Source of the DNA: Oscillospiraceae bacterium
Lineage (GTDB): Bacteria; Bacillota; Clostridia; Oscillospirales; Oscillospiraceae
DNA length: 64,000 bases
NCBI GenBank assembly: GCA_910575265.1
Contig: CAJTEA010000014.1
Location: forward strand, 1 to 64,000
Direction: 5' to 3'
The notes under the pieces are model-generated. The model was not told the DNA's origin. It did no database searches and was given only the letters and a program-made list of their open reading frames with translations. How positions within the stretch are numbered: position 1 is the stretch's first letter; every line of letters starts with the position of its first letter. The translations under genes and the position numbers were made by a program. This document shows positions 1 to 64,000 of this stretch, piece after piece.

Positions 1-19
1 CCTGCGGTGCTGCGTTCAT
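1..19 (-). CDS. Possible start of a gene running off the left edge
   Basis: An ATG on the minus strand at position 19 is preceded by AAGGAG nine bases upstream and opens the reading frame MNAAPQ before the window ends. The short N-terminus resembles the beginning of large serine recombinases of clostridial mobile elements, which often start MNxAPxV before the catalytic domain. Six residues are not enough to identify the gene, so this is a low-confidence pointer to a mobile-element gene to the left. Confidence 0.3.
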
Positions 20-186
20 TTTCTTCGACTCCTTCTTGAATTGGTTGTTATTTCCATTCTTGACTGAGTCGATCCTTTTTATTCTGTCAGAGTTTGTCGT
101 TTACACGGATTTTTATGGGGTCTCGTTGGCTTCGCTTTTACACTTAAAATTCAGCTATTTAAAACTTAGCTTATTGTATAGTTCTT
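20..186. other. AT-rich intergenic stretch, no supported gene
   Basis: This stretch separates the left-edge start codon from the end of the lipoprotein gene. A plus-strand frame stays open from position 3 to a stop at 201-203 and would encode a Phe/Leu-rich peptide. It has no start in view and overlaps the end of the lipoprotein gene, so it is probably chance. No strong terminator was found. Confidence 0.4.
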
Positions 187-414
187 TCACTTTTTCGGTG
201 TAACTACAATATTTTCACTATCTTCAGGATTTTTGAAATCATATACAATATCATTTTCTGACGAAATATCACTTCCAGATTCTAAATTGGAATCATCAAT
301 TTCAACAGCCGCTGCTCCTGAATTTTGTTCACCTTCTTTTCTGTTATTTATACACCCAGTAAACAAAGTTGAAAAAATCAATATACATATCAAAATAGTC
401 ACTATTTTTTTCAT
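187..414 (-). CDS. Small putative lipoprotein linked to an ABC transporter
   Basis: This 75-residue protein has a basic N-terminus (MKKI), a hydrophobic stretch and a lipobox-like LFTGC at about residues 15-19, so it is probably lipidated and membrane anchored. The rest is acidic and low in complexity, without a recognisable domain. The ATG at 414 was chosen because GAGAGAGGAAAC lies just upstream. The ATG overlaps the stop of the ABC ATPase gene by four bases (ATGA), which suggests translational coupling. It may be an accessory or substrate-binding subunit of that transporter, but this is inferred from position only. Confidence 0.65.
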
Positions 415-1049
415 TCCGGTTTCCTCTCTCTCAAATGTCCACGTTTGATTTCCAGTACCACATCCGCCTGTCTTGCTATCTCGCCAGAGTGTGTCACGAC
501 CACCACGCACTTCCCGAACGTATGGGCGCTCTCTTTCAAAATAGCTGTGATCTCCTCGGCGGTGTCGGCATCCAGGTTCCCGGTCGGCTCGTCTGCCAGA
601 ATGACCGGGGCATTGGAGGCCAGTGCCCGCGCAATCGCCACCCGCTGCTGCTGTCCGCCGGACAGTTTCAGCACATTCCGCCGTGTCTCGTCTTGGTTCA
701 GCCCCAGCCGTTCCAGAATGGGGGCAGCGTCCAGCTTAGCGGTGAGCCGCACATTTTCTACGGGGGTCATGTAGTCAATCAAGTTGTAACTCTGGAAGAT
801 TAGCGAGATATGGTTTCTACGGTGATGTTCCAGCCCCCTTGCTGTTATGTCCTCGCCGTCAAACAGGACACCGCCCTGTGTCGGCACATCCAAACCGCCC
901 AGCAGGGACAGCAGCGTGGTCTTGCCAGACCCGGACGGGCCGAGGATAGCGTACATCTTCCCTGTTTCCAGCAATCCGTTGACATTCTGCAAAACCGCTT
1001 TGCCCTTTTCGTAGGCGTAAGAAACATTTTTCAATTCCAGTGTAGTCAT
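411..1049 (-). CDS. ABC transporter ATP-binding protein, MacB/LolD-like
   Basis: This 212-residue ATPase powers the permease encoded directly upstream. Walker A is GPSGSGKTT at about residues 37-45, the Q-loop is in LIFQSYNL, the signature is LSGGQQQR at about 129-136, Walker B is VILADEP at about 149-155, and a switch His lies in VVVVTHS. Order and family match the MacB/LolD/FtsE class, which drives mechanotransmission-type exporters or lipoprotein extractors. GGAGG sits seven bases before the ATG. Only 13 bases separate it from the permease stop codon, so the permease, ATPase and lipoprotein genes form one operon. The substrate is unknown. Confidence 0.92.
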
Positions 1050-1062
1050 GATCGTCCCTCCT

Positions 1063-2499
1063 TCAGCTCATTTTCGACAAGATTTCACGGGGGTTCAGCC
1101 GCATGGCCGTGATGGACGATGCGCTGACAGCCACGATGATAATAGCAAGACCAATCAGATAGAGCTGGGCCAAATTATCCAGACCAACGGACACTTGTAT
1201 GCCGTTTTCCGTAGGCAGGGGCTTTTCAATCAGATTGTCCGCACCCACATCAACCGCAGCGGCAGCAGCTACAACATCGTTATCGTCCTCCGGCTCAGTC
1301 TGCATACTCTGTTCCAACAGGTGGTTGCCGATCTGCCCCGCTATGGCGTTGCTGGTGAAATAGGATAGGCCAAAGGCGAGAACAGCAATCAGCAGCACCT
1401 CAATCAAATACTGCCCGATGATGGCCGATTTCCTGATACCCACGGACAGGAACACGCCAATTTCGTAAATACGGGTCTTTGTCCAAAGGGTCAATATCAG
1501 AGCCAGAATGATGGCGCTGACAACGATAATTACCACCAGCAGGGTCACGACCAATTCATTCAGTGTAGCCAGCGGAGCGGCGGCGCTTTCGTAAGTTCTA
1601 TTGTCCACCTCCACGGTAAAGGCTTTCCAGTCAATTCCCGGCAGGGCTTTTACATCGGCTACCACCTGCGCCATGTCCTGCGGGTCGTCTATGGTGACGT
1701 GGAGCGCAGAAAAGCCGTAGTTGATCTCTCCGCCGTCAAACTCTTTCGAGGTCTGCAAATCCACAAACACCCGATTCTGGATTTTGTCGTAGGTGGTAAC
1801 GGTTTCCCCAAACTGCTCCACCGCATGAGGGGTAAACAGTCCAATGATCTGCACCCTGATCTCCGGCCCGGTAAAGCCTTGATCTTCCACACTGTAACGA
1901 TGGGCGGTGAGATAGTCCCCGATCTTCAACTCGTTTCTTTCCGCCAAGTCTTGGCTGATGATTGCCACATGGGTATCATCGGTGGAGATATGCCGCCCCT
2001 CTGCCAGCGTCAGTGTGCCGGTGATGAAAAGTTCATCGTCCTCCGTGTTGCAGACGCCCAGCGCCTTTGTGTAGCCCTGATACTTCGCATCGGTTGAGAT
2101 TGTTCCGGGGAACAGGGAAAGCCCGTCAAGTGGGAGAAGATTATCCTGCCTTGCGCTGCAATACTTCACGCCGGAAATGCCCTTGATGGCCACGATATTT
2201 TCCGGGGTAAATTGTACGGTGGAGTACATGAGAAAACTGCTTGATGTTTTGCCGGTTTCTTCGTCCACGACCTCTTTGACGGATTCTTTCACTACATATG
2301 GACTGTTGCTCCAATCCACGAAAACGTCAAATTTTCCGCCCAAGCTCTGCCGCAGGTCAAGCTGTGCGGCCTCTGACGCTTTCCAGATGGAGAGACCCGT
2401 CAGGACAAAGGTTGCCATGATCAGCAGGATAGCGAACAGGAGAATGGTTTTCCCCCGTTTTCGCACGACGTATAAAAACGCCCTCTTGAAAATGCTCAT
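1063..2499 (-). CDS. ABC transporter permease, MacB/FtsX-like
   Basis: This 478-residue membrane protein has the classic MacB/FtsX layout. One transmembrane helix lies near residues 15-37, followed by a large extracytoplasmic domain of about 280 residues. Three helices then lie near the C-terminus (around VVTLLVVIIVVSAIIL, LIEVLLIAVLAFGL and LYLIGLAIIIVAVSA). The start at MSIFKRAF was chosen over upstream codons because GGAGG lies eight bases before it. Families of this type move peptides, lipoproteins or antimicrobial compounds, often under a two-component system. A sensor kinase with a damaged partner lies about 7 kb away, but no direct link can be shown. Confidence 0.88.
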   Translation of the reverse strand: MSIFKRAFLYVVRKRGKTILLFAILLIMATFVLTGLSIWKASEAAQLDLRQSLGGKFDVFVDWSNSPYVVKESVKEVVDEETGKTSSSFLMYSTVQFTPENIVAIKGISGVKYCSARQDNLLPLDGLSLFPGTISTDAKYQGYTKALGVCNTEDDELFITGTLTLAEGRHISTDDTHVAIISQDLAERNELKIGDYLTAHRYSVEDQGFTGPEIRVQIIGLFTPHAVEQFGETVTTYDKIQNRVFVDLQTSKEFDGGEINYGFSALHVTIDDPQDMAQVVADVKALPGIDWKAFTVEVDNRTYESAAAPLATLNELVVTLLVVIIVVSAIILALILTLWTKTRIYEIGVFLSVGIRKSAIIGQYLIEVLLIAVLAFGLSYFTSNAIAGQIGNHLLEQSMQTEPEDDNDVVAAAAAVDVGADNLIEKPLPTENGIQVSVGLDNLAQLYLIGLAIIIVAVSASSITAMRLNPREILSKMS

Positions 2500-2634
2500 A
2501 TTTGATACCTCCATATTGTTGTGCTGTTCTTCTGAACGCACCCGTAGAATAACACCCCAATATGGGATGGGTATGAAACGTATATGGAATTACGGTAGAA
2601 TCTAAAATTTCTGCGGACTGTCCAGCATGAATGA

Positions 2635-2673
2635 GCAGCCAATGGGCAAGGAAAGACCTTACCCACTGGCTGC
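2635..2673 (-). terminator. Hairpin after the SDR gene
   Basis: A 17-bp stem (arms 2635-2651 and 2657-2673, loop 2652-2656) lies about 20 bases after the SDR stop codon. In minus-strand RNA all positions pair if two G-U wobbles are allowed; the plus strand would have two mismatches, so the minus direction is favoured. The following T-rich run is weak, so termination is likely but may be partial. Confidence 0.5.
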
Positions 2674-2695
2674 CGTTCAATGGAAAAATCCTTAC

Positions 2696-3484
2696 TTAGT
2701 TTGGATTCTGATTATGAGTAGAGCTGTTTGCATAAGGGAACACCGGGGGCTGCAGTTTAAATTGGAAAGTCTCTCTGTCCACGATGCCGAGAGTGCTGTC
2801 GCTGTCGTACAGCTTCAGCAGGAACTCCGCCATCTGCCGGCTTGTATGGTAAGTGCCAAACGCTTTGTCATAATCGTAGGCGTCCACGTTGTTGGCCTTT
2901 TTCCCGAACTCCGTTTGTGTTGCCGCAGGAGCCAGAACTTTGGCTCGCATTTTTGCTCCTGTTTCAATCAGCTCCCAGGCCAGCCCCTCGGTAAACGTAC
3001 TGACATAGAATTTTGTCGCACAGTAGGTAACAGCAGCAGGGACAATCGTATATCCTCCCGCCGAAGATATATTGATGAGCTGTGTTCCGGGAACGTCCTT
3101 GTAGTCACGAACGAACAGCGAGGACAAGATGGTGAGAGCCTCAACATTCAGCCGGAGCATGGTGTCAATCTTCCCCAAGTCCTGCTGTGCCACGCTGTCA
3201 TAGTTTCCAAAGCCCGCGTTGTTGACCCAGGTTTCCAGTTGGAAGTCCTTTAGATCGGAATAAAACTGATATACATTCTCCCGCACAGACAGGTCAACCG
3301 TCCTGATCACGACATCCAGTGTGGGGTGCTGCTCTTTGACTTCACGCTTTAAGGCTTCAAGATTTTCTGTGCGGCGTGCGGCGACAATCAGATTCCTCCC
3401 CCGATTCGCAAAGGCTTTTGCGGTTTCCCTCCCGATCCCGGAACTGGCCCCGGTAACAACAGTGTATTTTTTTGTTGGCTTCAT
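2696..3484 (-). CDS. Short-chain dehydrogenase/reductase (classical SDR)
   Basis: This 262-residue Rossmann-fold oxidoreductase carries the cofactor motif TGASSGIG at residues 11-18, NNAG at about 88-91, and Ser-Tyr-Lys catalytic residues (NISSAGG, then YCATK at about 154-158). It should reduce or oxidise a carbonyl or alcohol using NAD(P)H; RRTEN after strand 2 suggests NADP preference. The start at 3484 is set by GGAGG eight bases upstream; an earlier in-frame ATG overlaps that SD. It is divergent from a MerR regulator and has a MerR-type promoter, so it is probably induced by the regulator's ligand. The substrate is unknown. Confidence 0.9.
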   Translation of the reverse strand: MKPTKKYTVVTGASSGIGRETAKAFANRGRNLIVAARRTENLEALKREVKEQHPTLDVVIRTVDLSVRENVYQFYSDLKDFQLETWVNNAGFGNYDSVAQQDLGKIDTMLRLNVEALTILSSLFVRDYKDVPGTQLINISSAGGYTIVPAAVTYCATKFYVSTFTEGLAWELIETGAKMRAKVLAPAATQTEFGKKANNVDAYDYDKAFGTYHTSRQMAEFLLKLYDSDSTLGIVDRETFQFKLQPPVFPYANSSTHNQNPN

Positions 3485-3516
3485 TTGCAATTCCTCCATT
3501 CATCAAGTATAATAAG

Positions 3517-3547
3517 AGCATACAATGTAGAGTAAACTCTACGTCAA
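3517..3547 (-). promoter_or_regulatory. MerR-type promoter with 19-bp spacer
   Basis: On the minus strand -35 TTGACG and -10 TATGCT are separated by exactly 19 bp, the overlong spacing typical of MerR-controlled promoters. The perfect palindrome GTAGAGTAAACTCTAC (3527-3542) fills the spacer. It drives the SDR gene and lies just upstream of the divergent merR-like gene, the expected operator position. Confidence 0.82.
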
Positions 3548-3565
3548 GAGGATGGAGGTATTTTT

Positions 3566-3943
3566 TTGGACTATTCCATTGGAGAATTTTCAAAGGCTAC
3601 GGGGCTGGGAATACATACCCTGCGCTACTATGAGCATGAAAACCTGATTATCCCGTTACGGAACTCCAGCAACCGCCGCCGCTATTCGGAAAAGGATATT
3701 GCCTGGATCGCTTTTATCAAGCGTCTGAAAGCAACGGGGATGCCCATTAAGGAAATCAAAAAATATGCGGCGTTACGGGCCAACGGGGATGCCACTCTTT
3801 CCGAACGTATGGAAATGTTGATGCAGCACCGCCAATCTCTGAATGAGCGAATCCGGCAGCTGCAGGAACATGAGGCCATGTTGGACGAAAAAATCGCCTT
3901 TTACCGGCAGGAGATTGCGTGTCGCCGGGAGAGTGAGCCTTAA
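3566..3943 (+). CDS. MerR family transcriptional regulator
   Basis: This 125-residue regulator has an N-terminal winged helix (YSIGEFSKATGLGIHTLRYY) and the second wing residues NRRRYSEKD. A long dimerisation helix follows (about residues 75-118). The start is TTG at 3566 with GGAGGT seven bases upstream. The C-terminal part is short and has no cysteine pair, so a small organic effector or redox-linked signal is more likely than a metal. It is divergent from the SDR gene, whose promoter carries a 19-bp spacer palindrome. Its stop overlaps the convergent amidohydrolase stop by four bases. Confidence 0.9.
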   Translation: MDYSIGEFSKATGLGIHTLRYYEHENLIIPLRNSSNRRRYSEKDIAWIAFIKRLKATGMPIKEIKKYAALRANGDATLSERMEMLMQHRQSLNERIRQLQEHEAMLDEKIAFYRQEIACRRESEP

Positions 3944-4743
3944 ATCTGTAGCAGCCTTTCCATGTTACCGCCCAAAGCCAGTTCTGTGACAGAAAGGGAT
4001 GGACTGACAAATTCAATAAGCTGCCTGCATAACTGCGGCTCCCCAAACGGCGCATCAGAGCCAAACAGACATTTTTCTGGTACTTCTGTCAGGGCCGTTT
4101 TGACTGACAGCGGTGTAAAAGCTGCGGACAAGTCCAAGTATGCCTGTCCATGCTCCTTTGCAAAGGCGATTACATCCATCCAGTTTGAGCCGCCCATGTG
4201 TCCGAAGATAACCGGCACAGCAGGGTGTTTCCGGCACAGTTCCATGAGAATTTTTATGCCGTTCAGTGTGACCGGATTGAAGGTGTGTATCCAAATGGGA
4301 AGACTGCGATGATCTTCCAGGGCTTTGAACACAGGCTCTAACTGCTTAATCTGCGTTTCCGAGCCGGGAGTAAACTCGCCAATTCCTTTGAAGGAGTTTT
4401 CAACGATATACTCCGATACCCACTCTGCTGTTGCCTGCTCGGAAAGTCCCAGCGGAACCGGGCCAAAACCGCAGAACCGATCTGGTGCAGCCTGGATAGC
4501 CTGATTCAATTCCAGAATGGTGTCCTTCATTTTTTCCATTCGTGCTTCAGGAGAATAGCTGCCGGACAGGAGTTTGTACAGCACTTGCATTTCTGCGCCG
4601 ATTGCATCCAAAGTCGCAGTTGCGGCCCTCTCAACATGAGGGGTCGTTGTAAACAAGATTGCTTTGTCCACTCTGGCATCATCCATTTTCTTAATCTGCA
4701 TGGATGTGGGGAGCATAACGTGTTGGTGACTGTCTACAATCAT
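3940..4743 (-). CDS. Amidohydrolase family metal-dependent hydrolase
   Basis: This TIM-barrel hydrolase of about 267 residues has the N-terminal HxH metal site (DSHQH, residues 4-8). Further metal or catalytic positions are IWIHTFNP, IFGHMGGSNW and LFGSDAPFGE (the Asp is catalytic in this fold). It resembles the amidohydrolase-2 group, which includes decarboxylases and lactonases acting on aromatic or cyclic acids. The ATG at 4743 fits the AAAGGA SD better than the ATG nine bases upstream. It is divergent from an HxlR regulator. The substrate cannot be named. Confidence 0.82.
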   Translation of the reverse strand: MIVDSHQHVMLPTSMQIKKMDDARVDKAILFTTTPHVERAATATLDAIGAEMQVLYKLLSGSYSPEARMEKMKDTILELNQAIQAAPDRFCGFGPVPLGLSEQATAEWVSEYIVENSFKGIGEFTPGSETQIKQLEPVFKALEDHRSLPIWIHTFNPVTLNGIKILMELCRKHPAVPVIFGHMGGSNWMDVIAFAKEHGQAYLDLSAAFTPLSVKTALTEVPEKCLFGSDAPFGEPQLCRQLIEFVSPSLSVTELALGGNMERLLQI

Positions 4744-4815
4744 GGTATTCATTCCTTTCTTTGCTCTTATATGACAAGATCAAGCATATCATAGGCAGGA
4801 AGGGTGAACAAGAAC

Positions 4816-4848
4816 GCACTTTTTTGATATGTAGTGTCTTTTTTGATA
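4816..4848. promoter_or_regulatory. Candidate HxlR operator with direct repeats
   Basis: Two copies of CTTTTTTGATA (4819-4829 and 4838-4848) lie in the divergent region 20-55 bases before the HxlR gene. The first sits inside GCACTTTTTTGATATGTA (4816-4833), which matches 16 of 18 bases of the sequence at 8155-8172 before the other HxlR gene. A regulator-binding role is inferred. Confidence 0.55.
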
Positions 4849-4869
4849 CTGCATTATGGAGGAAAACTT

Positions 4870-5217
4870 ATGGCAAAATCAATCGCTGTTACGGAACAAT
4901 GCCCAATGGAGATCGGTCTCAATGTGTTAAGCGGGAAGTGGAAACTGAAAATTTTGTGGCAGATTTCCAAAGGGGCGGTGCGGTTCAACGAATTGCAGCG
5001 GCGTCTAGGCAAAATTACCACCAAGACCCTGACGCAGCAGCTTCGTGAATTGGAAGATCAGAAAATCATTCAGAGAACGGTCTACCCAGAAAACCCACCA
5101 AAAGTAGAATATGCTTTGACAGGACTTGGTGAGAGTATTTACCCTGTGTTGAAGTCGCTGTGCGATTGGGGAACAAATTATCAAGCTACTATTTCAAAAA
5201 ATCTTTTTAGCGTATGA
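4870..5217 (+). CDS. HxlR family winged-helix regulator
   Basis: This 115-residue DNA-binding protein matches the HxlR/MarR-like family. It begins with an N-terminal cysteine followed by the usual Pro (QCPMEIGLNVLSGKWKL; Cys11). The winged helix includes the family motif RFNELQRRLGKITTKTLTQQ, then PPKVEYALTGLG. The lone cysteine is where HypR/YodB-type members sense quinones, diamide or other electrophiles; that role is inferred. The ATG at 4870 has GGAGG seven bases upstream. It is divergent from the amidohydrolase gene, which it probably controls. Confidence 0.9.
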   Translation: MAKSIAVTEQCPMEIGLNVLSGKWKLKILWQISKGAVRFNELQRRLGKITTKTLTQQLRELEDQKIIQRTVYPENPPKVEYALTGLGESIYPVLKSLCDWGTNYQATISKNLFSV

Positions 5218-5241
5218 AACAAGACCTGGTATCGTTGCCCT

Positions 5242-6012
5242 TTACTCTTTGAACATCCATTGAACGATGGGGTTAATAACAGAAACAGGAAGCAGTTTAG
5301 AGGAAAACACCAGCAGCTTGTTATATAAACCAGCAGTTGTCGTTCGTTTTCCTTTCATCAGGCTCTTATAACCGATAGACGCAACATCTTCTGGCTGCAT
5401 TACAAAGAGCTTGAAAAGCAGTGTGTTCTCAATATTTGCTTTGCTTGCAAAAAGGGTCTTTGTTGCACCAGGGCACAAACAAGTAACAGTAACACCAGTT
5501 CCTTTAAGTTCTTGATAAAGCCCATTTGAAAAAGAGAGGACATAGGCTTTTGTGGCAGCATATACCGTATCGCATGGACAGGGCATATAGGCTCCCGTAG
5601 AACCCACATTTAAGATTCGTCCATACCCACGTTCTATCATTCCTGGTAAAAACAGCTTTGTTAAAGCTGTCAAAACTTTAATATGTACTTGTATCATATC
5701 AAGTTCTTCGGAGAGCCGCGTGTCGGTAAAATATCCTGCTTCATTGAATCCAGCATTATTGATAAGAACATCAACAGACAATCCAAGTTCTCTGGCCTTG
5801 TCCGCAATTAACTCTGTTGCCCCATCCTCTGCCAAATCGCAGGAAATACATTCAACCGAAACTTGATAGCGTGTTTGTAGTTCTGTCTGCTGCCGCTGGA
5901 GTTTTGCCTTATTTCTTGACACAAGAACGAGATTATTTCTTTCTCTTGCAAATTTTTCAGCAAAAGCGGCTCCAATCCCGCTTGTAGTACCTGTAATCAA
6001 AACAGTGTCCAC
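5242..6012 (-). CDS. Short-chain dehydrogenase/reductase
   Basis: This SDR of about 256 residues has TGTTSGIG near the N-terminus (residues 7-14), NNAGFNEAG, a catalytic Ser in NVGSTG and YAATK as the Tyr-Lys pair. The C-terminus ends in a hydrophobic tail resembling membrane-associated SDRs. The GTG at 6012 is preferred because AAAGGAG lies eight bases upstream. A second GTG at 6045 overlaps the upstream stop codon, so coupling from the phosphatase gene is also possible. It is last in a four-gene unit: MerR, tautomerase, histidine phosphatase, SDR. Confidence 0.85.
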   Translation of the reverse strand: MDTVLITGTTSGIGAAFAEKFARERNNLVLVSRNKAKLQRQQTELQTRYQVSVECISCDLAEDGATELIADKARELGLSVDVLINNAGFNEAGYFTDTRLSEELDMIQVHIKVLTALTKLFLPGMIERGYGRILNVGSTGAYMPCPCDTVYAATKAYVLSFSNGLYQELKGTGVTVTCLCPGATKTLFASKANIENTLLFKLFVMQPEDVASIGYKSLMKGKRTTTAGLYNKLLVFSSKLLPVSVINPIVQWMFKE

Positions 6013-6041
6013 TTCGCTTTCTCCTTTGCGTTGGAATAAAC

Positions 6042-6668
6042 TCACATCACCTTGAATACTTCCCCATCGAATACAAGCCTGATACAGTCGGTATTGTTGA
6101 TTTTTGAGATCTTTTCTATATTCTCAAAGTCAAATAGGTAGATTATGGTCTTTATCATAAATGCGTGAGTAACGATAAGGATGTTGCTCCTATCAGGGTA
6201 AGATAACCCGATAGATAAAAAGAACTCTTTTAGCCGCTCACCTATTTGCTCAAAGGATTCTGTCATTCCGGTGGCGTCATGCTGTTGAATGGATACGGCC
6301 ACTTCCGGGAGCCGCCTGTTCATTTCCGAAAAGGAGACTGCTCCCCCCAACCATCCAGATACACGTTCTATGAAAGTAGTGTTCTTTTCGGCCTCCATTG
6401 TGCCAAGGCACCATTCCCGCAAGCGAATATCCTGGTATATTTCTGTGGTTGGTTGGCCGCTTTCTTTTAACACCAATTTTGCAGTGTTAAATGCTCGGAT
6501 CGTATCACTGGTATAGGCGGCTTGAAAAATAACAGATGATAGTGCTTGGCCTAATTCTCTTGCAGTCTGTTCTCCAAGCACAGTTAGAGGAGAATCTGCC
6601 CATCCTTGCGCCCGATCAAGCTGATTGAGTAATGATTGTCCATGACGGACAATGTAAAAAGTAATCAT
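6042..6668 (-). CDS. Histidine phosphatase (phosphoglycerate mutase-like)
   Basis: This 208-residue protein starts MITFYIVRHGQS, with the RHG phosphohistidine motif at about residues 8-10. Later family residues are present: YTSDTIRAFNTA, the acid residue in LREWCLGTMEAEK, and the second His in ILIVTHAFMI. It is a branch-1 histidine phosphatase; substrates range from sugar phosphates to nucleotides and cannot be predicted here. The ATG at 6668 has GGAG five bases upstream. It sits between a tautomerase and an SDR gene. Confidence 0.87.
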   Translation of the reverse strand: MITFYIVRHGQSLLNQLDRAQGWADSPLTVLGEQTARELGQALSSVIFQAAYTSDTIRAFNTAKLVLKESGQPTTEIYQDIRLREWCLGTMEAEKNTTFIERVSGWLGGAVSFSEMNRRLPEVAVSIQQHDATGMTESFEQIGERLKEFFLSIGLSYPDRSNILIVTHAFMIKTIIYLFDFENIEKISKINNTDCIRLVFDGEVFKVM

Positions 6669-6714
6669 ATCTTCTCCTATGATATTAACTGGATGTATCG
6701 ATGATGTGCAAAAT

Positions 6715-6924
6715 TTATTGATGTGCTCGAATATATTCAGCCTTAACTTTATCAATCGTTTTCCCGCCAATACCAAAATTCTTATCAGGCACTTCTTTGA
6801 TCGTGGTAATAAAAAACTCCTGCGGTACTTTCATAATTTCGGAAGATACTTCCGTCAACCGCTTTATCAGTTCCTCTTTTTGAGCGTCTGATAAATTCCC
6901 GCTCTCAACCGTGATATAGGGCAT
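6715..6924 (-). CDS. 4-oxalocrotonate tautomerase family enzyme
   Basis: This 69-residue protein begins MPYITVESG. Removal of the start Met exposes Pro-1, the catalytic base of the tautomerase superfamily. Length and the pattern up to VPDKNFGIGGKTID match the small 4-OT/DmpI subgroup, which forms homohexamers and handles enol/keto isomerisation of 2-oxo acids or dehalogenation. The start is fixed by AAAGGAGAG before the ATG. It lies directly downstream of a MerR gene, suggesting a role in turnover of an aromatic or electrophilic compound. Confidence 0.88.
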   Translation of the reverse strand: MPYITVESGNLSDAQKEELIKRLTEVSSEIMKVPQEFFITTIKEVPDKNFGIGGKTIDKVKAEYIRAHQ

Positions 6925-6980
6925 ATGATCTCTCCTTTTCATTTCATTTTGTTGCATTTATGTTAGAAACAGAATTTTTG

Positions 6981-7403
6981 TTATACATGGCCTCCATGAT
7001 TAAACATTTTCCATTCCTCAGCATATGTTATGTCTTGGTGCAGCGGCTCTTTCAAAATCTTTTCGTAAAATGCCAATTTACTTTGTGTCAAAGTCAATGC
7101 CTTTTGTAAATTGGCTATTTGCCCCCTGATATTTTCTATATGTTCCTGAACCATCTCATAGCGCTGCTCAAGTGTTTTTCCACCTTGTATCAATAAAGAA
7201 ACATATTCCTTGATAGATTGGATTGGAATATTAGCCATACGCATACATTGGATCATCCGGATCCATTCAATATCTTCATCTGTGTATTGCCTATACCTTT
7301 GGTCATTTCTTTTTATTGGCGGCAATAAACTTTCGTTCTCGTAATATCTTAACGCTGCGGTAGAAAGGCCAGTAATCTCCGCAGCCTCTTTTGCTGAATA
7401 CAT
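6981..7403 (-). CDS. MerR family transcriptional regulator
   Basis: This 140-residue protein has an N-terminal MerR helix-turn-helix (MYSAKEAAEITGLSTAALRY), wing residues RYRQYTDEDI and a long C-terminal coiled coil ending near ILKEPLHQD. No metal-binding cysteines are present. The start at 7403 has GGAGG seven bases before the ATG. It heads the operon with the tautomerase, phosphatase and SDR genes and has its own MerR-like promoter, so it probably autoregulates the operon. Confidence 0.9.
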   Translation of the reverse strand: MYSAKEAAEITGLSTAALRYYENESLLPPIKRNDQRYRQYTDEDIEWIRMIQCMRMANIPIQSIKEYVSLLIQGGKTLEQRYEMVQEHIENIRGQIANLQKALTLTQSKLAFYEKILKEPLHQDITYAEEWKMFNHGGHV

Positions 7404-7421
7404 TTCAAGTCCTCCATTCAC

Positions 7422-7452
7422 TTTGTAGAATAAACTATAAAGCGCACTTCAA
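7422..7452 (-). promoter_or_regulatory. Likely MerR-controlled promoter
   Basis: On the minus strand TTGAAG and TACAAA are 19 bp apart. The spacer region holds an imperfect dyad (GTAGAATAAACTATA, 7425-7439) closely similar to the operator at 3527-3542. The -10 lies very near the SD of the MerR gene, which gives a very short leader and lowers confidence in the exact -10 choice. Confidence 0.5.
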
Positions 7453-7542
7453 AGCAAGAGGAATTATACCATAAAACAAAAATTTTTTGAACATTCTTAA
7501 AAACAGCACCAAGAGGATAGCCCCCTGGTGCTGTTAGACGGT

Positions 7543-8061
7543 TTACAGGCTTTCGTAGGAAACCAGCTCGCTCATCGGGATTCGTGTTTGGCTGTGCCGT
7601 TTGGGGTCAGCAAAGTTTTCCCCGGCATAGCCAATCACCAGGATATTGACCGGCTCCAGATTGGCAGGGAGGCCGAACTCCCGGCGCAGAACATCTGGTT
7701 TGAAGTAGCACACCCACACGCTGCCCAGGCCCAGCTCCGTGGCCTGGAGCATCATGTGATCGGTCAGAATAGATGCGTCAATGTCCCCGGTCTGCTTCTG
7801 GTCAAAGGGCCGCACCCACGCTTTGTTTTGGTCGGCGCAGACAATGATAGCCAGAGGCGCACCGTAGATGTTGGCGGCTTTGTCGATCCTCGCTAGCCCG
7901 TCCTCGCTCTGGACGGCGATCAGGTGAACCGGCTGGAGGTTGGCGGCAGTGGGAGCCACATGAGCGGCCTCCAAAATTTTCTCCAGCTTCTCCGGCTCCA
8001 CTTTCTTGTCGGTGTAACTGCGGATGGAGCAGCGAGTTTTCGCAATCGTAATAAAATTCAT
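7543..8061 (-). CDS. Nitroreductase family protein
   Basis: This 172-residue flavoenzyme starts MNFITIAKTRCSIRSY, the FMN phosphate-binding start of the nitroreductase fold. It also has APTAANLQPVHLIAV, DASILTDHMMLQATELGLGSVWV and a C-terminal ILVIGYAGENFADPKRHS. Such enzymes use NAD(P)H and FMN to reduce nitro groups, quinones or flavins. The start at 8061 has AAAGGA about ten bases upstream. It is divergent from an HxlR gene, a pairing typical of electrophile-responsive nitroreductases. Confidence 0.9.
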   Translation of the reverse strand: MNFITIAKTRCSIRSYTDKKVEPEKLEKILEAAHVAPTAANLQPVHLIAVQSEDGLARIDKAANIYGAPLAIIVCADQNKAWVRPFDQKQTGDIDASILTDHMMLQATELGLGSVWVCYFKPDVLRREFGLPANLEPVNILVIGYAGENFADPKRHSQTRIPMSELVSYESL

Positions 8062-8154
8062 GATATGTTGTCCTTTCTGAAATAGTCTGATGGCTGACAA
8101 TCAAGAGTACCATCTGCCATGATTTTAGCAACATTCATAAATCCACACAAGATT

Positions 8155-8172
8155 GCACTTTTTAGATAGGTA
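8155..8172. promoter_or_regulatory. Candidate HxlR operator
   Basis: GCACTTTTTAGATAGGTA lies in the divergent region between the nitroreductase and HxlR genes. It matches 16 of 18 bases of the sequence before the other HxlR gene at 4816-4833. A second AAAAAGATAG follows at about 8180. Position and conservation suggest an HxlR binding site. Confidence 0.55.
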
Positions 8173-8237
8173 CTTCCCAAAAAGATAGTCCTTTTCTAAA
8201 TGAACATACCATGATATACTTGGTGCGAGGTGAAACT

Positions 8238-8588
8238 ATGAAACAGACACAGTTTAATTGTCCTGTCGAGGCCACGCTGTCGCTGATTGGCGGGAAATAT
8301 AAGCCGCTCATTCTCTGGCACTTGGTAGACCGGCCTTTGCACTATATGGAGTTACAGCGGCGGATTCCCAGCGCAACACCCAAAATGCTCTCCCAGCAAC
8401 TCCACGATCTGGAAGGATGCGGGATGATACATAGAGAGGTGATCCCGGAGAAGCCGCCGAAAACCGTGTATTCCTTGACAGCCTTTGGGGAAAGCATTAT
8501 TCCCGTCATAGATGCCATGTGTCAATGGGGAACCAACTACATGGATGGTTTGGACGTTCAATCGCCGTGTTGTAGCGCCGGGGCATAA
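8238..8588 (+). CDS. HxlR family winged-helix regulator
   Basis: This 116-residue regulator has the conserved N-terminal cysteine (NCPVEATLSLIGGKY; Cys8), the recognition-helix motif MELQRRIPSATPKMLSQQLH and PPKTVYSLTAFGESI. Two cysteines at the extreme C-terminus (CCSAGA) could add a redox element. GAGGTGAAACT precedes the ATG at 8238. It is divergent from the nitroreductase gene and probably derepresses it in response to electrophiles; this is inferred from relatives such as YodB and HypR. Confidence 0.9.
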   Translation: MKQTQFNCPVEATLSLIGGKYKPLILWHLVDRPLHYMELQRRIPSATPKMLSQQLHDLEGCGMIHREVIPEKPPKTVYSLTAFGESIIPVIDAMCQWGTNYMDGLDVQSPCCSAGA

Positions 8589-8743
8589 TAAATGGGCATA
8601 GCTGCCATTGGGTGACTATGCCCGTTTTAAGCTTCCTTTTTCCCGCTTTATGAGTGCAGAAAAGTTAATAAGCGGGATAATCAGAATCCCTTTGAAGTGC
8701 GTTGAATATAAGGGATAGACACAACAAGTCCTCCTATTCAATT

Positions 8744-9163
8744 TCAGAACCACTTAGCTTGTTCATCTCTAAATTTTGGAACCGGCCCGTCCTGATACGG
8801 GTCATAGCGATGTTCATTACAACCAAACTCCTGCAAGAAGCAGATCGTATCTTCTGCTGTCCATTTTACAAGGCTCATGCCATCAAAGGCTTCTACCCTG
8901 CCACTGTCCATTGTGTTCTTAAAATACCACATGGCGATGGTCTGATCTTCTTTGTGGAAATACTGTTTGATGTTCCACTGAAGGACAGTTCTCCGTGTAT
9001 TCCATTCCTCAAACCAATGCTTCACCTTGGCAACTCCATGATACTGTGGCCCCCAGCTTTCGATGTAAAGGGCATCAACAGAAAATATGTCCTCTATGCC
9101 CAGGTCTTTCTTTTGTAACCACATATCAAACCATAGTTTAATGATTTTTTCTCGTTGTTCCAT
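8744..9163 (-). CDS. SnoaL/NTF2-like protein
   Basis: This 139-residue protein has the NTF2-like cone fold signature: an N-terminal helix, then YIESWGPQYHGVAKVKHWFEEW and alternating strands (VLQWNIKQYF, QTIAMWYFKN, DGMSLVKW). Members are isomerases, cyclases, hydrolases or small-molecule binding proteins. AGGAGG lies five bases before the ATG. It stands alone on the minus strand near the stress-related modules. No catalytic assignment is possible. Confidence 0.75.
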   Translation of the reverse strand: MEQREKIIKLWFDMWLQKKDLGIEDIFSVDALYIESWGPQYHGVAKVKHWFEEWNTRRTVLQWNIKQYFHKEDQTIAMWYFKNTMDSGRVEAFDGMSLVKWTAEDTICFLQEFGCNEHRYDPYQDGPVPKFRDEQAKWF

Positions 9164-9211
9164 AGTGTCCTCCTATACTCGCTGCCAAAAATTCACGTTC
9201 TCTTATGGCCT

Positions 9212-9679
9212 TTATTCAAATTTTGCAGTCATGTTTCCTTTTTGAATGATGTGGCCGTTCGCTTTTTTCAAAAAGACTTTTTTTAGAGAATGGACACTTA
9301 GTTTCAATTCACAGTCCAGTGCATAGACAGTAAAACGATAGGTATGTGTTTTCCCTTTTGGCGGTTTTGGCCCTGCATATCGGTGAAAGCCATACCCTAT
9401 GCCTTGGCAAGCATCACCTAATTCGGACAAATGACTTCCAGCAGAAATCCCGCTTTTCACCTGATTGGCGGCAGGGATATTCCAAATGAGCCAGTGGGTG
9501 AAATCCCTGACCGGGTGGGACAGATCTTCTAATGTAATGGCAAGGGTCTTTGCCTTGGATGGTAGATTTTTTATCAGAAATTCCGGCGATATGTCCCGCC
9601 CACGTCCGGTATTTTCCAGTGGAAATTTCCCATTATTTTCTATGCCAATACAAGTAAATTCCAAAATAGTATCATTCAT
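9212..9679 (-). CDS. YbhB/YbcL family PEBP-like protein
   Basis: This 155-residue protein matches the bacterial phosphatidylethanolamine-binding/Raf-kinase-inhibitor-like family. It has DISPEFLIKNLPSKAKTLAITLEDL, then HPVRDFTHWLIWNIP with the conserved His, and YAGPKPPKGKTHTYRF. No signal peptide is visible, so it is probably cytoplasmic. The biochemical role of bacterial members is not established. The SD is AGGAGGAG. Confidence 0.9.
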   Translation of the reverse strand: MNDTILEFTCIGIENNGKFPLENTGRGRDISPEFLIKNLPSKAKTLAITLEDLSHPVRDFTHWLIWNIPAANQVKSGISAGSHLSELGDACQGIGYGFHRYAGPKPPKGKTHTYRFTVYALDCELKLSVHSLKKVFLKKANGHIIQKGNMTAKFE

Positions 9680-9765
9680 AAGCTCCTCCTAAAATTAAGA
9701 CTGTAGAACGCTTTTGTAATTATATATCAGTGAAACAAAATATACAAGATTTGTTTAAACCCTGT

Positions 9766-10896
9766 TCACTTACTTTGCTTTTCATGATTAAACTCTGCAT
9801 GGATATGAATCGTGAACCGCATTCCTTTAGGCATTTTCACAGGTACAAATGAATAAGAAATATTCATGGAACTCAAAAGCATATCCACGATGTAGAGGCC
9901 CAGACCGTTGCCTCCGCTCCCCCGGCTCCGGGAGAAGTCTGGACGATAGAACGGTTCAAACAGACGGCGGATCTCATCGTCAGGGATAGGCTTGCACTCG
10001 TTTTCGACCACAAGGCTGCGCCCCTCCATATAGACGGAAACATTTTTCCCGGCCTCCGTATAGGCGACAGCATTTGCGAGGACATTAGACACCGCCTTAC
10101 TGAACGGGCCGACAGGCAGCACAGTGGAAACCTGCTCCGGCAAGTCAAGAGAGAATGTAATTTGATGTGCCGCCGCAATTAGTTGGTAGGGTTCACATAG
10201 TTCTGCCAGCAGTTCAGACACATCAACCTGCTTTGGTGGTTCGGTGGTCAAGTTCAGCTTGGAGGTTTCCAAAATTTCATGTATCATCCCGGAAAGCTGC
10301 TCGACCATTTCTTTGCACTCCGGGAGATAGGTGGCATAGTCCTGATACTTTCCCACGCCCAAAATCATATTTTCCAGGGTGGCGTTCAAGGCGGTCACGG
10401 GTGTTTTCAATTCATGGGACGCTGCCCGCAGAAAGTCAACCTTGGCCCGCTCCATATCACGCACAGCGTCTTTTTCCCGCTCTAAATGTTCAATGGTAGA
10501 CAGCAGATTAGAATACAGATCATTGACATTCTGCGTCAGTGTACCAATTTCATCCTTTGTATGGATAGGGCAGTTTGCTCCGTGGTCTAATTTCATCATC
10601 CGCTCGGTTGACGCCGAAATCTTTTTGATGGGATCGGCAATCGCTTTAGAAAATAGAAGCGAGCAAACAATGGAAATCATTAGAGAACAGCTTAAAGAGA
10701 TAGGAAGGGCTTTTTCTACTGCCTCAGTTACAAATTGCTCTTGCCTGATACTGATAACAACATCGTCTGGGGTACTGACCGCAAGCTGCATCCGTGGGGC
10801 AAGCAGATAGATCAACCCATGTGTGACAACAACGACAAAGAGCATGATAGCCAGGGTATAGAGAAATATCTTCGGAAATAGTTTTAATCGTTTCAT
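9766..10896 (-). CDS. Sensor histidine kinase
   Basis: This 376-residue membrane kinase has two transmembrane helices (about 8-33 and 64-85) around a short extracytoplasmic loop, then a HAMP linker. The HisKA phospho-acceptor is in ASHELKTP, and a HATPase domain follows with an N box (NVLANAVAYT) and a G box (GGNGLGLYIV). The ATG overlaps the stop of the response regulator gene by four bases, so the pair were co-translated. The regulator is now truncated and the original upstream promoter is lost, so this kinase is probably orphaned and may be poorly expressed. Confidence 0.88.
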   Translation of the reverse strand: MKRLKLFPKIFLYTLAIMLFVVVVTHGLIYLLAPRMQLAVSTPDDVVISIRQEQFVTEAVEKALPISLSCSLMISIVCSLLFSKAIADPIKKISASTERMMKLDHGANCPIHTKDEIGTLTQNVNDLYSNLLSTIEHLEREKDAVRDMERAKVDFLRAASHELKTPVTALNATLENMILGVGKYQDYATYLPECKEMVEQLSGMIHEILETSKLNLTTEPPKQVDVSELLAELCEPYQLIAAAHQITFSLDLPEQVSTVLPVGPFSKAVSNVLANAVAYTEAGKNVSVYMEGRSLVVENECKPIPDDEIRRLFEPFYRPDFSRSRGSGGNGLGLYIVDMLLSSMNISYSFVPVKMPKGMRFTIHIHAEFNHEKQSK

Positions 10897-11240
10897 AGCT
10901 GTACCTCGTATTTATAGCCGATACCCTTGACTGTCACGATACAGTCAAGCCGCAGTTTCTTTCGCAGATTTTTAATGTAGGTGTCCACGGTTCGGTCAAT
11001 GATCGGATAGTTAGCGCCCCAAAGCTCGTCCAAAATCTGCGAACGGGTCAGCACCAATCCCCTATGTTCTACCAGCAGCCGGAGCAAATCAATTTCTTTG
11101 GGCATGATGTCGATTTTCCCAGTGCTGTCGCTGGCAGTGTAGCCGGAGAAATCAACAATCACATCGCCAAAGGTTATGGTTTGGGGTAACGGAGCTTGCC
11201 CACTCCGCCGCAGGAGGGCGGTAATCCGTCTCCCCAGCAT
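10893..11240 (-). pseudogene. Truncated OmpR-family response regulator (DNA-binding domain only)
   Basis: Only the end of the linker (RITALLRRSG) and the complete winged-helix effector domain remain: PKEIDLLRLLVEHRGLVLTR, then RTVDTYIKNLRKKL and VKGIGYKYE. The receiver domain with the phospho-acceptor Asp is missing. The reading frame breaks at about 11235-11240, exactly where a plus-strand serine recombinase fragment begins. A 115-residue product could still start at the ATG at 11240, but it could not be controlled by phosphorylation. It overlaps the sensor kinase gene downstream by four bases. Confidence 0.85.
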
Positions 11241-12102
11241 TTATACCGGGGATTTGGTGCAGGGCCGCCGCCGGGTGAAAAGCTACAAGGTACACCAGAT
11301 CGAGGCTGTGCCGGAGGAGGAATGGGTGCGTGTACCCAATACCCACGAGGCCATCATCACCCATGAAACCTTTGACCGGGTGCAGGCCCTCCTGCTCCGC
11401 GATACCCGGACAGCCCCAAAGGGCCGGGAGCTCCATTTGTTCAGCGGCTTTCTGAAATGCGCTGACTGCGGGAAATCCGTCACCCGGAGCCAGAGCGGGA
11501 AAAATATCTATTATGCCTGCTCCACCTACAAGAACCGCTCCCGGACGGCCTGCACCATGCACTCTATCAAGCACAACCGTCTGGAGGCCGCCGTCCTGTT
11601 CGCTATCCAGTATCAAGTGGGAACCGCCGTTTCCTATTCGGAAATGATAGCCCATATCAATACGGCCCCGCTGAAAAAAAGCCAATCCCACCGCCTTAAC
11701 GACCAGATAGCCGCAAAGGAAAAGGAATTGACGAAAATCACCCGCTACAAGCAGTCACTGTATCAAGACTGGAAAGATGGGGAAATCACCCAGCAGGAGT
11801 ACCGGGATATGAAAGCCGATTATGAACGGCAGGCCGCCGAGCTTACGGATTTGCTGGCCCGGCTGACGGCTGAACGGAAAGAGCTCTCAAACGGCGTTGA
11901 CCGGCAGCATCCCGCGCTGGTAGCCTTTGCGAAATATCAGAACATCGAAAAGCTGACCTGCGAAATTCTGATTGAATTGATAGACCATATCAAGGTTTAC
12001 GAAAACGGCAATATCAGCGTTCATTTCAAGTTTGCGGACGAGTTCCGCAGGATTGCCGAGTATATTGAAATCAACACCACCGACACCGCCGAGGCGGGCT
12101 GA
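11236..12102 (+). pseudogene. Large serine recombinase, C-terminal fragment
   Basis: The protein sequence from IYTGDLVQGRRRVKSYK onward matches the recombinase domain, zinc ribbon (CADCG about 45 residues before YYACSTY...C) and C-terminal coiled coil of TnpX-type large serine recombinases. The entire N-terminal catalytic domain with the nucleophilic serine is absent. The 5' end is fused head to head with a truncated response regulator. The fragment is the relic of an integrative element whose other half is not here. It cannot catalyse recombination. Confidence 0.88.
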
Positions 12103-12130
12103 CCCCCGCCAAAGCATGAAACCCTTTTGA

Positions 12131-12577
12131 CAGTGTGTTTTCCTAATAAAACGCAATCTTAACGGTACAGTTGGTGACGTGATTGCTTGTGGTGCTCACC
12201 CTCTGGATCAGCAAAATCATCCCATATTATATACCGCTTTTCCTGGCGGAACTTTACCGCCTTCAGAGGATGGTGAAAATGTCAGCTCAATAGCTCCTAT
12301 ATTCTATTTAAATTTTGGAGAAATTTTGCCAGAGACGGTTTCTGTTATACGATGGCCCGCCTCGCACATTGGTGATGCACAAATCCACTCCACCGATTTT
12401 GAAATAGTCACAACCGAACTTGATGGAGATATTTTTTGTCTGCTTCCTTTGGGCGATGGAGATTATGTTTATGAAGTTTCTGCGGACTGGGGAGATGTTG
12501 GGGGTGCCAGTTATACATTCCGTACCTTACCTCAAACACGGGAAACACAGGCGGATAAGCCATTAGAAACGCCTTAA
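12131..12577 (+). pseudogene. 3' fragment of an unidentified protein
   Basis: A frame opens after a stop at 12128-12130 and runs to 12577 with no good start or SD; a GTG exists at 12179. The C-terminal part (FCLLPLGDGDYVYEVSADW, then ASYTFRTLP) resembles a small beta-sandwich tail, as seen at the end of some sensor or lipoprotein families. The lack of a start and the position right after the recombinase fragment suggest a remnant left by element loss. The function is unknown. Confidence 0.45.
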
Positions 12578-12604
12578 TTGGAATATGTCCCAGTTTGTAG
12601 GGAC

Positions 12605-12665
12605 TTTAAAAAGCGGGGAATGTAGTTGCATTTCCCCGCCTTTTGTGCTATTATTAAAGTTGTAA
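12605..12665 (+). repeat. Dispersed intergenic repeat, copy A
   Basis: The core GGGGAATGTAGTTGCATTT followed by CCCCGCCTTTTGTG forms a hairpin (12613-12620 with 12632-12639) and T-run, so it can act as a terminator. Related copies lie at 13655 and 47625 in the same orientation. Copies A and B flank the acetyltransferase gene as direct repeats. The rest of 12578-12975 holds a second hairpin (12877-12904) and the promoter of that gene. Confidence 0.6.
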
Positions 12666-12876
12666 ACCAGCAGAGAGAAAGCAATATACTCTGCCTCCCG
12701 TTATCATCGTTGATAACAATTTGATAACAGCCTATCGTATAGGCTGGATAATATGGATATATCAAATAATCAAAAGAACAGGGGATCATATTTCTAAAGC
12801 AAAATCCGTTAGAATATGATACCCAGCAACGAGTGGGAATAATTTTCGTTTTTGCGGTTTTGAACTATTCAGCGAA

Positions 12877-12904
12877 AGGAGGGCGCTTTACGGGGTGCCC
12901 TCCT
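12877..12904 (+). terminator. Hairpin upstream of the acetyltransferase promoter
   Basis: Arms AGGAGGGC (12877-12884) and GCCCTCCT (12897-12904) form an 8-bp stem followed by GATTTG. It lies just before the promoter of the CatA-like gene, so it would insulate that gene from upstream transcription. The T-run is short. Confidence 0.4.
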
Positions 12905-12913
12905 GATTTGTAC

Positions 12914-12942
12914 TTGTCAGCAGGTGCTTTTTCTGCTATGAT
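12914..12942 (+). promoter_or_regulatory. SigA promoter of the acetyltransferase gene
   Basis: TTGTCA and TATGAT are separated by 17 bp, about 35 bases before the start codon of the CatA-like gene. Confidence 0.7.
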
Positions 12943-12975
12943 ATAAGCGAATCATTTGAAAGTTGGAGAACTGTT

Positions 12976-13611
12976 ATGGATTTTACAACGATTGATTTGA
13001 GCAAATGGAATAGAGGGAAACTGTTTCAATTCTATATTGATAAAATGAGAATTGTTATGAGTCTGACAGTGGATATTGATGTGACGAACCTGAAAACATT
13101 CTCAAAGGAAAAGAATATTGACTTTTATCCTTTGATGCTGTGGGTTGTATCAAAAGTGGTCAATTCTCACGATGAATTTAAATATAGCTGGGACGAGGAT
13201 GGACATTTGATTCGGTGGGACTATATTTCTCCATCGTATGCAGACTTTCACAGTGAAGATGAAAACTTTACCAAGATGGTGACAGAATATTCGGATGACC
13301 TTTTTGAGTTTTATGATAGAGTGATAGCCGATAGAGAACGATACAAAAACGAACGTGCTGTTTTAGACAATCAACCGCTGAATTTCTTTGATGTTTCCTG
13401 TTTGCCCTGGGTTAGATACAAACATTTTGACGTTCACGTTTTTGATGAAGGTAAATTCCTTGCGCCTGTGATAACTTGGGGGAAGTACGAGTTGGACAAT
13501 GACAGATTGGTAATGCCGCTTACAATGAATATCCATCATGCTGTTGCGGACGGCTTCCATTTGTCAAGATTTTTTAACGAAGTACAAGATTTGATATATG
13601 CTTTGCAATGA
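12976..13611 (+). CDS. CatA-like chloramphenicol acetyltransferase family protein
   Basis: This 211-residue protein aligns end to end with type A chloramphenicol acetyltransferases. It starts MDFTTIDLSKWNRGKLFQFY with the conserved Arg, keeps the Ser before the Pro-Trp (DVSCLPWVRY), the Thr in APVITWGKY, and the catalytic HHAVADGFH. CATs transfer acetyl from acetyl-CoA to chloramphenicol as trimers. Residues needed for catalysis are present, but many gut homologues are untested, so resistance is inferred. GGAG precedes the ATG. The gene is AT-rich, has its own promoter and lies between direct repeats, which suggests horizontal acquisition. Confidence 0.85.
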   Translation: MDFTTIDLSKWNRGKLFQFYIDKMRIVMSLTVDIDVTNLKTFSKEKNIDFYPLMLWVVSKVVNSHDEFKYSWDEDGHLIRWDYISPSYADFHSEDENFTKMVTEYSDDLFEFYDRVIADRERYKNERAVLDNQPLNFFDVSCLPWVRYKHFDVHVFDEGKFLAPVITWGKYELDNDRLVMPLTMNIHHAVADGFHLSRFFNEVQDLIYALQ

Positions 13612-13654
13612 GCGGCCTCCAGTTTATCGGGATGTTTTCTATTGCTGAATATCC

Positions 13655-13780
13655 TGGGAAAAGATGTGAAATGTAGTTGTATCTTCCCGCCTTTTGTGAT
13701 ACTATTTTGATACTAAGAAAATTAGCGGCCAAAAACAGCAGGTAAAATATTAACATATTTGCGAATGTTATACCAGTAAA
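13655..13780 (+). repeat. Dispersed intergenic repeat, copy B
   Basis: It contains AATGTAGTTGTATCTTCCC, then GCCTTTTGTGATACTATTTT and GATACTAAGAAAA, and ends near GCGAATGTT. It is the best match to copy C at 47625-47762 (same order of blocks, including the GCGAATGTT near the end) and shares its first half with copy A. The GATACTATTTTGATAC segment is a near-repeat of GATAC. It may be a recombinase target or element end. Confidence 0.6.
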
Positions 13781-13799
13781 AACGGACAATAGACAAACG

Positions 13800-13835
13800 C
13801 CCCCTGATGTAGGAAAATAGAACTACATCAGGGGG
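13800..13835. repeat. Hairpin repeat at the left side of the IS3 element
   Basis: Perfect 12-bp arms (CCCCCTGATGTA and TACATCAGGGGG) enclose the loop GGAAAATAGAAC. A closely related hairpin with the same loop sequence on the other strand occurs at 50923-50954. Here it directly precedes the transposase reading frame and may be part of the IS left end. Confidence 0.55.
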
Positions 13836-13843
13836 TGTAACTT

Positions 13844-14613
13844 ATGGCGAGGAAATATCAGCATACAATGGAGCTATTGCCTCAAATCAAAGAAATGCTG
13901 GCACAGGGGATGACGCGGAAACAGGTGGAGGATGCGCTGGGGCTGAGTGGATATAGGCCGGTACATGCGCTGCTGAGGCGGGAACGTAAGAAAGAAATAC
14001 AAGGCATATCAAAGCGACGTGGCCGTAAACCAGCGAAAACACTTGCGGAGTACAAACATGAAAACAAGCGGCTGAAGATGGAAAACGAATTATTGCGGGT
14101 GATGAAGAAGTACGGCTTATTGGCGGAAATCCGCCGAGCCAGAAAGTGGGTCCAGATGGAAGAACAGACTCACAAATATAAGAATTTACTAAATCGGGAA
14201 TTCCAGGCGGATCATCCTAACCGGAAATGGGTCACAGATATTTCTTATATCCACACTAAACAGTAAGCCTGGTGTTGGATACCATACGGCTTGCGAAGAG
14301 AAAAGAAAAAGTGGGCGCTGGGAGATTGCGGCTCCACAGCGACCAAGGCAGTCAGTACACATCCCAAGCATACTTTGACCTGACTAAAGAATATGGCATT
14401 ACACCCTCAATGTCAAGACGAGGAAACTGTTATGACAACGCAATGGCGGAAAATTCCTTCTCCATTCTCAAGACAGAGTGTATTTACCGCCAAAAAACAA
14501 AATCTTTCCAGCAAGCCAGGGAGCTCATAGATGAATTTATCCACTTTTATAATTATGAACGTATCCAGTTGAAAACTGGAGAGACGCCGCTTGCGCGATG
14601 CCTCTCCGCTTAA
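13844..14613 (+). mobile_element. IS3-family transposase with internal deletions
   Basis: The first frame (13844-14266) begins as an IS3-family OrfA with helix-turn-helix (MTRKQVEDALGLSGYR) and leucine-zipper part. It then jumps to a late OrfB segment (YGLLAEIRRARKWVQ), so the OrfB helix-turn-helix is missing. It reaches the first catalytic Asp (WVTDISYIHTKQ) and stops. A second frame (from about 14272) resumes at LVLDTIRLAKR and holds the second Asp (LHSDQGSQYTS) and the Glu (CYDNAMAENSFS). A segment of about 30 residues plus the frame between them is lost. Both deletions inactivate the element. Exact terminal repeats were not identified. Confidence 0.85.
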
Positions 14614-14699
14614 AACTTCATTCTTCCTACCCAGGTCCCTTTTTGTGCTGTCCGCGCGACCTGGGGCGGTGCGCAACATCGGTAAGAGCTTTTTGCTGT

Positions 14700-14763
14700 C
14701 TATTCCTCTGTCTCCGCCGCCTCACGCTTTGCCTGGAGTGCGTCAAGTTCATCCCTTACTATT
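14700..14763 (-). pseudogene. Short 3' gene remnant
   Basis: On the minus strand a short frame reads VRDELDALQAKREAAETEE and stops at 14702-14700, with a stop shortly upstream and no start. The amphipathic helix looks like the tail of a real protein, perhaps a phage or element gene cut off by an insertion. It is the only recognisable content between the IS remnant and the lysis cassette besides a terminator. Confidence 0.3.
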
Positions 14764-14793
14764 TACAATGAGCGGGCTGAAAAATAAATAAAA

Positions 14794-14825
14794 CAAAAAA
14801 GTGTACGGTTTTGTACACCTTTTTG
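14794..14825. terminator. Bidirectional terminator before the lysis cassette
   Basis: GTGTAC (14801-14806) pairs with GTACAC (14813-14818). A run of As precedes the stem and a T-run follows (14820-14824), so it works on either strand and separates the mobile region from the phage-like cassette. Confidence 0.7.
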
Positions 14826-14859
14826 CATAATTTCACCCTGATTGGAAAGGAAGTGACTT

Positions 14860-14973
14860 ATGTTTATTATTTGCGAAGGAAAAAACCGGCGGAATACCCG
14901 CCGGCGGAAGCTGATTCCGTTTTATATCGCGTTTGGATACGCCAAAGCCACTGGTCTGGAGGTGAGCGCGTGA
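14860..14973 (+). CDS. Small basic protein preceding the holin genes
   Basis: This 37-residue ORF (MFIICEGKNRRNTRRRK, then LIPFYIAFGYAKATGLEVSA) has AAGGAAGTG before its ATG. Its stop TGA overlaps the GTG start of the next gene (GTGA), suggesting translational coupling. Size and position resemble the tiny proteins found just before holins in phage lysis modules. No domain is recognised. Confidence 0.55.
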   Translation: MFIICEGKNRRNTRRRKLIPFYIAFGYAKATGLEVSA

Positions 14974-15269
14974 GCGGATGTCCTGAAGGCTGCCCTTACC
15001 TTCCCCGTATTGAGGCCCTTGAAAAGGAGAGCCGGCACAACAAGGACGCCCACAAGGAGTTTTACGGAAAGCTGGAAAGCTCCAACACCAGCATTGCCCT
15101 GATTGAGCAGCGGCTGAATCAGATCAAGGAGGACACAGAGGAGATCAAGGAGACCGTTCAGGTTATGAAGGACAAGCCGGGGAAGCGGTGGGACGGCTTT
15201 GTGGAAAAAGCGGCCTGGGCGGTGTGCGCCGCGGTAATCGCCTTCCTTCTGGGGCGGATTGGACTGTAA
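14970..15269 (+). CDS. Holin-like/XhlA-type protein
   Basis: This 99-residue protein has an N-terminal cysteine-containing segment (SGCPEGCPYLPRIEALEKES), a central coiled coil (KLESSNTSIALIEQRLNQIK) and a single C-terminal transmembrane helix (AAWAVCAAVIAFLLGRIGL). This is the layout of haemolysin XhlA and related phage lysis accessory proteins. The GTG at 14970 has GGAGG seven bases upstream. It is followed by another small membrane protein and an amidase, the normal order of a phage lysis module. Confidence 0.75.
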   Translation: MSGCPEGCPYLPRIEALEKESRHNKDAHKEFYGKLESSNTSIALIEQRLNQIKEDTEEIKETVQVMKDKPGKRWDGFVEKAAWAVCAAVIAFLLGRIGL

Positions 15270-15291
15270 CAACATGGAAAGGATGACCGAG

Positions 15292-15507
15292 ATGAATGAT
15301 ATTATCCTCAGGCGCCTGGGAGCGCTGCTGAGCGTAAAGAGCGTCGTAACCCTGGTGCTGACCGGAATCTTCGCCTATACGTCCGCCACCGGGCAGATTT
15401 CTCAGGACTTTATGACGGTCTATACGGTAATCATTGCGTTTTACTTCGGCACACAGAGCCAGAAGGCATGGGACGTGGTGGACAAACGGGACGGTGATAA
15501 GGCATGA
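15292..15507 (+). CDS. Phage holin-like membrane protein
   Basis: This 71-residue protein has two hydrophobic helices (VVTLVLTGIFAYTSATG and FMTVYTVIIAFYFGTQ) and a charged C-terminus (DKRDGDKA), matching small phage holins that form pores to release endolysin. The ATG at 15292 has AAAGGA eight bases upstream. The stop overlaps the ATG of the amidase gene by four bases. Confidence 0.78.
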   Translation: MNDIILRRLGALLSVKSVVTLVLTGIFAYTSATGQISQDFMTVYTVIIAFYFGTQSQKAWDVVDKRDGDKA

Positions 15508-16280
15508 GGCTGAGACAGCAGCTGCTGACCAAAAACGAGTGTTACACCGCCGGGCGCGCCATCACGCCCAGGGGCGTGATGGTCCACTCCACCGGGGCCA
15601 ACAACCCCCGTGTGTGCCGCTATGTCCCCGGGGATGATGAGATAGGCCGAAACACCCGGGGCAACCACTGGAACCAGCCCGGAAAGCTCTGCGTACACGC
15701 CTTTATCGGCAAGTTTGCCGACGGAGAGGTGGGCGCCGTTCAGACCCTCCCTTGGAATTACCGGGCGTGGCACTGCGGCGGCGGCAAAAAAGGCTCGGCC
15801 AACGACACGCACATCGCCTTTGAAATCTGTGAGGACGGCCTGACCGACCCGGTTTATTTCCGGGCCGTTTACCGGGAAGCGGTGGAGCTGACCGCCATGC
15901 TGTGTCAAAAGTACGGCCTGGACCCCCTGACTGACGGCGCGGTGATCTGCCACTCCGAGGGCTGTAAGCGGGGGATCGCCTCCAACCACGCCGATGTGCT
16001 CCACTGGTTCCCCAGGTACGGAAAAACTATGGATAACTTCCGGGACGATGTGGCCCGGATGATGAAGGGAGAAGCGGAAGAAGTGACATATGAGCAGTGG
16101 AAGACCTACATGGAACAGTACCGGAGGGAGCTGGCCGGACAGCCTGTCCCGGAATGGGCCGTCCAGACCGGGGAGTGGGACAAGGCCGAAAAGGCCGGCA
16201 TCATCGCCGACAAGTCCCGCCCCCAGGACCTGATTACCAGGGCTGAGGCGGCGGCGATGGTGGTCAGGAGCGGAACATAA
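15504..16280 (+). CDS. N-acetylmuramoyl-L-alanine amidase (endolysin, Amidase_2)
   Basis: This 258-residue protein has a type-2 amidase domain. The zinc ligands lie in MVHSTGANNP and ICHSEGCKRGIASNHAD, and the fold is supported by WHCGGGKKGSANDTHIAFEIC. It hydrolyses the amide bond between muramic acid and L-Ala of peptidoglycan. The C-terminal tail (EKAGIIADKSRPQDLITRAE) resembles one S-layer homology-type unit. No signal peptide is seen, consistent with holin-dependent release. It is last in a four-gene lysis module with no phage structural genes in view. Confidence 0.88.
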   Translation: MRLRQQLLTKNECYTAGRAITPRGVMVHSTGANNPRVCRYVPGDDEIGRNTRGNHWNQPGKLCVHAFIGKFADGEVGAVQTLPWNYRAWHCGGGKKGSANDTHIAFEICEDGLTDPVYFRAVYREAVELTAMLCQKYGLDPLTDGAVICHSEGCKRGIASNHADVLHWFPRYGKTMDNFRDDVARMMKGEAEEVTYEQWKTYMEQYRRELAGQPVPEWAVQTGEWDKAEKAGIIADKSRPQDLITRAEAAAMVVRSGT

Positions 16281-16289
16281 AGTCTCAGC

Positions 16290-17144
16290 TTATTTCTTTT
16301 GAATCTGGTTCCGGGCCCGCCACTCCCGGGGCGGCATGCCGTAGCGCTGCCGGAAGGCACGGGAGAAGTGGAGCTGGTTGGGATAGCCGCACATGCTGGA
16401 GATATCCCCGATGGACTTGCCGGTGCCCTTCATCAGATCGGCGGCCTTGGACAGCCGCAGACGGATGAGAAACTCCTGGGGCGGACAGCCCATGCTGTCC
16501 TTGAACAGCTTGCTGAAATAGCTGCGATTCAGCTTGCACACGTTGGCCATATCCTCCACGGTGATCTCCCGGGAGTAGTTCTGCTCCATAAAGGTAATGG
16601 CCTCCTGGATGTAGAAATCTCTCAGCTGTCCGCCCCGCAGCTCCCGGCGGGTGGCGGAGGACTGGATTAGGCCGTCCAGAAACAGGCACAGGTGCCCCAC
16701 CAGGTGGAGGGGGGATTCGTTGGAGTGGCTGGCGATATAGGCCATGGTGTCCCCCACCCCCTGTCCCCGCTCGGGAGTGAGCGGGCGGTAGATGGGCTGT
16801 GCCGGGCTCAGCCCGGCGCGGTCCACGTATTCGGCAACCCGCAGGCCGTCGAACTCCAGCCAGGCGTATTTCCAGGGGTTGCTCTCATGGGCGCAGTAGG
16901 TGGTGACCTGACCGGGGAAGATGAGAAAGCCCTGGCCCGGCGACAGCTGGTACACCCGGCTCACCCCGTTCTGATCCGCGGCGTCCAGCTGCCCCTGGCC
17001 TGAGTACACATAGTGGAACAGGTAGTGGTTGCGGACGAAGGGACCGTAGGAATGAAGCGGCGCGCACTGTTCCTTGCCGTATTGAAACAGCCGCAGATCC
17101 AAAAAATTCTCGTTGGGGAAAACGGAAAAAGAGAAGTCGTCCAT
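16290..17144 (-). CDS. AraC family transcriptional regulator
   Basis: This protein of about 284 residues has an N-terminal cupin-like ligand domain (GQGFLIFPGQVTTYCAH, then WKYAWLEFDG). The C-terminal AraC DNA-binding domain has two helix-turn-helices (ITVEDMANVCKLNRSYFSKL; IGDISSMCGYPNQLHFSRAF) and ends PPREWRARNQIQKK. It probably controls sugar utilisation, as most members with this architecture do. The ATG at 17144 follows GAGAGGG; a GTG four codons upstream is less likely. It converges on the amidase gene, and no obvious target gene is adjacent. Confidence 0.9.
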   Translation of the reverse strand: MDDFSFSVFPNENFLDLRLFQYGKEQCAPLHSYGPFVRNHYLFHYVYSGQGQLDAADQNGVSRVYQLSPGQGFLIFPGQVTTYCAHESNPWKYAWLEFDGLRVAEYVDRAGLSPAQPIYRPLTPERGQGVGDTMAYIASHSNESPLHLVGHLCLFLDGLIQSSATRRELRGGQLRDFYIQEAITFMEQNYSREITVEDMANVCKLNRSYFSKLFKDSMGCPPQEFLIRLRLSKAADLMKGTGKSIGDISSMCGYPNQLHFSRAFRQRYGMPPREWRARNQIQKK

Positions 17145-17280
17145 GCCAATGCACACCCTCTCATAGATTAGAGGATACTATATCACAAGTTCGGCGAAAA
17201 ACCAACCGTTTTTCCGTGGTTTCCTCCGGCTTTTCGCCAAAAACAAGAGGTGTGTTTTGGTAAAACAGCCAAAACCGGTC

Positions 17281-17400
17281 TTACGCGGTCAGGGCCAGCT
17301 CCTCCCGGGCCTCCTTCTCGTTGTCGGCGGAGAAGCAAAACCGCCCCGCCCAGTCGTAAACTTCTACGTGACCTCTGACCCAAATAATGTTATAATCCAT
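17281..17400 (-). CDS. Small conserved-looking protein of unknown function
   Basis: This 39-residue ORF reads MDYNIIWVRGHVEVYDWAGR, then FCFSADNEKEAREEL, with AAAGGAG nine bases before the ATG. The strand-turn-strand pattern ending in an amphipathic helix looks like a folded mini-domain. I recall similar short proteins from related gut bacteria but cannot name a characterised family. Confidence 0.6.
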   Translation of the reverse strand: MDYNIIWVRGHVEVYDWAGRFCFSADNEKEAREELALTA

Positions 17401-17532
17401 AGTGTCCTGCTCCTTTCCTGTATTGTAATTGCAGTATACAGGAGGAACGGTCCTATAAACCGGACTTTTTCGTGGGAGGCCCGTTCGGCCGCGCGTTTTC
17501 AGGAAGGGAAGATAAATAAGGAGGCGGACGCT

Positions 17533-18129
17533 GTGATTGAGATGATCGGATATCTTGGCTCTGTTCTGGTGGTAGTTTCCATGCTGATGTCGTCTGTGGT
17601 CAGGCTGCGGGTCATCAACACCATAGGCAGCGGGATTTTCGCGGCCTACGCCCTGATGATCCACTCCTACCCCACGGCGCTGATGAACGCCTGCCTGGTG
17701 GGGATCAACGTCTATAATCTGGCTCGGCTGCGGCAGAGCGACCGGAGCTACGCGCTGGTGGAAGGCGCTCAGGGAGACAGCCTGCTGCGCTATCTGCTGG
17801 CCTGTTATCGGGAGGATATCCGGACCTATTTTCCGGGATTTACAGAGGACGCGGCGGCGGACCGGGCTTATATCGTCTGCTGCGGCGGCAATCCAGCCGG
17901 CATTTTGCTGGGGATGGACGATGGGCAGGGGACGCTGCGGGTCACGCTGGATTACTCTACGCCCACCTACCGGGACTGTTCCATCGGCGCCTATCTGTAC
18001 GCGAAGCTCCCGGCGAAGGGAATCCATACCCTGGTCTTCGGGGAGGACGGGTCACAGGCCCATGCCGCCTATCTGACCAAAATGGGCTTTGTCAGAGAAC
18101 AGGGCGTTTATGTCAAGCATCTGGACTGA
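17533..18129 (+). CDS. YgjV-like membrane domain fused to a GNAT-like domain
   Basis: This 198-residue protein starts at a GTG with AAGGAGG eight bases upstream. Residues 1-75 form three short transmembrane helices like the YgjV inner-membrane family (MIGYLGSVLVVVSMLMSS, VINTIGSGIFAAYALM, ALMNACLVGINVYNL). Residues from about 95 resemble a GNAT acyltransferase: AYIVCCGGNPAGILLG, the YRDCSIGAYLYAKLP helix and YLTKMGFVREQGVYVKHL. The acyl-CoA loop is not clearly conserved, so catalysis is uncertain. No substrate can be proposed. Confidence 0.72.
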   Translation: MIEMIGYLGSVLVVVSMLMSSVVRLRVINTIGSGIFAAYALMIHSYPTALMNACLVGINVYNLARLRQSDRSYALVEGAQGDSLLRYLLACYREDIRTYFPGFTEDAAADRAYIVCCGGNPAGILLGMDDGQGTLRVTLDYSTPTYRDCSIGAYLYAKLPAKGIHTLVFGEDGSQAHAAYLTKMGFVREQGVYVKHLD

Positions 18130-18151
18130 ATGGCGGAAGGAGGAAATTTAA

Positions 18152-18313
18152 TTGGACACCATCTTTTACACAGTCCGCTCCATCAACGGCGATTACGCCG
18201 ACCTGATGACAGACGGCGGCATGGAGCACTCCATCACCATGTTTCTGCTCCCCGAGGGTACTACGGTGGGCAGCCGGCTGAAGCTGGAGAACTTCCAATG
18301 GGAGCTGGTATGA
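18152..18313 (+). CDS. Small protein of unknown function (DUF3006-like)
   Basis: This 53-residue ORF starts with TTG after GGAGG and an eight-base spacer. The pattern INGDYADLMTDGG, then ITMFLLPEGTTVGSRLKLEN resembles small beta-barrel proteins of the DUF3006 type. It follows the membrane/GNAT fusion gene by 22 bases and ends right before a strong terminator, so both are probably one transcript. Confidence 0.6.
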   Translation: MDTIFYTVRSINGDYADLMTDGGMEHSITMFLLPEGTTVGSRLKLENFQWELV

Positions 18314-18314
18314 G

Positions 18315-18355
18315 GAAATCCCGGTCTCACGACCGGGATTTCGCGGCTGTTTTTT
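18315..18355 (+). terminator. Rho-independent terminator
   Basis: Stem GAAATCCCGGTC/GACCGGGATTTC (18315-18326, 18331-18342) with loop TCAC, followed eight bases later by six Ts (18350-18355). It ends the plus-strand unit from 17533. Confidence 0.8.
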
Positions 18356-18373
18356 GACGCTCCCCCTGAGCGT

Positions 18374-18943
18374 TCAGGAAATGTTATGGAAGCTGTTCCG
18401 CACCAGCTGATCCGGCAGCTGTCCAACCGGGATCATTGGAGCGGGGGCCGGGTCATAGGGGGCGATGGATTTTTCAAACCAGAGCAGATCAATCCACCGG
18501 CCGTTTTTATAGCCCGCCTTTTGCTGGACGCCCATGAGACGGAAGCCGAGGGACCGGTGCAGACCCTCGCTGGCGGGGTTGGGGCTGGATACCAGGCCGT
18601 AGACCGTCCGCGCCCCCTGGAGGCGCAGCAGCTCCATCAGCACACCGTACAGCCGCCGACCCAGACCCTGTCCCACCGCGTCCGGGTGAAGGTAGATGGA
18701 CAGCTCCGCACCCCAGCTGTAGGCCGCCCGCTCCGCGATCCGGTGGGCGTAGGCATAGCCCAGAAGCTGCCCATCTTCCTCCGCGGCGAGATAGGGGTAG
18801 ATCTCCGAAATGGAGGACACCCGCCGAGCAAATTCCTCCTGGCTGGGCAGGACGTACTCAAAGGTGATTTCCGTGGAAATGTACCGCTCGTAGATGGACA
18901 GGAGGGAGGGGACATCCTCCGGGAACACAAACCGAAGATTCAT
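18374..18943 (-). CDS. GNAT acetyltransferase, phosphinothricin acetyltransferase-like
   Basis: This 189-residue GNAT enzyme has PEDVPSLLSIYERYISTEITF at the start, LGYAYAHRIAERAAYSWGAE, and the acetyl-CoA loop AVGQGLGRRLYGVL. The C-terminal LHRSLGFRLMGVQQKAGYKN is the signature of the PAT/MnaT group. Members acetylate phosphinothricin, methionine sulfone/sulfoximine or amino acids with acetyl-CoA. The ATG overlaps the stop of a tiny upstream ORF by four bases. Its physiological substrate is more likely an amino-acid analogue than the herbicide. Confidence 0.88.
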   Translation of the reverse strand: MNLRFVFPEDVPSLLSIYERYISTEITFEYVLPSQEEFARRVSSISEIYPYLAAEEDGQLLGYAYAHRIAERAAYSWGAELSIYLHPDAVGQGLGRRLYGVLMELLRLQGARTVYGLVSSPNPASEGLHRSLGFRLMGVQQKAGYKNGRWIDLLWFEKSIAPYDPAPAPMIPVGQLPDQLVRNSFHNIS

Positions 18944-19053
18944 GACGCGCGCCTCTTATGACGCGTGGCCCCCCCTAAGATTTCATCCTTTTGCTGTGCC
19001 GGTTTTTGGCCGATCAACTGGCCGATTGCCATCAGGTCTTTTTCATCCGGCAT
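18940..19053 (-). CDS. Tiny ORF upstream of the acetyltransferase
   Basis: This 37-residue ORF begins MPDEKDLMAIGQLIG after AGGGGGG and ends with TGA overlapping the acetyltransferase ATG (ATGA), so it may couple translation. The C-terminus is basic (TRHKRRAS). No homology is recognised, and the G-run could be chance in a GC-rich region. Confidence 0.42.
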   Translation of the reverse strand: MPDEKDLMAIGQLIGQKPAQQKDEILGGATRHKRRAS

Positions 19054-19087
19054 GGTAATCCCCCCTGTCTCAAAGATTCTGGCGCCA

Positions 19088-20566
19088 TTATACCGCGGCG
19101 GCTGGAGGACTGTCAATCCTGTCTATAGGACAGGCCGGCAGGACGACGGTGATCCGGGTGCCCACATCCGGGCGGGACACCACCTCAAACCAGCCGCCGT
19201 GGCGCTCCACAATCCATTTGGCGATGGAAAGCCCCAGGCCCGTTCCGCCGGTTTTCCGGTCCCGGGACTGGTCAGTGCGGTAAAACCGCTCGAAAATGTG
19301 GGGGATACCTTCGGGGGGAATGCCCATACCCTCGTCCTGAACCGTGAGGCGGACATGTCCTCCGGTCCGGGTCACCCGGAGGTACACCCGTCCCTGGGGG
19401 GGGCTGTATTTCAGGCTGTTGTCCATCAGGATACGCAGCACCTGCTTCATCAGGCCGGGATCAGCATATATGCTGATGGGATCCTCCCCCCAGCGGGGGA
19501 GGAAGGCGCGCTCCGGGTGGATCATCTCCTCCTCCTGGAGGACCTCGCCGGCCAGGGCGGTCAAATCCAGCGGCTCCATCTTCACCGGCTGGGAGTCGTT
19601 GTCTCCCCGGGCCAGGAAGAGCAGCTGTTCCACCAGCCGCTCCATGGAGGAGGCCTCCCCCCGGATGGCGTCGATGGATTCCTGAAGGGCCTCCGGATCG
19701 CTCTTTCCCCAGCGGTCCAGCAGGGCGGCGTAGCCCTGGATCACAGCGATGGGGGTGCGCAGCTCATGGCTGGCGTCGGAGACGAAGCGCATCTGGGCGC
19801 TGTAGGCCTGGTTCACCCGGTCCATCATCTCATTGATGGACTGGGCCAGGGAGCGCAGCTCCTTTTGGGTTGGGGGCAGGTCGACGCGGCTGTCCAGGTG
19901 GGCGGCGTCGATTTTGTCCAGCTCACCGGCCAGGCTCTCGATCTCCCGCTTGGACATGTGGGTCATGGAGTTGAGCCGGGCCGCGGTGGCGGCCAGGTCC
20001 TGAATGGGCCGCAGCACCTTTCGGATGGAGCGGTTGCTGCGAAACAGGTTGGAGATCAGAGACAGCCCCTGACAGACCAGAATCACAACCCCCGCCCAGT
20101 ACAGGCTCTTAAAAATGCCGGAGGTATCCACCGTGACAGCGTAGGGCTGGCGGTCGTTGGGCATTTCGATGGTATAATAGCTGGACAGGTCCCAGGCGCG
20201 CCGCCCCCCCTGGGTCTCCTGGCGGTTGGGGAACAGCGGGAAGGCGCCGGCGGCGGTGTTATCCCCGTAGGGCTCCCGGTCCAGAGGGGTGATGGTGTAA
20301 TCGCTGGCCTCCATCCAGGGGAGGGCGTCCTCGGTCGGGACGCCCCGCTGGTTTACCAGGCTCACAACGTCGGCGCAGCGGTTCTCCGCGTAGATAAATA
20401 TCCCTGAGACGGCCAGAACCAGCAGGAGCAGATCCATCACCAGGAAAATGCCCAGCTGCCGCAGAAAGAAGCCGATATTCAGGCGGAGCGCCAGGGAGGA
20501 GTCCCGGGCCGCCGCGATGGGGTCCGCCGCCGGCGGGGTCTGGAAGCGATGTCGTTTTCGTACCAT
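19088..20566 (-). CDS. Sensor histidine kinase (HAMP, HisKA, HATPase_c)
   Basis: This 492-residue kinase has a first transmembrane helix near residues 35-58 (FLVMDLLLLVLAVSGIFIY). An extracytoplasmic sensor of about 100 residues and a second helix (WAGVVILVCQGLSLI) follow. Then come a HAMP region, HisKA with SDASHELRTPIAVIQGYAAL and HATPase motifs (MDNSLKYSPP, DEGMGIPPE, GGTGLGLSIAKWI). It is the kinase partner of the OmpR-type regulator encoded two genes upstream; a flavodoxin gene lies between them. The signal is unknown. Confidence 0.92.
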   Translation of the reverse strand: MVRKRHRFQTPPAADPIAAARDSSLALRLNIGFFLRQLGIFLVMDLLLLVLAVSGIFIYAENRCADVVSLVNQRGVPTEDALPWMEASDYTITPLDREPYGDNTAAGAFPLFPNRQETQGGRRAWDLSSYYTIEMPNDRQPYAVTVDTSGIFKSLYWAGVVILVCQGLSLISNLFRSNRSIRKVLRPIQDLAATAARLNSMTHMSKREIESLAGELDKIDAAHLDSRVDLPPTQKELRSLAQSINEMMDRVNQAYSAQMRFVSDASHELRTPIAVIQGYAALLDRWGKSDPEALQESIDAIRGEASSMERLVEQLLFLARGDNDSQPVKMEPLDLTALAGEVLQEEEMIHPERAFLPRWGEDPISIYADPGLMKQVLRILMDNSLKYSPPQGRVYLRVTRTGGHVRLTVQDEGMGIPPEGIPHIFERFYRTDQSRDRKTGGTGLGLSIAKWIVERHGGWFEVVSRPDVGTRITVVLPACPIDRIDSPPAAAV

Positions 20567-20587
20567 GGGAGCCGCCTCCTTTCGGCT

Positions 20588-21091
20588 TTACCGCTCTTTC
20601 ATCCATTCGCGAATGGTATCCAGGTTCTCAAAGGCCACAAAGCTGCCGCCTCCGACCAGCATCTGGTACTGGGCCTCCTCCTCCGGAGTGCGGCGGCTTC
20701 CCTTGTCCCGCAGAGCCTCCCGGGTGGACCTGGTGACCATGTTCACCATTCGGCGCTTGAGCCAGCCCGCCTTTTTAGGGGCCCAGCCGCCCTGGAGGTA
20801 GAAGATGGGGGCGTCGGGGACGTAGTTTGCTTTGGACAGGGTTTCCAGCACCTGGGGGGAGGCGGGGGACATGCCCACGCCGCACACGCCCTTGACGGCA
20901 AATTGTTTCACCGCCCGGTCGATTCCTGTGATGTGGCCCGCCATGAGCGGCCCCATAAAGAAGACGGACTCCCCGGGCCCCACCTTGCCCTGGGCTTCCG
21001 AAAGGGGGCAGACCTTCATGTGTTCCGCCTTGCCCAGCATTTCGGCGTACTCCCTGGTAAAGCCGGTATTGGAACGGTATACAATCACCAT
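20588..21091 (-). CDS. Flavodoxin-domain protein
   Basis: This 167-residue protein starts MVIVYRSNTGFTREYAEML, a flavodoxin FMN-phosphate loop variant (SNTGFT). VFFMGPLMAGHITGIDRAVK and VCGVGMSPASPQVLETL follow, similar to HemG-like flavodoxins. The C-terminal half is basic (KKAGWLKRRMVNMVTRSTRE). It may donate electrons or act as a redox sensor. The start codon overlaps the response regulator stop; the second of two adjacent ATGs fits the GGAGG spacing better. Placement between a regulator and its kinase is unusual and suggests redox input. Confidence 0.78.
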   Translation of the reverse strand: MVIVYRSNTGFTREYAEMLGKAEHMKVCPLSEAQGKVGPGESVFFMGPLMAGHITGIDRAVKQFAVKGVCGVGMSPASPQVLETLSKANYVPDAPIFYLQGGWAPKKAGWLKRRMVNMVTRSTREALRDKGSRRTPEEEAQYQMLVGGGSFVAFENLDTIREWMKER

Positions 21092-21774
21092 CATGACTCC
21101 TCCTTGATCACATAGCCAACTCCCCGGACGGTGTGGATCAGCTTGAGCCCGAAGGCGTCGTCCAGCTTGGAGCGCAGAAAGCGGATATAGACATCCACCG
21201 AATTGGTCTCGCCTACAAAATCGAAGCCCCATACCGCGTCCAGAAGAGCCTCGCGGGTGAGCACGCGGTCTTTGTTTTCCAGCAGACAGCGCAGCAGATC
21301 AAACTCCTTTTTGGTCAGCTCCACGCTCTGCCCCCGCACGGCGACCTGATGCTTATCCACATCCATGACCAGCGGCCCCACTGCCAGAGGGATGTTCTGA
21401 CCGCCCGGGCCGCCCTTGCCCCGCAGCGCGGCCCGAATCCGGGCCAGCAGCTCCTCAATGGCAAAGGGCTTGGTGATATAGTCGTCCGCGCCGGAGTCCA
21501 GTCCGGCCACCTTGTCCACCACGCTGTCCCTTGCGGTTAACATAATGACCGGAACCTGGCTGTCCCGCCGCAGGCGGCGCAGCACCTCCATCCCAGACAG
21601 CTGGGGCAGCATAATGTCTAGCAGGATCAGGTCGAAGGCTCCGCTCTGGGCCAGCTCCAGGCCCTTCCGCCCATCGAAAGCCTTTTCCACCTCATAGCCC
21701 TCATATTTCAGCTCCATTTCCACCATCCGGGCCAGCTTTTCTTCATCCTCCACCAGCAGAACGCGTTCCGCCAT
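21091..21774 (-). CDS. OmpR-family response regulator
   Basis: This 227-residue regulator has a complete receiver domain: acidic pair VEDEEK, phospho-acceptor in LILLDIMLPQLSG, Thr in MLTARDS and Lys in YITKPFAIEEL. A winged helix follows with LTKKEFDLLRCLLENKDRVL and NSVDVYIRFLRSKLD. The start at 21774 has GAGGAG eight bases upstream. A GTG at 21783 overlaps the previous stop. It belongs to the operon from 22379 to 19088. Direct repeats upstream of the operon (22459-22477) have the 11-bp spacing typical of this class, so autoregulation is likely. Confidence 0.93.
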   Translation of the reverse strand: MAERVLLVEDEEKLARMVEMELKYEGYEVEKAFDGRKGLELAQSGAFDLILLDIMLPQLSGMEVLRRLRRDSQVPVIMLTARDSVVDKVAGLDSGADDYITKPFAIEELLARIRAALRGKGGPGGQNIPLAVGPLVMDVDKHQVAVRGQSVELTKKEFDLLRCLLENKDRVLTREALLDAVWGFDFVGETNSVDVYIRFLRSKLDDAFGLKLIHTVRGVGYVIKEES

Positions 21775-21779
21775 GGTCC

Positions 21780-22379
21780 TCACTCCTCGTTGTCAGTATG
21801 CTTGTCGTGCTGGGTACGCAGCTCGTCCATGACCTGGCGGCCCAGGTCGGCGGCGGTGTCGGCCACCGAGCCGATCATGCTGTTCAGGTCGTCCCGCTCC
21901 AGGTCGGGGCCGGAAAAGCGGTAGCGGAAGCCCAGGAAGAGCCCCAGAATCAGGATGGGGATTGTCACCTGGGGGACGCAGCACAGCAGCAGGAGCAGGA
22001 TCAGCACCGGCAGGGCGGTGATGGGCTGGCCCTTCCGCCAGATTTCCAGCTCGTTGTCCACCAGCCAGCGGCGCAGGGTATGGAAGAACCGCTTCACGCC
22101 TCCCGGACCGGACCGGGGCGGCTTGGCGGACTTTTTCGCCTTCTCCCGCTGAACCGGAAGCTGAGTGGGCAGCGGCTGCTCAGCGGCCGGCGGAGGGGGG
22201 GCCTCGCTTTTGGTGGAGTAGTAGGCGCCCTCCTCCCGGGGGATGATTCCCTTCTCTTCCAGGTAGATCAGCGCGTCCAGCATGTTGCCGCCGCTGTACT
22301 CCAGCGCCTCCTTGGCCTGGGCGTAGGTGACATTGGCCTTTTGCTTCAGGCGTTCCGCCATTTCCAGTGTAATTTCCAT
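21780..22379 (-). CDS. UBA/TS-N-like domain membrane protein (DUF4342-type)
   Basis: This 199-residue protein begins with a three-helix UBA/TS-N-like domain (MEITLEMAERLKQKANVTYA, then EALEYSGGNMLDALIYLEE). A Pro/Lys-rich linker follows, then a transmembrane segment (ITALPVLILLLLLCCVPQVT) and a second hydrophobic stretch before a charged tail. The N-terminal part matches DUF4342, found in clostridial proteins next to two-component systems. It may tether or modulate the system at the membrane. It is first in the operon. Confidence 0.78.
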   Translation of the reverse strand: MEITLEMAERLKQKANVTYAQAKEALEYSGGNMLDALIYLEEKGIIPREEGAYYSTKSEAPPPPAAEQPLPTQLPVQREKAKKSAKPPRSGPGGVKRFFHTLRRWLVDNELEIWRKGQPITALPVLILLLLLCCVPQVTIPILILGLFLGFRYRFSGPDLERDDLNSMIGSVADTAADLGRQVMDELRTQHDKHTDNEE

Positions 22380-22458
22380 GATAACGGCTCCTTTCTCCGG
22401 GCCATGGTTTTTTACGGTGTCAAGTGTATCACGGCCGGCTTGAAAGACCGTTTAGCTT

Positions 22459-22477
22459 TCATTAAAGTTTTCTTAAA
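22459..22477 (-). promoter_or_regulatory. Direct repeats, probable OmpR-type regulator site
   Basis: On the minus strand TTTAAGA and TTTAATG are repeated with 11-bp phasing, the usual arrangement for dimers of OmpR-type regulators. The site lies about 80 bases before the operon that encodes such a regulator and near a TATAAT-like sequence. Confidence 0.5.
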
Positions 22478-22489
22478 TTTGGGCCGCCC

Positions 22490-22518
22490 TTGCCCAAATG
22501 ATTATACTATGATATAAT
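22490..22518 (+). promoter_or_regulatory. SigA promoter of the secreted protein gene
   Basis: TTGCCC and a perfect TATAAT are separated by 17 bp, about 35 bases before the start codon at 22554. Confidence 0.85.
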
Positions 22519-22553
22519 TGGGAACGCAATCAAAAAGAAAAGGGAGGAGCGTT

Positions 22554-23720
22554 ATGAAGAAAAAACGCCGTATACTGTCCTGGCTGATGGCTGTGGCGCT
22601 CTTCACGGCGCTCTCCCTGCCCATGCCCGTGTCGGCGGCCAACCTGTACTTTACCGCCATTAACAACAGCGTGGCCTTTCTGACCTCAGATACCATGCCC
22701 CTGTGGTATAACGGGACGATCTATGTGCCCTATACCGTCTTTGACGCCAGTCTGAACGGCATTGGCGTCAGCCTGGGGTTGAACGCCAGCTACAACCGCG
22801 GCAGCAACCTGCTGACCCTGTTTAATCTACAGCAGATGCTGGTGTTCGACCTGAACAACGGCACCTGCCGGGACGAGATAACCGGAGTAGTCTATTCCGC
22901 CCGGGCCATTATGAGCAACGGAAAGCCCTATCTGGCCCTGAACACGGTGTGTACCTTCTTCGATCTGGAGTACAGCTACAGTCAGCTGCCCTACATTCCG
23001 CAGGGCTATCTGGTGCGCGTCAAAAACGCGGACGCAGTGCTGGACGACACCAGCTTCATTGATCAGGCCCAGGATCTGATCGGCATGCGGCTTCAGGAGT
23101 ACACCCAGAGCCTCAGTCCCGCCGGGACCACCGCCAATCCTACCCCCGGAACCGGCGCTGCCTCCCGGCCCAACACGCAGACCCCGGTGGATGAGTCCAA
23201 TACCGCCACCTACCTGGCCTTCCGCTGCGGGAGCGGGACCGGGGTGGAGGGGATTCTGAGCGCCCTGGAGAACGGCGGGCGCCGCGCGGTTTTTTTCCTG
23301 ACGCCGGAGGTACTGGATACGGAACGGGATCTGGTCCGCCGCATGTTGGGCACCGGCCACAGTGTGGGCATTCTGGCCGACGGAGAGGACCCGGCGGCGG
23401 AGCTGGAGTGGGGCCGTCTGCTTTTGGAGGAGCTGACCCACACCCGGACCACGCTTGCCTATGTGCCCTCCGGGCAGGCGGCGGAGCTGGAACAGGCGGG
23501 CTGGGTATGCTGGCGGGAAACCGCTCTGCTGGAGCCGGACTCCGCCGTGAGTCCCGCCGCGTTCAGCTCTGACGCGGTCAGCCGTCTTGGTGGCCGGAAG
23601 GACACGGTCTATCTCACCCTGGAGGCGGGGGAGGATACTGCCCGCGTGCTGTCCACCCTGCTGCGCTATCTGGGAGAAAAACGCTTTGTGGTGGATATCC
23701 CCGTGGAGACAAGATTGTGA
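22554..23720 (+). CDS. Secreted protein: copper-amine-oxidase-like N-domain and degenerate NodB-like domain
   Basis: This 388-residue protein has a signal peptide (KKKRRILSWLMAVALFTALS, cleavage near VSA-AN). A domain of about 130 residues follows that resembles the copper amine oxidase N-terminal (stalk) domain (NGTIYVPYTVFDASL, NGKPYLALNTVCTFFDLEY). After a Pro/Thr linker, residues from about 210 resemble a polysaccharide deacetylase fold (RRAVFFLTPEVL, MLGTGHSVGILADG). The catalytic TFDDG motif is replaced by AFRCGSG, so deacetylation is unlikely. It could be a cell-wall-binding pseudoenzyme. GGAGG lies six bases before the ATG, and a strong promoter precedes it. Confidence 0.8.
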   Translation: MKKKRRILSWLMAVALFTALSLPMPVSAANLYFTAINNSVAFLTSDTMPLWYNGTIYVPYTVFDASLNGIGVSLGLNASYNRGSNLLTLFNLQQMLVFDLNNGTCRDEITGVVYSARAIMSNGKPYLALNTVCTFFDLEYSYSQLPYIPQGYLVRVKNADAVLDDTSFIDQAQDLIGMRLQEYTQSLSPAGTTANPTPGTGAASRPNTQTPVDESNTATYLAFRCGSGTGVEGILSALENGGRRAVFFLTPEVLDTERDLVRRMLGTGHSVGILADGEDPAAELEWGRLLLEELTHTRTTLAYVPSGQAAELEQAGWVCWRETALLEPDSAVSPAAFSSDAVSRLGGRKDTVYLTLEAGEDTARVLSTLLRYLGEKRFVVDIPVETRL

Positions 23721-23775
23721 GGGCCTGTACATGGACGGGGCGGGAATTTTCGCGGGGAAAATTTGATCTGGAAAG

Positions 23776-23804
23776 TTTACAAACAGAGGAAAACGTGATA
23801 CACT
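23776..23804 (+). promoter_or_regulatory. Promoter candidate 1 for nifJ
   Basis: TTTACA and TACACT are 17 bp apart, about 195 bases before the nifJ start. Confidence 0.55.
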
Positions 23805-23905
23805 AAGCCTCGTATGAGTACTCTAAGCTGCACCCTGTCTGCGGGGCGGCGCGGGCCGGCTCCGACATAACTGTTTGCCTATAATGATTATAACTATTTT
23901 GGCAA

Positions 23906-23934
23906 TTGGTTCGATTGGGACAGGCCTGTAAAAT
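23906..23934 (+). promoter_or_regulatory. Promoter candidate 2 for nifJ
   Basis: TTGGTT and TAAAAT are 17 bp apart, about 65 bases before the nifJ start. An AT-rich patch and TTGCC/GGCAA arms lie just upstream, but no known operator was recognised. Confidence 0.55.
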
Positions 23935-24000
23935 AGACAGAGAAGCGCAAATCCTCATACAGCAAGTTATGTAAATTTAGGAAGAAAGTAGGGAACCTCT

Positions 24001-27000
24001 ATGGCAAGAAAATTCAAAACCATGGACGGCAACAACGCCGCGGCATATGTCAGCTACGCCTTTACGGAAGTGGCCGGCATCTACCCCATCACGCCGTCCA
24101 GCCCCATGGCCGACTATGTGGACCAGTGGGCCGCTCAGGGCCAGAAGAACATCTTCGGCAATACCGTAAAGGTCATTGAGATGCAGTCTGAGGCCGGCGC
24201 CGCCGGCACCGTCCACGGCTCTCTCAACGCGGGCGCTCTGACCACCACCTACACCGCCTCCCAGGGCCTGCTGCTGATGATCCCCAACATGTACAAGATC
24301 GCCGGCGAGCTGCTGCCCGGCGTGTTCCATGTGTCCGCCCGTACCGTGGCCGCCCAGTCCCTGAACATCTTTGGCGACCACTCCGACGTGATGGCCTGCC
24401 GCCAGACCGGCTTTGCCATGCTGGCCGAGGGCAACGTGCAGGAGGTTATGGATCTGGCTCCCGTGGCCCATCTGGCCGCTATCAAGGGCCGCGTTCCCTT
24501 CATCAACTTCTTCGACGGCTTCCGCACCTCCCATGAGATCCAGAAGGTCGCCATCTGGGACTACAAGGACCTGGGCGAGATGGTGGACATGGACGCCGTG
24601 GCCGCCTTCCGCGCCCGTGCCCTGAACCCCGAGCACCCCACCATGCGCGGCTCCCACGAAAACGGTGATATTTTCTTCCAGCACCGTGAGTCCTGCAACA
24701 AGTACTACGACGCCCTGCCCGAGGTCGTTGAGGAGTATATGGGCAAGATCAACGCCAAGCTGGGCACCAACTATCAGCTGTTCAACTACTACGGCGCTCC
24801 CGACGCTGACCGGGTGATCATCTGCATGGGCTCCTTCTGCGATGTGGCCGAGGAGGTCATCGACTATATGAACGCCCACGGCGAGAAGGTGGGCATGGTC
24901 AAGGTCCGCCTGTACCGCCCCTTCCGGGCCGATAAGCTGCTGGCCGCCATTCCCGCCACCTGCAAGAAGATCGCCGTGCTGGACCGCACCAAGGAGCCCG
25001 GCTCCCTGGGCGAGCCTCTGTATCAGGATGTGATTACCGCCTTGGCCGAGAACGGCGTCACCGACAAAACGGTCATCGCCGGCCGCTACGGCCTGGGCTC
25101 CAAGGACACCCCGCCCCGCAGCGTCTTTGCCGTATATGAGGAGCTGGCCAAGGCTGAGCCCAAGAAGAAGTTCACCATCGGCATCGTGGACGATGTGACC
25201 GGACTGTCCCTGGACGAGCGCGACAGCCCCAACACCGCCGCTGAGGGCACCATCGAGGTCAAGTTCTGGGGTCTGGGCGGCGACGGCACCGTGGGCGCCA
25301 ACAAGAACTCCATCAAGATCATTGGCGACCACACCGACAAGTACGTCCAGGCCTACTTCCAGTACGACTCCAAAAAGACCGGCGGCGTGACGGTGAGCCA
25401 CCTGCGCTTCGGCGACCAGCCCATCCGCGCCCCCTATTATATCAACAAGGCCGATTTTGTGGCCTGCCATGTGCCCGCTTATATTGTCAAGGGCTTCCCC
25501 ATGGTCCGTGACGTCAAGCCCGGCGGCACCTTCCTGATTAACTGCCAGTGGACCGATGAGGAGCTGGATCACCACATGCCCGCCGTTGCCAAGCGGTATA
25601 TCGCCGCCAACAACATCCAGGTCTACACCATCAACGCCATCGATCTGGCCCGGGACATCGGCATGGGCAAGCGCACCAACACCATCCTCCAGTCCGCCTT
25701 CTTCGCTCTGGCCAAGGTGATGCCCGGGGACGAGGCCATCCAGTATATGAAGGACGCCGCCACCCATTCCTACCTGAAGAAGGGCCAGGATATTGTGGAC
25801 ATGAACCACAAGGCCATCGACGCCGGCGCCACCGCCTTCAAGAAGTTTGAGGTCCCCGCCTCCTGGAAGGACGCCCAGGACGTCCCCAAGGAGAGCAAGC
25901 ACACCGGCCCCGTCAAGCTGGTGGATTTGGTCAACAACGTCCTCGATCCCGTGGACCGCATGGACGGCGACAGCCTGCCTGTCTCCGCCTTCACTCCCTA
26001 CGCCGACGGCACCTTCGAGCTGGGCGCCGCCGCCTATGAGAAGCGGGGCGTGGCCGTCTCTGTGCCCACCTGGGACTCCAGCAAGTGTATTCAGTGCAAC
26101 CAGTGCTCCTATGTCTGCCCCCACGCCACCATCCGTCCCTTCGCCCTCACCGAGGAGGAGGCCGCCAAGGCTCCCGAGGCCGCGAAGATTGTGGACGTGA
26201 AGGCCGGCAAGGGCAAGGGCCAGTACAAGTTCTCCATCGCGGTCAGCCCGCTGGATTGTATGGGCTGCTCCGTGTGTGTCAAGACCTGTCCGGTGGGCGC
26301 TCTGTCCATGGTAGGCCAGGAGCAGGAGGCCGCTCAGCAGGACGTGTTCAACTATATGGTCGCCAACGTCACCACCAAGGAGGAGATGGCTGACCTGTCC
26401 GTCAAGGGCTCCCAGTTCAAGAAGCCTCTGCTGGAGTTCTCCGGCTCCTGCGCCGGCTGCGCCGAGACTGCCTATGCCCGCCTGATTACCCAGCTCTTCG
26501 GCGACCGGATGTATATCTCCAACGCCACCGGCTGTTCCTCCATCTGGGGCGGCCCCGCCGCCACCTCCCCCTACGCTACCACGGCGGAGGGCAAGGGTCC
26601 CGCCTGGGCCAACTCCCTGTTCGAGGACAACGCCGAGCACGGTCTGGGCATCTATCTGGGCCAGAAGGCCATCCGCGAGCGCCTGATCGGCAAGCTGGAG
26701 GCCATGCAGCCCGAGGGCGAGGACAAGGCCATTTTCGACAAGTATCTGGAGACCAGGGACGACGGCAAGGCCAACGCCGAGGCCGCCAAGGCTCTGATTG
26801 CCCTGCTGGAGAAGTGGGCGGCCGACGGCTGCGAGGACTCCAAGGCCATTCTGGCCGAGAAGGACTACCTGGCCAAGAAGTCCGTGTGGATCTTCGGCGG
26901 CGATGGCTGGGCCTACGACATCGGCTACGGCGGCGTGGACCACGTTCTGGCCTCCGGCGAGGATGTGAACATTTTCGTGTTTGACACCGAGGTGTACTCC

Positions 27001-27537
27001 AACACCGGCGGACAGGCGTCCAAGTCCTCCAACATCGGCCAGGTGGCCCAGTTTGCCGCCGCCGGTAAGGTGATGCCCAAGAAGTCCCTGACTGAGATCG
27101 CCATGACCTACGGCTACGTCTACGTGGCTCAGATCGCCATGGGCGCCAATCCCAACCAGACCCTGAAGGCCATCGCCGAGGCCGAGGCCTATCACGGCCC
27201 CTCCCTTATTGTGGCCTACTCCCCCTGCGAGATGCACTCCATCAAGGGCGGCATGGCCAACTGCCAGGCCGAGATGAAGAAGGCCGTCGAGTGCGGCTAC
27301 TGGAACCTGTTCCGGTTCAACCCCAACCTGAAGAAGGACGGCAAGAACCCCTTCACTCTGGACAGCAAGGCTCCCGCTGGCGGCTACCAGGAGTTCCTCC
27401 TGAACGAGGCCCGCTACTCTTCCCTGACCCGGTCCTTCCCTGACCGCGCCAAGGAGCTGTTCGCCCTCAACGAGGAGACTGCCAAGAAGCGCTATGACAA
27501 GCTGACCCGCCTGCAAAAGATGTTCGGCGAGGAGTAA
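24001..27537 (+). CDS. nifJ: Pyruvate:ferredoxin (flavodoxin) oxidoreductase
   Basis: This 1178-residue homodimeric enzyme oxidatively decarboxylates pyruvate with CoA to acetyl-CoA, CO2 and reduced ferredoxin, a core step of anaerobic fermentation. The order of domains is the single-chain type: TPP/pyrimidine domain (YPITPSSPMADYVDQWAAQG), CoA/transketolase domains, then two 4Fe-4S clusters. The cluster motifs are CIQCNQCSYVCPHA at about residue 696 and CMGCSVCVKTCPVGA at about 753. A proximal cluster cysteine pair is in SCAGCAET and the TPP-Mg motif is GDGWAYDIGYGGVDH. Codon use is strongly biased to C/G third positions, as in highly expressed genes. Two promoters and a strong terminator flank it as a single gene. 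Confidence 0.97.
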   Translation: MARKFKTMDGNNAAAYVSYAFTEVAGIYPITPSSPMADYVDQWAAQGQKNIFGNTVKVIEMQSEAGAAGTVHGSLNAGALTTTYTASQGLLLMIPNMYKIAGELLPGVFHVSARTVAAQSLNIFGDHSDVMACRQTGFAMLAEGNVQEVMDLAPVAHLAAIKGRVPFINFFDGFRTSHEIQKVAIWDYKDLGEMVDMDAVAAFRARALNPEHPTMRGSHENGDIFFQHRESCNKYYDALPEVVEEYMGKINAKLGTNYQLFNYYGAPDADRVIICMGSFCDVAEEVIDYMNAHGEKVGMVKVRLYRPFRADKLLAAIPATCKKIAVLDRTKEPGSLGEPLYQDVITALAENGVTDKTVIAGRYGLGSKDTPPRSVFAVYEELAKAEPKKKFTIGIVDDVTGLSLDERDSPNTAAEGTIEVKFWGLGGDGTVGANKNSIKIIGDHTDKYVQAYFQYDSKKTGGVTVSHLRFGDQPIRAPYYINKADFVACHVPAYIVKGFPMVRDVKPGGTFLINCQWTDEELDHHMPAVAKRYIAANNIQVYTINAIDLARDIGMGKRTNTILQSAFFALAKVMPGDEAIQYMKDAATHSYLKKGQDIVDMNHKAIDAGATAFKKFEVPASWKDAQDVPKESKHTGPVKLVDLVNNVLDPVDRMDGDSLPVSAFTPYADGTFELGAAAYEKRGVAVSVPTWDSSKCIQCNQCSYVCPHATIRPFALTEEEAAKAPEAAKIVDVKAGKGKGQYKFSIAVSPLDCMGCSVCVKTCPVGALSMVGQEQEAAQQDVFNYMVANVTTKEEMADLSVKGSQFKKPLLEFSGSCAGCAETAYARLITQLFGDRMYISNATGCSSIWGGPAATSPYATTAEGKGPAWANSLFEDNAEHGLGIYLGQKAIRERLIGKLEAMQPEGEDKAIFDKYLETRDDGKANAEAAKALIALLEKWAADGCEDSKAILAEKDYLAKKSVWIFGGDGWAYDIGYGGVDHVLASGEDVNIFVFDTEVYSNTGGQASKSSNIGQVAQFAAAGKVMPKKSLTEIAMTYGYVYVAQIAMGANPNQTLKAIAEAEAYHGPSLIVAYSPCEMHSIKGGMANCQAEMKKAVECGYWNLFRFNPNLKKDGKNPFTLDSKAPAGGYQEFLLNEARYSSLTRSFPDRAKELFALNEETAKKRYDKLTRLQKMFGEE

Positions 27538-27557
27538 TCCTAAAGAACAAAAAACCG

Positions 27558-27590
27558 CCCCGCTGCTTTACGGCAGCGGGGTGTTTTTTT
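27558..27590 (+). terminator. Terminator of nifJ
   Basis: Stem CCCCGCTGC/GCAGCGGGG (27558-27566, 27573-27581) followed by seven Ts (27584-27590). Confidence 0.88.
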
Positions 27591-27792
27591 ATAGTGCGTT
27601 CCAGCAGAAATCCAGATGCTTATGTAACGCCTGGTTTGTGTCGAACAGATAGTTGTACAGTGCGTTGAGGCCCTGCGCATAGGGGTCCTTTGCGTAGGAT
27701 AACCCCAGCGCCATCGCCTCCAATGCGTTGCTCCCCTTAGATATGTCACATGCTGCGGTGGACAGAGCATCCAATTCTTCTCGTAAACTTAT
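27589..27792 (-). CDS. Small helical protein, possible partner of the RHH gene
   Basis: The reading frame encodes about 67 residues (ISLREELDALSTAACDISKG to HKHLDFCWNAL). It is predicted helical, and its last codons touch the nifJ terminator. A good SD (AAGGAGG) lies four bases before an ATA codon where an ATG would be expected, so translation would need an unusual AUA start or the gene has lost its start. Length and position downstream of a ribbon-helix-helix gene suggest a toxin-antitoxin-like or regulatory pair. The function is unknown. Confidence 0.5.
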   Translation of the reverse strand: MSLREELDALSTAACDISKGSNALEAMALGLSYAKDPYAQGLNALYNYLFDTNQALHKHLDFCWNAL

Positions 27793-27899
27793 GGTTCCTC
27801 CTTGATTTTTACCCGGAGATGTGACATAATCAGATTTACCAGACCTTCGGGTGTTGGGTACAGAAACAATCCGTGCATGTGGTAGTGGGCGGGTTGTTT

Positions 27900-28063
27900 C
27901 TATTTTTTGACTCGGCCATGCTGTTCCTTGATCCCCTTCCGGACAATCTCCGACCGAGAGAGCTGCTGCGCTTCGCAGCATTCGTCCAGCTGTTCCAGCG
28001 TTTCCTGGTCCAGACGGACCCGGAGCATGAAGTCCTTGGGGTTGTCAGATACAGGACGGCCAC
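27900..28063 (-). pseudogene. Ribbon-helix-helix (Arc/CopG-like) protein, frameshifted start
   Basis: The frame GRPVSDNPKDFMLRVRLDQE, then TLEQLDECCEAQQLSRSEIV, ending EQHGRVKK is a clear ribbon-helix-helix DNA-binding protein. No start codon is in frame before the internal ATG at 28028. The GTG-GCC start at 28063, with AAAGG upstream, is in another frame. Loss of one GGCC unit at that point would explain it, since relatives begin MAGRP. Translation from the internal ATG would still give a short RHH core of 42 residues. A dyad-containing promoter upstream suggests autoregulation. Confidence 0.6.
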
Positions 28064-28081
28064 TGTGTCACCACCTTTCTA

Positions 28082-28122
28082 GTCGCTACAATAATAACAT
28101 ACTGTTGCGACATAAAAGTCAA
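28082..28122 (-). promoter_or_regulatory. Promoter with inverted-repeat operator before the RHH gene
   Basis: On the minus strand TTGACT (28117-28122) and TGTTAT (28094-28099) are 17 bp apart. Inverted arms GTCGC(A/T)ACA at 28082-28090 and 28103-28111 surround the -10, as expected for a ribbon-helix-helix autorepressor. Confidence 0.68.
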
Positions 28123-28132
28123 GTGATGTTTG

Positions 28133-28169
28133 AAAAAAATTCCGCCGCTGTCCCAAGGGGCAGCGGCGG
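28133..28169 (-). terminator. Terminator of the purine cluster
   Basis: Stem CCGCCGCTG/CAGCGGCGG (28142-28150, 28161-28169) followed on the minus strand by a run of seven Ts, ten bases after the purD stop. Confidence 0.85.
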
Positions 28170-28178
28170 TTTTCATGT

Positions 28179-29435
28179 TTAAACTTTTCCGATATCGGCG
28201 CGGAAGTGCATATCCTGGAAGGCGATGGGGTTCGCGGCGGCGTATGCTTTTTCGATGGCCTCCTCCAGCGTGGAACCGGTTGCCGTAACGCCCAGCACCC
28301 GCCCTCCGGCGGTGAGGATTTGGCCGTTTTCCGCCTTCGTCCCGGCGTGGAACACTGTGGCCCCCAGCTTTTCAGCCTCCTCCAGTCCGGAGATGGGATA
28401 GCCGCCCTTGTAGCTGACGGGATACCCTCCCGAGGCCAGCACCAGACAGCAGGCGGCCCCGGACTGCCACTGAATATCCACCTGATCCAGGGTGCCGTCC
28501 ACGCAGGCCTGGAAAATGTCCATCAGGTCGGTGTCCAGCATGGACAGGAGGGGCTGGGTCTCTGGGTCGCCGAAGCGGGCGTTGTACTCCACTACTTTCG
28601 GGCCGTCCTTAGTTAACATAAGACCGAAGTAGATTACCCCTTTAAAGGGCCGTCCCTCCGCCTTCAGAGCGGCCACGGTGGGCCGGAAAATCTCGTTGAC
28701 GCACCGCTCTGCGATTTCCGGCGTGTACTTGGGGGAGGGGCAGAAGGCCCCCATGCCGCCAGTGTTGGGGCCCTGGTTGCCATCGTAAGCCCGCTTGTGG
28801 TCCTGGCTGGACAGCATGGGAACCAGATGTTCCCCGTCGCAGAAGGCCAGAACGGTCACCTCGGGGCCAACCATGCACTCCTCAATGACCACGGTGGAGC
28901 CGCTTTCTCCGAACTTTTTGTCCTCCATCATCTCCCGGACAGCGGTTTCCGCCTCCTCCACGGTGGAGGCCACCACCACCCCCTTACCCAGGGCCAGGCC
29001 GTCCGCCTTGACCACAATGGGCGCGCCTTGTTCCCGAATGTAGGTCAGAGCGCTGTCCAGGTCGGTGAAGGTCTCATATTTTGCGGTGGGGATGTGGTAT
29101 TGCTTCATCAGTTCCTTGGAAAAAGCCTTGCTGGCCTCAATGATGGCGGCGTTTTTCCGGGGGCCGAAGGCGGGGATACCCGCCGCCTCCAGAGCGTCCA
29201 CCATACCCAGGGCCAGGGGGTCGTCCGGGGCCACCATGACAAAATCCATGGCGTTTTCCCTGGCCCACTTCACCATCCCGTCCACATCGGTGGCTTTGAT
29301 GGGAACGCACTGGGCTACCTGGGCGATCCCCCCGTTGCCCGGGGCGCAGTACAGCTTGGTTACCTTGGGCGACTGGGCCAGCTTCCAGCAGATGGCGTGC
29401 TCCCGGCCGCCTCCGCCTACCACTAAGACATTCAT
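28179..29435 (-). CDS. purD: Phosphoribosylamine-glycine ligase
   Basis: This 418-residue GAR synthetase couples phosphoribosylamine and glycine with ATP in step 2 of purine synthesis. It starts MNVLVVGGGGREHAICWKL (N-domain), has the ATP-grasp motif APIVVKADGLALGKGVVVA, ECMVGPEVTVLAFCDG, QDHKRAYDGNQGPNTGGMGA and NARFGDPETQ (metal ligands). The length is normal. AAGGAGG precedes the ATG. It is the last gene of the minus-strand purine cluster, 15 bases after the DUF6630-like gene. Confidence 0.97.
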   Translation of the reverse strand: MNVLVVGGGGREHAICWKLAQSPKVTKLYCAPGNGGIAQVAQCVPIKATDVDGMVKWARENAMDFVMVAPDDPLALGMVDALEAAGIPAFGPRKNAAIIEASKAFSKELMKQYHIPTAKYETFTDLDSALTYIREQGAPIVVKADGLALGKGVVVASTVEEAETAVREMMEDKKFGESGSTVVIEECMVGPEVTVLAFCDGEHLVPMLSSQDHKRAYDGNQGPNTGGMGAFCPSPKYTPEIAERCVNEIFRPTVAALKAEGRPFKGVIYFGLMLTKDGPKVVEYNARFGDPETQPLLSMLDTDLMDIFQACVDGTLDQVDIQWQSGAACCLVLASGGYPVSYKGGYPISGLEEAEKLGATVFHAGTKAENGQILTAGGRVLGVTATGSTLEEAIEKAYAAANPIAFQDMHFRADIGKV

Positions 29436-29450
29436 AACGGGGTCCTCCTT

Positions 29451-30035
29451 CTATTCTTCGGTAACATCTTGAATATATTGGCCAATCTCTTCCGCCAGCG
29501 TCTGGAGGGCGGCAAGCTGCCCGGCGGAGGCGGGGAAAAGGACATAGCTGTCGCTGTCGATGCCGATGGCGGCCATGCGCACCCCCTGCGCGGACCACTG
29601 CTCCGCCAGAACGCCGCACCATTCGGAGATATCGCCATCCTCGTCCAGCCAGTCCGGGTCCAGCTTCAGGCCCAGGGCCTGAAAGCCGTGGAGGGTTTGG
29701 ACGAAGAAGGAAAAATCTTCCAACTCGTCCTTCCAGTCCCGCTCACAGACCCAGCCGTGTTCCTCCAGAATGTCCACCAGCCCCAGCCACTGGACCAAAT
29801 CTGTATCATCGGCAGAATCGACGCCCCGCTCCTCATACCGGTCCTGGTGAGCTTCAAACCACGCCGCCGGGTCCCCGGCGCAGGCGGTCATGTCCGCCAT
29901 AACCGCCTCGTCACCGGATGAGATGAGCTTCGCGATTTCCACCACTCCAGGGCCGAAGGGCTTGCGCTCCGCCGCCGGGGCGGGTAGGTCCTCCGGAGCC
30001 GGATTTTGCTTCTTCAAACGATCAAAAATTCCCAT
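29451..30035 (-). CDS. DUF6630-like protein with MGIFDRLKKQ tag
   Basis: This 194-residue acidic protein begins MGIFDRLKKQNPAPED, then a Pro/Ala linker. A globular part follows with DDTDLVQWLGLVDILEEHGW, DELEDFSFFVQTLHGFQALG and DSDSYVLFPASAGQLAALQ, a pattern I associate with DUF6630. No catalytic residues are evident. The first ten residues nearly match those of the 398-residue protein in the same cluster. It sits between the AICAR transformylase and purD genes. The function is unknown; its company suggests an immunity- or stress-type role. Confidence 0.68.
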   Translation of the reverse strand: MGIFDRLKKQNPAPEDLPAPAAERKPFGPGVVEIAKLISSGDEAVMADMTACAGDPAAWFEAHQDRYEERGVDSADDTDLVQWLGLVDILEEHGWVCERDWKDELEDFSFFVQTLHGFQALGLKLDPDWLDEDGDISEWCGVLAEQWSAQGVRMAAIGIDSDSYVLFPASAGQLAALQTLAEEIGQYIQDVTEE

Positions 30036-30053
30036 GACCTTTACTCCATTCTG

Positions 30054-31166
30054 TCAATGATGGAACAGCCGCGTTCCGGTAAAGGCCATCACCATGCCGA
30101 ATTTGTCGGCGGTCTCGATGACATGGTCGTCCCGGATGGAGCCGCCGGGCTGGGCGATATACACCACCCCCGACTGGTGAGCCCGCTCCACGTTGTCCCC
30201 GAAGGGGAAGAAGGCGTCGGAGCCCAGAGTGACACCCTCCAGTTTGGCGATCCACTCCGCTTTCTCCTTCTGGGTGAGGACGTCAGCGATGAAGGCGTCA
30301 ATGGCGTTATCCCGGTCGGGGCGGCGGACGTTCTCCGGGAAGGGCAGGGCGAGCACCTTGGGGTGCTGCCGCAGCCACCAGATGTCCGCCTTGTTCCCGG
30401 CCAGGCGGGTGCAGTGGATGCGGCTCTGCTGACCGGCCCCCACCCCAAGGGTCTGTCCGTCCTTGACGTAACACACCGAGTTGGACTGGGTATATTTCAG
30501 GGTAATCAGGGCCAGCAGCATGTCATTTTTGGCGCTCTGGGGCAGGTTTTTATTTTGGGTAACAATATTTTCCAGCATGGTTTCGTCAATCGAGAGATCA
30601 TTGTAGCCCTGCTCGAAGGTGATGCCGAAGATGTTCCGCCGCTCGATGGGGGCGGGGGTGTAATCCGGGTCAATTTGGACCACATTGTACCCGCCCTTAC
30701 GTTTGGTTTTCAGAATTTCCAACGCTTCTGGGGTATAGCCGGGGGCGATGACGCCGTCGGACACCTCCAGGGTCAGGAAGCGGGCGGTGTCCCCGTCGCA
30801 GGGGTCGGACAGGGCCGCCCAGTCCCCGAAGGAGCACAGCCGGTCGGCCCCCCGGGCCCGGATGTAGGCGCGGGCGATGGGGGAAAGCTCCCCCTCGGGG
30901 GCGAAATAGACCTTCCGCTCAATGTCGGACAGGGGCAGGCCCAGGGCCGCCCCGGCGGGAGATACGTGCTTGAAGGAGGCCGCCGCGGGCAGTCCGGTGG
31001 CCTGCTTCAGGGCCTTCACCAGCTGCCAGGAGTTCAGCGCGTCCATGAAGTTGATATACCCTGGCCTGCCGTTGAGCACCTCCAGGGGCAGCTCGCCCTG
31101 TTCCATGAAGATGCGAGCCGGCTTCTGGTTGGGGTTGCAGCCGTATTTCAGTTCCAGTTCGGTCAT
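30054..31166 (-). CDS. purH: AICAR formyltransferase (PurH transformylase domain only)
   Basis: This 370-residue protein equals the C-terminal AICAR transformylase domain of bifunctional PurH, with no IMP cyclohydrolase domain. It transfers a formyl group from 10-formyl-THF to AICAR (step 9). Family features include KYGCNPNQKPARI, the Lys-His pair in ASFKHVSPAGAALG, QSRIHCTRLAGNKADIWWLR, GSDAFFPFGDNVERA and QPGGSIRDDHVIETAD. The missing cyclohydrolase is supplied by the separate PurO-type protein at 33013-33717. Its SD is AAAGGAG. Confidence 0.92.
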   Translation of the reverse strand: MTELELKYGCNPNQKPARIFMEQGELPLEVLNGRPGYINFMDALNSWQLVKALKQATGLPAAASFKHVSPAGAALGLPLSDIERKVYFAPEGELSPIARAYIRARGADRLCSFGDWAALSDPCDGDTARFLTLEVSDGVIAPGYTPEALEILKTKRKGGYNVVQIDPDYTPAPIERRNIFGITFEQGYNDLSIDETMLENIVTQNKNLPQSAKNDMLLALITLKYTQSNSVCYVKDGQTLGVGAGQQSRIHCTRLAGNKADIWWLRQHPKVLALPFPENVRRPDRDNAIDAFIADVLTQKEKAEWIAKLEGVTLGSDAFFPFGDNVERAHQSGVVYIAQPGGSIRDDHVIETADKFGMVMAFTGTRLFHH

Positions 31167-31178
31167 AGTGCGCTCCTT

Positions 31179-31796
31179 TCATTCCTCTACAGAATCCTCG
31201 TCAATGAAGGGATAGTCCTGGTCAATGAGCATTTGCAGGTACTCGTCGAAGCTGTCCGCCACCACCACCATCTCGTCCGGGTCGTGGAGGAAGCGCAGGA
31301 CCTGCCCCTTTTTGCCCTTGACGGAGGGGGAGAAGTCGATGAACAGCTGGGAGGTTCCGCCGTTGTTGCGGCAGTCGGAGAAGTGGAGCCAGTCCAGCTT
31401 GTCCAGGTCGTCGCAGACCCCTTCGTCCACCGGGATGTCGTCATACTCCCGGGTGACGAAGTAGTCGAAAAACTCCTTGGCCTCGCGGCGGGTCTCCACC
31501 ATCTGTCGGGCGGACAGGAGGTAATAGGGGTAGCCCTCGTAGTCGGAGCCCAGGAAGCAGAAGACCACCTTGTCCGCCGGATACTCCCGGTAGTAGGTGC
31601 CGTCCACCAGCTTGAGCAGCTCGATCAGACTCTCGGGGATGTCGGGGTAGAGGGCGGTGAGCCGGTCCAGGTCCCGCTGGTCCGCCCCGTGAACCACGGA
31701 GGCGAAGCGGTCCCACATCTCCTGGCCATCATAACGGTAATAGGCCGCTTTCAGGCCGTCGAAGTAAGCCCGGGCCAATTCCTTTCCAGTTAACAT
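31179..31796 (-). CDS. SMI1/KNR4 (SUKH) family protein
   Basis: This 205-residue protein has the SUKH core LTALYPDIPESLIELLKLVD followed by strands (KVVFCFLGSDYEGYPYYLLS) and an acidic C-terminus (DQDYPFIDEDSVEE). SUKH proteins are mostly immunity proteins against contact-dependent or polymorphic nuclease toxins, although some serve in regulation. GGAGG lies nine bases before the ATG. No toxin gene is adjacent. Being inside a purine operon is unexpected. Confidence 0.75.
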   Translation of the reverse strand: MLTGKELARAYFDGLKAAYYRYDGQEMWDRFASVVHGADQRDLDRLTALYPDIPESLIELLKLVDGTYYREYPADKVVFCFLGSDYEGYPYYLLSARQMVETRREAKEFFDYFVTREYDDIPVDEGVCDDLDKLDWLHFSDCRNNGGTSQLFIDFSPSVKGKKGQVLRFLHDPDEMVVVADSFDEYLQMLIDQDYPFIDEDSVEE

Positions 31797-31800
31797 AATA

Positions 31801-32997
31801 TTAACCCTCCGATGGCGTATACTGCTCCGCGTGGAAGTTCCCGTCCGGTCCCCGCATGTAGGCGGTGCCGGCAGGGGCGGTCAGCAGGGGGAGAATGTCC
31901 GGGTCGTAGTTGCAGATGGTGTTCAGGTCGTAGACCTCAGTATTTCGGGCGTCGTTAACATAATCCTCGCTCTCCTCGCCGGAGAAGAACCGCCAGCCGC
32001 TGTCGGGGCGGCCCTCGCTGGGCTGTTCCCGGTAGCACCAGCCCACCTTCTTGCCCAGGACGGTGATGTGGTCGGTGGCGAGACAGCCGTTGGGTCCCTC
32101 CCAGTTGGGGAGGTACTGCTTGAACTCCGGAGCCCACAGCTTATACTCTTTCTCCCGGGGCGGGACATACCACAGGCCGCTGGCCCAGGCAGCGCCGTCG
32201 TTCAAAAGCATGCTTACCAGCCTGGTCCACAGCTCCAGTCCTTTGTTCAGCTCGGGCAGCTTGGAGCCGCCCCGGAAGTCCCAGTACAGCTCGCCGCACA
32301 CCAGACTGACGGCGAAGTCGGTCCAGTCCTCAAAAATCTGGGCCTGGACGATCCAGTGCTCCGCCATCTCGTCAAATTCCTCCCGGGTGAGCAGGCCGCA
32401 GGCGTAGCCCGCCCGCAGGTGGCCCACGCACTCGCTGATGTCCCAGGCCAGATAGCCCTTATGGCCCACGATGGGGTAGAACTGGGCGGAGAAGTCCCGG
32501 GCGGTCTTGAAAAATTCCAGGCCGCCGCCGTTGAGCTGAGACAGGTCGAAGGGCGGCCGGCCCTCCCAGAAACCCTCAAAATCCAGATACTGGCTGTGAC
32601 AGCGCAGCTCCCTGTTGCAGAAGTCCACCATGGACTCCTTGTCCGTAATGCCGAAGATTTCCTTCAGGTGGGTCTGGCACGCCAGCTCCTCCACACGGGA
32701 GGCGCACTTGGGCAGGGTGATGAAGTAGTTGGGGCCGGACTCGTTAGGGCCGGGGATGCCGGGGGTTTTGCGCAGGGCGGCGATGCCCGCCAGCAGGGCG
32801 ATAAACGCGTCTCGGTCACAGGGCCGCCGTCCGTTGGTATTCAGCTTTCGCAGGTCAGTCTCCAGTGCCCGGACGGACTCGGACAGCCCGGTGTCGTAGG
32901 GGTGGAAGTCGATGAACCCCGTCTCCGGCGCGGGGGATGGCTGGGGTTCCGGCTCGGGCGGCTTTTCCTGTTTTTTGAGGCGGTCAAAAAGGCCCAT
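31801..32997 (-). CDS. DUF1266 plus DUF2185 (Imm33-like) protein with MGLFDRLKKQ tag
   Basis: This 398-residue protein begins MGLFDRLKKQEKPPEPEPQP and a low-complexity linker. The middle part (HKGYLAWDISECVGHLRAGY, then FEDWTDFAVSLVCGELYWDF) resembles DUF1266. The C-terminal part (DHITVLGKKVGWCYREQP, then SGWRFFSGEESEDYVNDARN) resembles DUF2185, an immunity-like domain. No enzyme residues are apparent. The gene lies four bases upstream of the SUKH gene in the transcription direction, forming a pair within the purine operon. Confidence 0.72.
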   Translation of the reverse strand: MGLFDRLKKQEKPPEPEPQPSPAPETGFIDFHPYDTGLSESVRALETDLRKLNTNGRRPCDRDAFIALLAGIAALRKTPGIPGPNESGPNYFITLPKCASRVEELACQTHLKEIFGITDKESMVDFCNRELRCHSQYLDFEGFWEGRPPFDLSQLNGGGLEFFKTARDFSAQFYPIVGHKGYLAWDISECVGHLRAGYACGLLTREEFDEMAEHWIVQAQIFEDWTDFAVSLVCGELYWDFRGGSKLPELNKGLELWTRLVSMLLNDGAAWASGLWYVPPREKEYKLWAPEFKQYLPNWEGPNGCLATDHITVLGKKVGWCYREQPSEGRPDSGWRFFSGEESEDYVNDARNTEVYDLNTICNYDPDILPLLTAPAGTAYMRGPDGNFHAEQYTPSEG

Positions 32998-33012
32998 GGT
33001 GATACCCTTCTT

Positions 33013-33717
33013 TCAGTTGTGCTTATTGATGATGGCGGTATTCCGCTTCCCGGTCTCCAAGTCGATAAGTCGGACGTAAAGAGACACTTTGTTGTCCTCG
33101 TTCAGACTGTCCCACATTGGCCCAGCCAACTCGCGGGCCTCGGTCAGGGCGCCCATCTCCACCTGCCGGGGCTCTCCCTGGAAGGAGGGCAGGGGGTCGC
33201 CGTCGCTCTGGTAGGTGTGGATGAAGTGGCCCGTGCCGGGAACGGGGCTGTCGTACTCGAAGAAGTACCGGCAGCAGCAGGCGGGGTCGCCGTCCATGCT
33301 CTTGAGGATGGACAGGTTGTAGGAGCCGTCGGGCTTCATCACCCCGGAGATGCGGGGGGTCCAGTTGGGGCCGTCGGGCTCGAATTTCCGGGTATTCAGG
33401 GCGTGCCGGTAGCAGTGGCCCTGGGCGATATGGTCCCGGATGGTGTCGGTCTGGTCGCCGTTGGTCACCACCAGCAGGCCGTTGGGCAGCAGCCGGACGG
33501 GGTGGTAGATAATCAGGGAGGGGTCGGTCATCTTGCTCTCGTCGAAGGCCCGGGTGCGGATTCCGTCCTCGGTGTTTTCAAAGACCCGGTTGCGGCTGTT
33601 CTCGCTCCGGCCCATGATGAAGTAGGCCGCCACCGCCCGGTTGTTGACTGTGCGGCCCAGGAGGATGCCCCGGCCGGGGTAGGGGTTTTCCGAAAGATAT
33701 TTGTTCAGGTCGATCAT
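33013..33717 (-). CDS. IMP cyclohydrolase (PurO-type)
   Basis: This 234-residue protein matches the stand-alone IMP cyclohydrolase family known as PurO in archaea and found in some clostridia. It has ENPYPGRGILLGRTVNNRAV, AAYFIMGRSENSRNRVF, then LIIYHPVRLLPNGLLVVTNG and GPNWTPRISGVM. It closes FAICAR to IMP, the last step of the pathway. Together with the transformylase-only PurH it replaces bifunctional PurH. Its ATG overlaps the purN stop by four bases (ATGA), and an AGGAGG lies 12 bases upstream. Confidence 0.87.
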   Translation of the reverse strand: MIDLNKYLSENPYPGRGILLGRTVNNRAVAAYFIMGRSENSRNRVFENTEDGIRTRAFDESKMTDPSLIIYHPVRLLPNGLLVVTNGDQTDTIRDHIAQGHCYRHALNTRKFEPDGPNWTPRISGVMKPDGSYNLSILKSMDGDPACCCRYFFEYDSPVPGTGHFIHTYQSDGDPLPSFQGEPRQVEMGALTEARELAGPMWDSLNEDNKVSLYVRLIDLETGKRNTAIINKHN

Positions 33718-34361
33718 ACAATAACATGTCCTCCTATGATTTTTACAGCGCGCCCCTCCACCTTCAGATCGTCCCGGCACAGCAGGTCTACCGCCTTAGG
33801 CAGCAGCTTCCACTCGCACTCCTCCATTACCCGGCGCTGGAGGCTCTCCGGGGTGTCGTCAGGCAGGACGTCAATAGCCTTTTGCAGTACAATCGGCCCG
33901 CCGTCCGGCTCAGCGGTGACCAGATGGACGGTGGCGCCGGTGACCTTCACGCCGTAGGCCAGGGCCTGCTCGTGGACGTGGAGGCCGTAGGCCCCCTTGC
34001 CGCAGAAGGAGGGAATCAGGGCGGGGTGGATGTTGAGAATTTTGTTGGGGTAGGCCTGGACGATCTCATCGGTGAGGATAACCATAAACCCGGCCAGTAC
34101 CACGATGTCCGCGCCCATCTCCTGAAGAAGGCTTACCAGGGCCCTGGTGTAGGCCTGGTTGGATTTCCAGCCCTTTCTGGGCAGGATATAGCCGGGGATG
34201 CCCGCCTGTTTGGCCCGTTCCAGGGCGTAGGCCTCCGGGTTGGAGGAGACCACCATACCGATTTCCCCGCAAAGGAACTCCCCCCGGCCCTGGGCGTCGA
34301 TGAGGGCCTGTAAATTGGTCCCGCCGCCGGAGACAAGGACGGCGATTTTTTTCCTGCTCAT
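33714..34361 (-). CDS. purN: Phosphoribosylglycinamide formyltransferase
   Basis: This 215-residue GAR transformylase (10-formyl-THF dependent, step 3) starts KKIAVLVSGGGTNLQALIDA. It holds the catalytic Asn-His-Asp set in KILNIHPALIPSFCGKGAYG and the Asp in VTGATVHLVTAEPDGGPIV. Its start overlaps the purM stop by four bases, and its own stop overlaps the PurO-type start. The length is normal. Confidence 0.95.
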   Translation of the reverse strand: MSRKKIAVLVSGGGTNLQALIDAQGRGEFLCGEIGMVVSSNPEAYALERAKQAGIPGYILPRKGWKSNQAYTRALVSLLQEMGADIVVLAGFMVILTDEIVQAYPNKILNIHPALIPSFCGKGAYGLHVHEQALAYGVKVTGATVHLVTAEPDGGPIVLQKAIDVLPDDTPESLQRRVMEECEWKLLPKAVDLLCRDDLKVEGRAVKIIGGHVIV

Positions 34362-35422
34362 ACGGGGATGCTGACGGTGCCGAAGGAGACGCCCTTGTCT
34401 CCCGTCTGCACACAGCCCACCTCCTCCGCGTCGGTCTCGCCGGCGGCGTGGAGGATGGACAGGGCCTTGTCCGCCTGGTCCGCGGGGACAGCCAGCACCA
34501 TGCCCAGGCCCATGTTGAAGGTGTTGTACATGTCGTGCTCCGGGATATTGCCCCGCTCCTGAATCAGCTTAAAGATGGGCAGCCGGGGCAGTGCGGCGGT
34601 GTTGAAGAAGGCCTCCAGCCCCTTGGGCAGCATCCGGGGGACGTTTTCATAGAAGCCGCCGCCGGTGATATGGCTGGCGCCGTGGAGGTCAATACCGCCC
34701 TCCAGCAGGGCCAGGACGGGCTTTACATAGAGCTTGGTGGGGGCCAGCAGGGCCTCGCCCAGGGACTTGCCCTGAAGCTCCTCTATGGGGGCGGTGAGGT
34801 CGGCGCGCTCGATGTCAAAGACCTTGCGCGCCAGGGAGAAGCCGTTGGAGTGGACGCCAGAGGAGGCCAGGCCGATCAGGACGTCGCCCTCGGCCACCTT
34901 GGAGCCGTCGATGATTTTCTCACGGTCCACCATGCCCACGGCGAAGCCGGCCAGGTCATAGTCGTCGGGGTTCATGACGCCGGGGTGCTCGGCGGTCTCG
35001 CCGCCGATGAGGGCGCAGCCAGACTGGACGCAGCCCTCCGCCACGCCGGATACGATGTCAGCCACCTTCTCCGGCTCATTTTTGCCGATGGCGATATAGT
35101 CCAGGAAGAACAGGGGCTTGGCGCCGCAGCAGATAATGTCGTTAACGCACATGGCCACGCAGTCGATGCCGATGGTATTATGCCGGTCCAGAAGCTGGGC
35201 CAGACGGATCTTGGTGCCCACGCCGTCAGTGCCGCTGACCAGTACCGGCTCCTTCATCCCGGACAGGTCGGGAGCAAACAGGCCGCCGAAGCCGCCGATG
35301 CCGCTGACCACGCCGGGAATTATAGTCCGGGCCACATGCTGTTTCATCAGCTGTACGCCCTTGTAGCCGGCCTCAATGTCCACACCGGCGGCGGCGTAGG
35401 ACGCGGAATGAGAGTGTTCCAT
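34358..35422 (-). CDS. purM: Phosphoribosylformylglycinamidine cyclo-ligase
   Basis: This 354-residue AIR synthetase (ATP-dependent ring closure, step 5) has YAAAGVDIEAGYKGVQLMK, GFGGLFAPDLSGMKEPVLVS and GTDGVGTKIRLAQLLDRHNT. It also has CALIGGETAEHPGVM, IGLASSGVHSNGFSLARKV and HGASHITGGGFYENVPRMLP. All ATP-binding elements of the PurM/ThiL fold are visible. GGAGG is nine bases before the ATG. It is followed without gap by purN. Confidence 0.96.
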   Translation of the reverse strand: MEHSHSASYAAAGVDIEAGYKGVQLMKQHVARTIIPGVVSGIGGFGGLFAPDLSGMKEPVLVSGTDGVGTKIRLAQLLDRHNTIGIDCVAMCVNDIICCGAKPLFFLDYIAIGKNEPEKVADIVSGVAEGCVQSGCALIGGETAEHPGVMNPDDYDLAGFAVGMVDREKIIDGSKVAEGDVLIGLASSGVHSNGFSLARKVFDIERADLTAPIEELQGKSLGEALLAPTKLYVKPVLALLEGGIDLHGASHITGGGFYENVPRMLPKGLEAFFNTAALPRLPIFKLIQERGNIPEHDMYNTFNMGLGMVLAVPADQADKALSILHAAGETDAEEVGCVQTGDKGVSFGTVSIPV

Positions 35423-35443
35423 AGGGAAGAACCTCCAAATATT

Positions 35444-36868
35444 TTATTCTTTTCCGGACCAGCAGTAGGTACACACCTTGTCACGGTCGATGCCGATGGC
35501 CTCCAGAAGGCCGTCCAATGACTGGTAGCCCAAAGAGTCGAAGCCAAACTGCTGGCAGATGGTTTTCAGCATGCACTGTCCCCGCTGGGTGCCGGCGTCG
35601 GCGTATTCCTCCAGATGCCGCTGGCCCTCGTCGCCCTCCAGCTCCTGAATGGTGCGCCGGGCCAGCAGGTCCATGTCCGAGTTACCCCGGGAAAAGTTCA
35701 GGTACTTGCAGCTGTACATGATGGGGGGGCAGGCGGAGCGCATGTGGACCTCCCTGGCCCCGGACTCATAGAGGAATTCCACCGTCTCCCGCAGCTGGGT
35801 GCCCCGAACGATGGAGTCGTCCACAAAGAGCAGTTTTTTGTCCTGAATCAGCTCCGGGACAGGAATCTGCTTCATTTTCGCCACCTGGTTGCGCACCTCC
35901 TGGTTGGCGGGCATGAAGGACCTGGGCCAGGTGGGGGTGTATTTCACGAAGGGCCGGGCAAAGGGGGTGCCGCTCTGGTTGGCGTAGCCGATGGCGTGAG
36001 GAATGCCAGAGTCGGGAACGCCGGCCACATAGTCCACCTCAGGCAGGATACCCCGCTCCTTTTCGTCCCGGGCCATGATGGCGCCGTTTTGGTAGCGCAT
36101 GACCTCCACGTTGACCCCCTCGTAGTTGGAATTGGGGTAGCCGTAGTAGCTCCAGAGGAAGGCGCAGATTTTCATTTCCTTCCCGGCGGGGGAGAGAACC
36201 TCGTAGTCCCCGGGCCGGATGCGGACGATCTCCCGGGGGCCCAGCTCATAGGCGTCCTCATAGCCCAGCTTGTGGTAGGCGAAGGACTCGAAGGATACAC
36301 AGTGCCCCCTGTCGTTTTTGCCGATGAGGACGGGCAGACGGCCCACCCGATCCCGGGCGGCGATGATCTCCCCCTGGTCGGTGAGGATCAGCAGGGTGAG
36401 GGAGCCCTCAATTTCCTCCTGAGCGTGGAGGATGCCCTCCGCCAGATCGTCCTTCTGGTTGATGAGGGCGGCGGCCAGCTCGGTGGAGTTGACCTTGCCG
36501 GAGCTCATAGCCATGAACTGGTGTCCGTGGTCGGAGAAATACCGCTCTACCAGCTCGTCGGCGTTGTTGATGATGCCCACAGTGGTGATGGCGTACAGCC
36601 CCAGGTGGGAGCGGACCAGCAGCGGCTGGGGGTCGGTGTCGCTGATGCAGCCGATGCCGGAGGCGCCGTGAAAATCGGCCAGGTCCTTCTCAAATTTGGT
36701 GCGGAAGGGGGTATTTTCAATGGAGTGAATCTGCCGCTGAAAGCCGTCTTTGGCGTCGTGGAGAATCATGCCGCCCCGGCGGGTGCCCAGGTGGGAGTGG
36801 TAATCCACCCCGAAAAAGATATCAAGAGAGACATCCTGCGTGGAAACAGCCCCAAAAAAGCCGCCCAT
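35444..36868 (-). CDS. purF: Amidophosphoribosyltransferase-like protein lacking the N-terminal Cys
   Basis: This 474-residue protein aligns with PurF, which makes phosphoribosylamine from PRPP and glutamine (step 1). The phosphoribosyltransferase part is intact: PRPP loop KKLLFVDDSIVRGTQLRETV, and iron-sulfur-type cysteines near CPPIMYSCKYLNFSRGN and the C-terminal CTYC. The glutaminase part keeps HSHLGTRRGGM and GIINNADEL, but the start is MGGFFGAVS instead of the propeptide/MCGIFG with nucleophilic Cys. The start is fixed by the SD-like AGGGGG. It may use free ammonia, need a partner, or be regulatory. Confidence 0.88.
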   Translation of the reverse strand: MGGFFGAVSTQDVSLDIFFGVDYHSHLGTRRGGMILHDAKDGFQRQIHSIENTPFRTKFEKDLADFHGASGIGCISDTDPQPLLVRSHLGLYAITTVGIINNADELVERYFSDHGHQFMAMSSGKVNSTELAAALINQKDDLAEGILHAQEEIEGSLTLLILTDQGEIIAARDRVGRLPVLIGKNDRGHCVSFESFAYHKLGYEDAYELGPREIVRIRPGDYEVLSPAGKEMKICAFLWSYYGYPNSNYEGVNVEVMRYQNGAIMARDEKERGILPEVDYVAGVPDSGIPHAIGYANQSGTPFARPFVKYTPTWPRSFMPANQEVRNQVAKMKQIPVPELIQDKKLLFVDDSIVRGTQLRETVEFLYESGAREVHMRSACPPIMYSCKYLNFSRGNSDMDLLARRTIQELEGDEGQRHLEEYADAGTQRGQCMLKTICQQFGFDSLGYQSLDGLLEAIGIDRDKVCTYCWSGKE

Positions 36869-36881
36869 GTTACCAGCCCCC

Positions 36882-37592
36882 TTATTTGCCCATGAGGCGC
36901 TTGCTCATCTCCTGATAAGCGCCCTCCACGTTGCCCAGGTCCCGGCGGAAGCGGTCCTTGTCCAGCTTTTCCCCGGTCTTGGAGTCCCAGAAGCGGCAGG
37001 TGTCGGGGCTGATCTCGTCGGCCAGGACGATGGCGCCATCGCTGGTTTTGCCGAACTCCAGCTTGAAGTCCACCAGGGTGACGCCGCACTCCGCCAGCGT
37101 TTGCTTCAGGAAGTCGTTGACCTGGAAGGCGTACTTCTTAATCAGCTCGATCTCCTTCCAGGTGGCCAGCTTCAGGGCCACGGCGTGGTAGTCGTTCATG
37201 AGGGGATCGTGGAGGTCGTCGTTTTTGTAGGAGAACTCAATGGTGGGAGCGTCAAAGACGATGCCCTCCTCCACGCCGTAGTGCTTGGCGAAGGAGCCGG
37301 CGGAGATGTTGCGGACAATGACCTCCAGAGGAACGATGGACACCTTCTTTACAACGGTTTCCCGTTCGTTCAGCTCCTCCACAAAGTGGGTGGGGACCCC
37401 CGCCTTCTCCAGCTGCCGCATGAGGAAGTTGGTCATTTGGTTGTTAACGGCCCCCTTGCCGATGATGGTGCCCTTCTTCAGGCCGTCAAAGGCGGTGGCG
37501 TCGTCCTTGTAGGACACGATGACCATGTTGGGGTCCTCGGTGGAAAAAACTTTTTTGGCCTTACCCTCGTAGAGCTGTTCCAGTTTATTCAT
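36882..37592 (-). CDS. purC: SAICAR synthetase
   Basis: This 236-residue enzyme joins CAIR and aspartate using ATP (step 7). Features are [61 protein letters not shown] and [14 protein letters not shown]. The length is standard. It lies between purE and purF on the minus strand. AAAGGACG precedes the ATG. Confidence 0.97.
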
Positions 37593-37635
37593 AATAATAC
37601 GTCCTTTCCAAAATGATCTGTTGTGCTGTAAAGGG

Positions 37636-38130
37636 TCAACCGTTCAGCTCCGCCTGGAGCACGGCTTCTTTCTCGGCGATCTGTTCGGCCATTTTCTCCC
37701 GGGCCTGGTCCAGCTTAGCGGCCAGAGCGTCGTCGGAGACGGCCAGAATCTGGGCGGCCAGCACGGCGGCGTTTTTGGCCCCGTTGATGGCCACGGTGGC
37801 CACCGGGATGCCGCTGGGCATCTGGACGGTGGCCAGCAGGGCGTCCAGGCCGTCCATAGCCCCCCCCTTCATGGGGATGCCGATCACCGGCAGAGTGGAG
37901 TTGCCCGCGAAGGCCCCAGCCAGGTGCGCGGCCATTCCGGCGGCGCAGATCAGCACGCCGAAGCCGTTGGCCCGGGCGTTTTTGGCGAACTCCGCGGCGG
38001 CGGCGGGGGTGCGGTGGGCGCTGAGGATGTGGGCCTCGTAGGGGATACCAAACTCGTCCAGCTGCTTGCGGGCCCCCTGGACCACAGGCCAATCACTGTC
38101 AGAGCCCATAATAACGGCGACTTTTTTCAT
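37636..38130 (-). CDS. purE: N5-CAIR mutase
   Basis: This 164-residue class I PurE moves the carboxyl of N5-CAIR to CAIR (step 6). The active-site motif is [20 protein letters not shown], with the conserved HRTP in [18 protein letters not shown] and [20 protein letters not shown]. The ATG at 38130 is chosen over an upstream codon because AAAGGAG lies eight bases before it. No purK is seen. It is the first structural gene of the purine operon and lies just after a leader hairpin. Confidence 0.97.
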
Positions 38131-38145
38131 TGCGGATGCTCCTTT

Positions 38146-38184
38146 CAAAAAGCGCAGGCTATCTGCGGATAGACAGATAGCCTG
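38146..38184 (-). terminator. Attenuator-like terminator before purE
   Basis: A perfect 11-bp stem CAGGCTATCTG/CAGATAGCCTG (arms 38174-38184 and 38155-38165, loop of eight) is followed on the minus strand by CGC and five Ts. It lies directly before the purE SD and after a short leader ORF, so it can end transcription prematurely. Confidence 0.78.
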
Positions 38185-38192
38185 ACAGCGCG

Positions 38193-38255
38193 TTATGGGG
38201 TAATTTTGAGCGGATTGGGGCCGTAAAAGCGTCGAAACTGGTAAAAGTCAGACAC
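38193..38255 (-). CDS. Putative 20-residue leader peptide of the purine operon
   Basis: A GTG at 38255 with AAGGGAGG seven bases upstream opens MSDFYQFRRFYGPNPLKITP. The stop lies nine bases before the attenuator hairpin. Arms GGGGCCGT and ACGGCCCC (38257-38264 and 38217-38224) pair across the start region and could hide the SD. No run of one amino acid is present, so the signal may be RNA folding or translation efficiency rather than a single tRNA. Being a translated leader is inference. Confidence 0.5.
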   Translation of the reverse strand: MSDFYQFRRFYGPNPLKITP

Positions 38256-38286
38256 AACGGCCCCTCCCTTCTGGAATTCAGGTACC

Positions 38287-38315
38287 ATTTTATAGGAAAC
38301 ACGCGCCTTTTGCAA
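38287..38315 (-). promoter_or_regulatory. SigA promoter of the purine operon
   Basis: TTGCAA and TAAAAT are 17 bp apart on the minus strand, about 30 bases before the leader ORF and 155 bases before purE. Confidence 0.75.
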
Positions 38316-38388
38316 GAGGGAGAATGAATTTCGTAGGCTTGTACAAGAAAAAATCGGAATGAACCGGAAAAGGTTGTCAAAGAAGGGA

Positions 38389-39477
38389 CTATGACAGAAG
38401 GCCGGCGGTGGTCAGGATGTGATCCACCATATTGACCCGCCGGGGCCAGGCGGCCTCCGCCGCCCGGTCCAGCCGCCGCCGGTAGACAAAGCCGGGGGCC
38501 TCCACCATCGCGTGGGAGCATAGGGTGACGAATTCCTCCAGGTCATAGGCCCCATACACCACATCGGGGAACGGCTCCACCTGACCGGGCCTCAGCATGG
38601 ACACCACCGGCTTTCCGGTGGCCAGATACTCATAGACCCGGGGGGAGACCACATCGTCCTGGGGCCGGTTGCTTTGAAGGTCAAAGAGCACCTGACAGCG
38701 GTACAGCCAGTCGGGGACCTGGGTTGGCGGCAGGGCGCCGGGGAGAAACACGTTGGAAAGCTGCTCCAGGCGGCTTAGCAAGGGGTTGTCCTCCATCCTG
38801 CCCAGCAGCAGAAAGCCCCAGTCGGGCCGGACCTGGGCGGCGTAGAGCACCGGGGACAGATCCAGCTCTTCCCGGATGGCGCCGCACCAGCCCAGAATGG
38901 GGGCGGTTACTCCGGGGAGGGGATCGGAGTGGGGAATATCTGGGGCGAAGAGGGGCAGGTTGATCCCGTTGGGCAGCAGGGCGATATTGGGGCTGCACGG
39001 GGACAGCCGCTCAGAGAGCAGGGGGGAGGCGGCAAACACCACATCCGCCGCCTGGGCCAGACTGCCCTCCCAGTGGCTGGGCAGGTTTTCCCAGTTCTGG
39101 TCGCAGTCATAGACCAGAGCGCTGTACTCCAGCCGGTCCAACAGATGGATTTGGCGGGGGTGGGTGGTCCACAGCAGCGGCTCAGAGAAGCGCCGGCGGG
39201 CGGCGGCGTCCTGGATAAACCGGCCTATTTTATTCCACGCCCGCCGAAAGAGCAGGCGGTTTCGCTCCGGGATGGGAAAGCGGATGGGGGGCAGAGTGTA
39301 AACTGTCACGTTGGGCCGGACCTTCTGTCCTTGTTTCTGGTAAGATTTGTCGGTGGGTGTCTGGGCGGGGGAGAAATATAAAATCTGGGTGTCCCGCAGG
39401 CGGGAAATAATCTGCTGGGTGCGCCCGGGCAGCTTGTTGGACCAGGGTTCGCTGGACAGGCAGAGAATTTGCTTCAC
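38389..39477 (-). CDS. Glycosyltransferase, GT4-like fold
   Basis: This 362-residue protein has a GT-B arrangement. The N-terminal domain is MKQILCLSSEPWSNKLPGRT, and the donor domain has GWCGAIREELDLSPVLYAAQ, FLLLGRMEDNPLLSRLEQLS and the late acidic/Glu motif SPRVYEYLATGKPVVSMLRP, typical of GT4-type retaining enzymes. Donor and acceptor are unknown; no adjacent polysaccharide genes are seen. The GTG at 39477 has CGGAGG nine bases upstream. Divergent, overlapping promoters separate it from the PAP2 gene. Confidence 0.82.
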   Translation of the reverse strand: MKQILCLSSEPWSNKLPGRTQQIISRLRDTQILYFSPAQTPTDKSYQKQGQKVRPNVTVYTLPPIRFPIPERNRLLFRRAWNKIGRFIQDAAARRRFSEPLLWTTHPRQIHLLDRLEYSALVYDCDQNWENLPSHWEGSLAQAADVVFAASPLLSERLSPCSPNIALLPNGINLPLFAPDIPHSDPLPGVTAPILGWCGAIREELDLSPVLYAAQVRPDWGFLLLGRMEDNPLLSRLEQLSNVFLPGALPPTQVPDWLYRCQVLFDLQSNRPQDDVVSPRVYEYLATGKPVVSMLRPGQVEPFPDVVYGAYDLEEFVTLCSHAMVEAPGFVYRRRLDRAAEAAWPRRVNMVDHILTTAGLLS

Positions 39478-39500
39478 GGGGAAATACCTCCGAAAAAAGG

Positions 39501-39553
39501 TTGACTTGTAGAGAATTTACTCTTATTATAGTATAGTTCAAACGAGGGGTCAA
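39501..39553. promoter_or_regulatory. Overlapping divergent SigA promoters
   Basis: Plus strand: TTGACT (39501-39506), 17 bp, TATTAT (39524-39529) for the PAP2 gene. Minus strand: TTGACC (39548-39553), 17 bp, TATAAT (39525-39530) for the glycosyltransferase. The -10 boxes overlap, so the two promoters must compete. Confidence 0.82.
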
Positions 39554-39579
39554 GTAAATACCGGAAGGGAAGTTTTTAG

Positions 39580-40149
39580 ATGTTCGATGCCCTGCTTCAG
39601 CTGGACGGAAATATCCTGCTGTGGATTCAGGAATATGTGAGAAGCACCTCTCTCAGCGTAGTGCTTGCGCCCTACACTATGCTGGGCGACGCGGGATTGA
39701 TGTGGATCACTCTGTCGCTGGCGATGCTGTGCTTCCGAAAAACGCGAAAGGCGGGGGCGCTGGCCCTGTGCGCCATGGCGCTGGGGATGGTGGTGACAAA
39801 CCTGACCATCAAGCCGTTGGTATCTCGCCCCAGACCCTGGCTGGTGGTGGAGGGACTGGGCCACATTGTGGAGGAGAACGATCCAAATTCCTTTCCGTCG
39901 GGACATACCTGCGCCGCCTTTGCCGCCGGAATGATATGGCTGCGGACCCTGCCCTGGAGGTGGGGGAGAATTACCGCCGTGGTCCTGGCGGCTTTGATGG
40001 GCTTGTCCCGGCTCTATGTAGGGGTCCATTATCCCTCCGACGTGCTGGCGGGCGCTGTGATAGGCGCCCTGTGCGCCTGGGCGGTTTGGAACGCGTATCA
40101 GATTTACAAGGGAAGTAAAACCAATTTGAAAAATGCGGAGGAGAGGTAA
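39580..40149 (+). CDS. PAP2-family membrane phosphatase
   Basis: This 189-residue membrane protein has the three PAP2 signature motifs. They are KPLVSRPRPW (KX6RP), FPSGHTCAAF (PSGH) and SRLYVGVHYPSDVLAG (SRX5HX3D), with five or six transmembrane helices. Family members remove phosphate from phosphatidate, undecaprenyl pyrophosphate or related lipids on the outer face of the membrane. A role in undecaprenyl-PP recycling is plausible but not proven. The aminotransferase gene begins two bases later, so they are co-transcribed. Confidence 0.92.
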   Translation: MFDALLQLDGNILLWIQEYVRSTSLSVVLAPYTMLGDAGLMWITLSLAMLCFRKTRKAGALALCAMALGMVVTNLTIKPLVSRPRPWLVVEGLGHIVEENDPNSFPSGHTCAAFAAGMIWLRTLPWRWGRITAVVLAALMGLSRLYVGVHYPSDVLAGAVIGALCAWAVWNAYQIYKGSKTNLKNAEER

Positions 40150-40151
40150 CA

Positions 40152-41003
40152 ATGTGGAAAACGGTAGGATATTATAATGGAGAAATTGGTCCGCTGGAGG
40201 AAATGAAGGTTCCCATGAACGACCGGGCCCTCTACTTCGGCGACGGGATCTACGAGGCCACCTGTGTGGCGAACCGGGTTCCCTTTGCCATTGAGGACCA
40301 TCTGGACCGGATGTACAACAGCCTGCGTCTGCTGGAGATTCCCTTCAAGCTGGGGCGTGAGCAGGTCAGGGCGGAGCTGCGGAAGGTCATCGACGCGGCG
40401 GAGGACGCCCCTGTCCATTTCCTGTACTGGCAGGTATCCCGGGGGGTGGCGCCCCGGAATCACGTGTTCCCGGGGGCGGAGGTGGAACCCACCCTGATGG
40501 CCTATGTGAAGCCCCACACCATGAAGTCCATGGATAAGCCTTACCGGCTCATTTCTCTGGAGGATAACCGCTTCAAGCTGTGCAACATCAAGACTTTGAA
40601 CCTGATTCCCAGCGTGCTGGCCAACCAGCGGGCGGCGGAGGCCGGCTGTGATGAGGCGGTGCTTCACCGGGGCAGCCGGGTTACCGAGTGCGCTCACAGC
40701 AATATCTCCATCCTGAAGGACGGCGTTTTGCGCACCGCGCCCACTGATGAGCTGATTCTTCCCGGCATCACCCGGAAGCATCTGCTGTCCCTGGCCAGGG
40801 AGCACGACATCCCCGTGCTGGAGGAGCCCTTCTCCATGGTGGAGCTGATGAACGCGGACGAGGCGATCGTCACAAGCTCCAGCGCCCTGTGCATGCGGGT
40901 GGAGTCCATCGACCACATCCCCATGGGCGGGAAGGACCCCCAGCGGATTCAGCTGCTTCAGGACGCTTATCTGGCGAAGTTTCAGCGGGAGACGGCAAAA
41001 TAA
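40152..41003 (+). CDS. dat: D-amino-acid aminotransferase (class IV PLP enzyme)
   Basis: This 283-residue fold-type IV aminotransferase aligns closely with Bacillus D-alanine aminotransferase. It has NDRALYFGDGIYEATCVANR, DHLDRMYNSLRLLEIP, YWQVSRGVAPRNHVFPG and the PLP lysine in LCNIKTLNLIPSVLANQ. The PLP-ring Glu is in VTECAHSNI, and IVTSSSALCM follows near the end. It interconverts D-Ala/2-oxoglutarate and D-Glu/pyruvate, supplying D-Glu for cell wall. Branched-chain aminotransferases are the alternative. It is followed by a very strong hairpin. Confidence 0.85.
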   Translation: MWKTVGYYNGEIGPLEEMKVPMNDRALYFGDGIYEATCVANRVPFAIEDHLDRMYNSLRLLEIPFKLGREQVRAELRKVIDAAEDAPVHFLYWQVSRGVAPRNHVFPGAEVEPTLMAYVKPHTMKSMDKPYRLISLEDNRFKLCNIKTLNLIPSVLANQRAAEAGCDEAVLHRGSRVTECAHSNISILKDGVLRTAPTDELILPGITRKHLLSLAREHDIPVLEEPFSMVELMNADEAIVTSSSALCMRVESIDHIPMGGKDPQRIQLLQDAYLAKFQRETAK

Positions 41004-41050
41004 AGCGAATAATGAGGACAGGAGGCAATCCAGCTCTCCAATTTTAATAC

Positions 41051-41091
41051 AGCGAGAGCCGGCGCGGTCAAATGCCGCGCCGGCTCTCGCT
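41051..41091. terminator. Bidirectional terminator hairpin
   Basis: A perfect 17-bp stem (41051-41067 with 41075-41091, loop TCAAATG) lies between the convergent aminotransferase and SDR genes. T-runs are weak on both sides, but the stem is very stable. Confidence 0.72.
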
Positions 41092-41115
41092 GTCAATAGT
41101 TTCCAACGCTTCCGC

Positions 41116-41919
41116 TTACCAGGTGCGGGAGCCAATGGCGCGGAACTGGGCCACGGTGGGCACATGGGAGTTCAGGCCGCCGTCCACGGTAATGATCTGG
41201 CCGCTGACATAGGCGCTCTCGTCAGAGCCGAAATAGACGCAGGCGTGACCGATATCCTCAGGGCAGCCATACCGGTTGACCATGATATTGCTCAGGAAAA
41301 TGTCCTTCAGCACCTGGGGGATGCGGGCCTCGTTGTCCGGGGTGACGATCAGACCGGGGCGGACACAGTTACAGCGGATGTTATCCTTGCCGTACTGCAA
41401 AGCCACAGATGTGGTCAGCGCGTCCACACCCGCCTTGGCGCAGGCGTAGGCGGTGTTGCCCAGGTCGCCGCCGCAGGCGGCCATGGAGCCGATATTGATA
41501 ATGGAGCCGCCCTGAGGATTTTTTTGCATATGGGGCAGCACACATTTGGTCACATAGAAGGGGCCCCGAATATCGCTGATAAAAATATTGTCCCACATCT
41601 CCAGGGTGACCTCGTCCACCCGGCCGTCCTTCAGGCCCACGTTGGCCGCGTTGTTCACCAAAACATCAATACGCCCATAGGTATTGGATGTGTCCTCCAC
41701 CAGCTTCTCAATGCTTTCCGGAATGGTGATGTCCATAGCGTGAAAACTGGCTTTGCCTCCTTCCGCCGCGATCATGTCTACAACACTCTGCCCCTTTGCC
41801 TCCCGGCGCCCGCACACAATTACCTGAGCGCCCTCCGCGGCGTAAAGCCGGGCGATGCCTACGCCAATGCCGCCGGTGGATCCGGTAATAATGGCTACTT
41901 TGTCCTTTAATCTGTTCAT
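41116..41919 (-). CDS. Short-chain dehydrogenase/reductase
   Basis: This 267-residue classical SDR has TGSTGGIGVGIARLYAAEG, NNAANVGLKDG (an NNAx variant), a catalytic Ser in NIGSMAACGG, YACAKAG (Tyr-Lys) and the C-terminal SGQIITVDGGLNSH typical of FabG/7-alpha-HSDH-like reductases. Substrates could be steroids, sugars or ketones; the sequence does not decide. The ATG at 41919 has GAGAGG seven bases upstream, better than a TTG two codons earlier. Confidence 0.9.
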   Translation of the reverse strand: MNRLKDKVAIITGSTGGIGVGIARLYAAEGAQVIVCGRREAKGQSVVDMIAAEGGKASFHAMDITIPESIEKLVEDTSNTYGRIDVLVNNAANVGLKDGRVDEVTLEMWDNIFISDIRGPFYVTKCVLPHMQKNPQGGSIINIGSMAACGGDLGNTAYACAKAGVDALTTSVALQYGKDNIRCNCVRPGLIVTPDNEARIPQVLKDIFLSNIMVNRYGCPEDIGHACVYFGSDESAYVSGQIITVDGGLNSHVPTVAQFRAIGSRTW

Positions 41920-41951
41920 AATCAAACCTCTCTTTTCTTTGTTTTGCGGAT

Positions 41952-42134
41952 TTATGTTTCCCGGTTTAAGCTGATGTATTTATCCCTTTTACCCCTCTTC
42001 CGCTTTTTCGGTATACGGGAATCATTGATTTCCCCGGCGATTTTACTCAGTGCCTTCTCAAAGATTCTGACCATTTCTTTTTCTGATAAATCGCCAGTTT
42101 TCAACCCGTATTCATAGGTACCACATTCAAACAT
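41952..42134 (-). CDS. Small basic protein of unknown function
   Basis: This 60-residue ORF (MFECGTYEYGLKTGDLSEKE, ending in a Lys/Arg-rich PKKRKRGKRDK) has AGGGG seven bases before the ATG. A longer form could begin with TTG at 42191, overlapping the epimerase stop. The lower GC here compared with its neighbours suggests a recent insertion. No family is recognised. Confidence 0.45.
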   Translation of the reverse strand: MFECGTYEYGLKTGDLSEKEMVRIFEKALSKIAGEINDSRIPKKRKRGKRDKYISLNRET

Positions 42135-42183
42135 ATTTCTGCCCCTATATTCCGGTTTATCGGGCCATTGCCCAGGATGGGTA

Positions 42184-43059
42184 TTACTCAATATGGAACG
42201 CGTAGGTCAAGCGCTTCTCCCCGCCGGGTTCCAGAGTGACGCGGAAGGGTTTATCCGCAAACATTCCGCTTTCGTTGTCATAGGCGGCGCAGCCCTGCCA
42301 GGGTTCCAGGCACAGGAAGGGGGCGCCGGGCGGGGTCCAGAAGGCCACCATGGGAAATTCTGAAAAGTCCAGCTGTATGCCCCGCCCCGTATCTTGGTGG
42401 ACCAGGGCCACCGTTCCGGAGTGCAGCATGCTGAATATAATGGTGTCCATCTCCGAGAAGTATCCATAGTTCAGAGGGATGATCGCACTCTCATCCAGCA
42501 TGGGTTTCCAGCCATCGTGGCGGATGAGCCCCGCCTTGTTCAGCAGGTGGCTGTCCGCGCGCTCCGGCGCTTCAAAACGGAGCACGTAGTCCTCAAACCG
42601 CTCCCCGGGGTGGAGGGGGCACCGGATGGCCGTGTGAGCCCCGATGCAGAAGGGCATGTGGGCGTTTCCGGTGTTTTTCACAGTAAAGGTGGTAGAAAAG
42701 CCGTCCTCCAGCAGCCGGTGGGTCACCTTCAGCGAAAAGGAGAAGGGGTAGTGTTTCCACGTCTCTCCATTTTCCCGCAGCTCCAGGGTGATGAAGTCCT
42801 CCCCCTGTTCCGTTGGGGTGAACTCCATCCGTCGGGCAAAGCCGTGGCGGTCCATCTCACAGGTCTGGCCGTTGATCTCCACCCGGCCCTCCTTCAGCGA
42901 CCCCACAATGGGGAACAGGATCGGGTTTTGTCCCGACCAGAAGGCCGGGTCCCCCTCCCAGATATACTCCAGGCCGTCCCCGTCCCGCAGAGAAACCAGT
43001 TCTCCGCCTTTTGTCCGGACTACCGCCCGCAGATCGCCGCTGCTCAGTTCAAAGTTCAT
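42184..43059 (-). CDS. Aldose 1-epimerase family protein (LacX-like)
   Basis: This 291-residue beta-sandwich protein has GQNPILFPIVGSLKEGRVEI, MDRHGFARRMEF (conserved His region), CIGAHTAIRCPLHPGE and FSEFPMVAFWTPPGAPFLCL followed by EPWQG with the catalytic Glu. It matches the LacX/YeaD-like branch of galactose mutarotases, which epimerise hexoses or hexose phosphates at C1. It is cytoplasmic. Confidence 0.88.
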   Translation of the reverse strand: MNFELSSGDLRAVVRTKGGELVSLRDGDGLEYIWEGDPAFWSGQNPILFPIVGSLKEGRVEINGQTCEMDRHGFARRMEFTPTEQGEDFITLELRENGETWKHYPFSFSLKVTHRLLEDGFSTTFTVKNTGNAHMPFCIGAHTAIRCPLHPGERFEDYVLRFEAPERADSHLLNKAGLIRHDGWKPMLDESAIIPLNYGYFSEMDTIIFSMLHSGTVALVHQDTGRGIQLDFSEFPMVAFWTPPGAPFLCLEPWQGCAAYDNESGMFADKPFRVTLEPGGEKRLTYAFHIE

Positions 43060-43084
43060 TTGTTTCCGCCTCCTCTAAGCATCC

Positions 43085-44413
43085 TTAAAACGCCACCTTC
43101 AAAAACAGCGCCACACAGCACAAAATTACCGCGCAGGGGACGTAGAGATACCGCCCCAGGCCGTACCATACCGCCCCGGAGGGCTTTTTCGCCCCCCGGT
43201 TGATCTCCTCCATCAGCTCCTCCCGCTTCATGATCCAGAACCAGGACAGCGCCCCCAGAGTGGCCCCAATGGGGATGATATAGATGGATACAATGTCCAT
43301 CCAGGGGCCCCACTTGAAGATGGGCTCCATGTGCAGGCCGATGCCCAGACAGATCACACACAGCAGGGCCAGCATGACCTTCCGGTTCAGTCTGGGAAAG
43401 CGGTGGAGCAGGGACTCGCCCACCGCCTCAAACATGTTTTGCAGAGAGCTCACCCCGGCGAACACCATGGCGGTATACAGAATCACGGCGAACAGCTGCC
43501 CCAGGGGAATGTCCTGCAAAATACGGGGCAGGGTGACAAAGAGCAGCGAGGGTCCCGCCCCCACGTCCAGCCCATAGGCGAAGCAGGCGGGAATAATCAC
43601 CAGCGCGGCCACCATGGCGGCGATGGTGTCGAAGAGGGCGGTCCGTTTGGCCAGGGACACCACGTCCTCCCCCGGGTCCAGGTAGGCCCCGTAGACGATC
43701 ATGCCGCTGCCCGTGATGGACAGGGAGAAGAACGCCTGTCCCATGGCCCAGACCCATACCATGGGGTCCAGCAGATCCTTCCACCGGGGGGTGAGCATAT
43801 ACTTGTAGCCCTCCGCCGCCCCGGGCAGAAAGGCCACCCGAACGGCCAGCACCAGGAAAATGAGGAAAAACAGGGGCATCATCACCTTGTTGGTCCGCTC
43901 AATGCTCTTGGCGCCCAGCAGCAGGGTGAGCAGGGTGCCCACCACCACGACCACATGGAAGGGTACTACCGAGTAGTCCGACAGGGAGAAGCCCTCAAAC
44001 CAGGCGGCGGTGTCGGCGCGCATCAGAGAGCCGGATATCGAGGCGGAAAAAGCCTTGAGCACATAGGCGATGATCACCGCGTAGCCGATGGCGATGCACA
44101 TGGACCCGGCCAGCGGCAGCCAGCCCAGGGCGGCCCCGGCGCCGCCCAGCTCTTTCCTTCGGCTGGTCCAGGCCATCCGGTAAGACCCCAGGGTGCCGGT
44201 ATGGGCCCGGCGCCCCACGGCGTACTCCGCGGACAGGCCCACCGAGCCGAACAGCAGGATAAAAAACAGATAGGCCAGCAAAAAGGCCCCGCCGCCGTTG
44301 CTGCCCATCTTGGCCGGGAACCCCCACACATTGGCCATTCCCACGGCGGACCCCACCGCCGACAGCACAAAGCCCCAGCTGCTGGTAAATTGTCGGTGCT
44401 TTTTCTCACTCAT
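43085..44413 (-). CDS. Sodium-dependent transporter, NSS/SNF family
   Basis: This 442-residue membrane protein has the NSS N-terminus SSWGFVLSAVGSAVGMANVW with the conserved glycine motif and FPAKMGSNGGGAFLLAYLFF in TM1-TM2. About 11-12 helices follow. It should import an amino acid or related amine with sodium, as the MhsT/LeuT/Tyt1 group does; the substrate is not predictable. The promoter on the minus strand is TTGCCT-17-TATACT just upstream. Confidence 0.93.
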   Translation of the reverse strand: MSEKKHRQFTSSWGFVLSAVGSAVGMANVWGFPAKMGSNGGGAFLLAYLFFILLFGSVGLSAEYAVGRRAHTGTLGSYRMAWTSRRKELGGAGAALGWLPLAGSMCIAIGYAVIIAYVLKAFSASISGSLMRADTAAWFEGFSLSDYSVVPFHVVVVVGTLLTLLLGAKSIERTNKVMMPLFFLIFLVLAVRVAFLPGAAEGYKYMLTPRWKDLLDPMVWVWAMGQAFFSLSITGSGMIVYGAYLDPGEDVVSLAKRTALFDTIAAMVAALVIIPACFAYGLDVGAGPSLLFVTLPRILQDIPLGQLFAVILYTAMVFAGVSSLQNMFEAVGESLLHRFPRLNRKVMLALLCVICLGIGLHMEPIFKWGPWMDIVSIYIIPIGATLGALSWFWIMKREELMEEINRGAKKPSGAVWYGLGRYLYVPCAVILCCVALFLKVAF

Positions 44414-44447
44414 AGCTCAAATTCTCCTCTCATTTCCACTATGGCCA

Positions 44448-44476
44448 AGTATAATATAGAATGCACAAAAAGGCAA
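44448..44476 (-). promoter_or_regulatory. SigA promoter of the NSS transporter gene
   Basis: TTGCCT and TATACT are separated by 17 bp on the minus strand, about 35 bases before the start codon. Confidence 0.75.
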
Positions 44477-44591
44477 TGAGGAAATCCGGTCATAATGGTA
44501 AAATTTGAACTTCCCGATATCCAGAGCCAACTGATGGAGCTGGAAACCGCGATCCAGCATGTCTCGGACGGCCCGGAGGCGGGTTAGCCGG

Positions 44592-44618
44592 AAAAGGGAC
44601 CGCCCGCCGGGCGGTCCC
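44592..44618 (-). terminator. Terminator of the rhomboid-like gene
   Basis: Stem GGGACCGCCC/GGGCGGTCCC (44596-44605, 44609-44618) followed on the minus strand by four Ts. Confidence 0.78.
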
Positions 44619-44626
44619 CTGAATGT

Positions 44627-45481
44627 TTACTGCACATGGACGTGGTTGTTGATGTGGTTGGCGCAGTAGCAGTAGTAGCCGCTGCATTTGGAGCAGTAGC
44701 GGAACTCCATGCCGGGGTCGTCCTGATCGGTGACGCCGCAGACGGAGCACTTATGCAGATATCCCCGCCGTTCCCGCAGCTCCTTCTGGGCCTTTTTGAA
44801 GTTGATGGTCTGGGGGGAGGTCCGCCGTTTGGCCTTGGCGAAGAGATACTGGAAGTCCGGCCAGAAGAAGATGAGGTAGTTCAGAATCGCCACCACCGGC
44901 AGCAGCGCGCCGATCCAGTTCCCCACCAGAAGATTGCTTACCACCGCCCAGACGAACAGCGCCGCGTCAATCCACGCGAGCCACTTGACCCGGACGGGGA
45001 GAATCATAAACAGAAGAATCTCCATATCGGGGTAGAGGGTGGCGAAGGCGAGGAACATGGACAGGTTGACATAAGCTATGGAGGTATAGCCTGTCAGCAT
45101 ACCGTAGAGGATATTCAGCGCCACGCCCCCCAGATAGAACAGGGTGAACTTTGTGGTGCCCCACTCCCGTTCCAGCAGGCTGCCGATCCACCAGTAGAAG
45201 TAGGCGGAGACCAGCACAAAGAAAATACCCGTCCCCCGCAACAGCAGGTCGCCGCTCTCCGAGATGAATACGAAGCTCACCAGGCGCCAGATTTGTCCGT
45301 GAAGGATGGCGTACCGGTTAAAGCTGAGGGTTGAGGCCAGGGAGAACCCTCCCATGCTGAACAGGTCGATGAGATAGACGGCGATATTCCCAATCGCGAT
45401 GTACAGCATCAGATTGGGAATGGCGAATTTGGGATGTTTGGCGCAGAACTTATCCAGCCAGCTGACATGGTTTTGATACAT
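44627..45481 (-). CDS. Rhomboid-like membrane pseudoprotease with zinc ribbon
   Basis: This 284-residue protein has six or so transmembrane helices with a rhomboid-type arrangement (FNRYAILHGQIWRLVSFVF, then the WWIGSLLEREWGTTKFTLFY loop). The catalytic GxSG is absent: the equivalent helix reads YTSIAYVNLSMFLAFATLYP, and no His partner is evident. The cytoplasmic C-terminus has a zinc-ribbon-like cluster (CSVCG, then CSKCSGYYCYC and a final NHINNHVH). It may act as an inactive chaperone or adaptor, as iRhoms and derlins do. Confidence 0.75.
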   Translation of the reverse strand: MYQNHVSWLDKFCAKHPKFAIPNLMLYIAIGNIAVYLIDLFSMGGFSLASTLSFNRYAILHGQIWRLVSFVFISESGDLLLRGTGIFFVLVSAYFYWWIGSLLEREWGTTKFTLFYLGGVALNILYGMLTGYTSIAYVNLSMFLAFATLYPDMEILLFMILPVRVKWLAWIDAALFVWAVVSNLLVGNWIGALLPVVAILNYLIFFWPDFQYLFAKAKRRTSPQTINFKKAQKELRERRGYLHKCSVCGVTDQDDPGMEFRYCSKCSGYYCYCANHINNHVHVQ

Positions 45482-45574
45482 AGGCGGGAGCCTCCTTGGT
45501 GTGTCAGTCTCATATAAAACACATTGTACCCGCTTTTTGGGGGAAAGTCTACAGCTAAAGTGTGAACAAATTTT

Positions 45575-45595
45575 ACTTTCCCTTTCCGGGAAAGT
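45575..45595. promoter_or_regulatory. Dyad upstream of ahcY
   Basis: ACTTTCCC (45575-45582) and GGGAAAGT (45588-45595) form a perfect dyad about 60 bases before the ahcY start. It could be an operator or short hairpin; no SAH riboswitch features were recognised. Confidence 0.35.
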
Positions 45596-45656
45596 GTGCT
45601 AAGATAATGGGGCCAAAACCCCAGCGCAAAAGGGATAACAGATAGGGAGGATTACC

Positions 45657-46901
45657 ATGAGTATTGTGAAAGACATGTCTCTGGCCCCTTCGGGCCATCA
45701 AAAAATTCAGTGGGTACGGGATTTTATGCCCGCCCTCAGCGGCATTGAGGAGCGATTTCGCCGGGAAAAGCCTTTCGCGGGACTGACCATCGCCGTATCC
45801 GTCCATCTGGAGGCCAAGACAGCCAACCTGGGCCTGGTCCTCCGGGAGGGGGGAGCCGAGGTCCACCTCACCGGCTGCAACCCCCTGTCCACCCAGGACG
45901 ATGTGGCCGCCGCCGTGGCCGACTCCGGTGTGGATACCTACGGCGTCTACGGCGTGAACATGGAGGAGTATGAGAACCTCCTGGTGGAGACCCTGAAGTG
46001 CCGTCCTCACCTGATTGTGGACGACGGCGGCGATCTGATCAACCTCCTGGGGGGCAAGTGCGCCCAGTACGGTGACCGGCTCATCGGCGGCTGCGAGGAG
46101 ACCACCACCGGCATCCACCGCCTCTACGCCCGGGAGCGGGAGGGCATCCTGCCCTGCCCCATGATGGCTGTCAACGACGCCAAGGCCAAGCACTACTACG
46201 ACAACAAATACGGAACCGGCCAGTCCACCTGGGACGCCATCATGCACACCACCAACCTGATCGTGGCGGGCAAGACGGTTGTCGTCGCCGGCTACGGCTG
46301 GTGCGGCAAGGGCATCGCCATGCGGGCCAAGGGGATGGGGGCCAACGTGATCGTCACCGAGGTGGACCCCTTCAAGGCCCTGGACGCCACCATGGAGAAT
46401 TTCCGGGTCATGTCCATGGACGAGGCGGCTAAAATCGGTGATATCTTCGTCACCGCCACCGGCTGCAAGGACGTAATTGTGGAGCGGCACTTCAAGATGA
46501 TGAAGAACAACGCCGTGCTGTGCAACTCCGGCCACTTCGACTGTGAGGTGGATGTGGCCGCCCTGCGGGCTATGTCCGCCGGGACCTTCCCCCGCCGCCA
46601 GAACATTGAGGGCTTCAGGCTGCCCGATGGACGGGTGCTGAATGTGCTGGCTGAGGGCCGTCTGGTCAACCTGGCCGGAGGCAACGGACACCCCGCCGAG
46701 ATCATGGACATGTCCTTCGCCGTTCAGGCCCTGTCCCTGGAGTGGCTGGCCAAGCACAAAGAGGGGCTGGAAAAGAAGGTTTATATCGTCCCCGACGAGA
46801 TCGACGACCAGATCGCCCGGGTGAAGCTGGCCGCCATGGGCCTGTCCATCGACACCCTCACTGAGGACCAGAAGGCCTATCTGGCCGGCTGGGAGGCGTG
46901 A
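45657..46901 (+). CDS. ahcY: Adenosylhomocysteinase
   Basis: This 414-residue enzyme hydrolyses S-adenosylhomocysteine to adenosine and homocysteine, clearing the product of methylation. It has AVSVHLEAKTANLGLVLREG, the substrate region GCEETTTGIHRLYARER, MMAVNDAKAKHYYDNKYGTG and NAD-binding VVVAGYGWCGKGIAMRAKGM. NSGHFDCEVDV and LAGGNGHPAEIMDMSFAVQA follow near the end. It lacks the roughly 40-residue insert of some bacterial forms. GGGAGG is six bases before the ATG. A GreA-like gene begins two bases later. Confidence 0.96.
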   Translation: MSIVKDMSLAPSGHQKIQWVRDFMPALSGIEERFRREKPFAGLTIAVSVHLEAKTANLGLVLREGGAEVHLTGCNPLSTQDDVAAAVADSGVDTYGVYGVNMEEYENLLVETLKCRPHLIVDDGGDLINLLGGKCAQYGDRLIGGCEETTTGIHRLYAREREGILPCPMMAVNDAKAKHYYDNKYGTGQSTWDAIMHTTNLIVAGKTVVVAGYGWCGKGIAMRAKGMGANVIVTEVDPFKALDATMENFRVMSMDEAAKIGDIFVTATGCKDVIVERHFKMMKNNAVLCNSGHFDCEVDVAALRAMSAGTFPRRQNIEGFRLPDGRVLNVLAEGRLVNLAGGNGHPAEIMDMSFAVQALSLEWLAKHKEGLEKKVYIVPDEIDDQIARVKLAAMGLSIDTLTEDQKAYLAGWEA

Positions 46902-46902
46902 G

Positions 46903-47406
46903 GTGCATAACGAGCTGACAAAAATTGACCTCCAGAAAATGCGGGAGGAGCTGGACTACCGCCGGATCACCCTCCGGCCCCAGCTGCTGGAGGAGGTTAA
47001 GACAGCCCGGGCGTTTGGTGACCTGAGCGAGAACTTTGAGTACAAAGCCGCCAAGCAGGAGAAGAACAAGAATGAGAGCCGCGTCCGCTATCTGGAGAAT
47101 ATGATCAAAACCGCCCGGGTGATCGAGGATCACTCGGACAGTGACACGGTGGGCCTGTACGACAAGGTGACCATTTTCCTGGAGGAGGACGGAGAGGAGG
47201 AAACATGGCAGGTGGTGACCACTGTGCGCCAGGATGTCTCCCATGGCTTGATCAGCAAGGAGAGCCCCATGGGCTCCGCCCTGATGGGAAAAAAGGTGGG
47301 GGACCGCTTCCTGGTCCAGGTAAACAAGGACTATGGATACTACGCGGTTGTCCGCGCCATTGAGAAGGGCCAGGACGACGGTTCCGCGGAATTGAACCGG
47401 TATTGA
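46903..47406 (+). CDS. GreA/GreB-family transcription elongation factor
   Basis: This 167-residue protein has the Gre coiled coil with the acidic tip motif AFGDLSENFEYKAAKQEKNK (the Asp/Glu pair that stimulates RNA polymerase cleavage) and a C-terminal FKBP-like domain (SPMGSALMGKKVGDRF). It probably rescues backtracked RNA polymerase. The start is a GTG six bases after GGGAGG, which overlaps the end of ahcY. The C-terminal domain is slightly divergent from canonical GreA, so a paralogous role is possible. Confidence 0.88.
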   Translation: MHNELTKIDLQKMREELDYRRITLRPQLLEEVKTARAFGDLSENFEYKAAKQEKNKNESRVRYLENMIKTARVIEDHSDSDTVGLYDKVTIFLEEDGEEETWQVVTTVRQDVSHGLISKESPMGSALMGKKVGDRFLVQVNKDYGYYAVVRAIEKGQDDGSAELNRY

Positions 47407-47624
47407 CTCCGGCATATACGGCGCAGATATAGACAGCTGGCGCCGGATACCCTGAAATTGTCCATGCCCTGCCGCGAAACGCTCACGTTTCAGCCGCGGA
47501 GCACAAACGCGGCCTGGTAGGGGCGTCCATCAGCAAGGAGTACCGGTTTATTGGCCCGCTGATGCGCCAACCCCGGCGCGGGCCGGCCCGCTTTTTCGGT
47601 TATGATGACATACGATAAATAATT
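47407..47624. other. Intergenic stretch after the Gre-like gene
   Basis: The intergenic region to the next gene is nearly 400 bases. This part contains several GC-rich inverted segments (for example near 47570-47600, followed by CTTTTTC, a possible terminator) but no ORF with an SD. The following part is repeat copy C. Confidence 0.4.
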
Positions 47625-47762
47625 TGGGAAAAGGCGGGGACTGTGGTCGCGTTTCCCTGCCTTTTATGATACTATTTCGATACGAAGAAAAGCGGCGGGT
47701 CAAACATCACGGGCGGAATCAAAATAAATCCGCGAATGTTTCACCCGCGAAAGCGTAGGAAA
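47625..47762 (+). repeat. Dispersed intergenic repeat, copy C
   Basis: It runs from TGGGAAAAGGCGGGGACTG through CCTTTTATGATACTATTTC and GATACGAAGAAAAGCGGC to GCGAATGTTTCACCC. It parallels copy B (13655-13780) block by block although it lies in the core genome 34 kb away. The GATAC(N7)CGATAC motif may be a recombination site. Confidence 0.58.
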
Positions 47763-47802
47763 TACACCCTCAATAGGATTTTGTCGAGTGGGAGTGAGTC
47801 GG

Positions 47803-48192
47803 ATGAAATTTAAATCGGAGATCTCGCGGGTCCAGCCGGCCCTTCAGGCGCTGGAGCGGGACTATGCCCAGTCCCGAAATCTGGGAAAGGTGCGGATGGG
47901 GGAGCGGTGGATCTTTTTCCGGAAATTTTCCGGCGCCGCCTATCTGCCCTATGACCAGGTGGTGAGGGCCTGGCTGCGCCAGGAGGAGGTCAAGGCCCGG
48001 CTGTGCTGCGGCACAGCCAACTTTGACCAGTTTTATCTGGTCCTGGAGTGCGCCGACGGTCAGCGGCGCCGGGGCCAGGTCATCGACAAAAATTCGGGCC
48101 AGCTTTGCCTGGACTACATTCAGACCCGGAACCCGGCGGTAAAAATTGGATACGTTAAAGCCCGGGAGCAAGACCCGGCAAAGGAGGAGTAA
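47803..48192 (+). CDS. Hypothetical protein next to the GH13 gene
   Basis: This 129-residue protein has an N-terminal helix (FKSEISRVQPALQALERDY), a strand-rich centre (GERWIFFRKFSGAAYLPYDQ, LCCGTANFDQFYLVLECADG) and a charged end (KAREQDPAKEE). There is no signal peptide and no recognised domain. GGGAG is eight bases before the ATG. It ends three bases before the amylase-family gene, so the two are co-expressed; a shared role is inferred only from that. Confidence 0.7.
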   Translation: MKFKSEISRVQPALQALERDYAQSRNLGKVRMGERWIFFRKFSGAAYLPYDQVVRAWLRQEEVKARLCCGTANFDQFYLVLECADGQRRRGQVIDKNSGQLCLDYIQTRNPAVKIGYVKAREQDPAKEE

Positions 48193-48195
48193 GCG

Positions 48196-49479
48196 ATGGC
48201 GGAACATACCAGCAAGGCTTACCGCAATCAGGTAATTTACTCGGTTTTCACGCGCGATCACACCCCGGAAGGGACCTTTGAAGGGGTGCGGAAGGACCTG
48301 CCCCGCATCAAGGCCCTGGGAGTGGATATCATCTGGCTGATGCCCATCCATCCCATTGGTGAAAAGGCCCGTAAGGGCACCCTGGGCAGTCCCTATGCCA
48401 TCCGGGATTACCGGGCCGTGAACCCGGAGTTTGGCGGCTTGGACGACTTCCGCCAGCTGGTGGAGGAGATTCACCGGCTGGGCATGAAGTGCGTGATCGA
48501 CGTAGTATACAACCATACCTCCCCCGATTCCGTGCTGGCCAAGGAGCATCCGGAGTGGTTCTACCGCAAAGCGGACGGCGGCTTTGGCAACCGGGTGGGG
48601 GACTGGACGGATATCATCGACCTGGACTACAGCCACAGGGAGCTGTGGACCTATCAGATCGACACGCTGAAATACTGGGCCGGGCTGGTGGACGGCTTCC
48701 GGTGCGATGTGGCCCCCCTGGTGCCGCTGGAGTTCTGGAAGGAGGCCCGGACTCAGGTGGAACAGGTCCGTCCGGGCTGTCTGTGGCTGGCGGAGTCGGT
48801 GGAGCCCGGCTTTATCGCCGCGCTGCGCCGTATGGGGGCGGGCTGTCTGTCCGATTCCCAGCTCTACGAGGCTTTCGACCTGTGCTACGACTATGACGTC
48901 TACGGCCTGTTTGTGGACTGCCTGACGGGAAAAGTCCCTCTGAGCCGGTACGCCGAGGCCCTCTGCCGGCAGGAGGTCATCTACCCCGATAACTACGTCA
49001 AGCTGCGTTTTCTGGAAAATCACGACCAGCCCCGGGCGGCGTTCCTTATTCCGGACGAGACCGCGCTGCTCAACTGGACCGCCTTTTCCTTCTTCCAGAA
49101 GGGGACCGCCATGGTCTACGGTGGGCAGGAGGTAAGCTGCGCCCATCTGCCCAGCCTGTTTGACAGGGATACGGTGGACTGGTCCGGACCGGACCACAGT
49201 GAGGTGATCCGCAGGCTGTGCGCTCTGAAAAAGCATCCTGTTCTCACCGACAGCTCCTATGAGGTGGAGGCTTTACCCGGCGACATGCTGCGGGCCGTCC
49301 ACTACAGCGGGGAGCGCCGGCTGCTGGGCCTGTTCAGCGTCCGCGGCAACAGGGGGCTGGTGCCGGTGGAGGTTCCGGATGGCTGGTATGAAAATCTGGT
49401 GGACGGAAACCAGATAGAGGTGAAACACGGTCTGCTCAGCTGCTGCGGCCTGCCCATTGTTCTGGAGGCGCGTACATAA
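48196..49479 (+). CDS. Glycoside hydrolase family 13 (alpha-amylase-like)
   Basis: This 427-residue enzyme has the four GH13 regions. Region I is CVIDVVYNHTSPDS, and region II is GLVDGFRCDVAPLVP with the nucleophilic Asp. The general acid Glu is in LWLAESVE, and region IV is FLENHDQPRAAF. Early landmarks are IIWLMPIHPIGEKARKGTLG and SPYAIRDYRAVNPEFG. It lacks a signal peptide, so it acts inside the cell on maltodextrins, trehalose or related glucosides. The exact specificity is open. Confidence 0.92.
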   Translation: MAEHTSKAYRNQVIYSVFTRDHTPEGTFEGVRKDLPRIKALGVDIIWLMPIHPIGEKARKGTLGSPYAIRDYRAVNPEFGGLDDFRQLVEEIHRLGMKCVIDVVYNHTSPDSVLAKEHPEWFYRKADGGFGNRVGDWTDIIDLDYSHRELWTYQIDTLKYWAGLVDGFRCDVAPLVPLEFWKEARTQVEQVRPGCLWLAESVEPGFIAALRRMGAGCLSDSQLYEAFDLCYDYDVYGLFVDCLTGKVPLSRYAEALCRQEVIYPDNYVKLRFLENHDQPRAAFLIPDETALLNWTAFSFFQKGTAMVYGGQEVSCAHLPSLFDRDTVDWSGPDHSEVIRRLCALKKHPVLTDSSYEVEALPGDMLRAVHYSGERRLLGLFSVRGNRGLVPVEVPDGWYENLVDGNQIEVKHGLLSCCGLPIVLEART

Positions 49480-49509
49480 AAGACAAGGCTATCATTCCGT
49501 TAAGAGTAC

Positions 49510-49541
49510 AAGGGGGCAAATGCTGAGCATTTGCCCCCTTT
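49510..49541. terminator. Terminator between GH13 and ybaK
   Basis: A 12-bp stem GGGGGCAAATGC/GCATTTGCCCCC (49512-49523, 49527-49538) with Ts after it on the plus strand. It serves the GH13 unit and possibly the convergent gene. Confidence 0.78.
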
Positions 49542-49553
49542 GACCATTTCAGT

Positions 49554-50045
49554 TTATACGGGTGGTTCCGCCCCCTCCCGCCAGCCCTTGCATACATCAA
49601 TCCACTCCAGGCTGTGGGAGTAACCGGCCAGCTCGTCGCAGGTCAGCTCGATGGCGGAGTTTCCGCTGCCGGCGGCGGGGAAGACGGTGTCAAAGCGTTT
49701 CAAAGACACATCCAGATAGGTACGCACACCCTCCGGATTGGCGAAGGGGCATACTCCGCCGACAGCGTGACCGGTAAAGGCGGACACCTGTTCCGGCGTG
49801 AGCATTTTTGCCTTGGTATGGAACGCGGCCTTGTACTTGGCGTTGTCAATCTTGGCGTCGCCGGCGGCCACAATAAGGACGCAGCCCTCGTCTACCAGAA
49901 AGGACAGGGTTTTGGCGATGCGGGCGGGGATGACCCCCACCGCCTGGGCGGCCAGCTCCACCGTAGCGCTGGATACGGGAAACTCCAAAATATCCCCCTC
50001 CCGGCCTAAAGGGCGGAAGTAGTCCCGGACTTTTTCGATGGACAT
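49554..50045 (-). CDS. YbaK/EbsC-type aminoacyl-tRNA deacylase
   Basis: This 163-residue protein matches the YbaK/ProX editing domain: VSSATVELAAQAVGVIPARI, AKTLSFLVDEGCVLIVAAGD, NAKYKAAFHTKAKMLT and TGHAVGGVCPFANPEGVRTY. It removes mischarged amino acids (for example Cys- or Ala-tRNA-Pro) in the cytoplasm. The conserved Lys and the GGVCPF loop are present. A thioesterase gene ends four bases before its start. Confidence 0.9.
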   Translation of the reverse strand: MSIEKVRDYFRPLGREGDILEFPVSSATVELAAQAVGVIPARIAKTLSFLVDEGCVLIVAAGDAKIDNAKYKAAFHTKAKMLTPEQVSAFTGHAVGGVCPFANPEGVRTYLDVSLKRFDTVFPAAGSGNSAIELTCDELAGYSHSLEWIDVCKGWREGAEPPV

Positions 50046-50048
50046 CCC

Positions 50049-50441
50049 TCAGCCCTCCAGCTTTTTTGCCGCCTTGGTCAGGAAGCGCTCATCGGTGATG
50101 ATAAACCGCTCGTGGGTGCCCTGGCCGATGAGGCCCTTCTCATCGTAAGCCGCTACCTTGAGCACCAGGCGCTTGCCGTCCACCTGGGTGATTTCGCTCT
50201 CCGCCCAGACCTTCATCCCCACAGGAGTGGCGCTGTCATGGGAGACGGTCAGTTTGGTTCCCACGGTGCTCTGTCCCGCCTCCAAACAGGGCGCAATCGA
50301 TTTCCAGGACGCCTCCTCCATCAGCGCGCACATAAATGGGGTGCCAAATACAGGCAGCGCCCCGGAACAGGCCGCCTGAGCCGTATTGCCAGCGGTGACG
50401 ACAGCTTCAGCCCGGCCTTTCAGACCTACAGTAATAGACAT
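50049..50441 (-). CDS. Hot-dog fold thioesterase (FlK-like)
   Basis: This 130-residue hot-dog protein has VFGTPFMCALMEEASWKSIA with the catalytic Glu region, STVGTKLTVSHDSATPVG and KRLVLKVAAYDEKGLIGQGT ending HERFIITDERF. The layout is that of fluoroacetyl-CoA thioesterase FlK and related acyl-CoA thioesterases. GGAGG lies eight bases before the ATG at 50441; longer upstream readings have no SD. The natural acyl-CoA substrate is unknown. Confidence 0.88.
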   Translation of the reverse strand: MSITVGLKGRAEAVVTAGNTAQAACSGALPVFGTPFMCALMEEASWKSIAPCLEAGQSTVGTKLTVSHDSATPVGMKVWAESEITQVDGKRLVLKVAAYDEKGLIGQGTHERFIITDERFLTKAAKKLEG

Positions 50442-50617
50442 TGCGGTTTCCTCCTTTGTGAATTGTCTGATTATATCACGAGGAAGTAAAAAAATCCAGT
50501 GGCGTATGGCACAATGAATTTGCCGCCCAAGCCTTCCACACGAAAATTTCGGACGGCAGAGCGAAAGACGAATACTAATTGTGTGCCGCGCATAAAAACA
50601 GACAGGAGGTGTCCGGA

Positions 50618-50875
50618 ATGGTGGACAGAAAAAAACCGAATACAATGCCAGAAGCAGATGCCGCGGAGGTGGAGGCTGGCACTTCGCCGGACCTTCCTGA
50701 TGTACCAATAGAAGGAGAAACCCCGGCACAGCGGCTGGAGCGTTACCCTGATCAGACAGGTGATCCATACTGTACGCGAGTGGGCCAGACGTCGGTAAGG
50801 CTCTTTTTTCACAATGAGGAAAAAACGCTGTCGGAAAAACTGAAGTACTATTTCTTGTCACTTATGGAACGATAA
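50618..50875 (+). CDS. Transposon-encoded protein TnpW-like
   Basis: This 85-residue protein has an acidic low-complexity N-terminus and a C-terminal module RVGQTSVRLFFHNEEKTLSE, then KLKYYFLSLMER. The module resembles TnpW, a small protein of clostridial mobile elements (pattern IG-TTY-V-VHF--TS-ET--DKI-RLI). AGGAGG lies eight bases before the ATG. It is isolated from other element genes and followed by a hairpin also linked to the IS3 remnant at 13.8 kb. Confidence 0.7.
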   Translation: MVDRKKPNTMPEADAAEVEAGTSPDLPDVPIEGETPAQRLERYPDQTGDPYCTRVGQTSVRLFFHNEEKTLSEKLKYYFLSLMER

Positions 50876-50922
50876 GATCAGCGCGGAAAGAATTTTCATT
50901 CCGTTTCTTGAACATATTATTA

Positions 50923-50958
50923 CCCCCTATGTAGTTCTTTTCCTACATAGGGGGCTTT
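50923..50958. terminator. Hairpin repeat after the TnpW-like gene
   Basis: Arms CCCCCTATGTA (50923-50933) and TACATAGGGGG (50944-50954) with loop GTTCTTTTCC, then CTTTTA. It can terminate the plus-strand gene. The loop sequence is shared with the hairpin at 13800-13835 in the opposite orientation. Confidence 0.62.
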
Positions 50959-51512
50959 TAATGATATCCGGATTTGGTATCCGGTACAGCGGAAAATTCT
51001 TCATGGATCAATATTCTGCCAGTGTCAGGTATTGGATATTGATTCGCCCTGGTCTCTTCCGCCGCTGGGTGGTTCCTGCTGCGGAAAAAACGTGGGGTTC
51101 AGCCAGCAAGACAGTTCCAGCCATTCCAAAGCCGAGAAATAGGGCTCCTTTGGAGCGGAATGGATATTTGTCCATCCCATATCTGTAGTGTTGGAAACAG
51201 TGAGCTGAGCCAATTCGGCTTCCAAATGCATTTATGCCTGGTAAAGTGCAAAAAATGTATCCTCGCGCATTTCATAGTATCTCAAGCGATAGGAGTCACA
51301 GGGGGTAAATGAGACAATTGACAAGTGGTGATCTCGCTGGTATGCTTTTTATAAAATCTCTCCCTTTTCCTGCCCGTCAATTTCCGGTACCGCACGTAAA
51401 TTTTCCGTGTCTTACCGTCAGTGCCGATCTGCCTTCGCGGTTCAGAAATTTCTTTTGTTCTCGCGTTGGCGGCAATTTTTACGATTGCTGCCCTAAAAAA
51501 TTTTCCCGGACC
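50959..51512. other. Long intergenic region, no gene found
   Basis: About 550 bases lower in GC than their surroundings hold no ORF with a credible SD. A frame joined to the sigma factor extends upstream to 51309 but lacks an SD and has an atypical composition. GATATCCGG-like direct repeats lie near 50962 and 50976. The region may be an eroded insertion. Confidence 0.45.
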
Positions 51513-51539
51513 TGTAACAGTTGGGATTATCTTGCCGTC
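51513..51539 (+). promoter_or_regulatory. ECF-type promoter, probably autoregulated
   Basis: TGTAAC and CGTC are 17 bp apart. AAC in the -35 and CGTC in the -10 are the hallmarks of ECF sigma promoters. It lies 43 bases before an ECF sigma gene, which implies autoregulation. Confidence 0.68.
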
Positions 51540-51581
51540 ATATTTATAAGAGGCAGTATGTGTTGCTGTGAGGGAGGCTAT

Positions 51582-52148
51582 ATGAGTAAAGACGAAGAAA
51601 TCATAGCGTTGTTTTTTTCGCGGGCAGAGGAGGCGATCGCTCATGCCCAGGAAGCGTACGGAGCGCTGTGCCAGTCCGTGATCCAGCGTATCCTCCCGGA
51701 CCAGCGGGACGTAGAGGAGTGCGTCAACGATACTTATCTGCGCGTTTGGAACGCGATCCCGCCGGAGCGGCCTGGCTCCCTGCGCGCGTATATGGCCAGG
51801 ATCGCCCGAAATCTGGCGCTGGACCGGTACAGTTACAATTCGGCGGCTCGAAGGAGCACCGCTTTGACCGAGGCCTTTGGGGAGCTGGAGCCCTGGCTGC
51901 CAGCCTATGTGGGAGACCCGGTCTCCGCCGCTGAAAACCAGCACCTTCAACAGGTGTTGAATGCTTTCCTGCGCGCGCAGTCCAGCGAGGCCAGGCGTTT
52001 TTTCCTGCGTCGGTATTGGTACGGCGAGAACAGCCGTGAGATTGCGGAGAGCTGTCAGGTCAGCGAGGCGAAGGTCAGGACCACGTTATTCCGCACCCGG
52101 GAACGTCTCCGCGGCACTCTGGAAAAGGAGGGATTCCAATATGAATAG
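51582..52148 (+). CDS. ECF-type RNA polymerase sigma factor
   Basis: This 188-residue protein has sigma region 2 (VIQRILPDQRDVEECVNDTY, LRVWNAIPPERPGSLRAYMA) and region 4 (FFLRRYWYGENSREIAESCQ, VSEAKVRTTLFRTRERLRGT). Region 3 is absent, as in ECF sigmas. The ATG at 51582 has GGGAGG four bases before it. The gene overlaps the next, which encodes a membrane protein likely to be its anti-sigma factor. An ECF-type promoter lies upstream. Confidence 0.9.
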   Translation: MSKDEEIIALFFSRAEEAIAHAQEAYGALCQSVIQRILPDQRDVEECVNDTYLRVWNAIPPERPGSLRAYMARIARNLALDRYSYNSAARRSTALTEAFGELEPWLPAYVGDPVSAAENQHLQQVLNAFLRAQSSEARRFFLRRYWYGENSREIAESCQVSEAKVRTTLFRTRERLRGTLEKEGFQYE

Positions 52149-53124
52149 CGTATTGTTTCAGCTTTTGATGAGGGCTGTGGACGACGATCTGCTGGAGGAG
52201 GTACAGCGTCCGGCAAAAAAGGTCCGGCTATGGCCTCGGCTTGTGGGAATCGCGGGACTCGCGGCGGCCTGTATCCTTATAGTGATCTCCCTATATGGCT
52301 GGCCTCACACTGAGGAGAACCCGTTTCCCATCAAAAGTCCGCCGGCAACGGACGAGGCCAGCGAGGCGGCGTTTGCGGAGATTCAGCGGCTTGGCTACAC
52401 GCTGCCGGTTCCCGGCGGCGCTCGGGATGTCTCCTATGCCCTGGTGGACGGCGGCTTTGATGATATGCCCATGGCGGAGGTCACCTACAAGAGCGGCGGT
52501 CGCGTCTATTCCTGCCGCGCCTTAAAGGCCCAACAGGCGGCGGATATTTCCGGCCTGGATCAGGAGTGGACCCAAAGCCTGGACTGGAAGGCTGGAACGC
52601 TGCAAATGCAGCTGCGCCAGTCGGATACAGACGCCTGGGTCGGCTGGTACGCACCGGACGCCGGTATCCAGTGGTGTCTCCGCGGTGGGGAGGACGGGCT
52701 GTCCCTGCTCCATACAGCGCAGGAGCTTCTGGATACCCTGGGCTACGGCGTCGCGGTCGCTCCGGAACAGGCGGAGGATATCCTTTACAACGCCTTCGAG
52801 CTGAACGGGCTTACGGTCGGAGAGACAGAGTTTGTCCTGGATGGCGTCCGCTACGCCTACCGCATGGCACAAACCTGGGCGGTGGATCAGGACTTCGCCG
52901 ACATCTCCGGTCTGGACGGGAGCTTCCAGCACGAGCTGGAGGGTGAAATCGCATGGTGCCCGGCCAGGCTGTATTACGACGACGGAGGAGCCGGCAAGGC
53001 CGTCTGGTTTGACGTGGTGCCGGGACTTCTGTATAGCTTGAGCATGGACCGGGACGCGTCGGAAGAGGCGCTGCTGGAGATGGCCAATCAGCTGTTCGCC
53101 CCGGCCCAGGGGGATGTGGGATAG
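52141..53124 (+). CDS. Putative membrane anti-sigma factor with duplicated extracellular domain
   Basis: This 327-residue protein has a short cytoplasmic N-terminus (about 35 residues, MNSVLFQLLMRAVDDDLLEE), one transmembrane helix (LVGIAGLAAACILIVISLYG) and an outer part. The outer part contains two related units: one with AEVTYKSGGRVYSCRALKAQ, ADISGLDQEWTQSLD and IQWCLRGGEDGLS, the other with RYAYRMAQTWAVDQD, FADISGLDGSFQHELEGEIA and GKAVWFDVVPGLLYSLSM. It overlaps the sigma gene by eight bases after AAGGAGG. Control of the sigma factor is inferred from topology and position. Confidence 0.72.
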   Translation: MNSVLFQLLMRAVDDDLLEEVQRPAKKVRLWPRLVGIAGLAAACILIVISLYGWPHTEENPFPIKSPPATDEASEAAFAEIQRLGYTLPVPGGARDVSYALVDGGFDDMPMAEVTYKSGGRVYSCRALKAQQAADISGLDQEWTQSLDWKAGTLQMQLRQSDTDAWVGWYAPDAGIQWCLRGGEDGLSLLHTAQELLDTLGYGVAVAPEQAEDILYNAFELNGLTVGETEFVLDGVRYAYRMAQTWAVDQDFADISGLDGSFQHELEGEIAWCPARLYYDDGGAGKAVWFDVVPGLLYSLSMDRDASEEALLEMANQLFAPAQGDVG

Positions 53125-53129
53125 TCGGT

Positions 53130-53489
53130 CTATTTCCGCCCCAAATATTTGGAAAAATCGCTGATTACGTTGGAAAGCAGGAGCAGCTCTTTGAGGCCGT
53201 AGCCGTTGAGCTCTCTGGTGATCCGTGACAGCTCTAAATCGCGCTCTGTGGTATAGGTCTCTCCGGCGATACGCTTGTTTTCGTCGGAGAGGCCCAGCAG
53301 ATAGTCGATGGATATGTTGAGCGTGACGCCCAGCTTGTAGAGCGTGGGCAGAGCGGGGGCCTTGCGCCCCGCTTCGATTTCCCACAGGAAATTGCGGGAG
53401 ATCCCCAGCTTTTCCGACAGAGCTTCCAGGGTCAGCCCCTGCCGCTTTCGCTCTAATTTAATTTTTCCGCCCAAAGCTGACAAATCCAT
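53130..53489 (-). CDS. XRE family helix-turn-helix regulator
   Basis: This 119-residue protein has an N-terminal XRE helix-turn-helix (LERKRQGLTLEALSEKLGIS, RNFLWEIEAGRKAPALPTLY). The C-terminal helical extension (RITRELNGYGLKELLLLSNV, then ISDFSKYLGRK) probably aids dimerisation. It ends five bases from the convergent anti-sigma gene. Targets are unknown, although the upstream operon promoter at 53583 is close enough to be controlled. Confidence 0.9.
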   Translation of the reverse strand: MDLSALGGKIKLERKRQGLTLEALSEKLGISRNFLWEIEAGRKAPALPTLYKLGVTLNISIDYLLGLSDENKRIAGETYTTERDLELSRITRELNGYGLKELLLLSNVISDFSKYLGRK

Positions 53490-53582
53490 ACCCAGTACAC
53501 CCTCAAATGATCTTACTGTTCAATTTTATATCTTATAGCAAGAAAATAAACCAGCGATTAGCTGGAAAAATCAAGAAATATA

Positions 53583-53611
53583 TTGCAATTAGATAGAAAA
53601 ACGGGTATAAT
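53583..53611 (+). promoter_or_regulatory. SigA promoter of the VTC-CotH-GT2 operon
   Basis: TTGCAA and a perfect TATAAT separated by 17 bp. It starts a leader of about 165 bases before the VTC gene. Confidence 0.87.
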
Positions 53612-53635
53612 GGCGGTCTGGAAGGAGTTGGAACA

Positions 53636-53749
53636 ATGGATATAAGCGTGGTCCCCTTCACGCCGTCTCCTTGCCGCGGAGAAGAATCATTCGTTTCCAC
53701 TGGTGGAAACTGTCTTTTACAAGTAAAAGACAGGGCGTTTCAAAAATGA
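53636..53749 (+). CDS. 37-residue leader ORF
   Basis: An ATG eight bases after AAGGAG opens MDISVVPFTPSPCRGEESFV, then STGGNCLLQVKDRAFQK, and stops 32 bases before the VTC gene. Two perfect dyads lie inside it. It may be a regulatory leader peptide, a dispersed repeat that happens to be open, or a microprotein. No homology is recognised. Confidence 0.5.
   Translation: MDISVVPFTPSPCRGEESFVSTGGNCLLQVKDRAFQK
53693..53733. promoter_or_regulatory. Tandem perfect dyads in the operon leader
   Basis: GTTTCCACTGGTGGAAAC (53693-53710) is followed directly by a 24-bp palindrome with arms CTGTCTTTTAC and GTAAAAGACAG (53710-53733). In RNA they form two stacked hairpins. In DNA they could bind regulators such as the adjacent XRE protein. 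Confidence 0.55.
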
Positions 53750-53781
53750 CCGGATAGCGCCATAATCGGGGGACGTCGATC

Positions 53782-54477
53782 ATGAACGAGGTGCTGAGAC
53801 AAGAGAAAAAATATCTGCTGACAGCGGCGGACGCTCAAAGCTTTGGGGCGTACCTGGGCGGTGTGATGCTTCAGGACGAGCACAACGGCCCTCAGGGCTA
53901 CTCCATCCGGTCGCTGTACTTTGATACTCTCAACGACGGGGACTACTGGGACAAAATGGACGGCGTGGAGCTGCGGCGGAAGATCCGCCTGCGGGTCTAC
54001 AGCCCCTCGGCCAGCTTTGGTATGCTGGAGATGAAGCAAAAGGAGGGGCCCTACCAAAAAAAGCGCTCCCTGCGCCTGGAGCGGGGGGACGCCTGCCAGC
54101 TGTGCCGGGGGGAATATGAGCCGCTGCTGAAGTACCGGGAGCCCTTCGCCGCTGAGTGCTACGGCCTGATGCGTTACAAGTGCTACCAGCCCCGGACGGT
54201 GGTGGAGTACCGCCGCAGGGCCTTTATCGCCAAGGAAAACCGCATCCGCGTCACCCTGGACAGCCAGATCACCGCCACCGAGGCGGCCTGGAATGTATTC
54301 GATCCCAATCTGGTCCAATACCCGGTTTTGGACCCCTTCCATGTGGTGCTGGAGGTCAAATTCAACGGTTTCCTGCTCAGCTACATCAAGGATCTGGTGG
54401 GGGCGGTCAACCGGTCTGAATTTTCCCAGAGCAAATACTGTCTGGCCCGGAGCGTGGGCCTGCGCTTTCAAGCATAG
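53782..54477 (+). CDS. VTC domain protein (polyphosphate polymerase-like)
   Basis: This 231-residue protein is a CYTH-like tunnel-fold VTC domain: RQEKKYLLTAADAQSFGAYL, YSIRSLYFDTLNDGDYWDKM, RRKIRLRVYSPS, FGMLEMKQKEGPYQKKRSLR and YRRRAFIAKENRIRVTLDSQ. FHVVLEVKFNGFLLSYIK follows near the end. The basic residues lining the tunnel and the acidic metal residues in LEMKQKEG and LEVKF are as in yeast Vtc4, which makes polyphosphate from ATP. In bacteria this domain often accompanies DUF4956 and CotH. It is the first large gene of a seven-gene operon. Confidence 0.87.
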   Translation: MNEVLRQEKKYLLTAADAQSFGAYLGGVMLQDEHNGPQGYSIRSLYFDTLNDGDYWDKMDGVELRRKIRLRVYSPSASFGMLEMKQKEGPYQKKRSLRLERGDACQLCRGEYEPLLKYREPFAAECYGLMRYKCYQPRTVVEYRRRAFIAKENRIRVTLDSQITATEAAWNVFDPNLVQYPVLDPFHVVLEVKFNGFLLSYIKDLVGAVNRSEFSQSKYCLARSVGLRFQA

Positions 54478-54489
54478 GAGTGATACCCC

Positions 54490-55167
54490 ATGAGACGACA
54501 GCTGTTTGAGATGTTCGGCTCGTCTAACGACCTGGCCCCCGAGACTATCGTCACTCGGCTGGCCGCCGCTTCCATTATCGCCTGTTTTATCTTTTTGTCC
54601 TACAGAATTTCCCATTTAGGAAGCATCTACAGCAAAAAGTTCAACGTTTCTCTGGTGGCGCTGACCGTCATCACCACCACGGTCATGATCGTCATCGGCA
54701 ACAACCTGGCCATGTCCTTGGGTATGGTGGGCGCGCTGTCCATCGTCCGGTTCCGTACGGCGGTGAAGGATTCCCGGGATACCATGTACATCTTCTGGGC
54801 CATCACGGTTGGCATCTGCTGCGGCGCGGGGGACTACTTCACCGCGGCGGCGGGAAGCTCCACCGCGTTTCTCCTGCTTCTGCTGTTCGGCCAGGTGAAA
54901 AACGACAACCGGGTGCTGCTGATTATCCGCACCGCCCGGATAAACGAGGCCCGGGTGGAGGCGGCGATCTTCCAATATTTTTCCCGAAAGGCGAATCTCC
55001 GGGTGAAGAACACCACCGAGAACAGCGTGGAGTTTATCTATGAGCTGAACAAAAAGCTGCTGGATCGAAAACGGGGCGGTGAGAACAGTATTACCGATGA
55101 AATTTACAGCATCGGCAATATCGACTATTTCAACATTGTCACCCAGAACGACGACATCAGCAGCTAA
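54490..55167 (+). CDS. DUF4956 membrane protein
   Basis: This 225-residue protein has three or four transmembrane helices (VTRLAAASIIACFIFLSYRI, VSLVALTVITTTVMIVIGNN, TMYIFWAITVGICCGAGDYF, SSTAFLLLLLFGQ). The highly conserved GMVGALSIVRFRTAVKDSRD is the DUF4956 hallmark. A cytoplasmic C-terminal domain follows. Its constant association with VTC-domain proteins suggests a membrane anchor or channel for polyphosphate or a related polymer. It starts 12 bases after the VTC gene. Confidence 0.88.
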   Translation: MRRQLFEMFGSSNDLAPETIVTRLAAASIIACFIFLSYRISHLGSIYSKKFNVSLVALTVITTTVMIVIGNNLAMSLGMVGALSIVRFRTAVKDSRDTMYIFWAITVGICCGAGDYFTAAAGSSTAFLLLLLFGQVKNDNRVLLIIRTARINEARVEAAIFQYFSRKANLRVKNTTENSVEFIYELNKKLLDRKRGGENSITDEIYSIGNIDYFNIVTQNDDISS

Positions 55168-55185
55168 CGGGCCAAGGAGCGGAGC

Positions 55186-56664
55186 ATGAGGTACAAATTG
55201 ATGGGATTTGCCGGAATCGCGCTCATCCTGCTGGCCGCCGCCGCGGCCAACGCCCTGGAGCCCGCTGTGGAGACAAACCACCGGATTCACCAGCACCTCA
55301 CCGCCCGGCGGGATACCGGGTGTGACTGCGGCGGGACCGGGCTGTGCTCCCACCTGCCTCTGGTTATCATCAACACCGGGGGACAGGAAATACCGGGGCA
55401 GCTGACAGATGAGGTTGACGGCTTCGCGCAGAGAGTCTATTCCACAGCGGATGACGGCGGCTCCACCATTCAGGTGGAGGTCAAGGTGATCGACAATCAG
55501 GACCGGAACAATCACCCCGGCGACCCGCCGGCTGTTGAAACAGGCAGTGAGTTTCGGGTCCGAGGCTATTCGTCCCGATATTATGAGAAACTTTCCTATT
55601 TATTGAAGTTTTCGGGCGAGGATGGAAGGCATCAAGATATTTCCGTGATGGGGATGGACGCACATTTTGAGTGGGCGCTTCATGGCCCGATTATCGATAA
55701 AACTTTGATCCGCAACTATATGTGGTACAACATCTCAGGTGAAATCATGCGCTACGCCCCGAACTGCCGTTTTTGCGAGGTGATGCTGGACGGAGAATAC
55801 CAGGGCGTCTATTTGATGACGGAGACCATCACGGACGGGGAGAACTGCCGCCTGAATCTGAGCGTGAATGTGAAAAATTCACAGGCTACCGGTTTCCTGC
55901 TTCGTATGGACCGGCCCAACGAGGCGGAGCTGGAAACGATTCGGGATATATACTCCTATGCGGAACGAGTCAACCGGGTATTTCAGGATATCGCGATCCG
56001 CTTTCCGGGAAAAACCAGGCTGACGGAGGAAGTGAAGCAAGCGATTGAACTGAACTACGCGGCCTTTGAAAAGTCGCTGTACTCTTATGACTATGCCACG
56101 GGGCGGTACGCGTACTGGAATTGGATTGATACAGATAATTTTGTGGATTATTACCTTATCAACGAGTTTGTCCAGAACTTTGACATGGGTGCCTATTCCA
56201 CCTATATCTACAAAGAGCCGGGGGAGCCGTACCGGCTGTGCGTTTGGGATTTTGACAACTCCCTGGGAAACTTTCCCCTTGCCGTCGATCTGCCGGACAA
56301 GTATCTGCTGAACGAGCGGGCATGGTATGTGATGCTGTTTAAAAATGAGGCCTTTGTCCAGCGGGTTCTGGAGCGGTATGGGGAGCTGAGGGAGAGCTGG
56401 TTGAACGAGGCGTATCTGCTGAGCTACATCGACCAGGTGGTGGAATACCTGGGTCCGGCGGCGGAGCGGAACAACCAACGCTGGGCGGACCAAATCGCCA
56501 ACTGGGAGGGCCTGGGTTCGGACAAGGAAAATCCCCACAGCTTTGAGGAGGCGGTGGAGATGATGAAATCCCGGATTATTCAGCGGGGCGGCTGGATGGA
56601 TGAGACCATCCACAGCCTCCAGCAGCACTGCCACCCCTCCCGGAATAAAAAATATAACCACTGA
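55186..56664 (+). CDS. CotH kinase family protein
   Basis: This 492-residue protein has a signal or anchor helix (LMGFAGIALILLAAAAANAL). A CotH core follows: EFRVRGYSSRYYEKLSYLLK, HGPIIDKTLIRNYMWYNISG, CRFCEVMLDGEYQGVYLMTE and DYYLINEFVQNFDMGAYSTY. The metal-binding LCVWDFDNSLGNFPL comes later. CotH is an atypical secreted kinase; in Bacillus it phosphorylates spore coat proteins. Here it is outside the membrane and probably phosphorylates surface proteins or glycans. Its stop overlaps the next ATG by one base (TGATG). Confidence 0.9.
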   Translation: MRYKLMGFAGIALILLAAAAANALEPAVETNHRIHQHLTARRDTGCDCGGTGLCSHLPLVIINTGGQEIPGQLTDEVDGFAQRVYSTADDGGSTIQVEVKVIDNQDRNNHPGDPPAVETGSEFRVRGYSSRYYEKLSYLLKFSGEDGRHQDISVMGMDAHFEWALHGPIIDKTLIRNYMWYNISGEIMRYAPNCRFCEVMLDGEYQGVYLMTETITDGENCRLNLSVNVKNSQATGFLLRMDRPNEAELETIRDIYSYAERVNRVFQDIAIRFPGKTRLTEEVKQAIELNYAAFEKSLYSYDYATGRYAYWNWIDTDNFVDYYLINEFVQNFDMGAYSTYIYKEPGEPYRLCVWDFDNSLGNFPLAVDLPDKYLLNERAWYVMLFKNEAFVQRVLERYGELRESWLNEAYLLSYIDQVVEYLGPAAERNNQRWADQIANWEGLGSDKENPHSFEEAVEMMKSRIIQRGGWMDETIHSLQQHCHPSRNKKYNH

Positions 56665-58946
56665 TGCTTATGAAAAAATTTATCCTGGCGGCCTGCGCCG
56701 TCGTACTGCTGCTTTTCGCGGGCTATACGGCCTACTATCGCTTCGGCGTCTATTTTGACCTCCACCCGGACGAGCCGGTGACAACGTTTATGAAAACCGA
56801 GGGAACCTCCATTCTCATGGAGCGGGAGGGGGAGTACCTCCCCTTTGAGATACGGGGCGTCAACATGGGCGCGGGCATCCCCGGCGAGTGGGCCACCAGC
56901 TACGCCATCGACAAGGAGACCTATCTGCGCTGGTTTGGGCAGATTCAGGAGCTGGGGGCTAACACCGTCCGCGTGTATACTATCCTTCAGGACGATTTTT
57001 ACAACGCCTTCTACCAGTACAACCGGGAGCGGGAGGAAAACGGCGAGGAGCCTCTCTGGCTGATCCACGGGGTCTGGGTCAACGACTACATGCAGAACTC
57101 CCACCGGGAGGCCTTTGACGAGGAGCTGCTGGAAACCCTTATGCGGGACAGCAAGAGGGTAGTGGACATCCTCCATGGACAGAAGGACCTGTCCCTGAGG
57201 CGTGGGCTGGGCTCCGGGAGCTACCGGAAGGACGTCTCCCCCTGGGTGATCGGCTATATCATCGGCGTGGAGTGGGAAAACACCCTGGTGGTCTACACCA
57301 ATCAGGCCGACGGGGCGCTGAGCTCCTACGAGGGGGATTATCTCTACACCGCGGAGGACGCCACCCCCTTTGAGGCCTTCCTGTGCCGGGCGGGGGATGC
57401 CATGATCGCCTATGAAAGCGCCCGCTATAAACAGCAGCGGCTGGTGGCCTTCTCCAACTGGCCCACCACCGATCCCTTCTCCTACCCTGTGACCGTGGCT
57501 TACGGCCGGGAAAAATTCGCCTGCGTCAACGTGGAGCACATCAAGAGCAAAGAGACTTTTCAGTCCGGGATGTTCGCCTCCTACCACGTCTACCCCTATT
57601 TCCCGGATTATCTGGAGCTCCTGCGCCGGGGGGAGGAGCTGGGGGACTCGGAAATCACCCGGCGGCTGGGGGCGACCATCCAGGCCACGCTGGAATACCG
57701 CCAGTCCAAGCTGAACGCCCCCAGCGTTCTGGATTACCTGCGGGACGCCGACTACTACGACTACCTGGGCCGGTACAACACCTATATCGCCTATCTGCGG
57801 GCGCTGAACCGCTTTCACACCTTACCTGTGGTAATCTCGGAGTACGGGGTGTCCACTGGCCGGGGGATAGCCCAGGAGGATGCGAACACCGGCCGCGATC
57901 AGGGCCACATGACCGAGCGGGAACAGGGCCAGGCCGCCATCGACTGCTACCGGGATATTATGGACGCCGGCTGCGCCGGGAGCTGTCTGTTTACCTGGCA
58001 GGACGAGTGGTTCAAGCGGACCTGGAACACCATGCACGCCGTTGACCTGGACAAGACGCCATACTGGAGCGACTACCAGACCAACGAGCAGTATTTCGGC
58101 CTGCTGGCATTTGATCCGGGGAAGGAGGAGAGCGTCTGCTATGTGGACGGGGACCTGTCCGAATGGACGGAGGCGGACCGGGTGATCGCGCGCGGCGGCA
58201 TGGAGCTGTCCATGAAGTACGACGAGAAGTTTCTCTACTTTCTGGTGAAAAAACCGGGCTTCGACCCGGTAACCGACACGCTTTATATCCCCATCGACAC
58301 CACGCCCAAGACAGGCGGCACTTACTGCCAAACCTATAACGTGGCTTTTGAGCGGGCCTGTGACTTTCTGGTGGTCATCCAGGGGCGGGAAAACAGCCGG
58401 GTGATGGTCCAGCAGAGGTATGAGGTCCTCCGCTCCACCTATGCCTATGACTACTACACCGAGGACCCCTACATCAGCCCGCCGGAGAAGGACACCCCGG
58501 TCTTTGTGAACATCTATCTCCCCCTGATTCAGCGGGACTTTCTGCGGGACCCGGACCAAACGGAACCCAGCGGCACCAAATTTGACACCGGAGCCCTGCG
58601 CTATGGAAACGCCAATCCGGAGGCGGAGGACTTCGATTCCCTGGCCGACTTCATCTTCACCGGGGATTTTGTGGAAATTCGCCTGCCCTGGCAGCTGCTG
58701 AACTTCTCCAACCCCTCTGAGATGATGATTCACGATGACTACTATGAGTGCTACGGGGTGGAAAATCTCCACATCGGCGAGATGTATGTGGGCGTGGGCT
58801 GCTATGGAGAAACTGAGAACCCGATCCCCATGGCCTCATTCCCGCTGAAGGGTTGGGGGAAAAAAACCACCGCCCACGAGCGGCTGAAGCGGTCGTACTA
58901 TATTTTGCGGGACTACTGGACTCAACTGGACGAATCAGGGAGGTGA
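56664..58946 (+). CDS. Membrane-anchored glycosidase-like protein with TIM barrel
   Basis: This 760-residue protein has an N-terminal anchor (MKKFILAACAVVLLLFAGYT). A clan A-like TIM barrel follows with FEIRGVNMGAGIPGEWATSY, WFGQIQELGANTVRVYTILQ, WVIGYIIGVEWEN (possible acid/base Glu), ASYHVYPYFPDYLELL and PVVISEYGVSTGRG (probable nucleophile Glu). From about residue 490 a beta-rich domain resembles a carbohydrate-binding module (YVDGDLSEWTEADRVIARGG). It probably trims or binds the polymer made by the neighbouring GT2. Translation is coupled to CotH through TGATG. Confidence 0.78.
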   Translation: MLMKKFILAACAVVLLLFAGYTAYYRFGVYFDLHPDEPVTTFMKTEGTSILMEREGEYLPFEIRGVNMGAGIPGEWATSYAIDKETYLRWFGQIQELGANTVRVYTILQDDFYNAFYQYNREREENGEEPLWLIHGVWVNDYMQNSHREAFDEELLETLMRDSKRVVDILHGQKDLSLRRGLGSGSYRKDVSPWVIGYIIGVEWENTLVVYTNQADGALSSYEGDYLYTAEDATPFEAFLCRAGDAMIAYESARYKQQRLVAFSNWPTTDPFSYPVTVAYGREKFACVNVEHIKSKETFQSGMFASYHVYPYFPDYLELLRRGEELGDSEITRRLGATIQATLEYRQSKLNAPSVLDYLRDADYYDYLGRYNTYIAYLRALNRFHTLPVVISEYGVSTGRGIAQEDANTGRDQGHMTEREQGQAAIDCYRDIMDAGCAGSCLFTWQDEWFKRTWNTMHAVDLDKTPYWSDYQTNEQYFGLLAFDPGKEESVCYVDGDLSEWTEADRVIARGGMELSMKYDEKFLYFLVKKPGFDPVTDTLYIPIDTTPKTGGTYCQTYNVAFERACDFLVVIQGRENSRVMVQQRYEVLRSTYAYDYYTEDPYISPPEKDTPVFVNIYLPLIQRDFLRDPDQTEPSGTKFDTGALRYGNANPEAEDFDSLADFIFTGDFVEIRLPWQLLNFSNPSEMMIHDDYYECYGVENLHIGEMYVGVGCYGETENPIPMASFPLKGWGKKTTAHERLKRSYYILRDYWTQLDESGR

Positions 58947-58952
58947 CCGGCT

Positions 58953-60065
58953 TTGGGGAGCGAGGCGCTCTTATACGGCTATACTGCGGTGTGCGTGAGT
59001 ATGCTGATCTTCAATCTGCTCTACTACTTCTCCCTCAACCGCCGGGACCGCAGGATGGGGCGGGTGAGCAAACGCCTCCAGACTCAGGTGGACCGCCAGC
59101 TGGCGCGGCTGCGGTGGGGAGGAGCGGTGGAGCGTCGCCATCTGCTCTATCTAGAGCGCAAGCTGTCCCGCGTGGCCAACCTGACCGCCTTTGAGCGGAT
59201 GATGACCCAACGCCGGGAGGCGGACGGGGAAGCCGCCTCAGAGCTGCTGGAATACGAACGGCAAATCCAGCCGGTGATCCTCCATCTGGCCGTGGTCTAT
59301 CGGAGGAAGGAGGACATCCAGGCGGCCTACTTTGCCTGGTTTCTGGCCAGGCACCAGACCAACCGGCACATGGAGCTGGACGGAGTGCAGGACATTCTGG
59401 TGGACTACATGAATCAGGACAGCCTGTACTGTCGGGTCAACGCCTTTCAGGCGCTGTGCCGGATGGGCAGTCCCCGGCGCGTGGCCGACGCGGTGACTGT
59501 TCTGGACCGAAACGGGAAATTTTTTCATAGCAAGCTGCTCACTGACAGCCTGCTTTCCTTTACCGGCGGCAAGCGGGCGCTGGCCGCCCTGCTGCTGGAG
59601 CGGTTCGACAGCTTTTCCACTCAGACCAGGCTGTCCATCCTCAACTACATCCGCTTCCACTCCGGGGACTACCGCGGATGGGTGCTTCCGCTGATGAACG
59701 ATCCGGAGGAGGATAAAGAGCTGCGGCTGTCGGCCATCCGATATTTTGGGCGGTATGTCTATCCCCCCGCCAAGCCGGCCCTGCTGGCCTTTGCCGCCGA
59801 TAGGGACCCGCTGCGCTGGGAGTACGCGGCGGTCAGTGTCTCCGCACTGGCTATCTATGATGGAACGGACGTGACGGAGGCGCTGACTGGAGCGGTTTGC
59901 AGCTCCAACTGGTATGTGCGCTCCAACGCGGCGGTCAGTCTGACCGCCCGGGGACTGGACGGCGGCCTGTCCGCCGCGGCGGAGGGCGGCGACCAATACG
60001 CACGGGAGATGATGCGCTATCAGCTTCAGCTCCGGCAGGCCAGGAAGGAGGGGGCGGCGGTATGA
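58953..60065 (+). CDS. Membrane-anchored HEAT-repeat protein
   Basis: This 370-residue protein has one N-terminal transmembrane helix (LYGYTAVCVSMLIFNLLYYF), a basic helical linker and an array of HEAT-like repeats: YCRVNAFQALCRMGSPRRVA, ELRLSAIRYFGRYVYPPAKP, LRWEYAAVSVSALAIYDGTD and WYVRSNAAVSLTARGLDGGL. It is likely a cytoplasmic scaffold at the membrane. The start is TTG after GGGAGG. Its stop overlaps the GT2 start by four bases, suggesting a stoichiometric complex with the synthase. Confidence 0.82.
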   Translation: MGSEALLYGYTAVCVSMLIFNLLYYFSLNRRDRRMGRVSKRLQTQVDRQLARLRWGGAVERRHLLYLERKLSRVANLTAFERMMTQRREADGEAASELLEYERQIQPVILHLAVVYRRKEDIQAAYFAWFLARHQTNRHMELDGVQDILVDYMNQDSLYCRVNAFQALCRMGSPRRVADAVTVLDRNGKFFHSKLLTDSLLSFTGGKRALAALLLERFDSFSTQTRLSILNYIRFHSGDYRGWVLPLMNDPEEDKELRLSAIRYFGRYVYPPAKPALLAFAADRDPLRWEYAAVSVSALAIYDGTDVTEALTGAVCSSNWYVRSNAAVSLTARGLDGGLSAAAEGGDQYAREMMRYQLQLRQARKEGAAV

Positions 60066-61477
60066 TCCGGGAGCTGATCCAGACCTTTTTAAGCGCTGTG
60101 GGCGTCTTTTACGTGCTGTATATGATGGGCTACGCCAGCTTTCTGTTCCTGTCGGTGACGGTGGGCTCCGCCACTCTCTACGGCTCCAAGCGGCGCAATC
60201 ATCTGAAAAACGAGCTGGAGGGCGGGCACTATGTTCCTGTGACTATCGTGGTGCCCGCCCACAACGAGAGCGTGACCATCGAGTCCTCCGTCCGTTCTCT
60301 GGCCATGCTGGACTACCAGTCCTACGAGATCGTTGTGGTGGACGACGGCTCCTCCGACGACACCAGCCAGATTCTGGTGGACGCCTTTCAGATGGTCCGG
60401 GTGGACCGGCCCATTTGGCGGCGGCTGCGCTGCCAGCCGGCGGAGGCGGTCTATGAGACCTGGAACAGCCGGGTGCCCATCACCCTCATCCGAAAGCGTA
60501 ACGGCGGCAAGGCGGACGCCCTAAACATGGGAATCAACGCCTCCCGCTACCCCTATTTCCTGTGTATGGACGCCGACTCCGTCCTTCAGCGGGACTCGCT
60601 GGAGAAAATCGTCCGCCCGGTGCTGGAGGACGACCGGGTGGTGGCGGTGGGCGGTTCTGTCCGCCCCTGCAACGGTGCGGAAATCCGGGACGGCGCGGTG
60701 GTGAACTACCGGATGCCCCGAAAGCTGCTGCCCTGTATGCAGGTGCTGGAGTACGACCGCTCCTTTCTGGCCGCCCGGATCCTCTTTGACCAGTTCAACG
60801 GCAGCATCATCATCTCTGGGGCCTTCGGTCTGTTTAAAAAGAGCGCCGTCATCGACGCCGGGGGTTACGACGCCACCACGGTGGGGGAGGATATGGAACT
60901 GGTCATGCGGCTGCATGTCTTTTGTCGGGAGCACTCCATCCCCTACCGGGTGCGCTACGCCACCGACGCCATCTGCTGGACCCAGGCCCCGGAGAAGCTG
61001 GGGGACCTGTGCAAGCAGCGGCGGCGCTGGCATATCGGACTATACCAGAGCATGACGCGGCACCGGAATATTTTGTTCGACCTGAAATACGGTATGGTGG
61101 GCTTTATTTCCTGTCTATATTTTCTGCTCTATGAGCTGTTTTCCCCTTATATCGAGGTGTTCGGCGTGCTGGTAACCGCGCTGTCCTGGGCGGTGGATTT
61201 TTTGAATGTTCCCTTTATGCTGCTGTATATGGGCGTCTATGTGCTGTACTCCTCCATCCTGTCGCTGACGGCCTTCTTCGCCCGAATTCATACCGTCGAC
61301 CTGAAGCTGTCTCTGGGCGATGTATGCAAGGCCATCGGGCTGTGCGTGGTGGAGGTATCCTGCCTGCGGTTCATCCTGGCCTGGGTTCGGGTGACCGCTC
61401 TGGGCCGGGGACGGGGCAAAAAGGCTGTATGGGGCCAGATCGAGCGCAAGCGGATCAATTTTGACCAGGGAAGTTAG
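60062..61477 (+). CDS. Processive GT2 glycosyltransferase (polysaccharide synthase-like)
   Basis: This 471-residue membrane glycosyltransferase has an N-terminal helix and a GT-A domain with VPAHNESVTIESSVRSLAML and VVVDDGSSDDTSQ (first Asp). KRNGGKADALNMGINASRYP, FLCMDADSVLQ (DxD) and VGEDMELVMRLH (catalytic Asp) follow, then the QxxRW-type CKQRRRWHIGLYQSM. At least three C-terminal helices come after. This set marks BcsA/NodC/PgaC-type synthases that polymerise and extrude a polysaccharide. No PilZ domain is seen. The ATG overlaps the HEAT gene stop. Confidence 0.9.
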   Translation: MIRELIQTFLSAVGVFYVLYMMGYASFLFLSVTVGSATLYGSKRRNHLKNELEGGHYVPVTIVVPAHNESVTIESSVRSLAMLDYQSYEIVVVDDGSSDDTSQILVDAFQMVRVDRPIWRRLRCQPAEAVYETWNSRVPITLIRKRNGGKADALNMGINASRYPYFLCMDADSVLQRDSLEKIVRPVLEDDRVVAVGGSVRPCNGAEIRDGAVVNYRMPRKLLPCMQVLEYDRSFLAARILFDQFNGSIIISGAFGLFKKSAVIDAGGYDATTVGEDMELVMRLHVFCREHSIPYRVRYATDAICWTQAPEKLGDLCKQRRRWHIGLYQSMTRHRNILFDLKYGMVGFISCLYFLLYELFSPYIEVFGVLVTALSWAVDFLNVPFMLLYMGVYVLYSSILSLTAFFARIHTVDLKLSLGDVCKAIGLCVVEVSCLRFILAWVRVTALGRGRGKKAVWGQIERKRINFDQGS

Positions 61478-61504
61478 AAATAAGAGAGAAAGGATGCGGA
61501 TATT

Positions 61505-62047
61505 ATGCGGATGGATGAGCTGAAACGGGGCTTTTGGGGATATAAAAGGGACAGCGTCTACCACTATATCGTATCAGTGGAGGAAAAGGCCTCGGCCCGA
61601 CTGGCGGAGAAGGACGCCCGGCTGGAGAAGACAGAGGAGGAAGCCAAGCGGCGGGTCAGCGAGCTGGAGGCGGTGATCGCCTCTCTGCGGGAGGAGAACG
61701 CCTCCCTGCGGGAGAACCAGGCGACGGTGTTCTCCACCATGCTGGAGGCGCAGAAATACGCCGAACAGCTCCGGACGGACAGCGAGCGCCAAAGGCAGCA
61801 GACTCAGGAGCGGCTTGCCGCCGCCGTCCAACAAAAAAGCGGACAGTTGGATCGCTATCAGGAGCAAATTCACCAGCTTAGGGTCATAATTCGGGAGCTT
61901 TTGGAGGACTTCAACGGCAGATTGGAGGAGACGGAGCATGTACTGGTCCGTCTCACCGACCAGGTCCCCGGTGTGGAATTGGACACAGTCCCGTCCGGGC
62001 CGGACGAGGGCGGGAGCGAACTGTGGAAAAGGATATCATTTACATAA
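61505..62047 (+). CDS. DivIVA-like coiled-coil protein
   Basis: This 180-residue protein begins LKRGFWGYKRDSVYHYIVSV, like the DivIVA/GpsB membrane-binding start. A long coiled coil of about 110 residues follows (EKDARLEKTEEEAKRRVSEL, VIASLREENASLRENQATVF, RTDSERQRQQTQERLAAAVQ) and an acidic tail. Such proteins mark curved membranes and recruit envelope-synthesis enzymes. It is the last gene of the operon and could place the polymer synthase at septa or poles. Confidence 0.8.
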   Translation: MRMDELKRGFWGYKRDSVYHYIVSVEEKASARLAEKDARLEKTEEEAKRRVSELEAVIASLREENASLRENQATVFSTMLEAQKYAEQLRTDSERQRQQTQERLAAAVQQKSGQLDRYQEQIHQLRVIIRELLEDFNGRLEETEHVLVRLTDQVPGVELDTVPSGPDEGGSELWKRISFT

Positions 62048-62092
62048 CGGAACGGAGGCTCCGAGAGGCTGTCGAAAATCAAATAACGGTCT

Positions 62093-62135
62093 GGTGGTGA
62101 GCGAAGCTTTTTCGCTCACCACCGTTTTCTTTTTG
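62093..62135 (+). terminator. Strong terminator of the VTC-CotH-GT2 operon
   Basis: Stem GGTGGTGAGCGAA/TTCGCTCACCACC (62093-62105, 62111-62123) followed by GTTTTCTTTTT. Confidence 0.9.
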
Positions 62136-62150
62136 TGGGAGGTTTTGAAG

Positions 62151-62351
62151 ATGGTAACAACGCGCTTGGTGCCCCCGCGCGGCGGCAAGGAACGGAAGGA
62201 CAATGGTGTGATCGCCTACCACTTGCGGCGGTCTTTCAAGCCGGAAGAGATTACACCGGAGCAGGCAAGCAAGATCGGCTATGAGCACGCTATGCCGCTG
62301 ACAAAAGGCAATCATGCTTTTATCGTCTGTACCCAAGGGCGCTGGTTTTAA
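62151..62351 (+). pseudogene. Relaxase (Mob) remnant with internal deletion
   Basis: This 66-codon frame starts MVTTRLVPPRGG, the N-terminus of clostridial relaxases. It then jumps to NGVIAYHLRRSFKPEEITPE, QASKIGYEHAMPLTKGNHAF and IVCTQGRWF. In intact relaxases about 60 residues separate these parts, including the catalytic Tyr region. GGGAGG precedes the ATG, so a short peptide may still be made. The stop overlaps the convergent chemoreceptor stop. It is the trace of an integrated mobilisable element. Confidence 0.72.
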
Positions 62352-64000
62352 CTCAATTGAAACTGATGCACCAGATCGTTCATCCGCAGCGACTGATCCG
62401 ACAGCTCCCGCGCCGTAGCGGCGCTTTGCTCCGAAGTCGCCGAGGTGCTTTGAACAATGGAGGATATTTGTTCGATCCCCTCTGTAACCTGAGCGATCGC
62501 GGTGGTCTGCCCTCCAACGGCTTCTACCATTGCGCTCATTTTGGCGGTCACATTTTCTGCGATTGTGCTGGTCGCGTCCAGCGATCCCGTCACCTTCTCA
62601 AATACCTGGCCGCCCTCCGCGACAGCGGCGATAGAAGCCTCGATCAGTTCCTTGGTCGCCTTGGCCGCCTCATCAGATTTGGAGGCTAGATTACGCACCT
62701 CATCGGCTACCACAGCAAAGCCTTTGCCTGCGCTGCCCGCCCGGGCCGCCTCTACAGCGGCATTCAATGCCAAGATATTTGTCTGAAACGCGATATTCTC
62801 AATCGTGTCAATAATTTTACTGATTTCCGTGGACGAACCGGAGATTCTCCGCATCGCGGTATTCAGCTCCTTGACATAGTCTACACAGATCCCAAGCTGT
62901 GTTCCCACCTGCGTCACAAAATCTCCCGCTTCCTCCGCGGTGGAAACGGTCTGGTTCGCGCTCTCCGCGATGCTGGCGGCGGTGAAGGAAAGTTCCTGAA
63001 CGGCGCTGGTCTGCTCTGTGGCCCCCTGGCTCAGAGACTGCGCGCTGTTGGATACCTGAACGGCGCTGCTGGCCACGGCTCCGGCGGATTGACTGATCTG
63101 GGAAAGCGTATGCCGCAGAGAACTGTGGATCGCCTTGATGGACTGCTCCATGGTCACAAAATCTCCCCAGTATGTACGGGTGATATTCTCGCGGAAATCT
63201 CCCCGCGCCATTTTTCCCAGGTGGTGAGACGCGTCCTGGAGCACGTCGTTCAGGCGGAGAATCGTCGTGTCCAGCGCCATTGTCAGCTTGGCGGTCTCAT
63301 CCTTGGAGCGGGCCACTGGGGTCGGCGAGCGCAGATCGCCGTCTGCCAGCTGCTCCAGCCGGACAACGCAGGACTGGATGGGGCCGGAAATGGACTGTCC
63401 CACCTTGACCGCCACGGGAAAAGTGGCCAGCACAACAAGAAGCACTACCAAGACCGTCAGCATAATGCTGCGGTCCAGTGTGGACTTGAATTCCCGCTGG
63501 CTGGCCTCTATGGCGATGCTCCACTTCTGATAACCTCCAATGGGGGCGAAACCAACGAATTTATTGTCCCCATAAAAGTTGTAGGCCCCGAAGCCGGTCT
63601 CCCCCTGGAGCATACGCTGGTTTACGGCGGCCACATCAGCTACGCTGGAGTCTGTTTTCGCGGTCTCGATCATGTTGGAACCCGACTCCACGATGGCGGC
63701 GTCCCGATGGCCGATGACATTGCCCCGGTGGTCCAGCACATAGGCCACGCCATCGCGGCCCATGGACAGGTCAACTACGATGTCCGACAGGAAATCCGCG
63801 CTGATCCCGCCGTAAACGATGCCGTCAAAGCGGCCGTTGGTAAGGATGGGGACCTCAAGCAGGAAGATCATCTGCTGGCCGTCGTTCATAATATCGGAGA
63901 TGTAGGGCTGCATAGTGGCCTTACACTGCTGGAAATAATCTTCCTCCGCGTAGCTGTAGCCTGTGGAGGAAAAGCCGTTGGCATCCATTTTCCCCGTGTA
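62348..64000 (-). CDS. Methyl-accepting chemotaxis protein (partial at right edge)
   Basis: The visible 550 residues start inside a dCache sensor domain ([60 protein letters not shown]). A transmembrane helix ([20 protein letters not shown]), a HAMP domain and the signalling coiled coil follow, with the hairpin tip [20 protein letters not shown] then [20 protein letters not shown]. Methylation helices flank it. The frame continues upstream of the ATG at 63988 to the window edge, so the N-terminal anchor is missing. It senses an extracellular ligand; the end of the gene overlaps the relaxase remnant. Confidence 0.92.

Follow-up and report, generated by a model that had tools for sequence, protein, structure and literature searches.

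Gene content and signals of the locus

The window, a stretch of 64,000 nucleotides from an Oscillospiraceae bacterium, contains seven closely packed genes on its forward strand. In order, they encode a VTC-domain protein (53782-54477), a DUF4956 membrane protein (54490-55167), a CotH-type kinase-like protein (55186-56664), an anchored glycosidase/transglycosidase-like protein (56664-58946), a HEAT-repeat protein (58953-60065), a GT2 polysaccharide synthase (60062-61477, with the start taken as the ATG at 60062), and a coiled-coil protein with a weakly DivIVA-like N-terminus (61505-62047). The open reading frame check of the window found all seven frames to be intact, and the genes correspond to those in the preliminary description. 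The successive spacings are 12 bases, 18 bases, an overlap, 6 bases, an overlap and 27 bases; the two stop-start overlaps lie between the CotH-type and glycosidase-like genes (TGATG) and between the HEAT and GT2 genes (ATGA). A comparison with the related locus L054, in which the glycosidase-like gene is 86% identical, gave dN/dS values of 0.08-0.26 across all seven genes.

The promoter and the strong terminator described earlier were both found. The sigma-70-type promoter-like site TTGCAA-17-TATAAT (53583-53611, forward strand) shows 10 of 12 matches; because a scan of positions 50000-64000 returned 12 promoter-like sites against 6.3 expected by chance, this site alone is weak evidence. It is followed by a leader (53612-53781) with two inverted repeats, the second recognized by eye. 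The intrinsic terminator downstream of the last gene (62092-62124) has 15 pairs followed by a T run, the highest pair number in its scan. Upstream, the same strand encodes an ECF-type sigma factor (51582-52148; Pfam Sigma70 regions 2 and 4), a possible regulator, and a protein with no Pfam match (52141-53124) that we take, from its position, as the anti-sigma partner. Homologues of both are also found upstream of the VTC gene in L054, where that of the second protein is directly adjacent.

Five of the assigned families, VTC, DUF4956, CotH, HEAT_2 and GT2, scored above the Pfam cut-offs, whereas the DivIVA match of the last protein stayed below its cut-off, at 22.2 bits against 28 (PF05103, E = 1e-4). 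Five aligned rows of this protein share an F-x-G-Y motif and a Val, and its gene is present in only 40 of 63 loci among the best 80 relatives described below.

The VTC protein matched PF09359 at 3.3e-39, and 12 charged residues (E8, K10, R43, R66, R69, R71, K85, K87, R145, E191, K193 and K218) are invariant in seven aligned rows; these presumably line the catalytic tunnel. The yeast VTC polyphosphate polymerase carries an SPX domain and a membrane domain of its own. The window protein has the VTC domain in common with it, but here a second protein, DUF4956, supplies the membrane part. This second protein matched its Pfam family at 1e-13, and a moderately confident structure model (mean pLDDT 76.5) revealed a helical N-terminal part followed by an α/β domain. 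Neither the VTC protein, by phmmer, nor the DUF4956 sequence profile retrieved a solved relative. The CotH-type protein matched PF08757 at 4e-47 and the spore coat protein H structure 5jd9 at an E-value of 0.003. Its Trp-Asp motif (W354, D355 and N362) is conserved in at least 97% of 75 rows, and it has an N-terminal hydrophobic segment as well as a pair of Cys residues that is typical of this operon type.

The 760-residue glycosidase-like protein has no Pfam match of its own; at the family level there are remote GH72- and GH2-like profile matches. In particular, Glyco_hydro_72 was matched by 26 of 57 aligned family members at E-values up to 1 (best 1.2e-5), the window protein not being among them, and the family profile matched a GH2-like structure at 8e-5. 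Glu205 and Glu393 are invariant in all 57 members; the alignment pairs Glu393 with a Glu in 9fz9, a position occupied by Ala in 9g4n. From these profile matches, the protein appears to be like a membrane-anchored glycosidase or transglycosidase. The HEAT protein matched HEAT_2 (PF13646) at 2e-9 and has a weak N-terminal hydrophobic segment. The GT2 protein (Pfam match, 2e-26) combines several hydrophobic segments with the DD, DxD, ED and QRRRW motifs, as found in a membrane synthase with processive motifs. These motifs are invariant in 47 of 47 rows except for one Arg/Lys and one Val/Ile position.

Conservation and module structure

Relatives were collected with the glycosidase-like gene alone as bait. 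A total of 581 stretches in a one-genome-per-species collection encode a bait relative, and the best 80 of these were examined. The order VTC-DUF4956-CotH-glycosidase-HEAT-GT2 was exact in 63 of the 66 loci with enough flank; the HEAT and GT2 genes were downstream of the bait in 73/73 loci and the VTC-DUF4956-CotH trio was upstream in 69/72. The genes were also found together in Paenibacillus agaridevorans (L129) and on a Planococcus plasmid (P. maritimus XJ11, L256); the arrangement is not a local one. The set is widespread in bacteria, and its product is probably a surface sugar polymer.

Among more distant relatives the gene set falls apart, which counts against the main reading given below. 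The bait retrieved 20 loci from the phylum sample (L258-L277); the trio was recognized in none of them, and the HEAT and GT2 genes were both recognized in only nine. A Deinococcus plasmid likewise carries glycosidase, HEAT and GT2 genes without the trio. Because these three genes are also found together without the trio, they constitute an independent unit. The trio, in turn, mostly stands alone, and elsewhere it adjoins Pel, a PilZ/cellulose-type synthase or another GT2. VTC was present in 71 of 73 loci drawn by DUF4956 from the phylum sample, and CotH, by the core profile, in 34 of 73. The operon is thus a joining of two modules, a glycosidase-HEAT-GT2 synthase and the trio. In a VTC+DUF4956 tree of 97 rows, the 27 core rows form one side of a branch (99); a locus with a PilZ synthase and two more loci linked to GT2 join them (99), and two rows linked to Pel are placed elsewhere.

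Links to c-di-GMP

Riboswitches for c-di-GMP, a signal known to set the choice between attachment and swimming, were searched with Rfam, which found them in 13 of the 30 loci scanned, and then with models trained on the Rfam matches. The trained models found class I in 32 (for example L097) and class II in six (for example L071) of the best 80 relatives (38/80). Of these 38 riboswitches, 35 lie at the VTC start and one lies upstream of a disturbed VTC/DUF4956 frame in L098. Two unrelated riboswitch classes ahead of the same gene make control by c-di-GMP directly testable in vitro. No riboswitch was found in the other 42 relatives, in core locus L195 or in the Planococcus copy. The 73 DUF4956-drawn loci gave none, a result that may stem from lineages without such riboswitches. 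Class I matches were also present in clusters that lack the trio, L049, L051 and L255 among them, and the R2 search over L034-L053 and L255-L277 gave one match, at chance level. Additionally, a GGDEF-EAL-type gene follows the operon in 53 of 63 loci among the best 80 relatives by profile; Pfam confirmation of the domains covers the two loci L097 and L129.

The window itself lacks both elements: its leader contains no c-di-GMP riboswitch, with chance-level Rfam matches only, and the GGDEF-EAL gene is absent. The genome of origin (96% complete) contains four GGDEF and two HD_5 places; no EAL domain, no match to the GGDEF-EAL protein, and no class I riboswitch among 150 scored of 1166 candidates were found there. 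No PilZ or other c-di-GMP receptor was recognized among the seven proteins. Since the riboswitch and the GGDEF-EAL gene are missing, control in the window probably rests on the promoter, perhaps with the sigma gene and its neighbor.

Interpretation and comparison with known systems

Judging from sequence, the locus is quite likely a synthase-dependent exopolysaccharide operon that is governed by c-di-GMP in many relatives and carries an accessory module for phosphate chemistry, the identity of the polymer aside. A surface polysaccharide is suggested by the processive type of the GT2 protein together with the c-di-GMP links of the relatives. From the gene set, its order, the motifs, the modules and the relatives' riboswitches and GGDEF-EAL genes, we infer the following activities. 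The GT2 protein would polymerize a nucleotide sugar and use its own membrane helices to extrude the chain, with the membrane-anchored HEAT protein as its putative cytoplasmic partner. Outside the cell, the anchored glycosidase-like protein may trim, transfer or hold the emerging chain. In many relatives, c-di-GMP would act through leader riboswitches of class I or II, the terminal sensory GGDEF-EAL protein, or both. The trio would be a separate accessory module that tunes polymer amount or adhesion; VTC-DUF4956 perhaps makes an anionic phosphate product, and CotH perhaps phosphorylates a secreted partner. The surface-polymer machine proposed in the preliminary description was supported in part, in that the genes belong together and point to a surface polysaccharide; it missed the relatives' riboswitches, the GGDEF-EAL gene and the two-module build. 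Its further steps, namely polyphosphate synthesis, action of CotH on the polymer, scaffolding by HEAT and positioning by the DivIVA-like protein, are putative. Such a system would probably serve biofilm formation in many, mostly uncultured, Clostridia.

An improbable alternative places the trio first: polyphosphate, or some other polymer of phosphate, would be made by the VTC-type enzyme with DUF4956, and the GT2, HEAT and glycosidase proteins would do no more than contribute a glycan to a surface or spore structure rich in phosphate. The mostly stand-alone VTC-DUF4956 pair and the conserved VTC residues are consistent with it, but glycosidase, HEAT and GT2 genes occur together without the trio, and class I riboswitches accompany trio-less clusters and not the DUF4956-drawn loci. 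It is very doubtful that the locus is a system for PNAG (Pga/Ica), cellulose (Bcs) or Pel to which unusual genes have been added. PgaC/IcaA is the best NCBIfam match of the GT2 protein, and pel loci have the three accessory families in common with the operon (PMC7112168), but the 147.9 bits of PgaC/IcaA, like the 41.4 bits of CelA, are far under the curated cut-offs (422.3 and 699.1, respectively); moreover, profile searches found no deacetylase, PilZ or PelF among the seven proteins, and the best PelF match in the genome of origin was below cut-off (2.2e-7). A spore-coat or exosporium operon, with CotH and a coat glycan made in sporulation, is equally hard to credit: in Bacillus, CotH acts as a kinase of the spore coat (as cited in PMC7112168) and 5jd9 was matched, but CotH-like genes serve the pel loci of non-sporulating streptococci in the accounts available (PMC7112168, PMC12345266), the synthase module occurs on a Deinococcus plasmid, and c-di-GMP riboswitches upstream of VTC do not indicate that sporulation controls the genes.

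Among the nearest known systems are PgaC/IcaA (PNAG), Bcs (cellulose) and further GT2 synthases governed by c-di-GMP. In common with the window operon, they have a membrane GT2 with a QxxRW-type motif, a glycosidase-like gene in the operon and, through the relatives, links to c-di-GMP; the window operon differs in its HEAT protein, the lack of a deacetylase or PilZ match, and the RNA-level control of its relatives.

CotH, a polyphosphate polymerase and DUF4956 are described as accessory to the pelDEADAFG operons of Gram-positive bacteria (PMC7112168), where the exopolysaccharide synthase is also accompanied by a glycoside hydrolase or by a dual diguanylate cyclase/phosphodiesterase (PMC7112168; SIR_1591-1594, PMC12345266). 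However, those operons have Pel as their synthase, where the window has a GT2 partnered by a HEAT protein; their three accessory genes may be ordered differently, and in the tree the window-type VTC/DUF4956 is placed apart from the two rows linked to Pel. In the S. intermedius results available, deletion of the DUF4956-like and CotH-like genes altered Pel level and aggregation, Pel production continued in the absence of SIR_1591 to SIR_1594, and no effect is described for deletion of the polyphosphate-polymerase gene (PMC12345266). A paper on Zetaproteobacteria stalks (PMC8250860) includes CotH, with VTC not found in the text available.

Within the literature searched, the earlier claim that no characterized system has this gene set is true of function. 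The genes themselves have been published, however, as NELoc-2 of Clostridium perfringens (Lepp et al. 2010, PMC2879425), a match based on the names, order and lengths listed in Table 4 rather than on sequence. In the parts available, NELoc-2 is assigned no function and its GT2 is called a chitin synthase. A sigma factor, a 348-residue protein, VTC and a 226-residue "tubulin/FtsZ" protein come first, and CotH (497 residues), an unknown protein (685), HEAT (377) and GT2 (466) follow in the same order and at similar sizes. The published table differs in a doubled VTC pair (a second VTC with a 222-residue gene) and a resolvase ahead of CotH; because the comparison rests on this table, taking the 222- and 226-residue genes as DUF4956 is our own reading. 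The exopolysaccharide reading offers a concrete hypothesis for this unexplained locus of poultry disease strains.

A further proposal, which we consider rather unlikely, is that the trio is a portable phosphate-decoration module, repeatedly attached to Pel, cellulose-type, other GT2 and GT2-HEAT synthases. VTC-DUF4956 would make and export either short polyphosphate or a donor of phosphate, and CotH, once secreted, would phosphorylate the glycan or its anchor protein; the result would be a phosphorylated biofilm polysaccharide, riboswitched by c-di-GMP in many carriers. Module swapping offers a way to probe the roles of the VTC-like protein and CotH in bacteria. The finding that VTC, DUF4956 and CotH adjoin one another far from Pel also qualifies a printed statement that, outside the Pel locus, their arrangement had not been found.

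Composition and conservation of the operon

The seven plus-strand genes of the operon encode VTC, DUF4956, CotH, glycosidase-like (760 aa), HEAT, GT2 and DivIVA-like proteins. As the preliminary description had stated, they were closely packed and accompanied by a promoter-like site and a terminator. Its family labels were supported by Pfam for VTC, DUF4956, CotH, HEAT and GT2, while DivIVA fell under the Pfam cut-off and the glycosidase-like protein of the window had no Pfam match of its own. NCBIfam gave no name above cut-off for any of the seven proteins; the nearest model to GT2 was PgaC/IcaA, at 148 bits versus a cut-off of 422. The glycosidase-like proteins of the window and locus L054 share 86% identity, and all seven genes gave dN/dS values of 0.08 to 0.26 between the two. 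The 5' leader (53693-53731) contained two inverted repeats, one found by a scan and the second by eye, which were unmatched by Rfam and not visible by eye in the L054 leader.

Relatives were sought with the glycosidase-like protein as sole bait. Among the 587 stretches of genome_contigs that came up as candidates, 581 encoded a bait relative, and the best 80 of these 581 were kept; their best segments were 54-86% identical to the bait. Some contigs were near copies, and counts are uncorrected for kinship. Within these best 80, VTC, DUF4956 and CotH (the trio) directly preceded the bait gene in 69 of the 72 loci with sufficient upstream DNA, and HEAT-GT2 directly followed it in 73/73. The exact six-gene order (the core) was found in 63 of 66 loci of the best 80 of 581; the exceptions were L084 without the trio, L087 with CotH only and L098 with a disturbed frame. 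The DivIVA-like gene was present in 40/63 of the same set. The six genes were also carried by Paenibacillus agaridevorans (L129) and by a Planococcus maritimus plasmid.

The distribution of the bait was patchy (22/295 genomes of the order and 23/398 of the phylum sample, own genome counted in both), and the gene set dissolved in more distant relatives. In particular, the bait retrieved 20 phylum loci, L258-L277, which come from 19 of the 23 genomes; no recognised trio was present in any of them. HEAT and GT2 were both recognised in nine of them (L258, L259, L260, L264, L267, L268, L269, L272 and L277), with an altered gene order in L260, L264, L269 and L272, and were not both recognised in the other 11. 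The remaining phylum-sample bait match, L195, carried the full core.

The operon is composed of two modules, glycosidase-HEAT-GT2 and VTC-DUF4956-CotH, each of which occurs without the other. The former was found without the trio in the nine phylum loci, in L046, L050 and L053, and on a Paenibacillus cellulosilyticus plasmid. Additionally, six clusters with multiplied glycosidase genes (L038, L047, L048, L049, L051 and L052) contained no recognised VTC, DUF4956 or CotH. These clusters encoded a glycosidase-like protein of ~1000 aa, HEAT, GT2 and two more copies of ~730 aa; in L048, an HD_5 gene preceded the cluster and a weak DivIVA-like gene succeeded it. Plasmid pRadio2 of Deinococcus radiophilus (L257) was also trio-less, its first gene being annotated as a TPR protein and followed by HEAT and GT2; here the glycosidase-like-HEAT-GT2 arrangement lies outside Bacillota.

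Links to c-di-GMP in relatives and their absence from the window

In relatives, the next gene after the operon encoded a GGDEF + EAL protein of ~610 aa (Pfam EAL, 4e-60 in L097 and 1e-60 in L129; GGDEF, 2e-9 and 2e-8, respectively), which in L129 included an SBP_bac_3-like region slightly under the Pfam cut-off. A profile identified this gene in 53/63 loci with sufficient DNA, counting fragments such as a 119-aa piece in L058, and HD-type and additional GGDEF genes lay close by in some loci. We also observed that a 294-aa protein with no Pfam match succeeds it in L129 (16675-17556); relatives of this protein occurred in 22 of the loci searched.

Rfam detected c-di-GMP-I riboswitches in 11 and c-di-GMP-II riboswitches in 2 of 30 loci scanned. 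Models trained on these 13 positive loci, themselves among the 80, revealed 32 class I and 6 class II riboswitches in the 80 loci, with no locus containing both. The VTC start was the site of 35 of these 38, at positions ranging from 53 bases inside its longest frame to 292 upstream. Of the others, one lay ahead of VTC/DUF4956 in L098, where the frame is disturbed, and those of L112 (on the other strand) and L103 (1.7 kb off) were misfits. That the same gene is preceded by riboswitches of two unrelated classes argues that c-di-GMP control is selected in these carriers. Class I matches were also found in the trio-less clusters L049, L051 and L255. No c-di-GMP riboswitch of either class was found in 73 loci drawn by DUF4956 (1.18 Mb, core locus L195 included), a set including lineages that may be without such riboswitches altogether.

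Neither Rfam nor the class I and II models found a c-di-GMP riboswitch in the window, and its own genome (96% complete, 111 contigs) contained no match to the GGDEF-EAL protein and no EAL domain, but still had four GGDEF and two HD_5 places. L054 was also without the riboswitch and the GGDEF-EAL gene. No riboswitch was seen in L057, the next kin of L054 in the tree, yet it retains the GGDEF-EAL gene, and the gene was therefore likely lost in the window's line. Directly after the operon terminator (62145-62348), a relaxase gene of the MobA/VirD2 type is represented by a 68-aa fragment, which covers positions 38-85 of the 132 in the profile and may be what is left of a mobilisable element. On account of this fragment, we infer that the eighth gene may have been deleted by a mobile element. 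Ahead of VTC, the window and L054 share an ECF sigma gene and a gene for a protein without a recognised family. A small HTH regulator gene (53130-53489, minus strand) stands between this pair and VTC in the window and was not found in L054.

The trio beside other synthases

DUF4956 gave 74 matches in 64/398 phylum genomes, and all except the window formed the 73 DUF4956-drawn loci. VTC was present in 71 of the 73, CotH was recognised in 34 by the core profile, and only L195 contained the six-gene core. Searched by coordinates, the 73 loci revealed an above-cut-off PelF within 8 kb in L208 and L217, where VTC-DUF4956 was present and the core profile did not recognise CotH. In L201 (8021-18001), the trio is joined to a cellulose-type synthase operon: the genes after it encode MBOAT, AlgX-like and metallo-beta-lactamase-fold proteins, a PilZ-containing GT2 and a GH5 cellulase. 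GT2, LRR and DHHW/AlgX-like proteins precede the trio in L192, L190 is alike by gene order only, and a GT4-GT2 protein follows the trio in L212. In many of L169-L241, stand-alone VTC-DUF4956 was, by profile only, often adjoined by a response-regulator-like gene of ~225 aa and a ~410-450-aa gene on the opposite strand; the two are possibly a two-component pair.

A quick VTC+DUF4956 tree (97 rows, long branches, SH-aLRT support without bootstrap) placed all 27 core rows (the window, 24 picked from the 80, L195 and L256) on one side of a branch with SH-aLRT 99, and joined them with L201, L190 and L192, also at 99. The two Pel-linked rows were apart from this group and from each other. From this grouping, the union of the trio with the GT2-HEAT synthase probably arose once, and that with Pel separately.

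Comparison with published loci and protein features

According to excerpts of PMC7112168, pel accessory genes in streptococci and clostridia encode CotH, poly-phosphate polymerase, DUF4956 and DUF4832, and bifidobacteria have DGC/PDE beside pel in place of DUF4832. For Streptococcus intermedius, excerpts of PMC12345266 describe Pel production as not requiring the genes SIR_1591 to SIR_1594 beside pel. Pel increased and aggregation fell when SIR_1592 (MgtC/ACT type) was deleted, both fell when SIR_1594 (CotH) was deleted, and no change is reported there for SIR_1593; the SIR_1591 product has glycoside hydrolase activity. The DUF4956 protein was predicted to form helices followed by an alpha/beta domain, in agreement with the four TM segments and ACT domain given there for SIR_1592. 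The same excerpts state that the three-gene syntenic arrangement was not found outside the Pel locus. By locus tag, the SIR order may differ from VTC-DUF4956-CotH, and the non-Pel loci therefore qualify this statement rather than flatly contradict it.

In open-licence literature, VTC domain with CotH was found only in PMC2879425, which lists the genes of the Clostridium perfringens locus NELoc-2, including in Table 4. The parts seen of PMC5504799, PMC5964661, PMC4983038, PMC5251324 and PMC11677781 give association, expression or gene lists for NELoc-2 and no mechanism. Searches of this literature found nothing on VTC, DUF4956 and CotH together, on an operon of polyphosphate polymerase domain, CotH and glycosyltransferase, or on CotH with riboswitch, c-di-GMP and polysaccharide. 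By published names, order and lengths, the gene set is already in print, without function so far as found there; added here are its connection to c-di-GMP, its division into two modules and the occurrence of the trio beside non-Pel synthases. As judged from sequence, this is probably an exopolysaccharide operon of a known general kind, whose GT2-HEAT synthase pair is unstudied and which carries the trio as an accessory module.

Processive-type motifs of GT2 were conserved throughout the aligned relatives. Near the CotH N-terminus (~55300-55360), two Cys precede x-His-Leu-Pro, possibly as a metal site or disulfide. Among CotH frames no shorter than 450 aa in L034-L133 and the window, with a few contigs counted twice, 81 of 86 had this motif; among phylum-sample CotH, core locus L195 included, 0/34 did. 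The glycosidase-like protein had a hydrophobic N-terminal anchor, and its Glu205 and Glu393 were invariant in 57/57. In the GH2-like structure 9fz9, a Glu is aligned to Glu393; at this position 9g4n, presumably a mutant without activity, has Ala.
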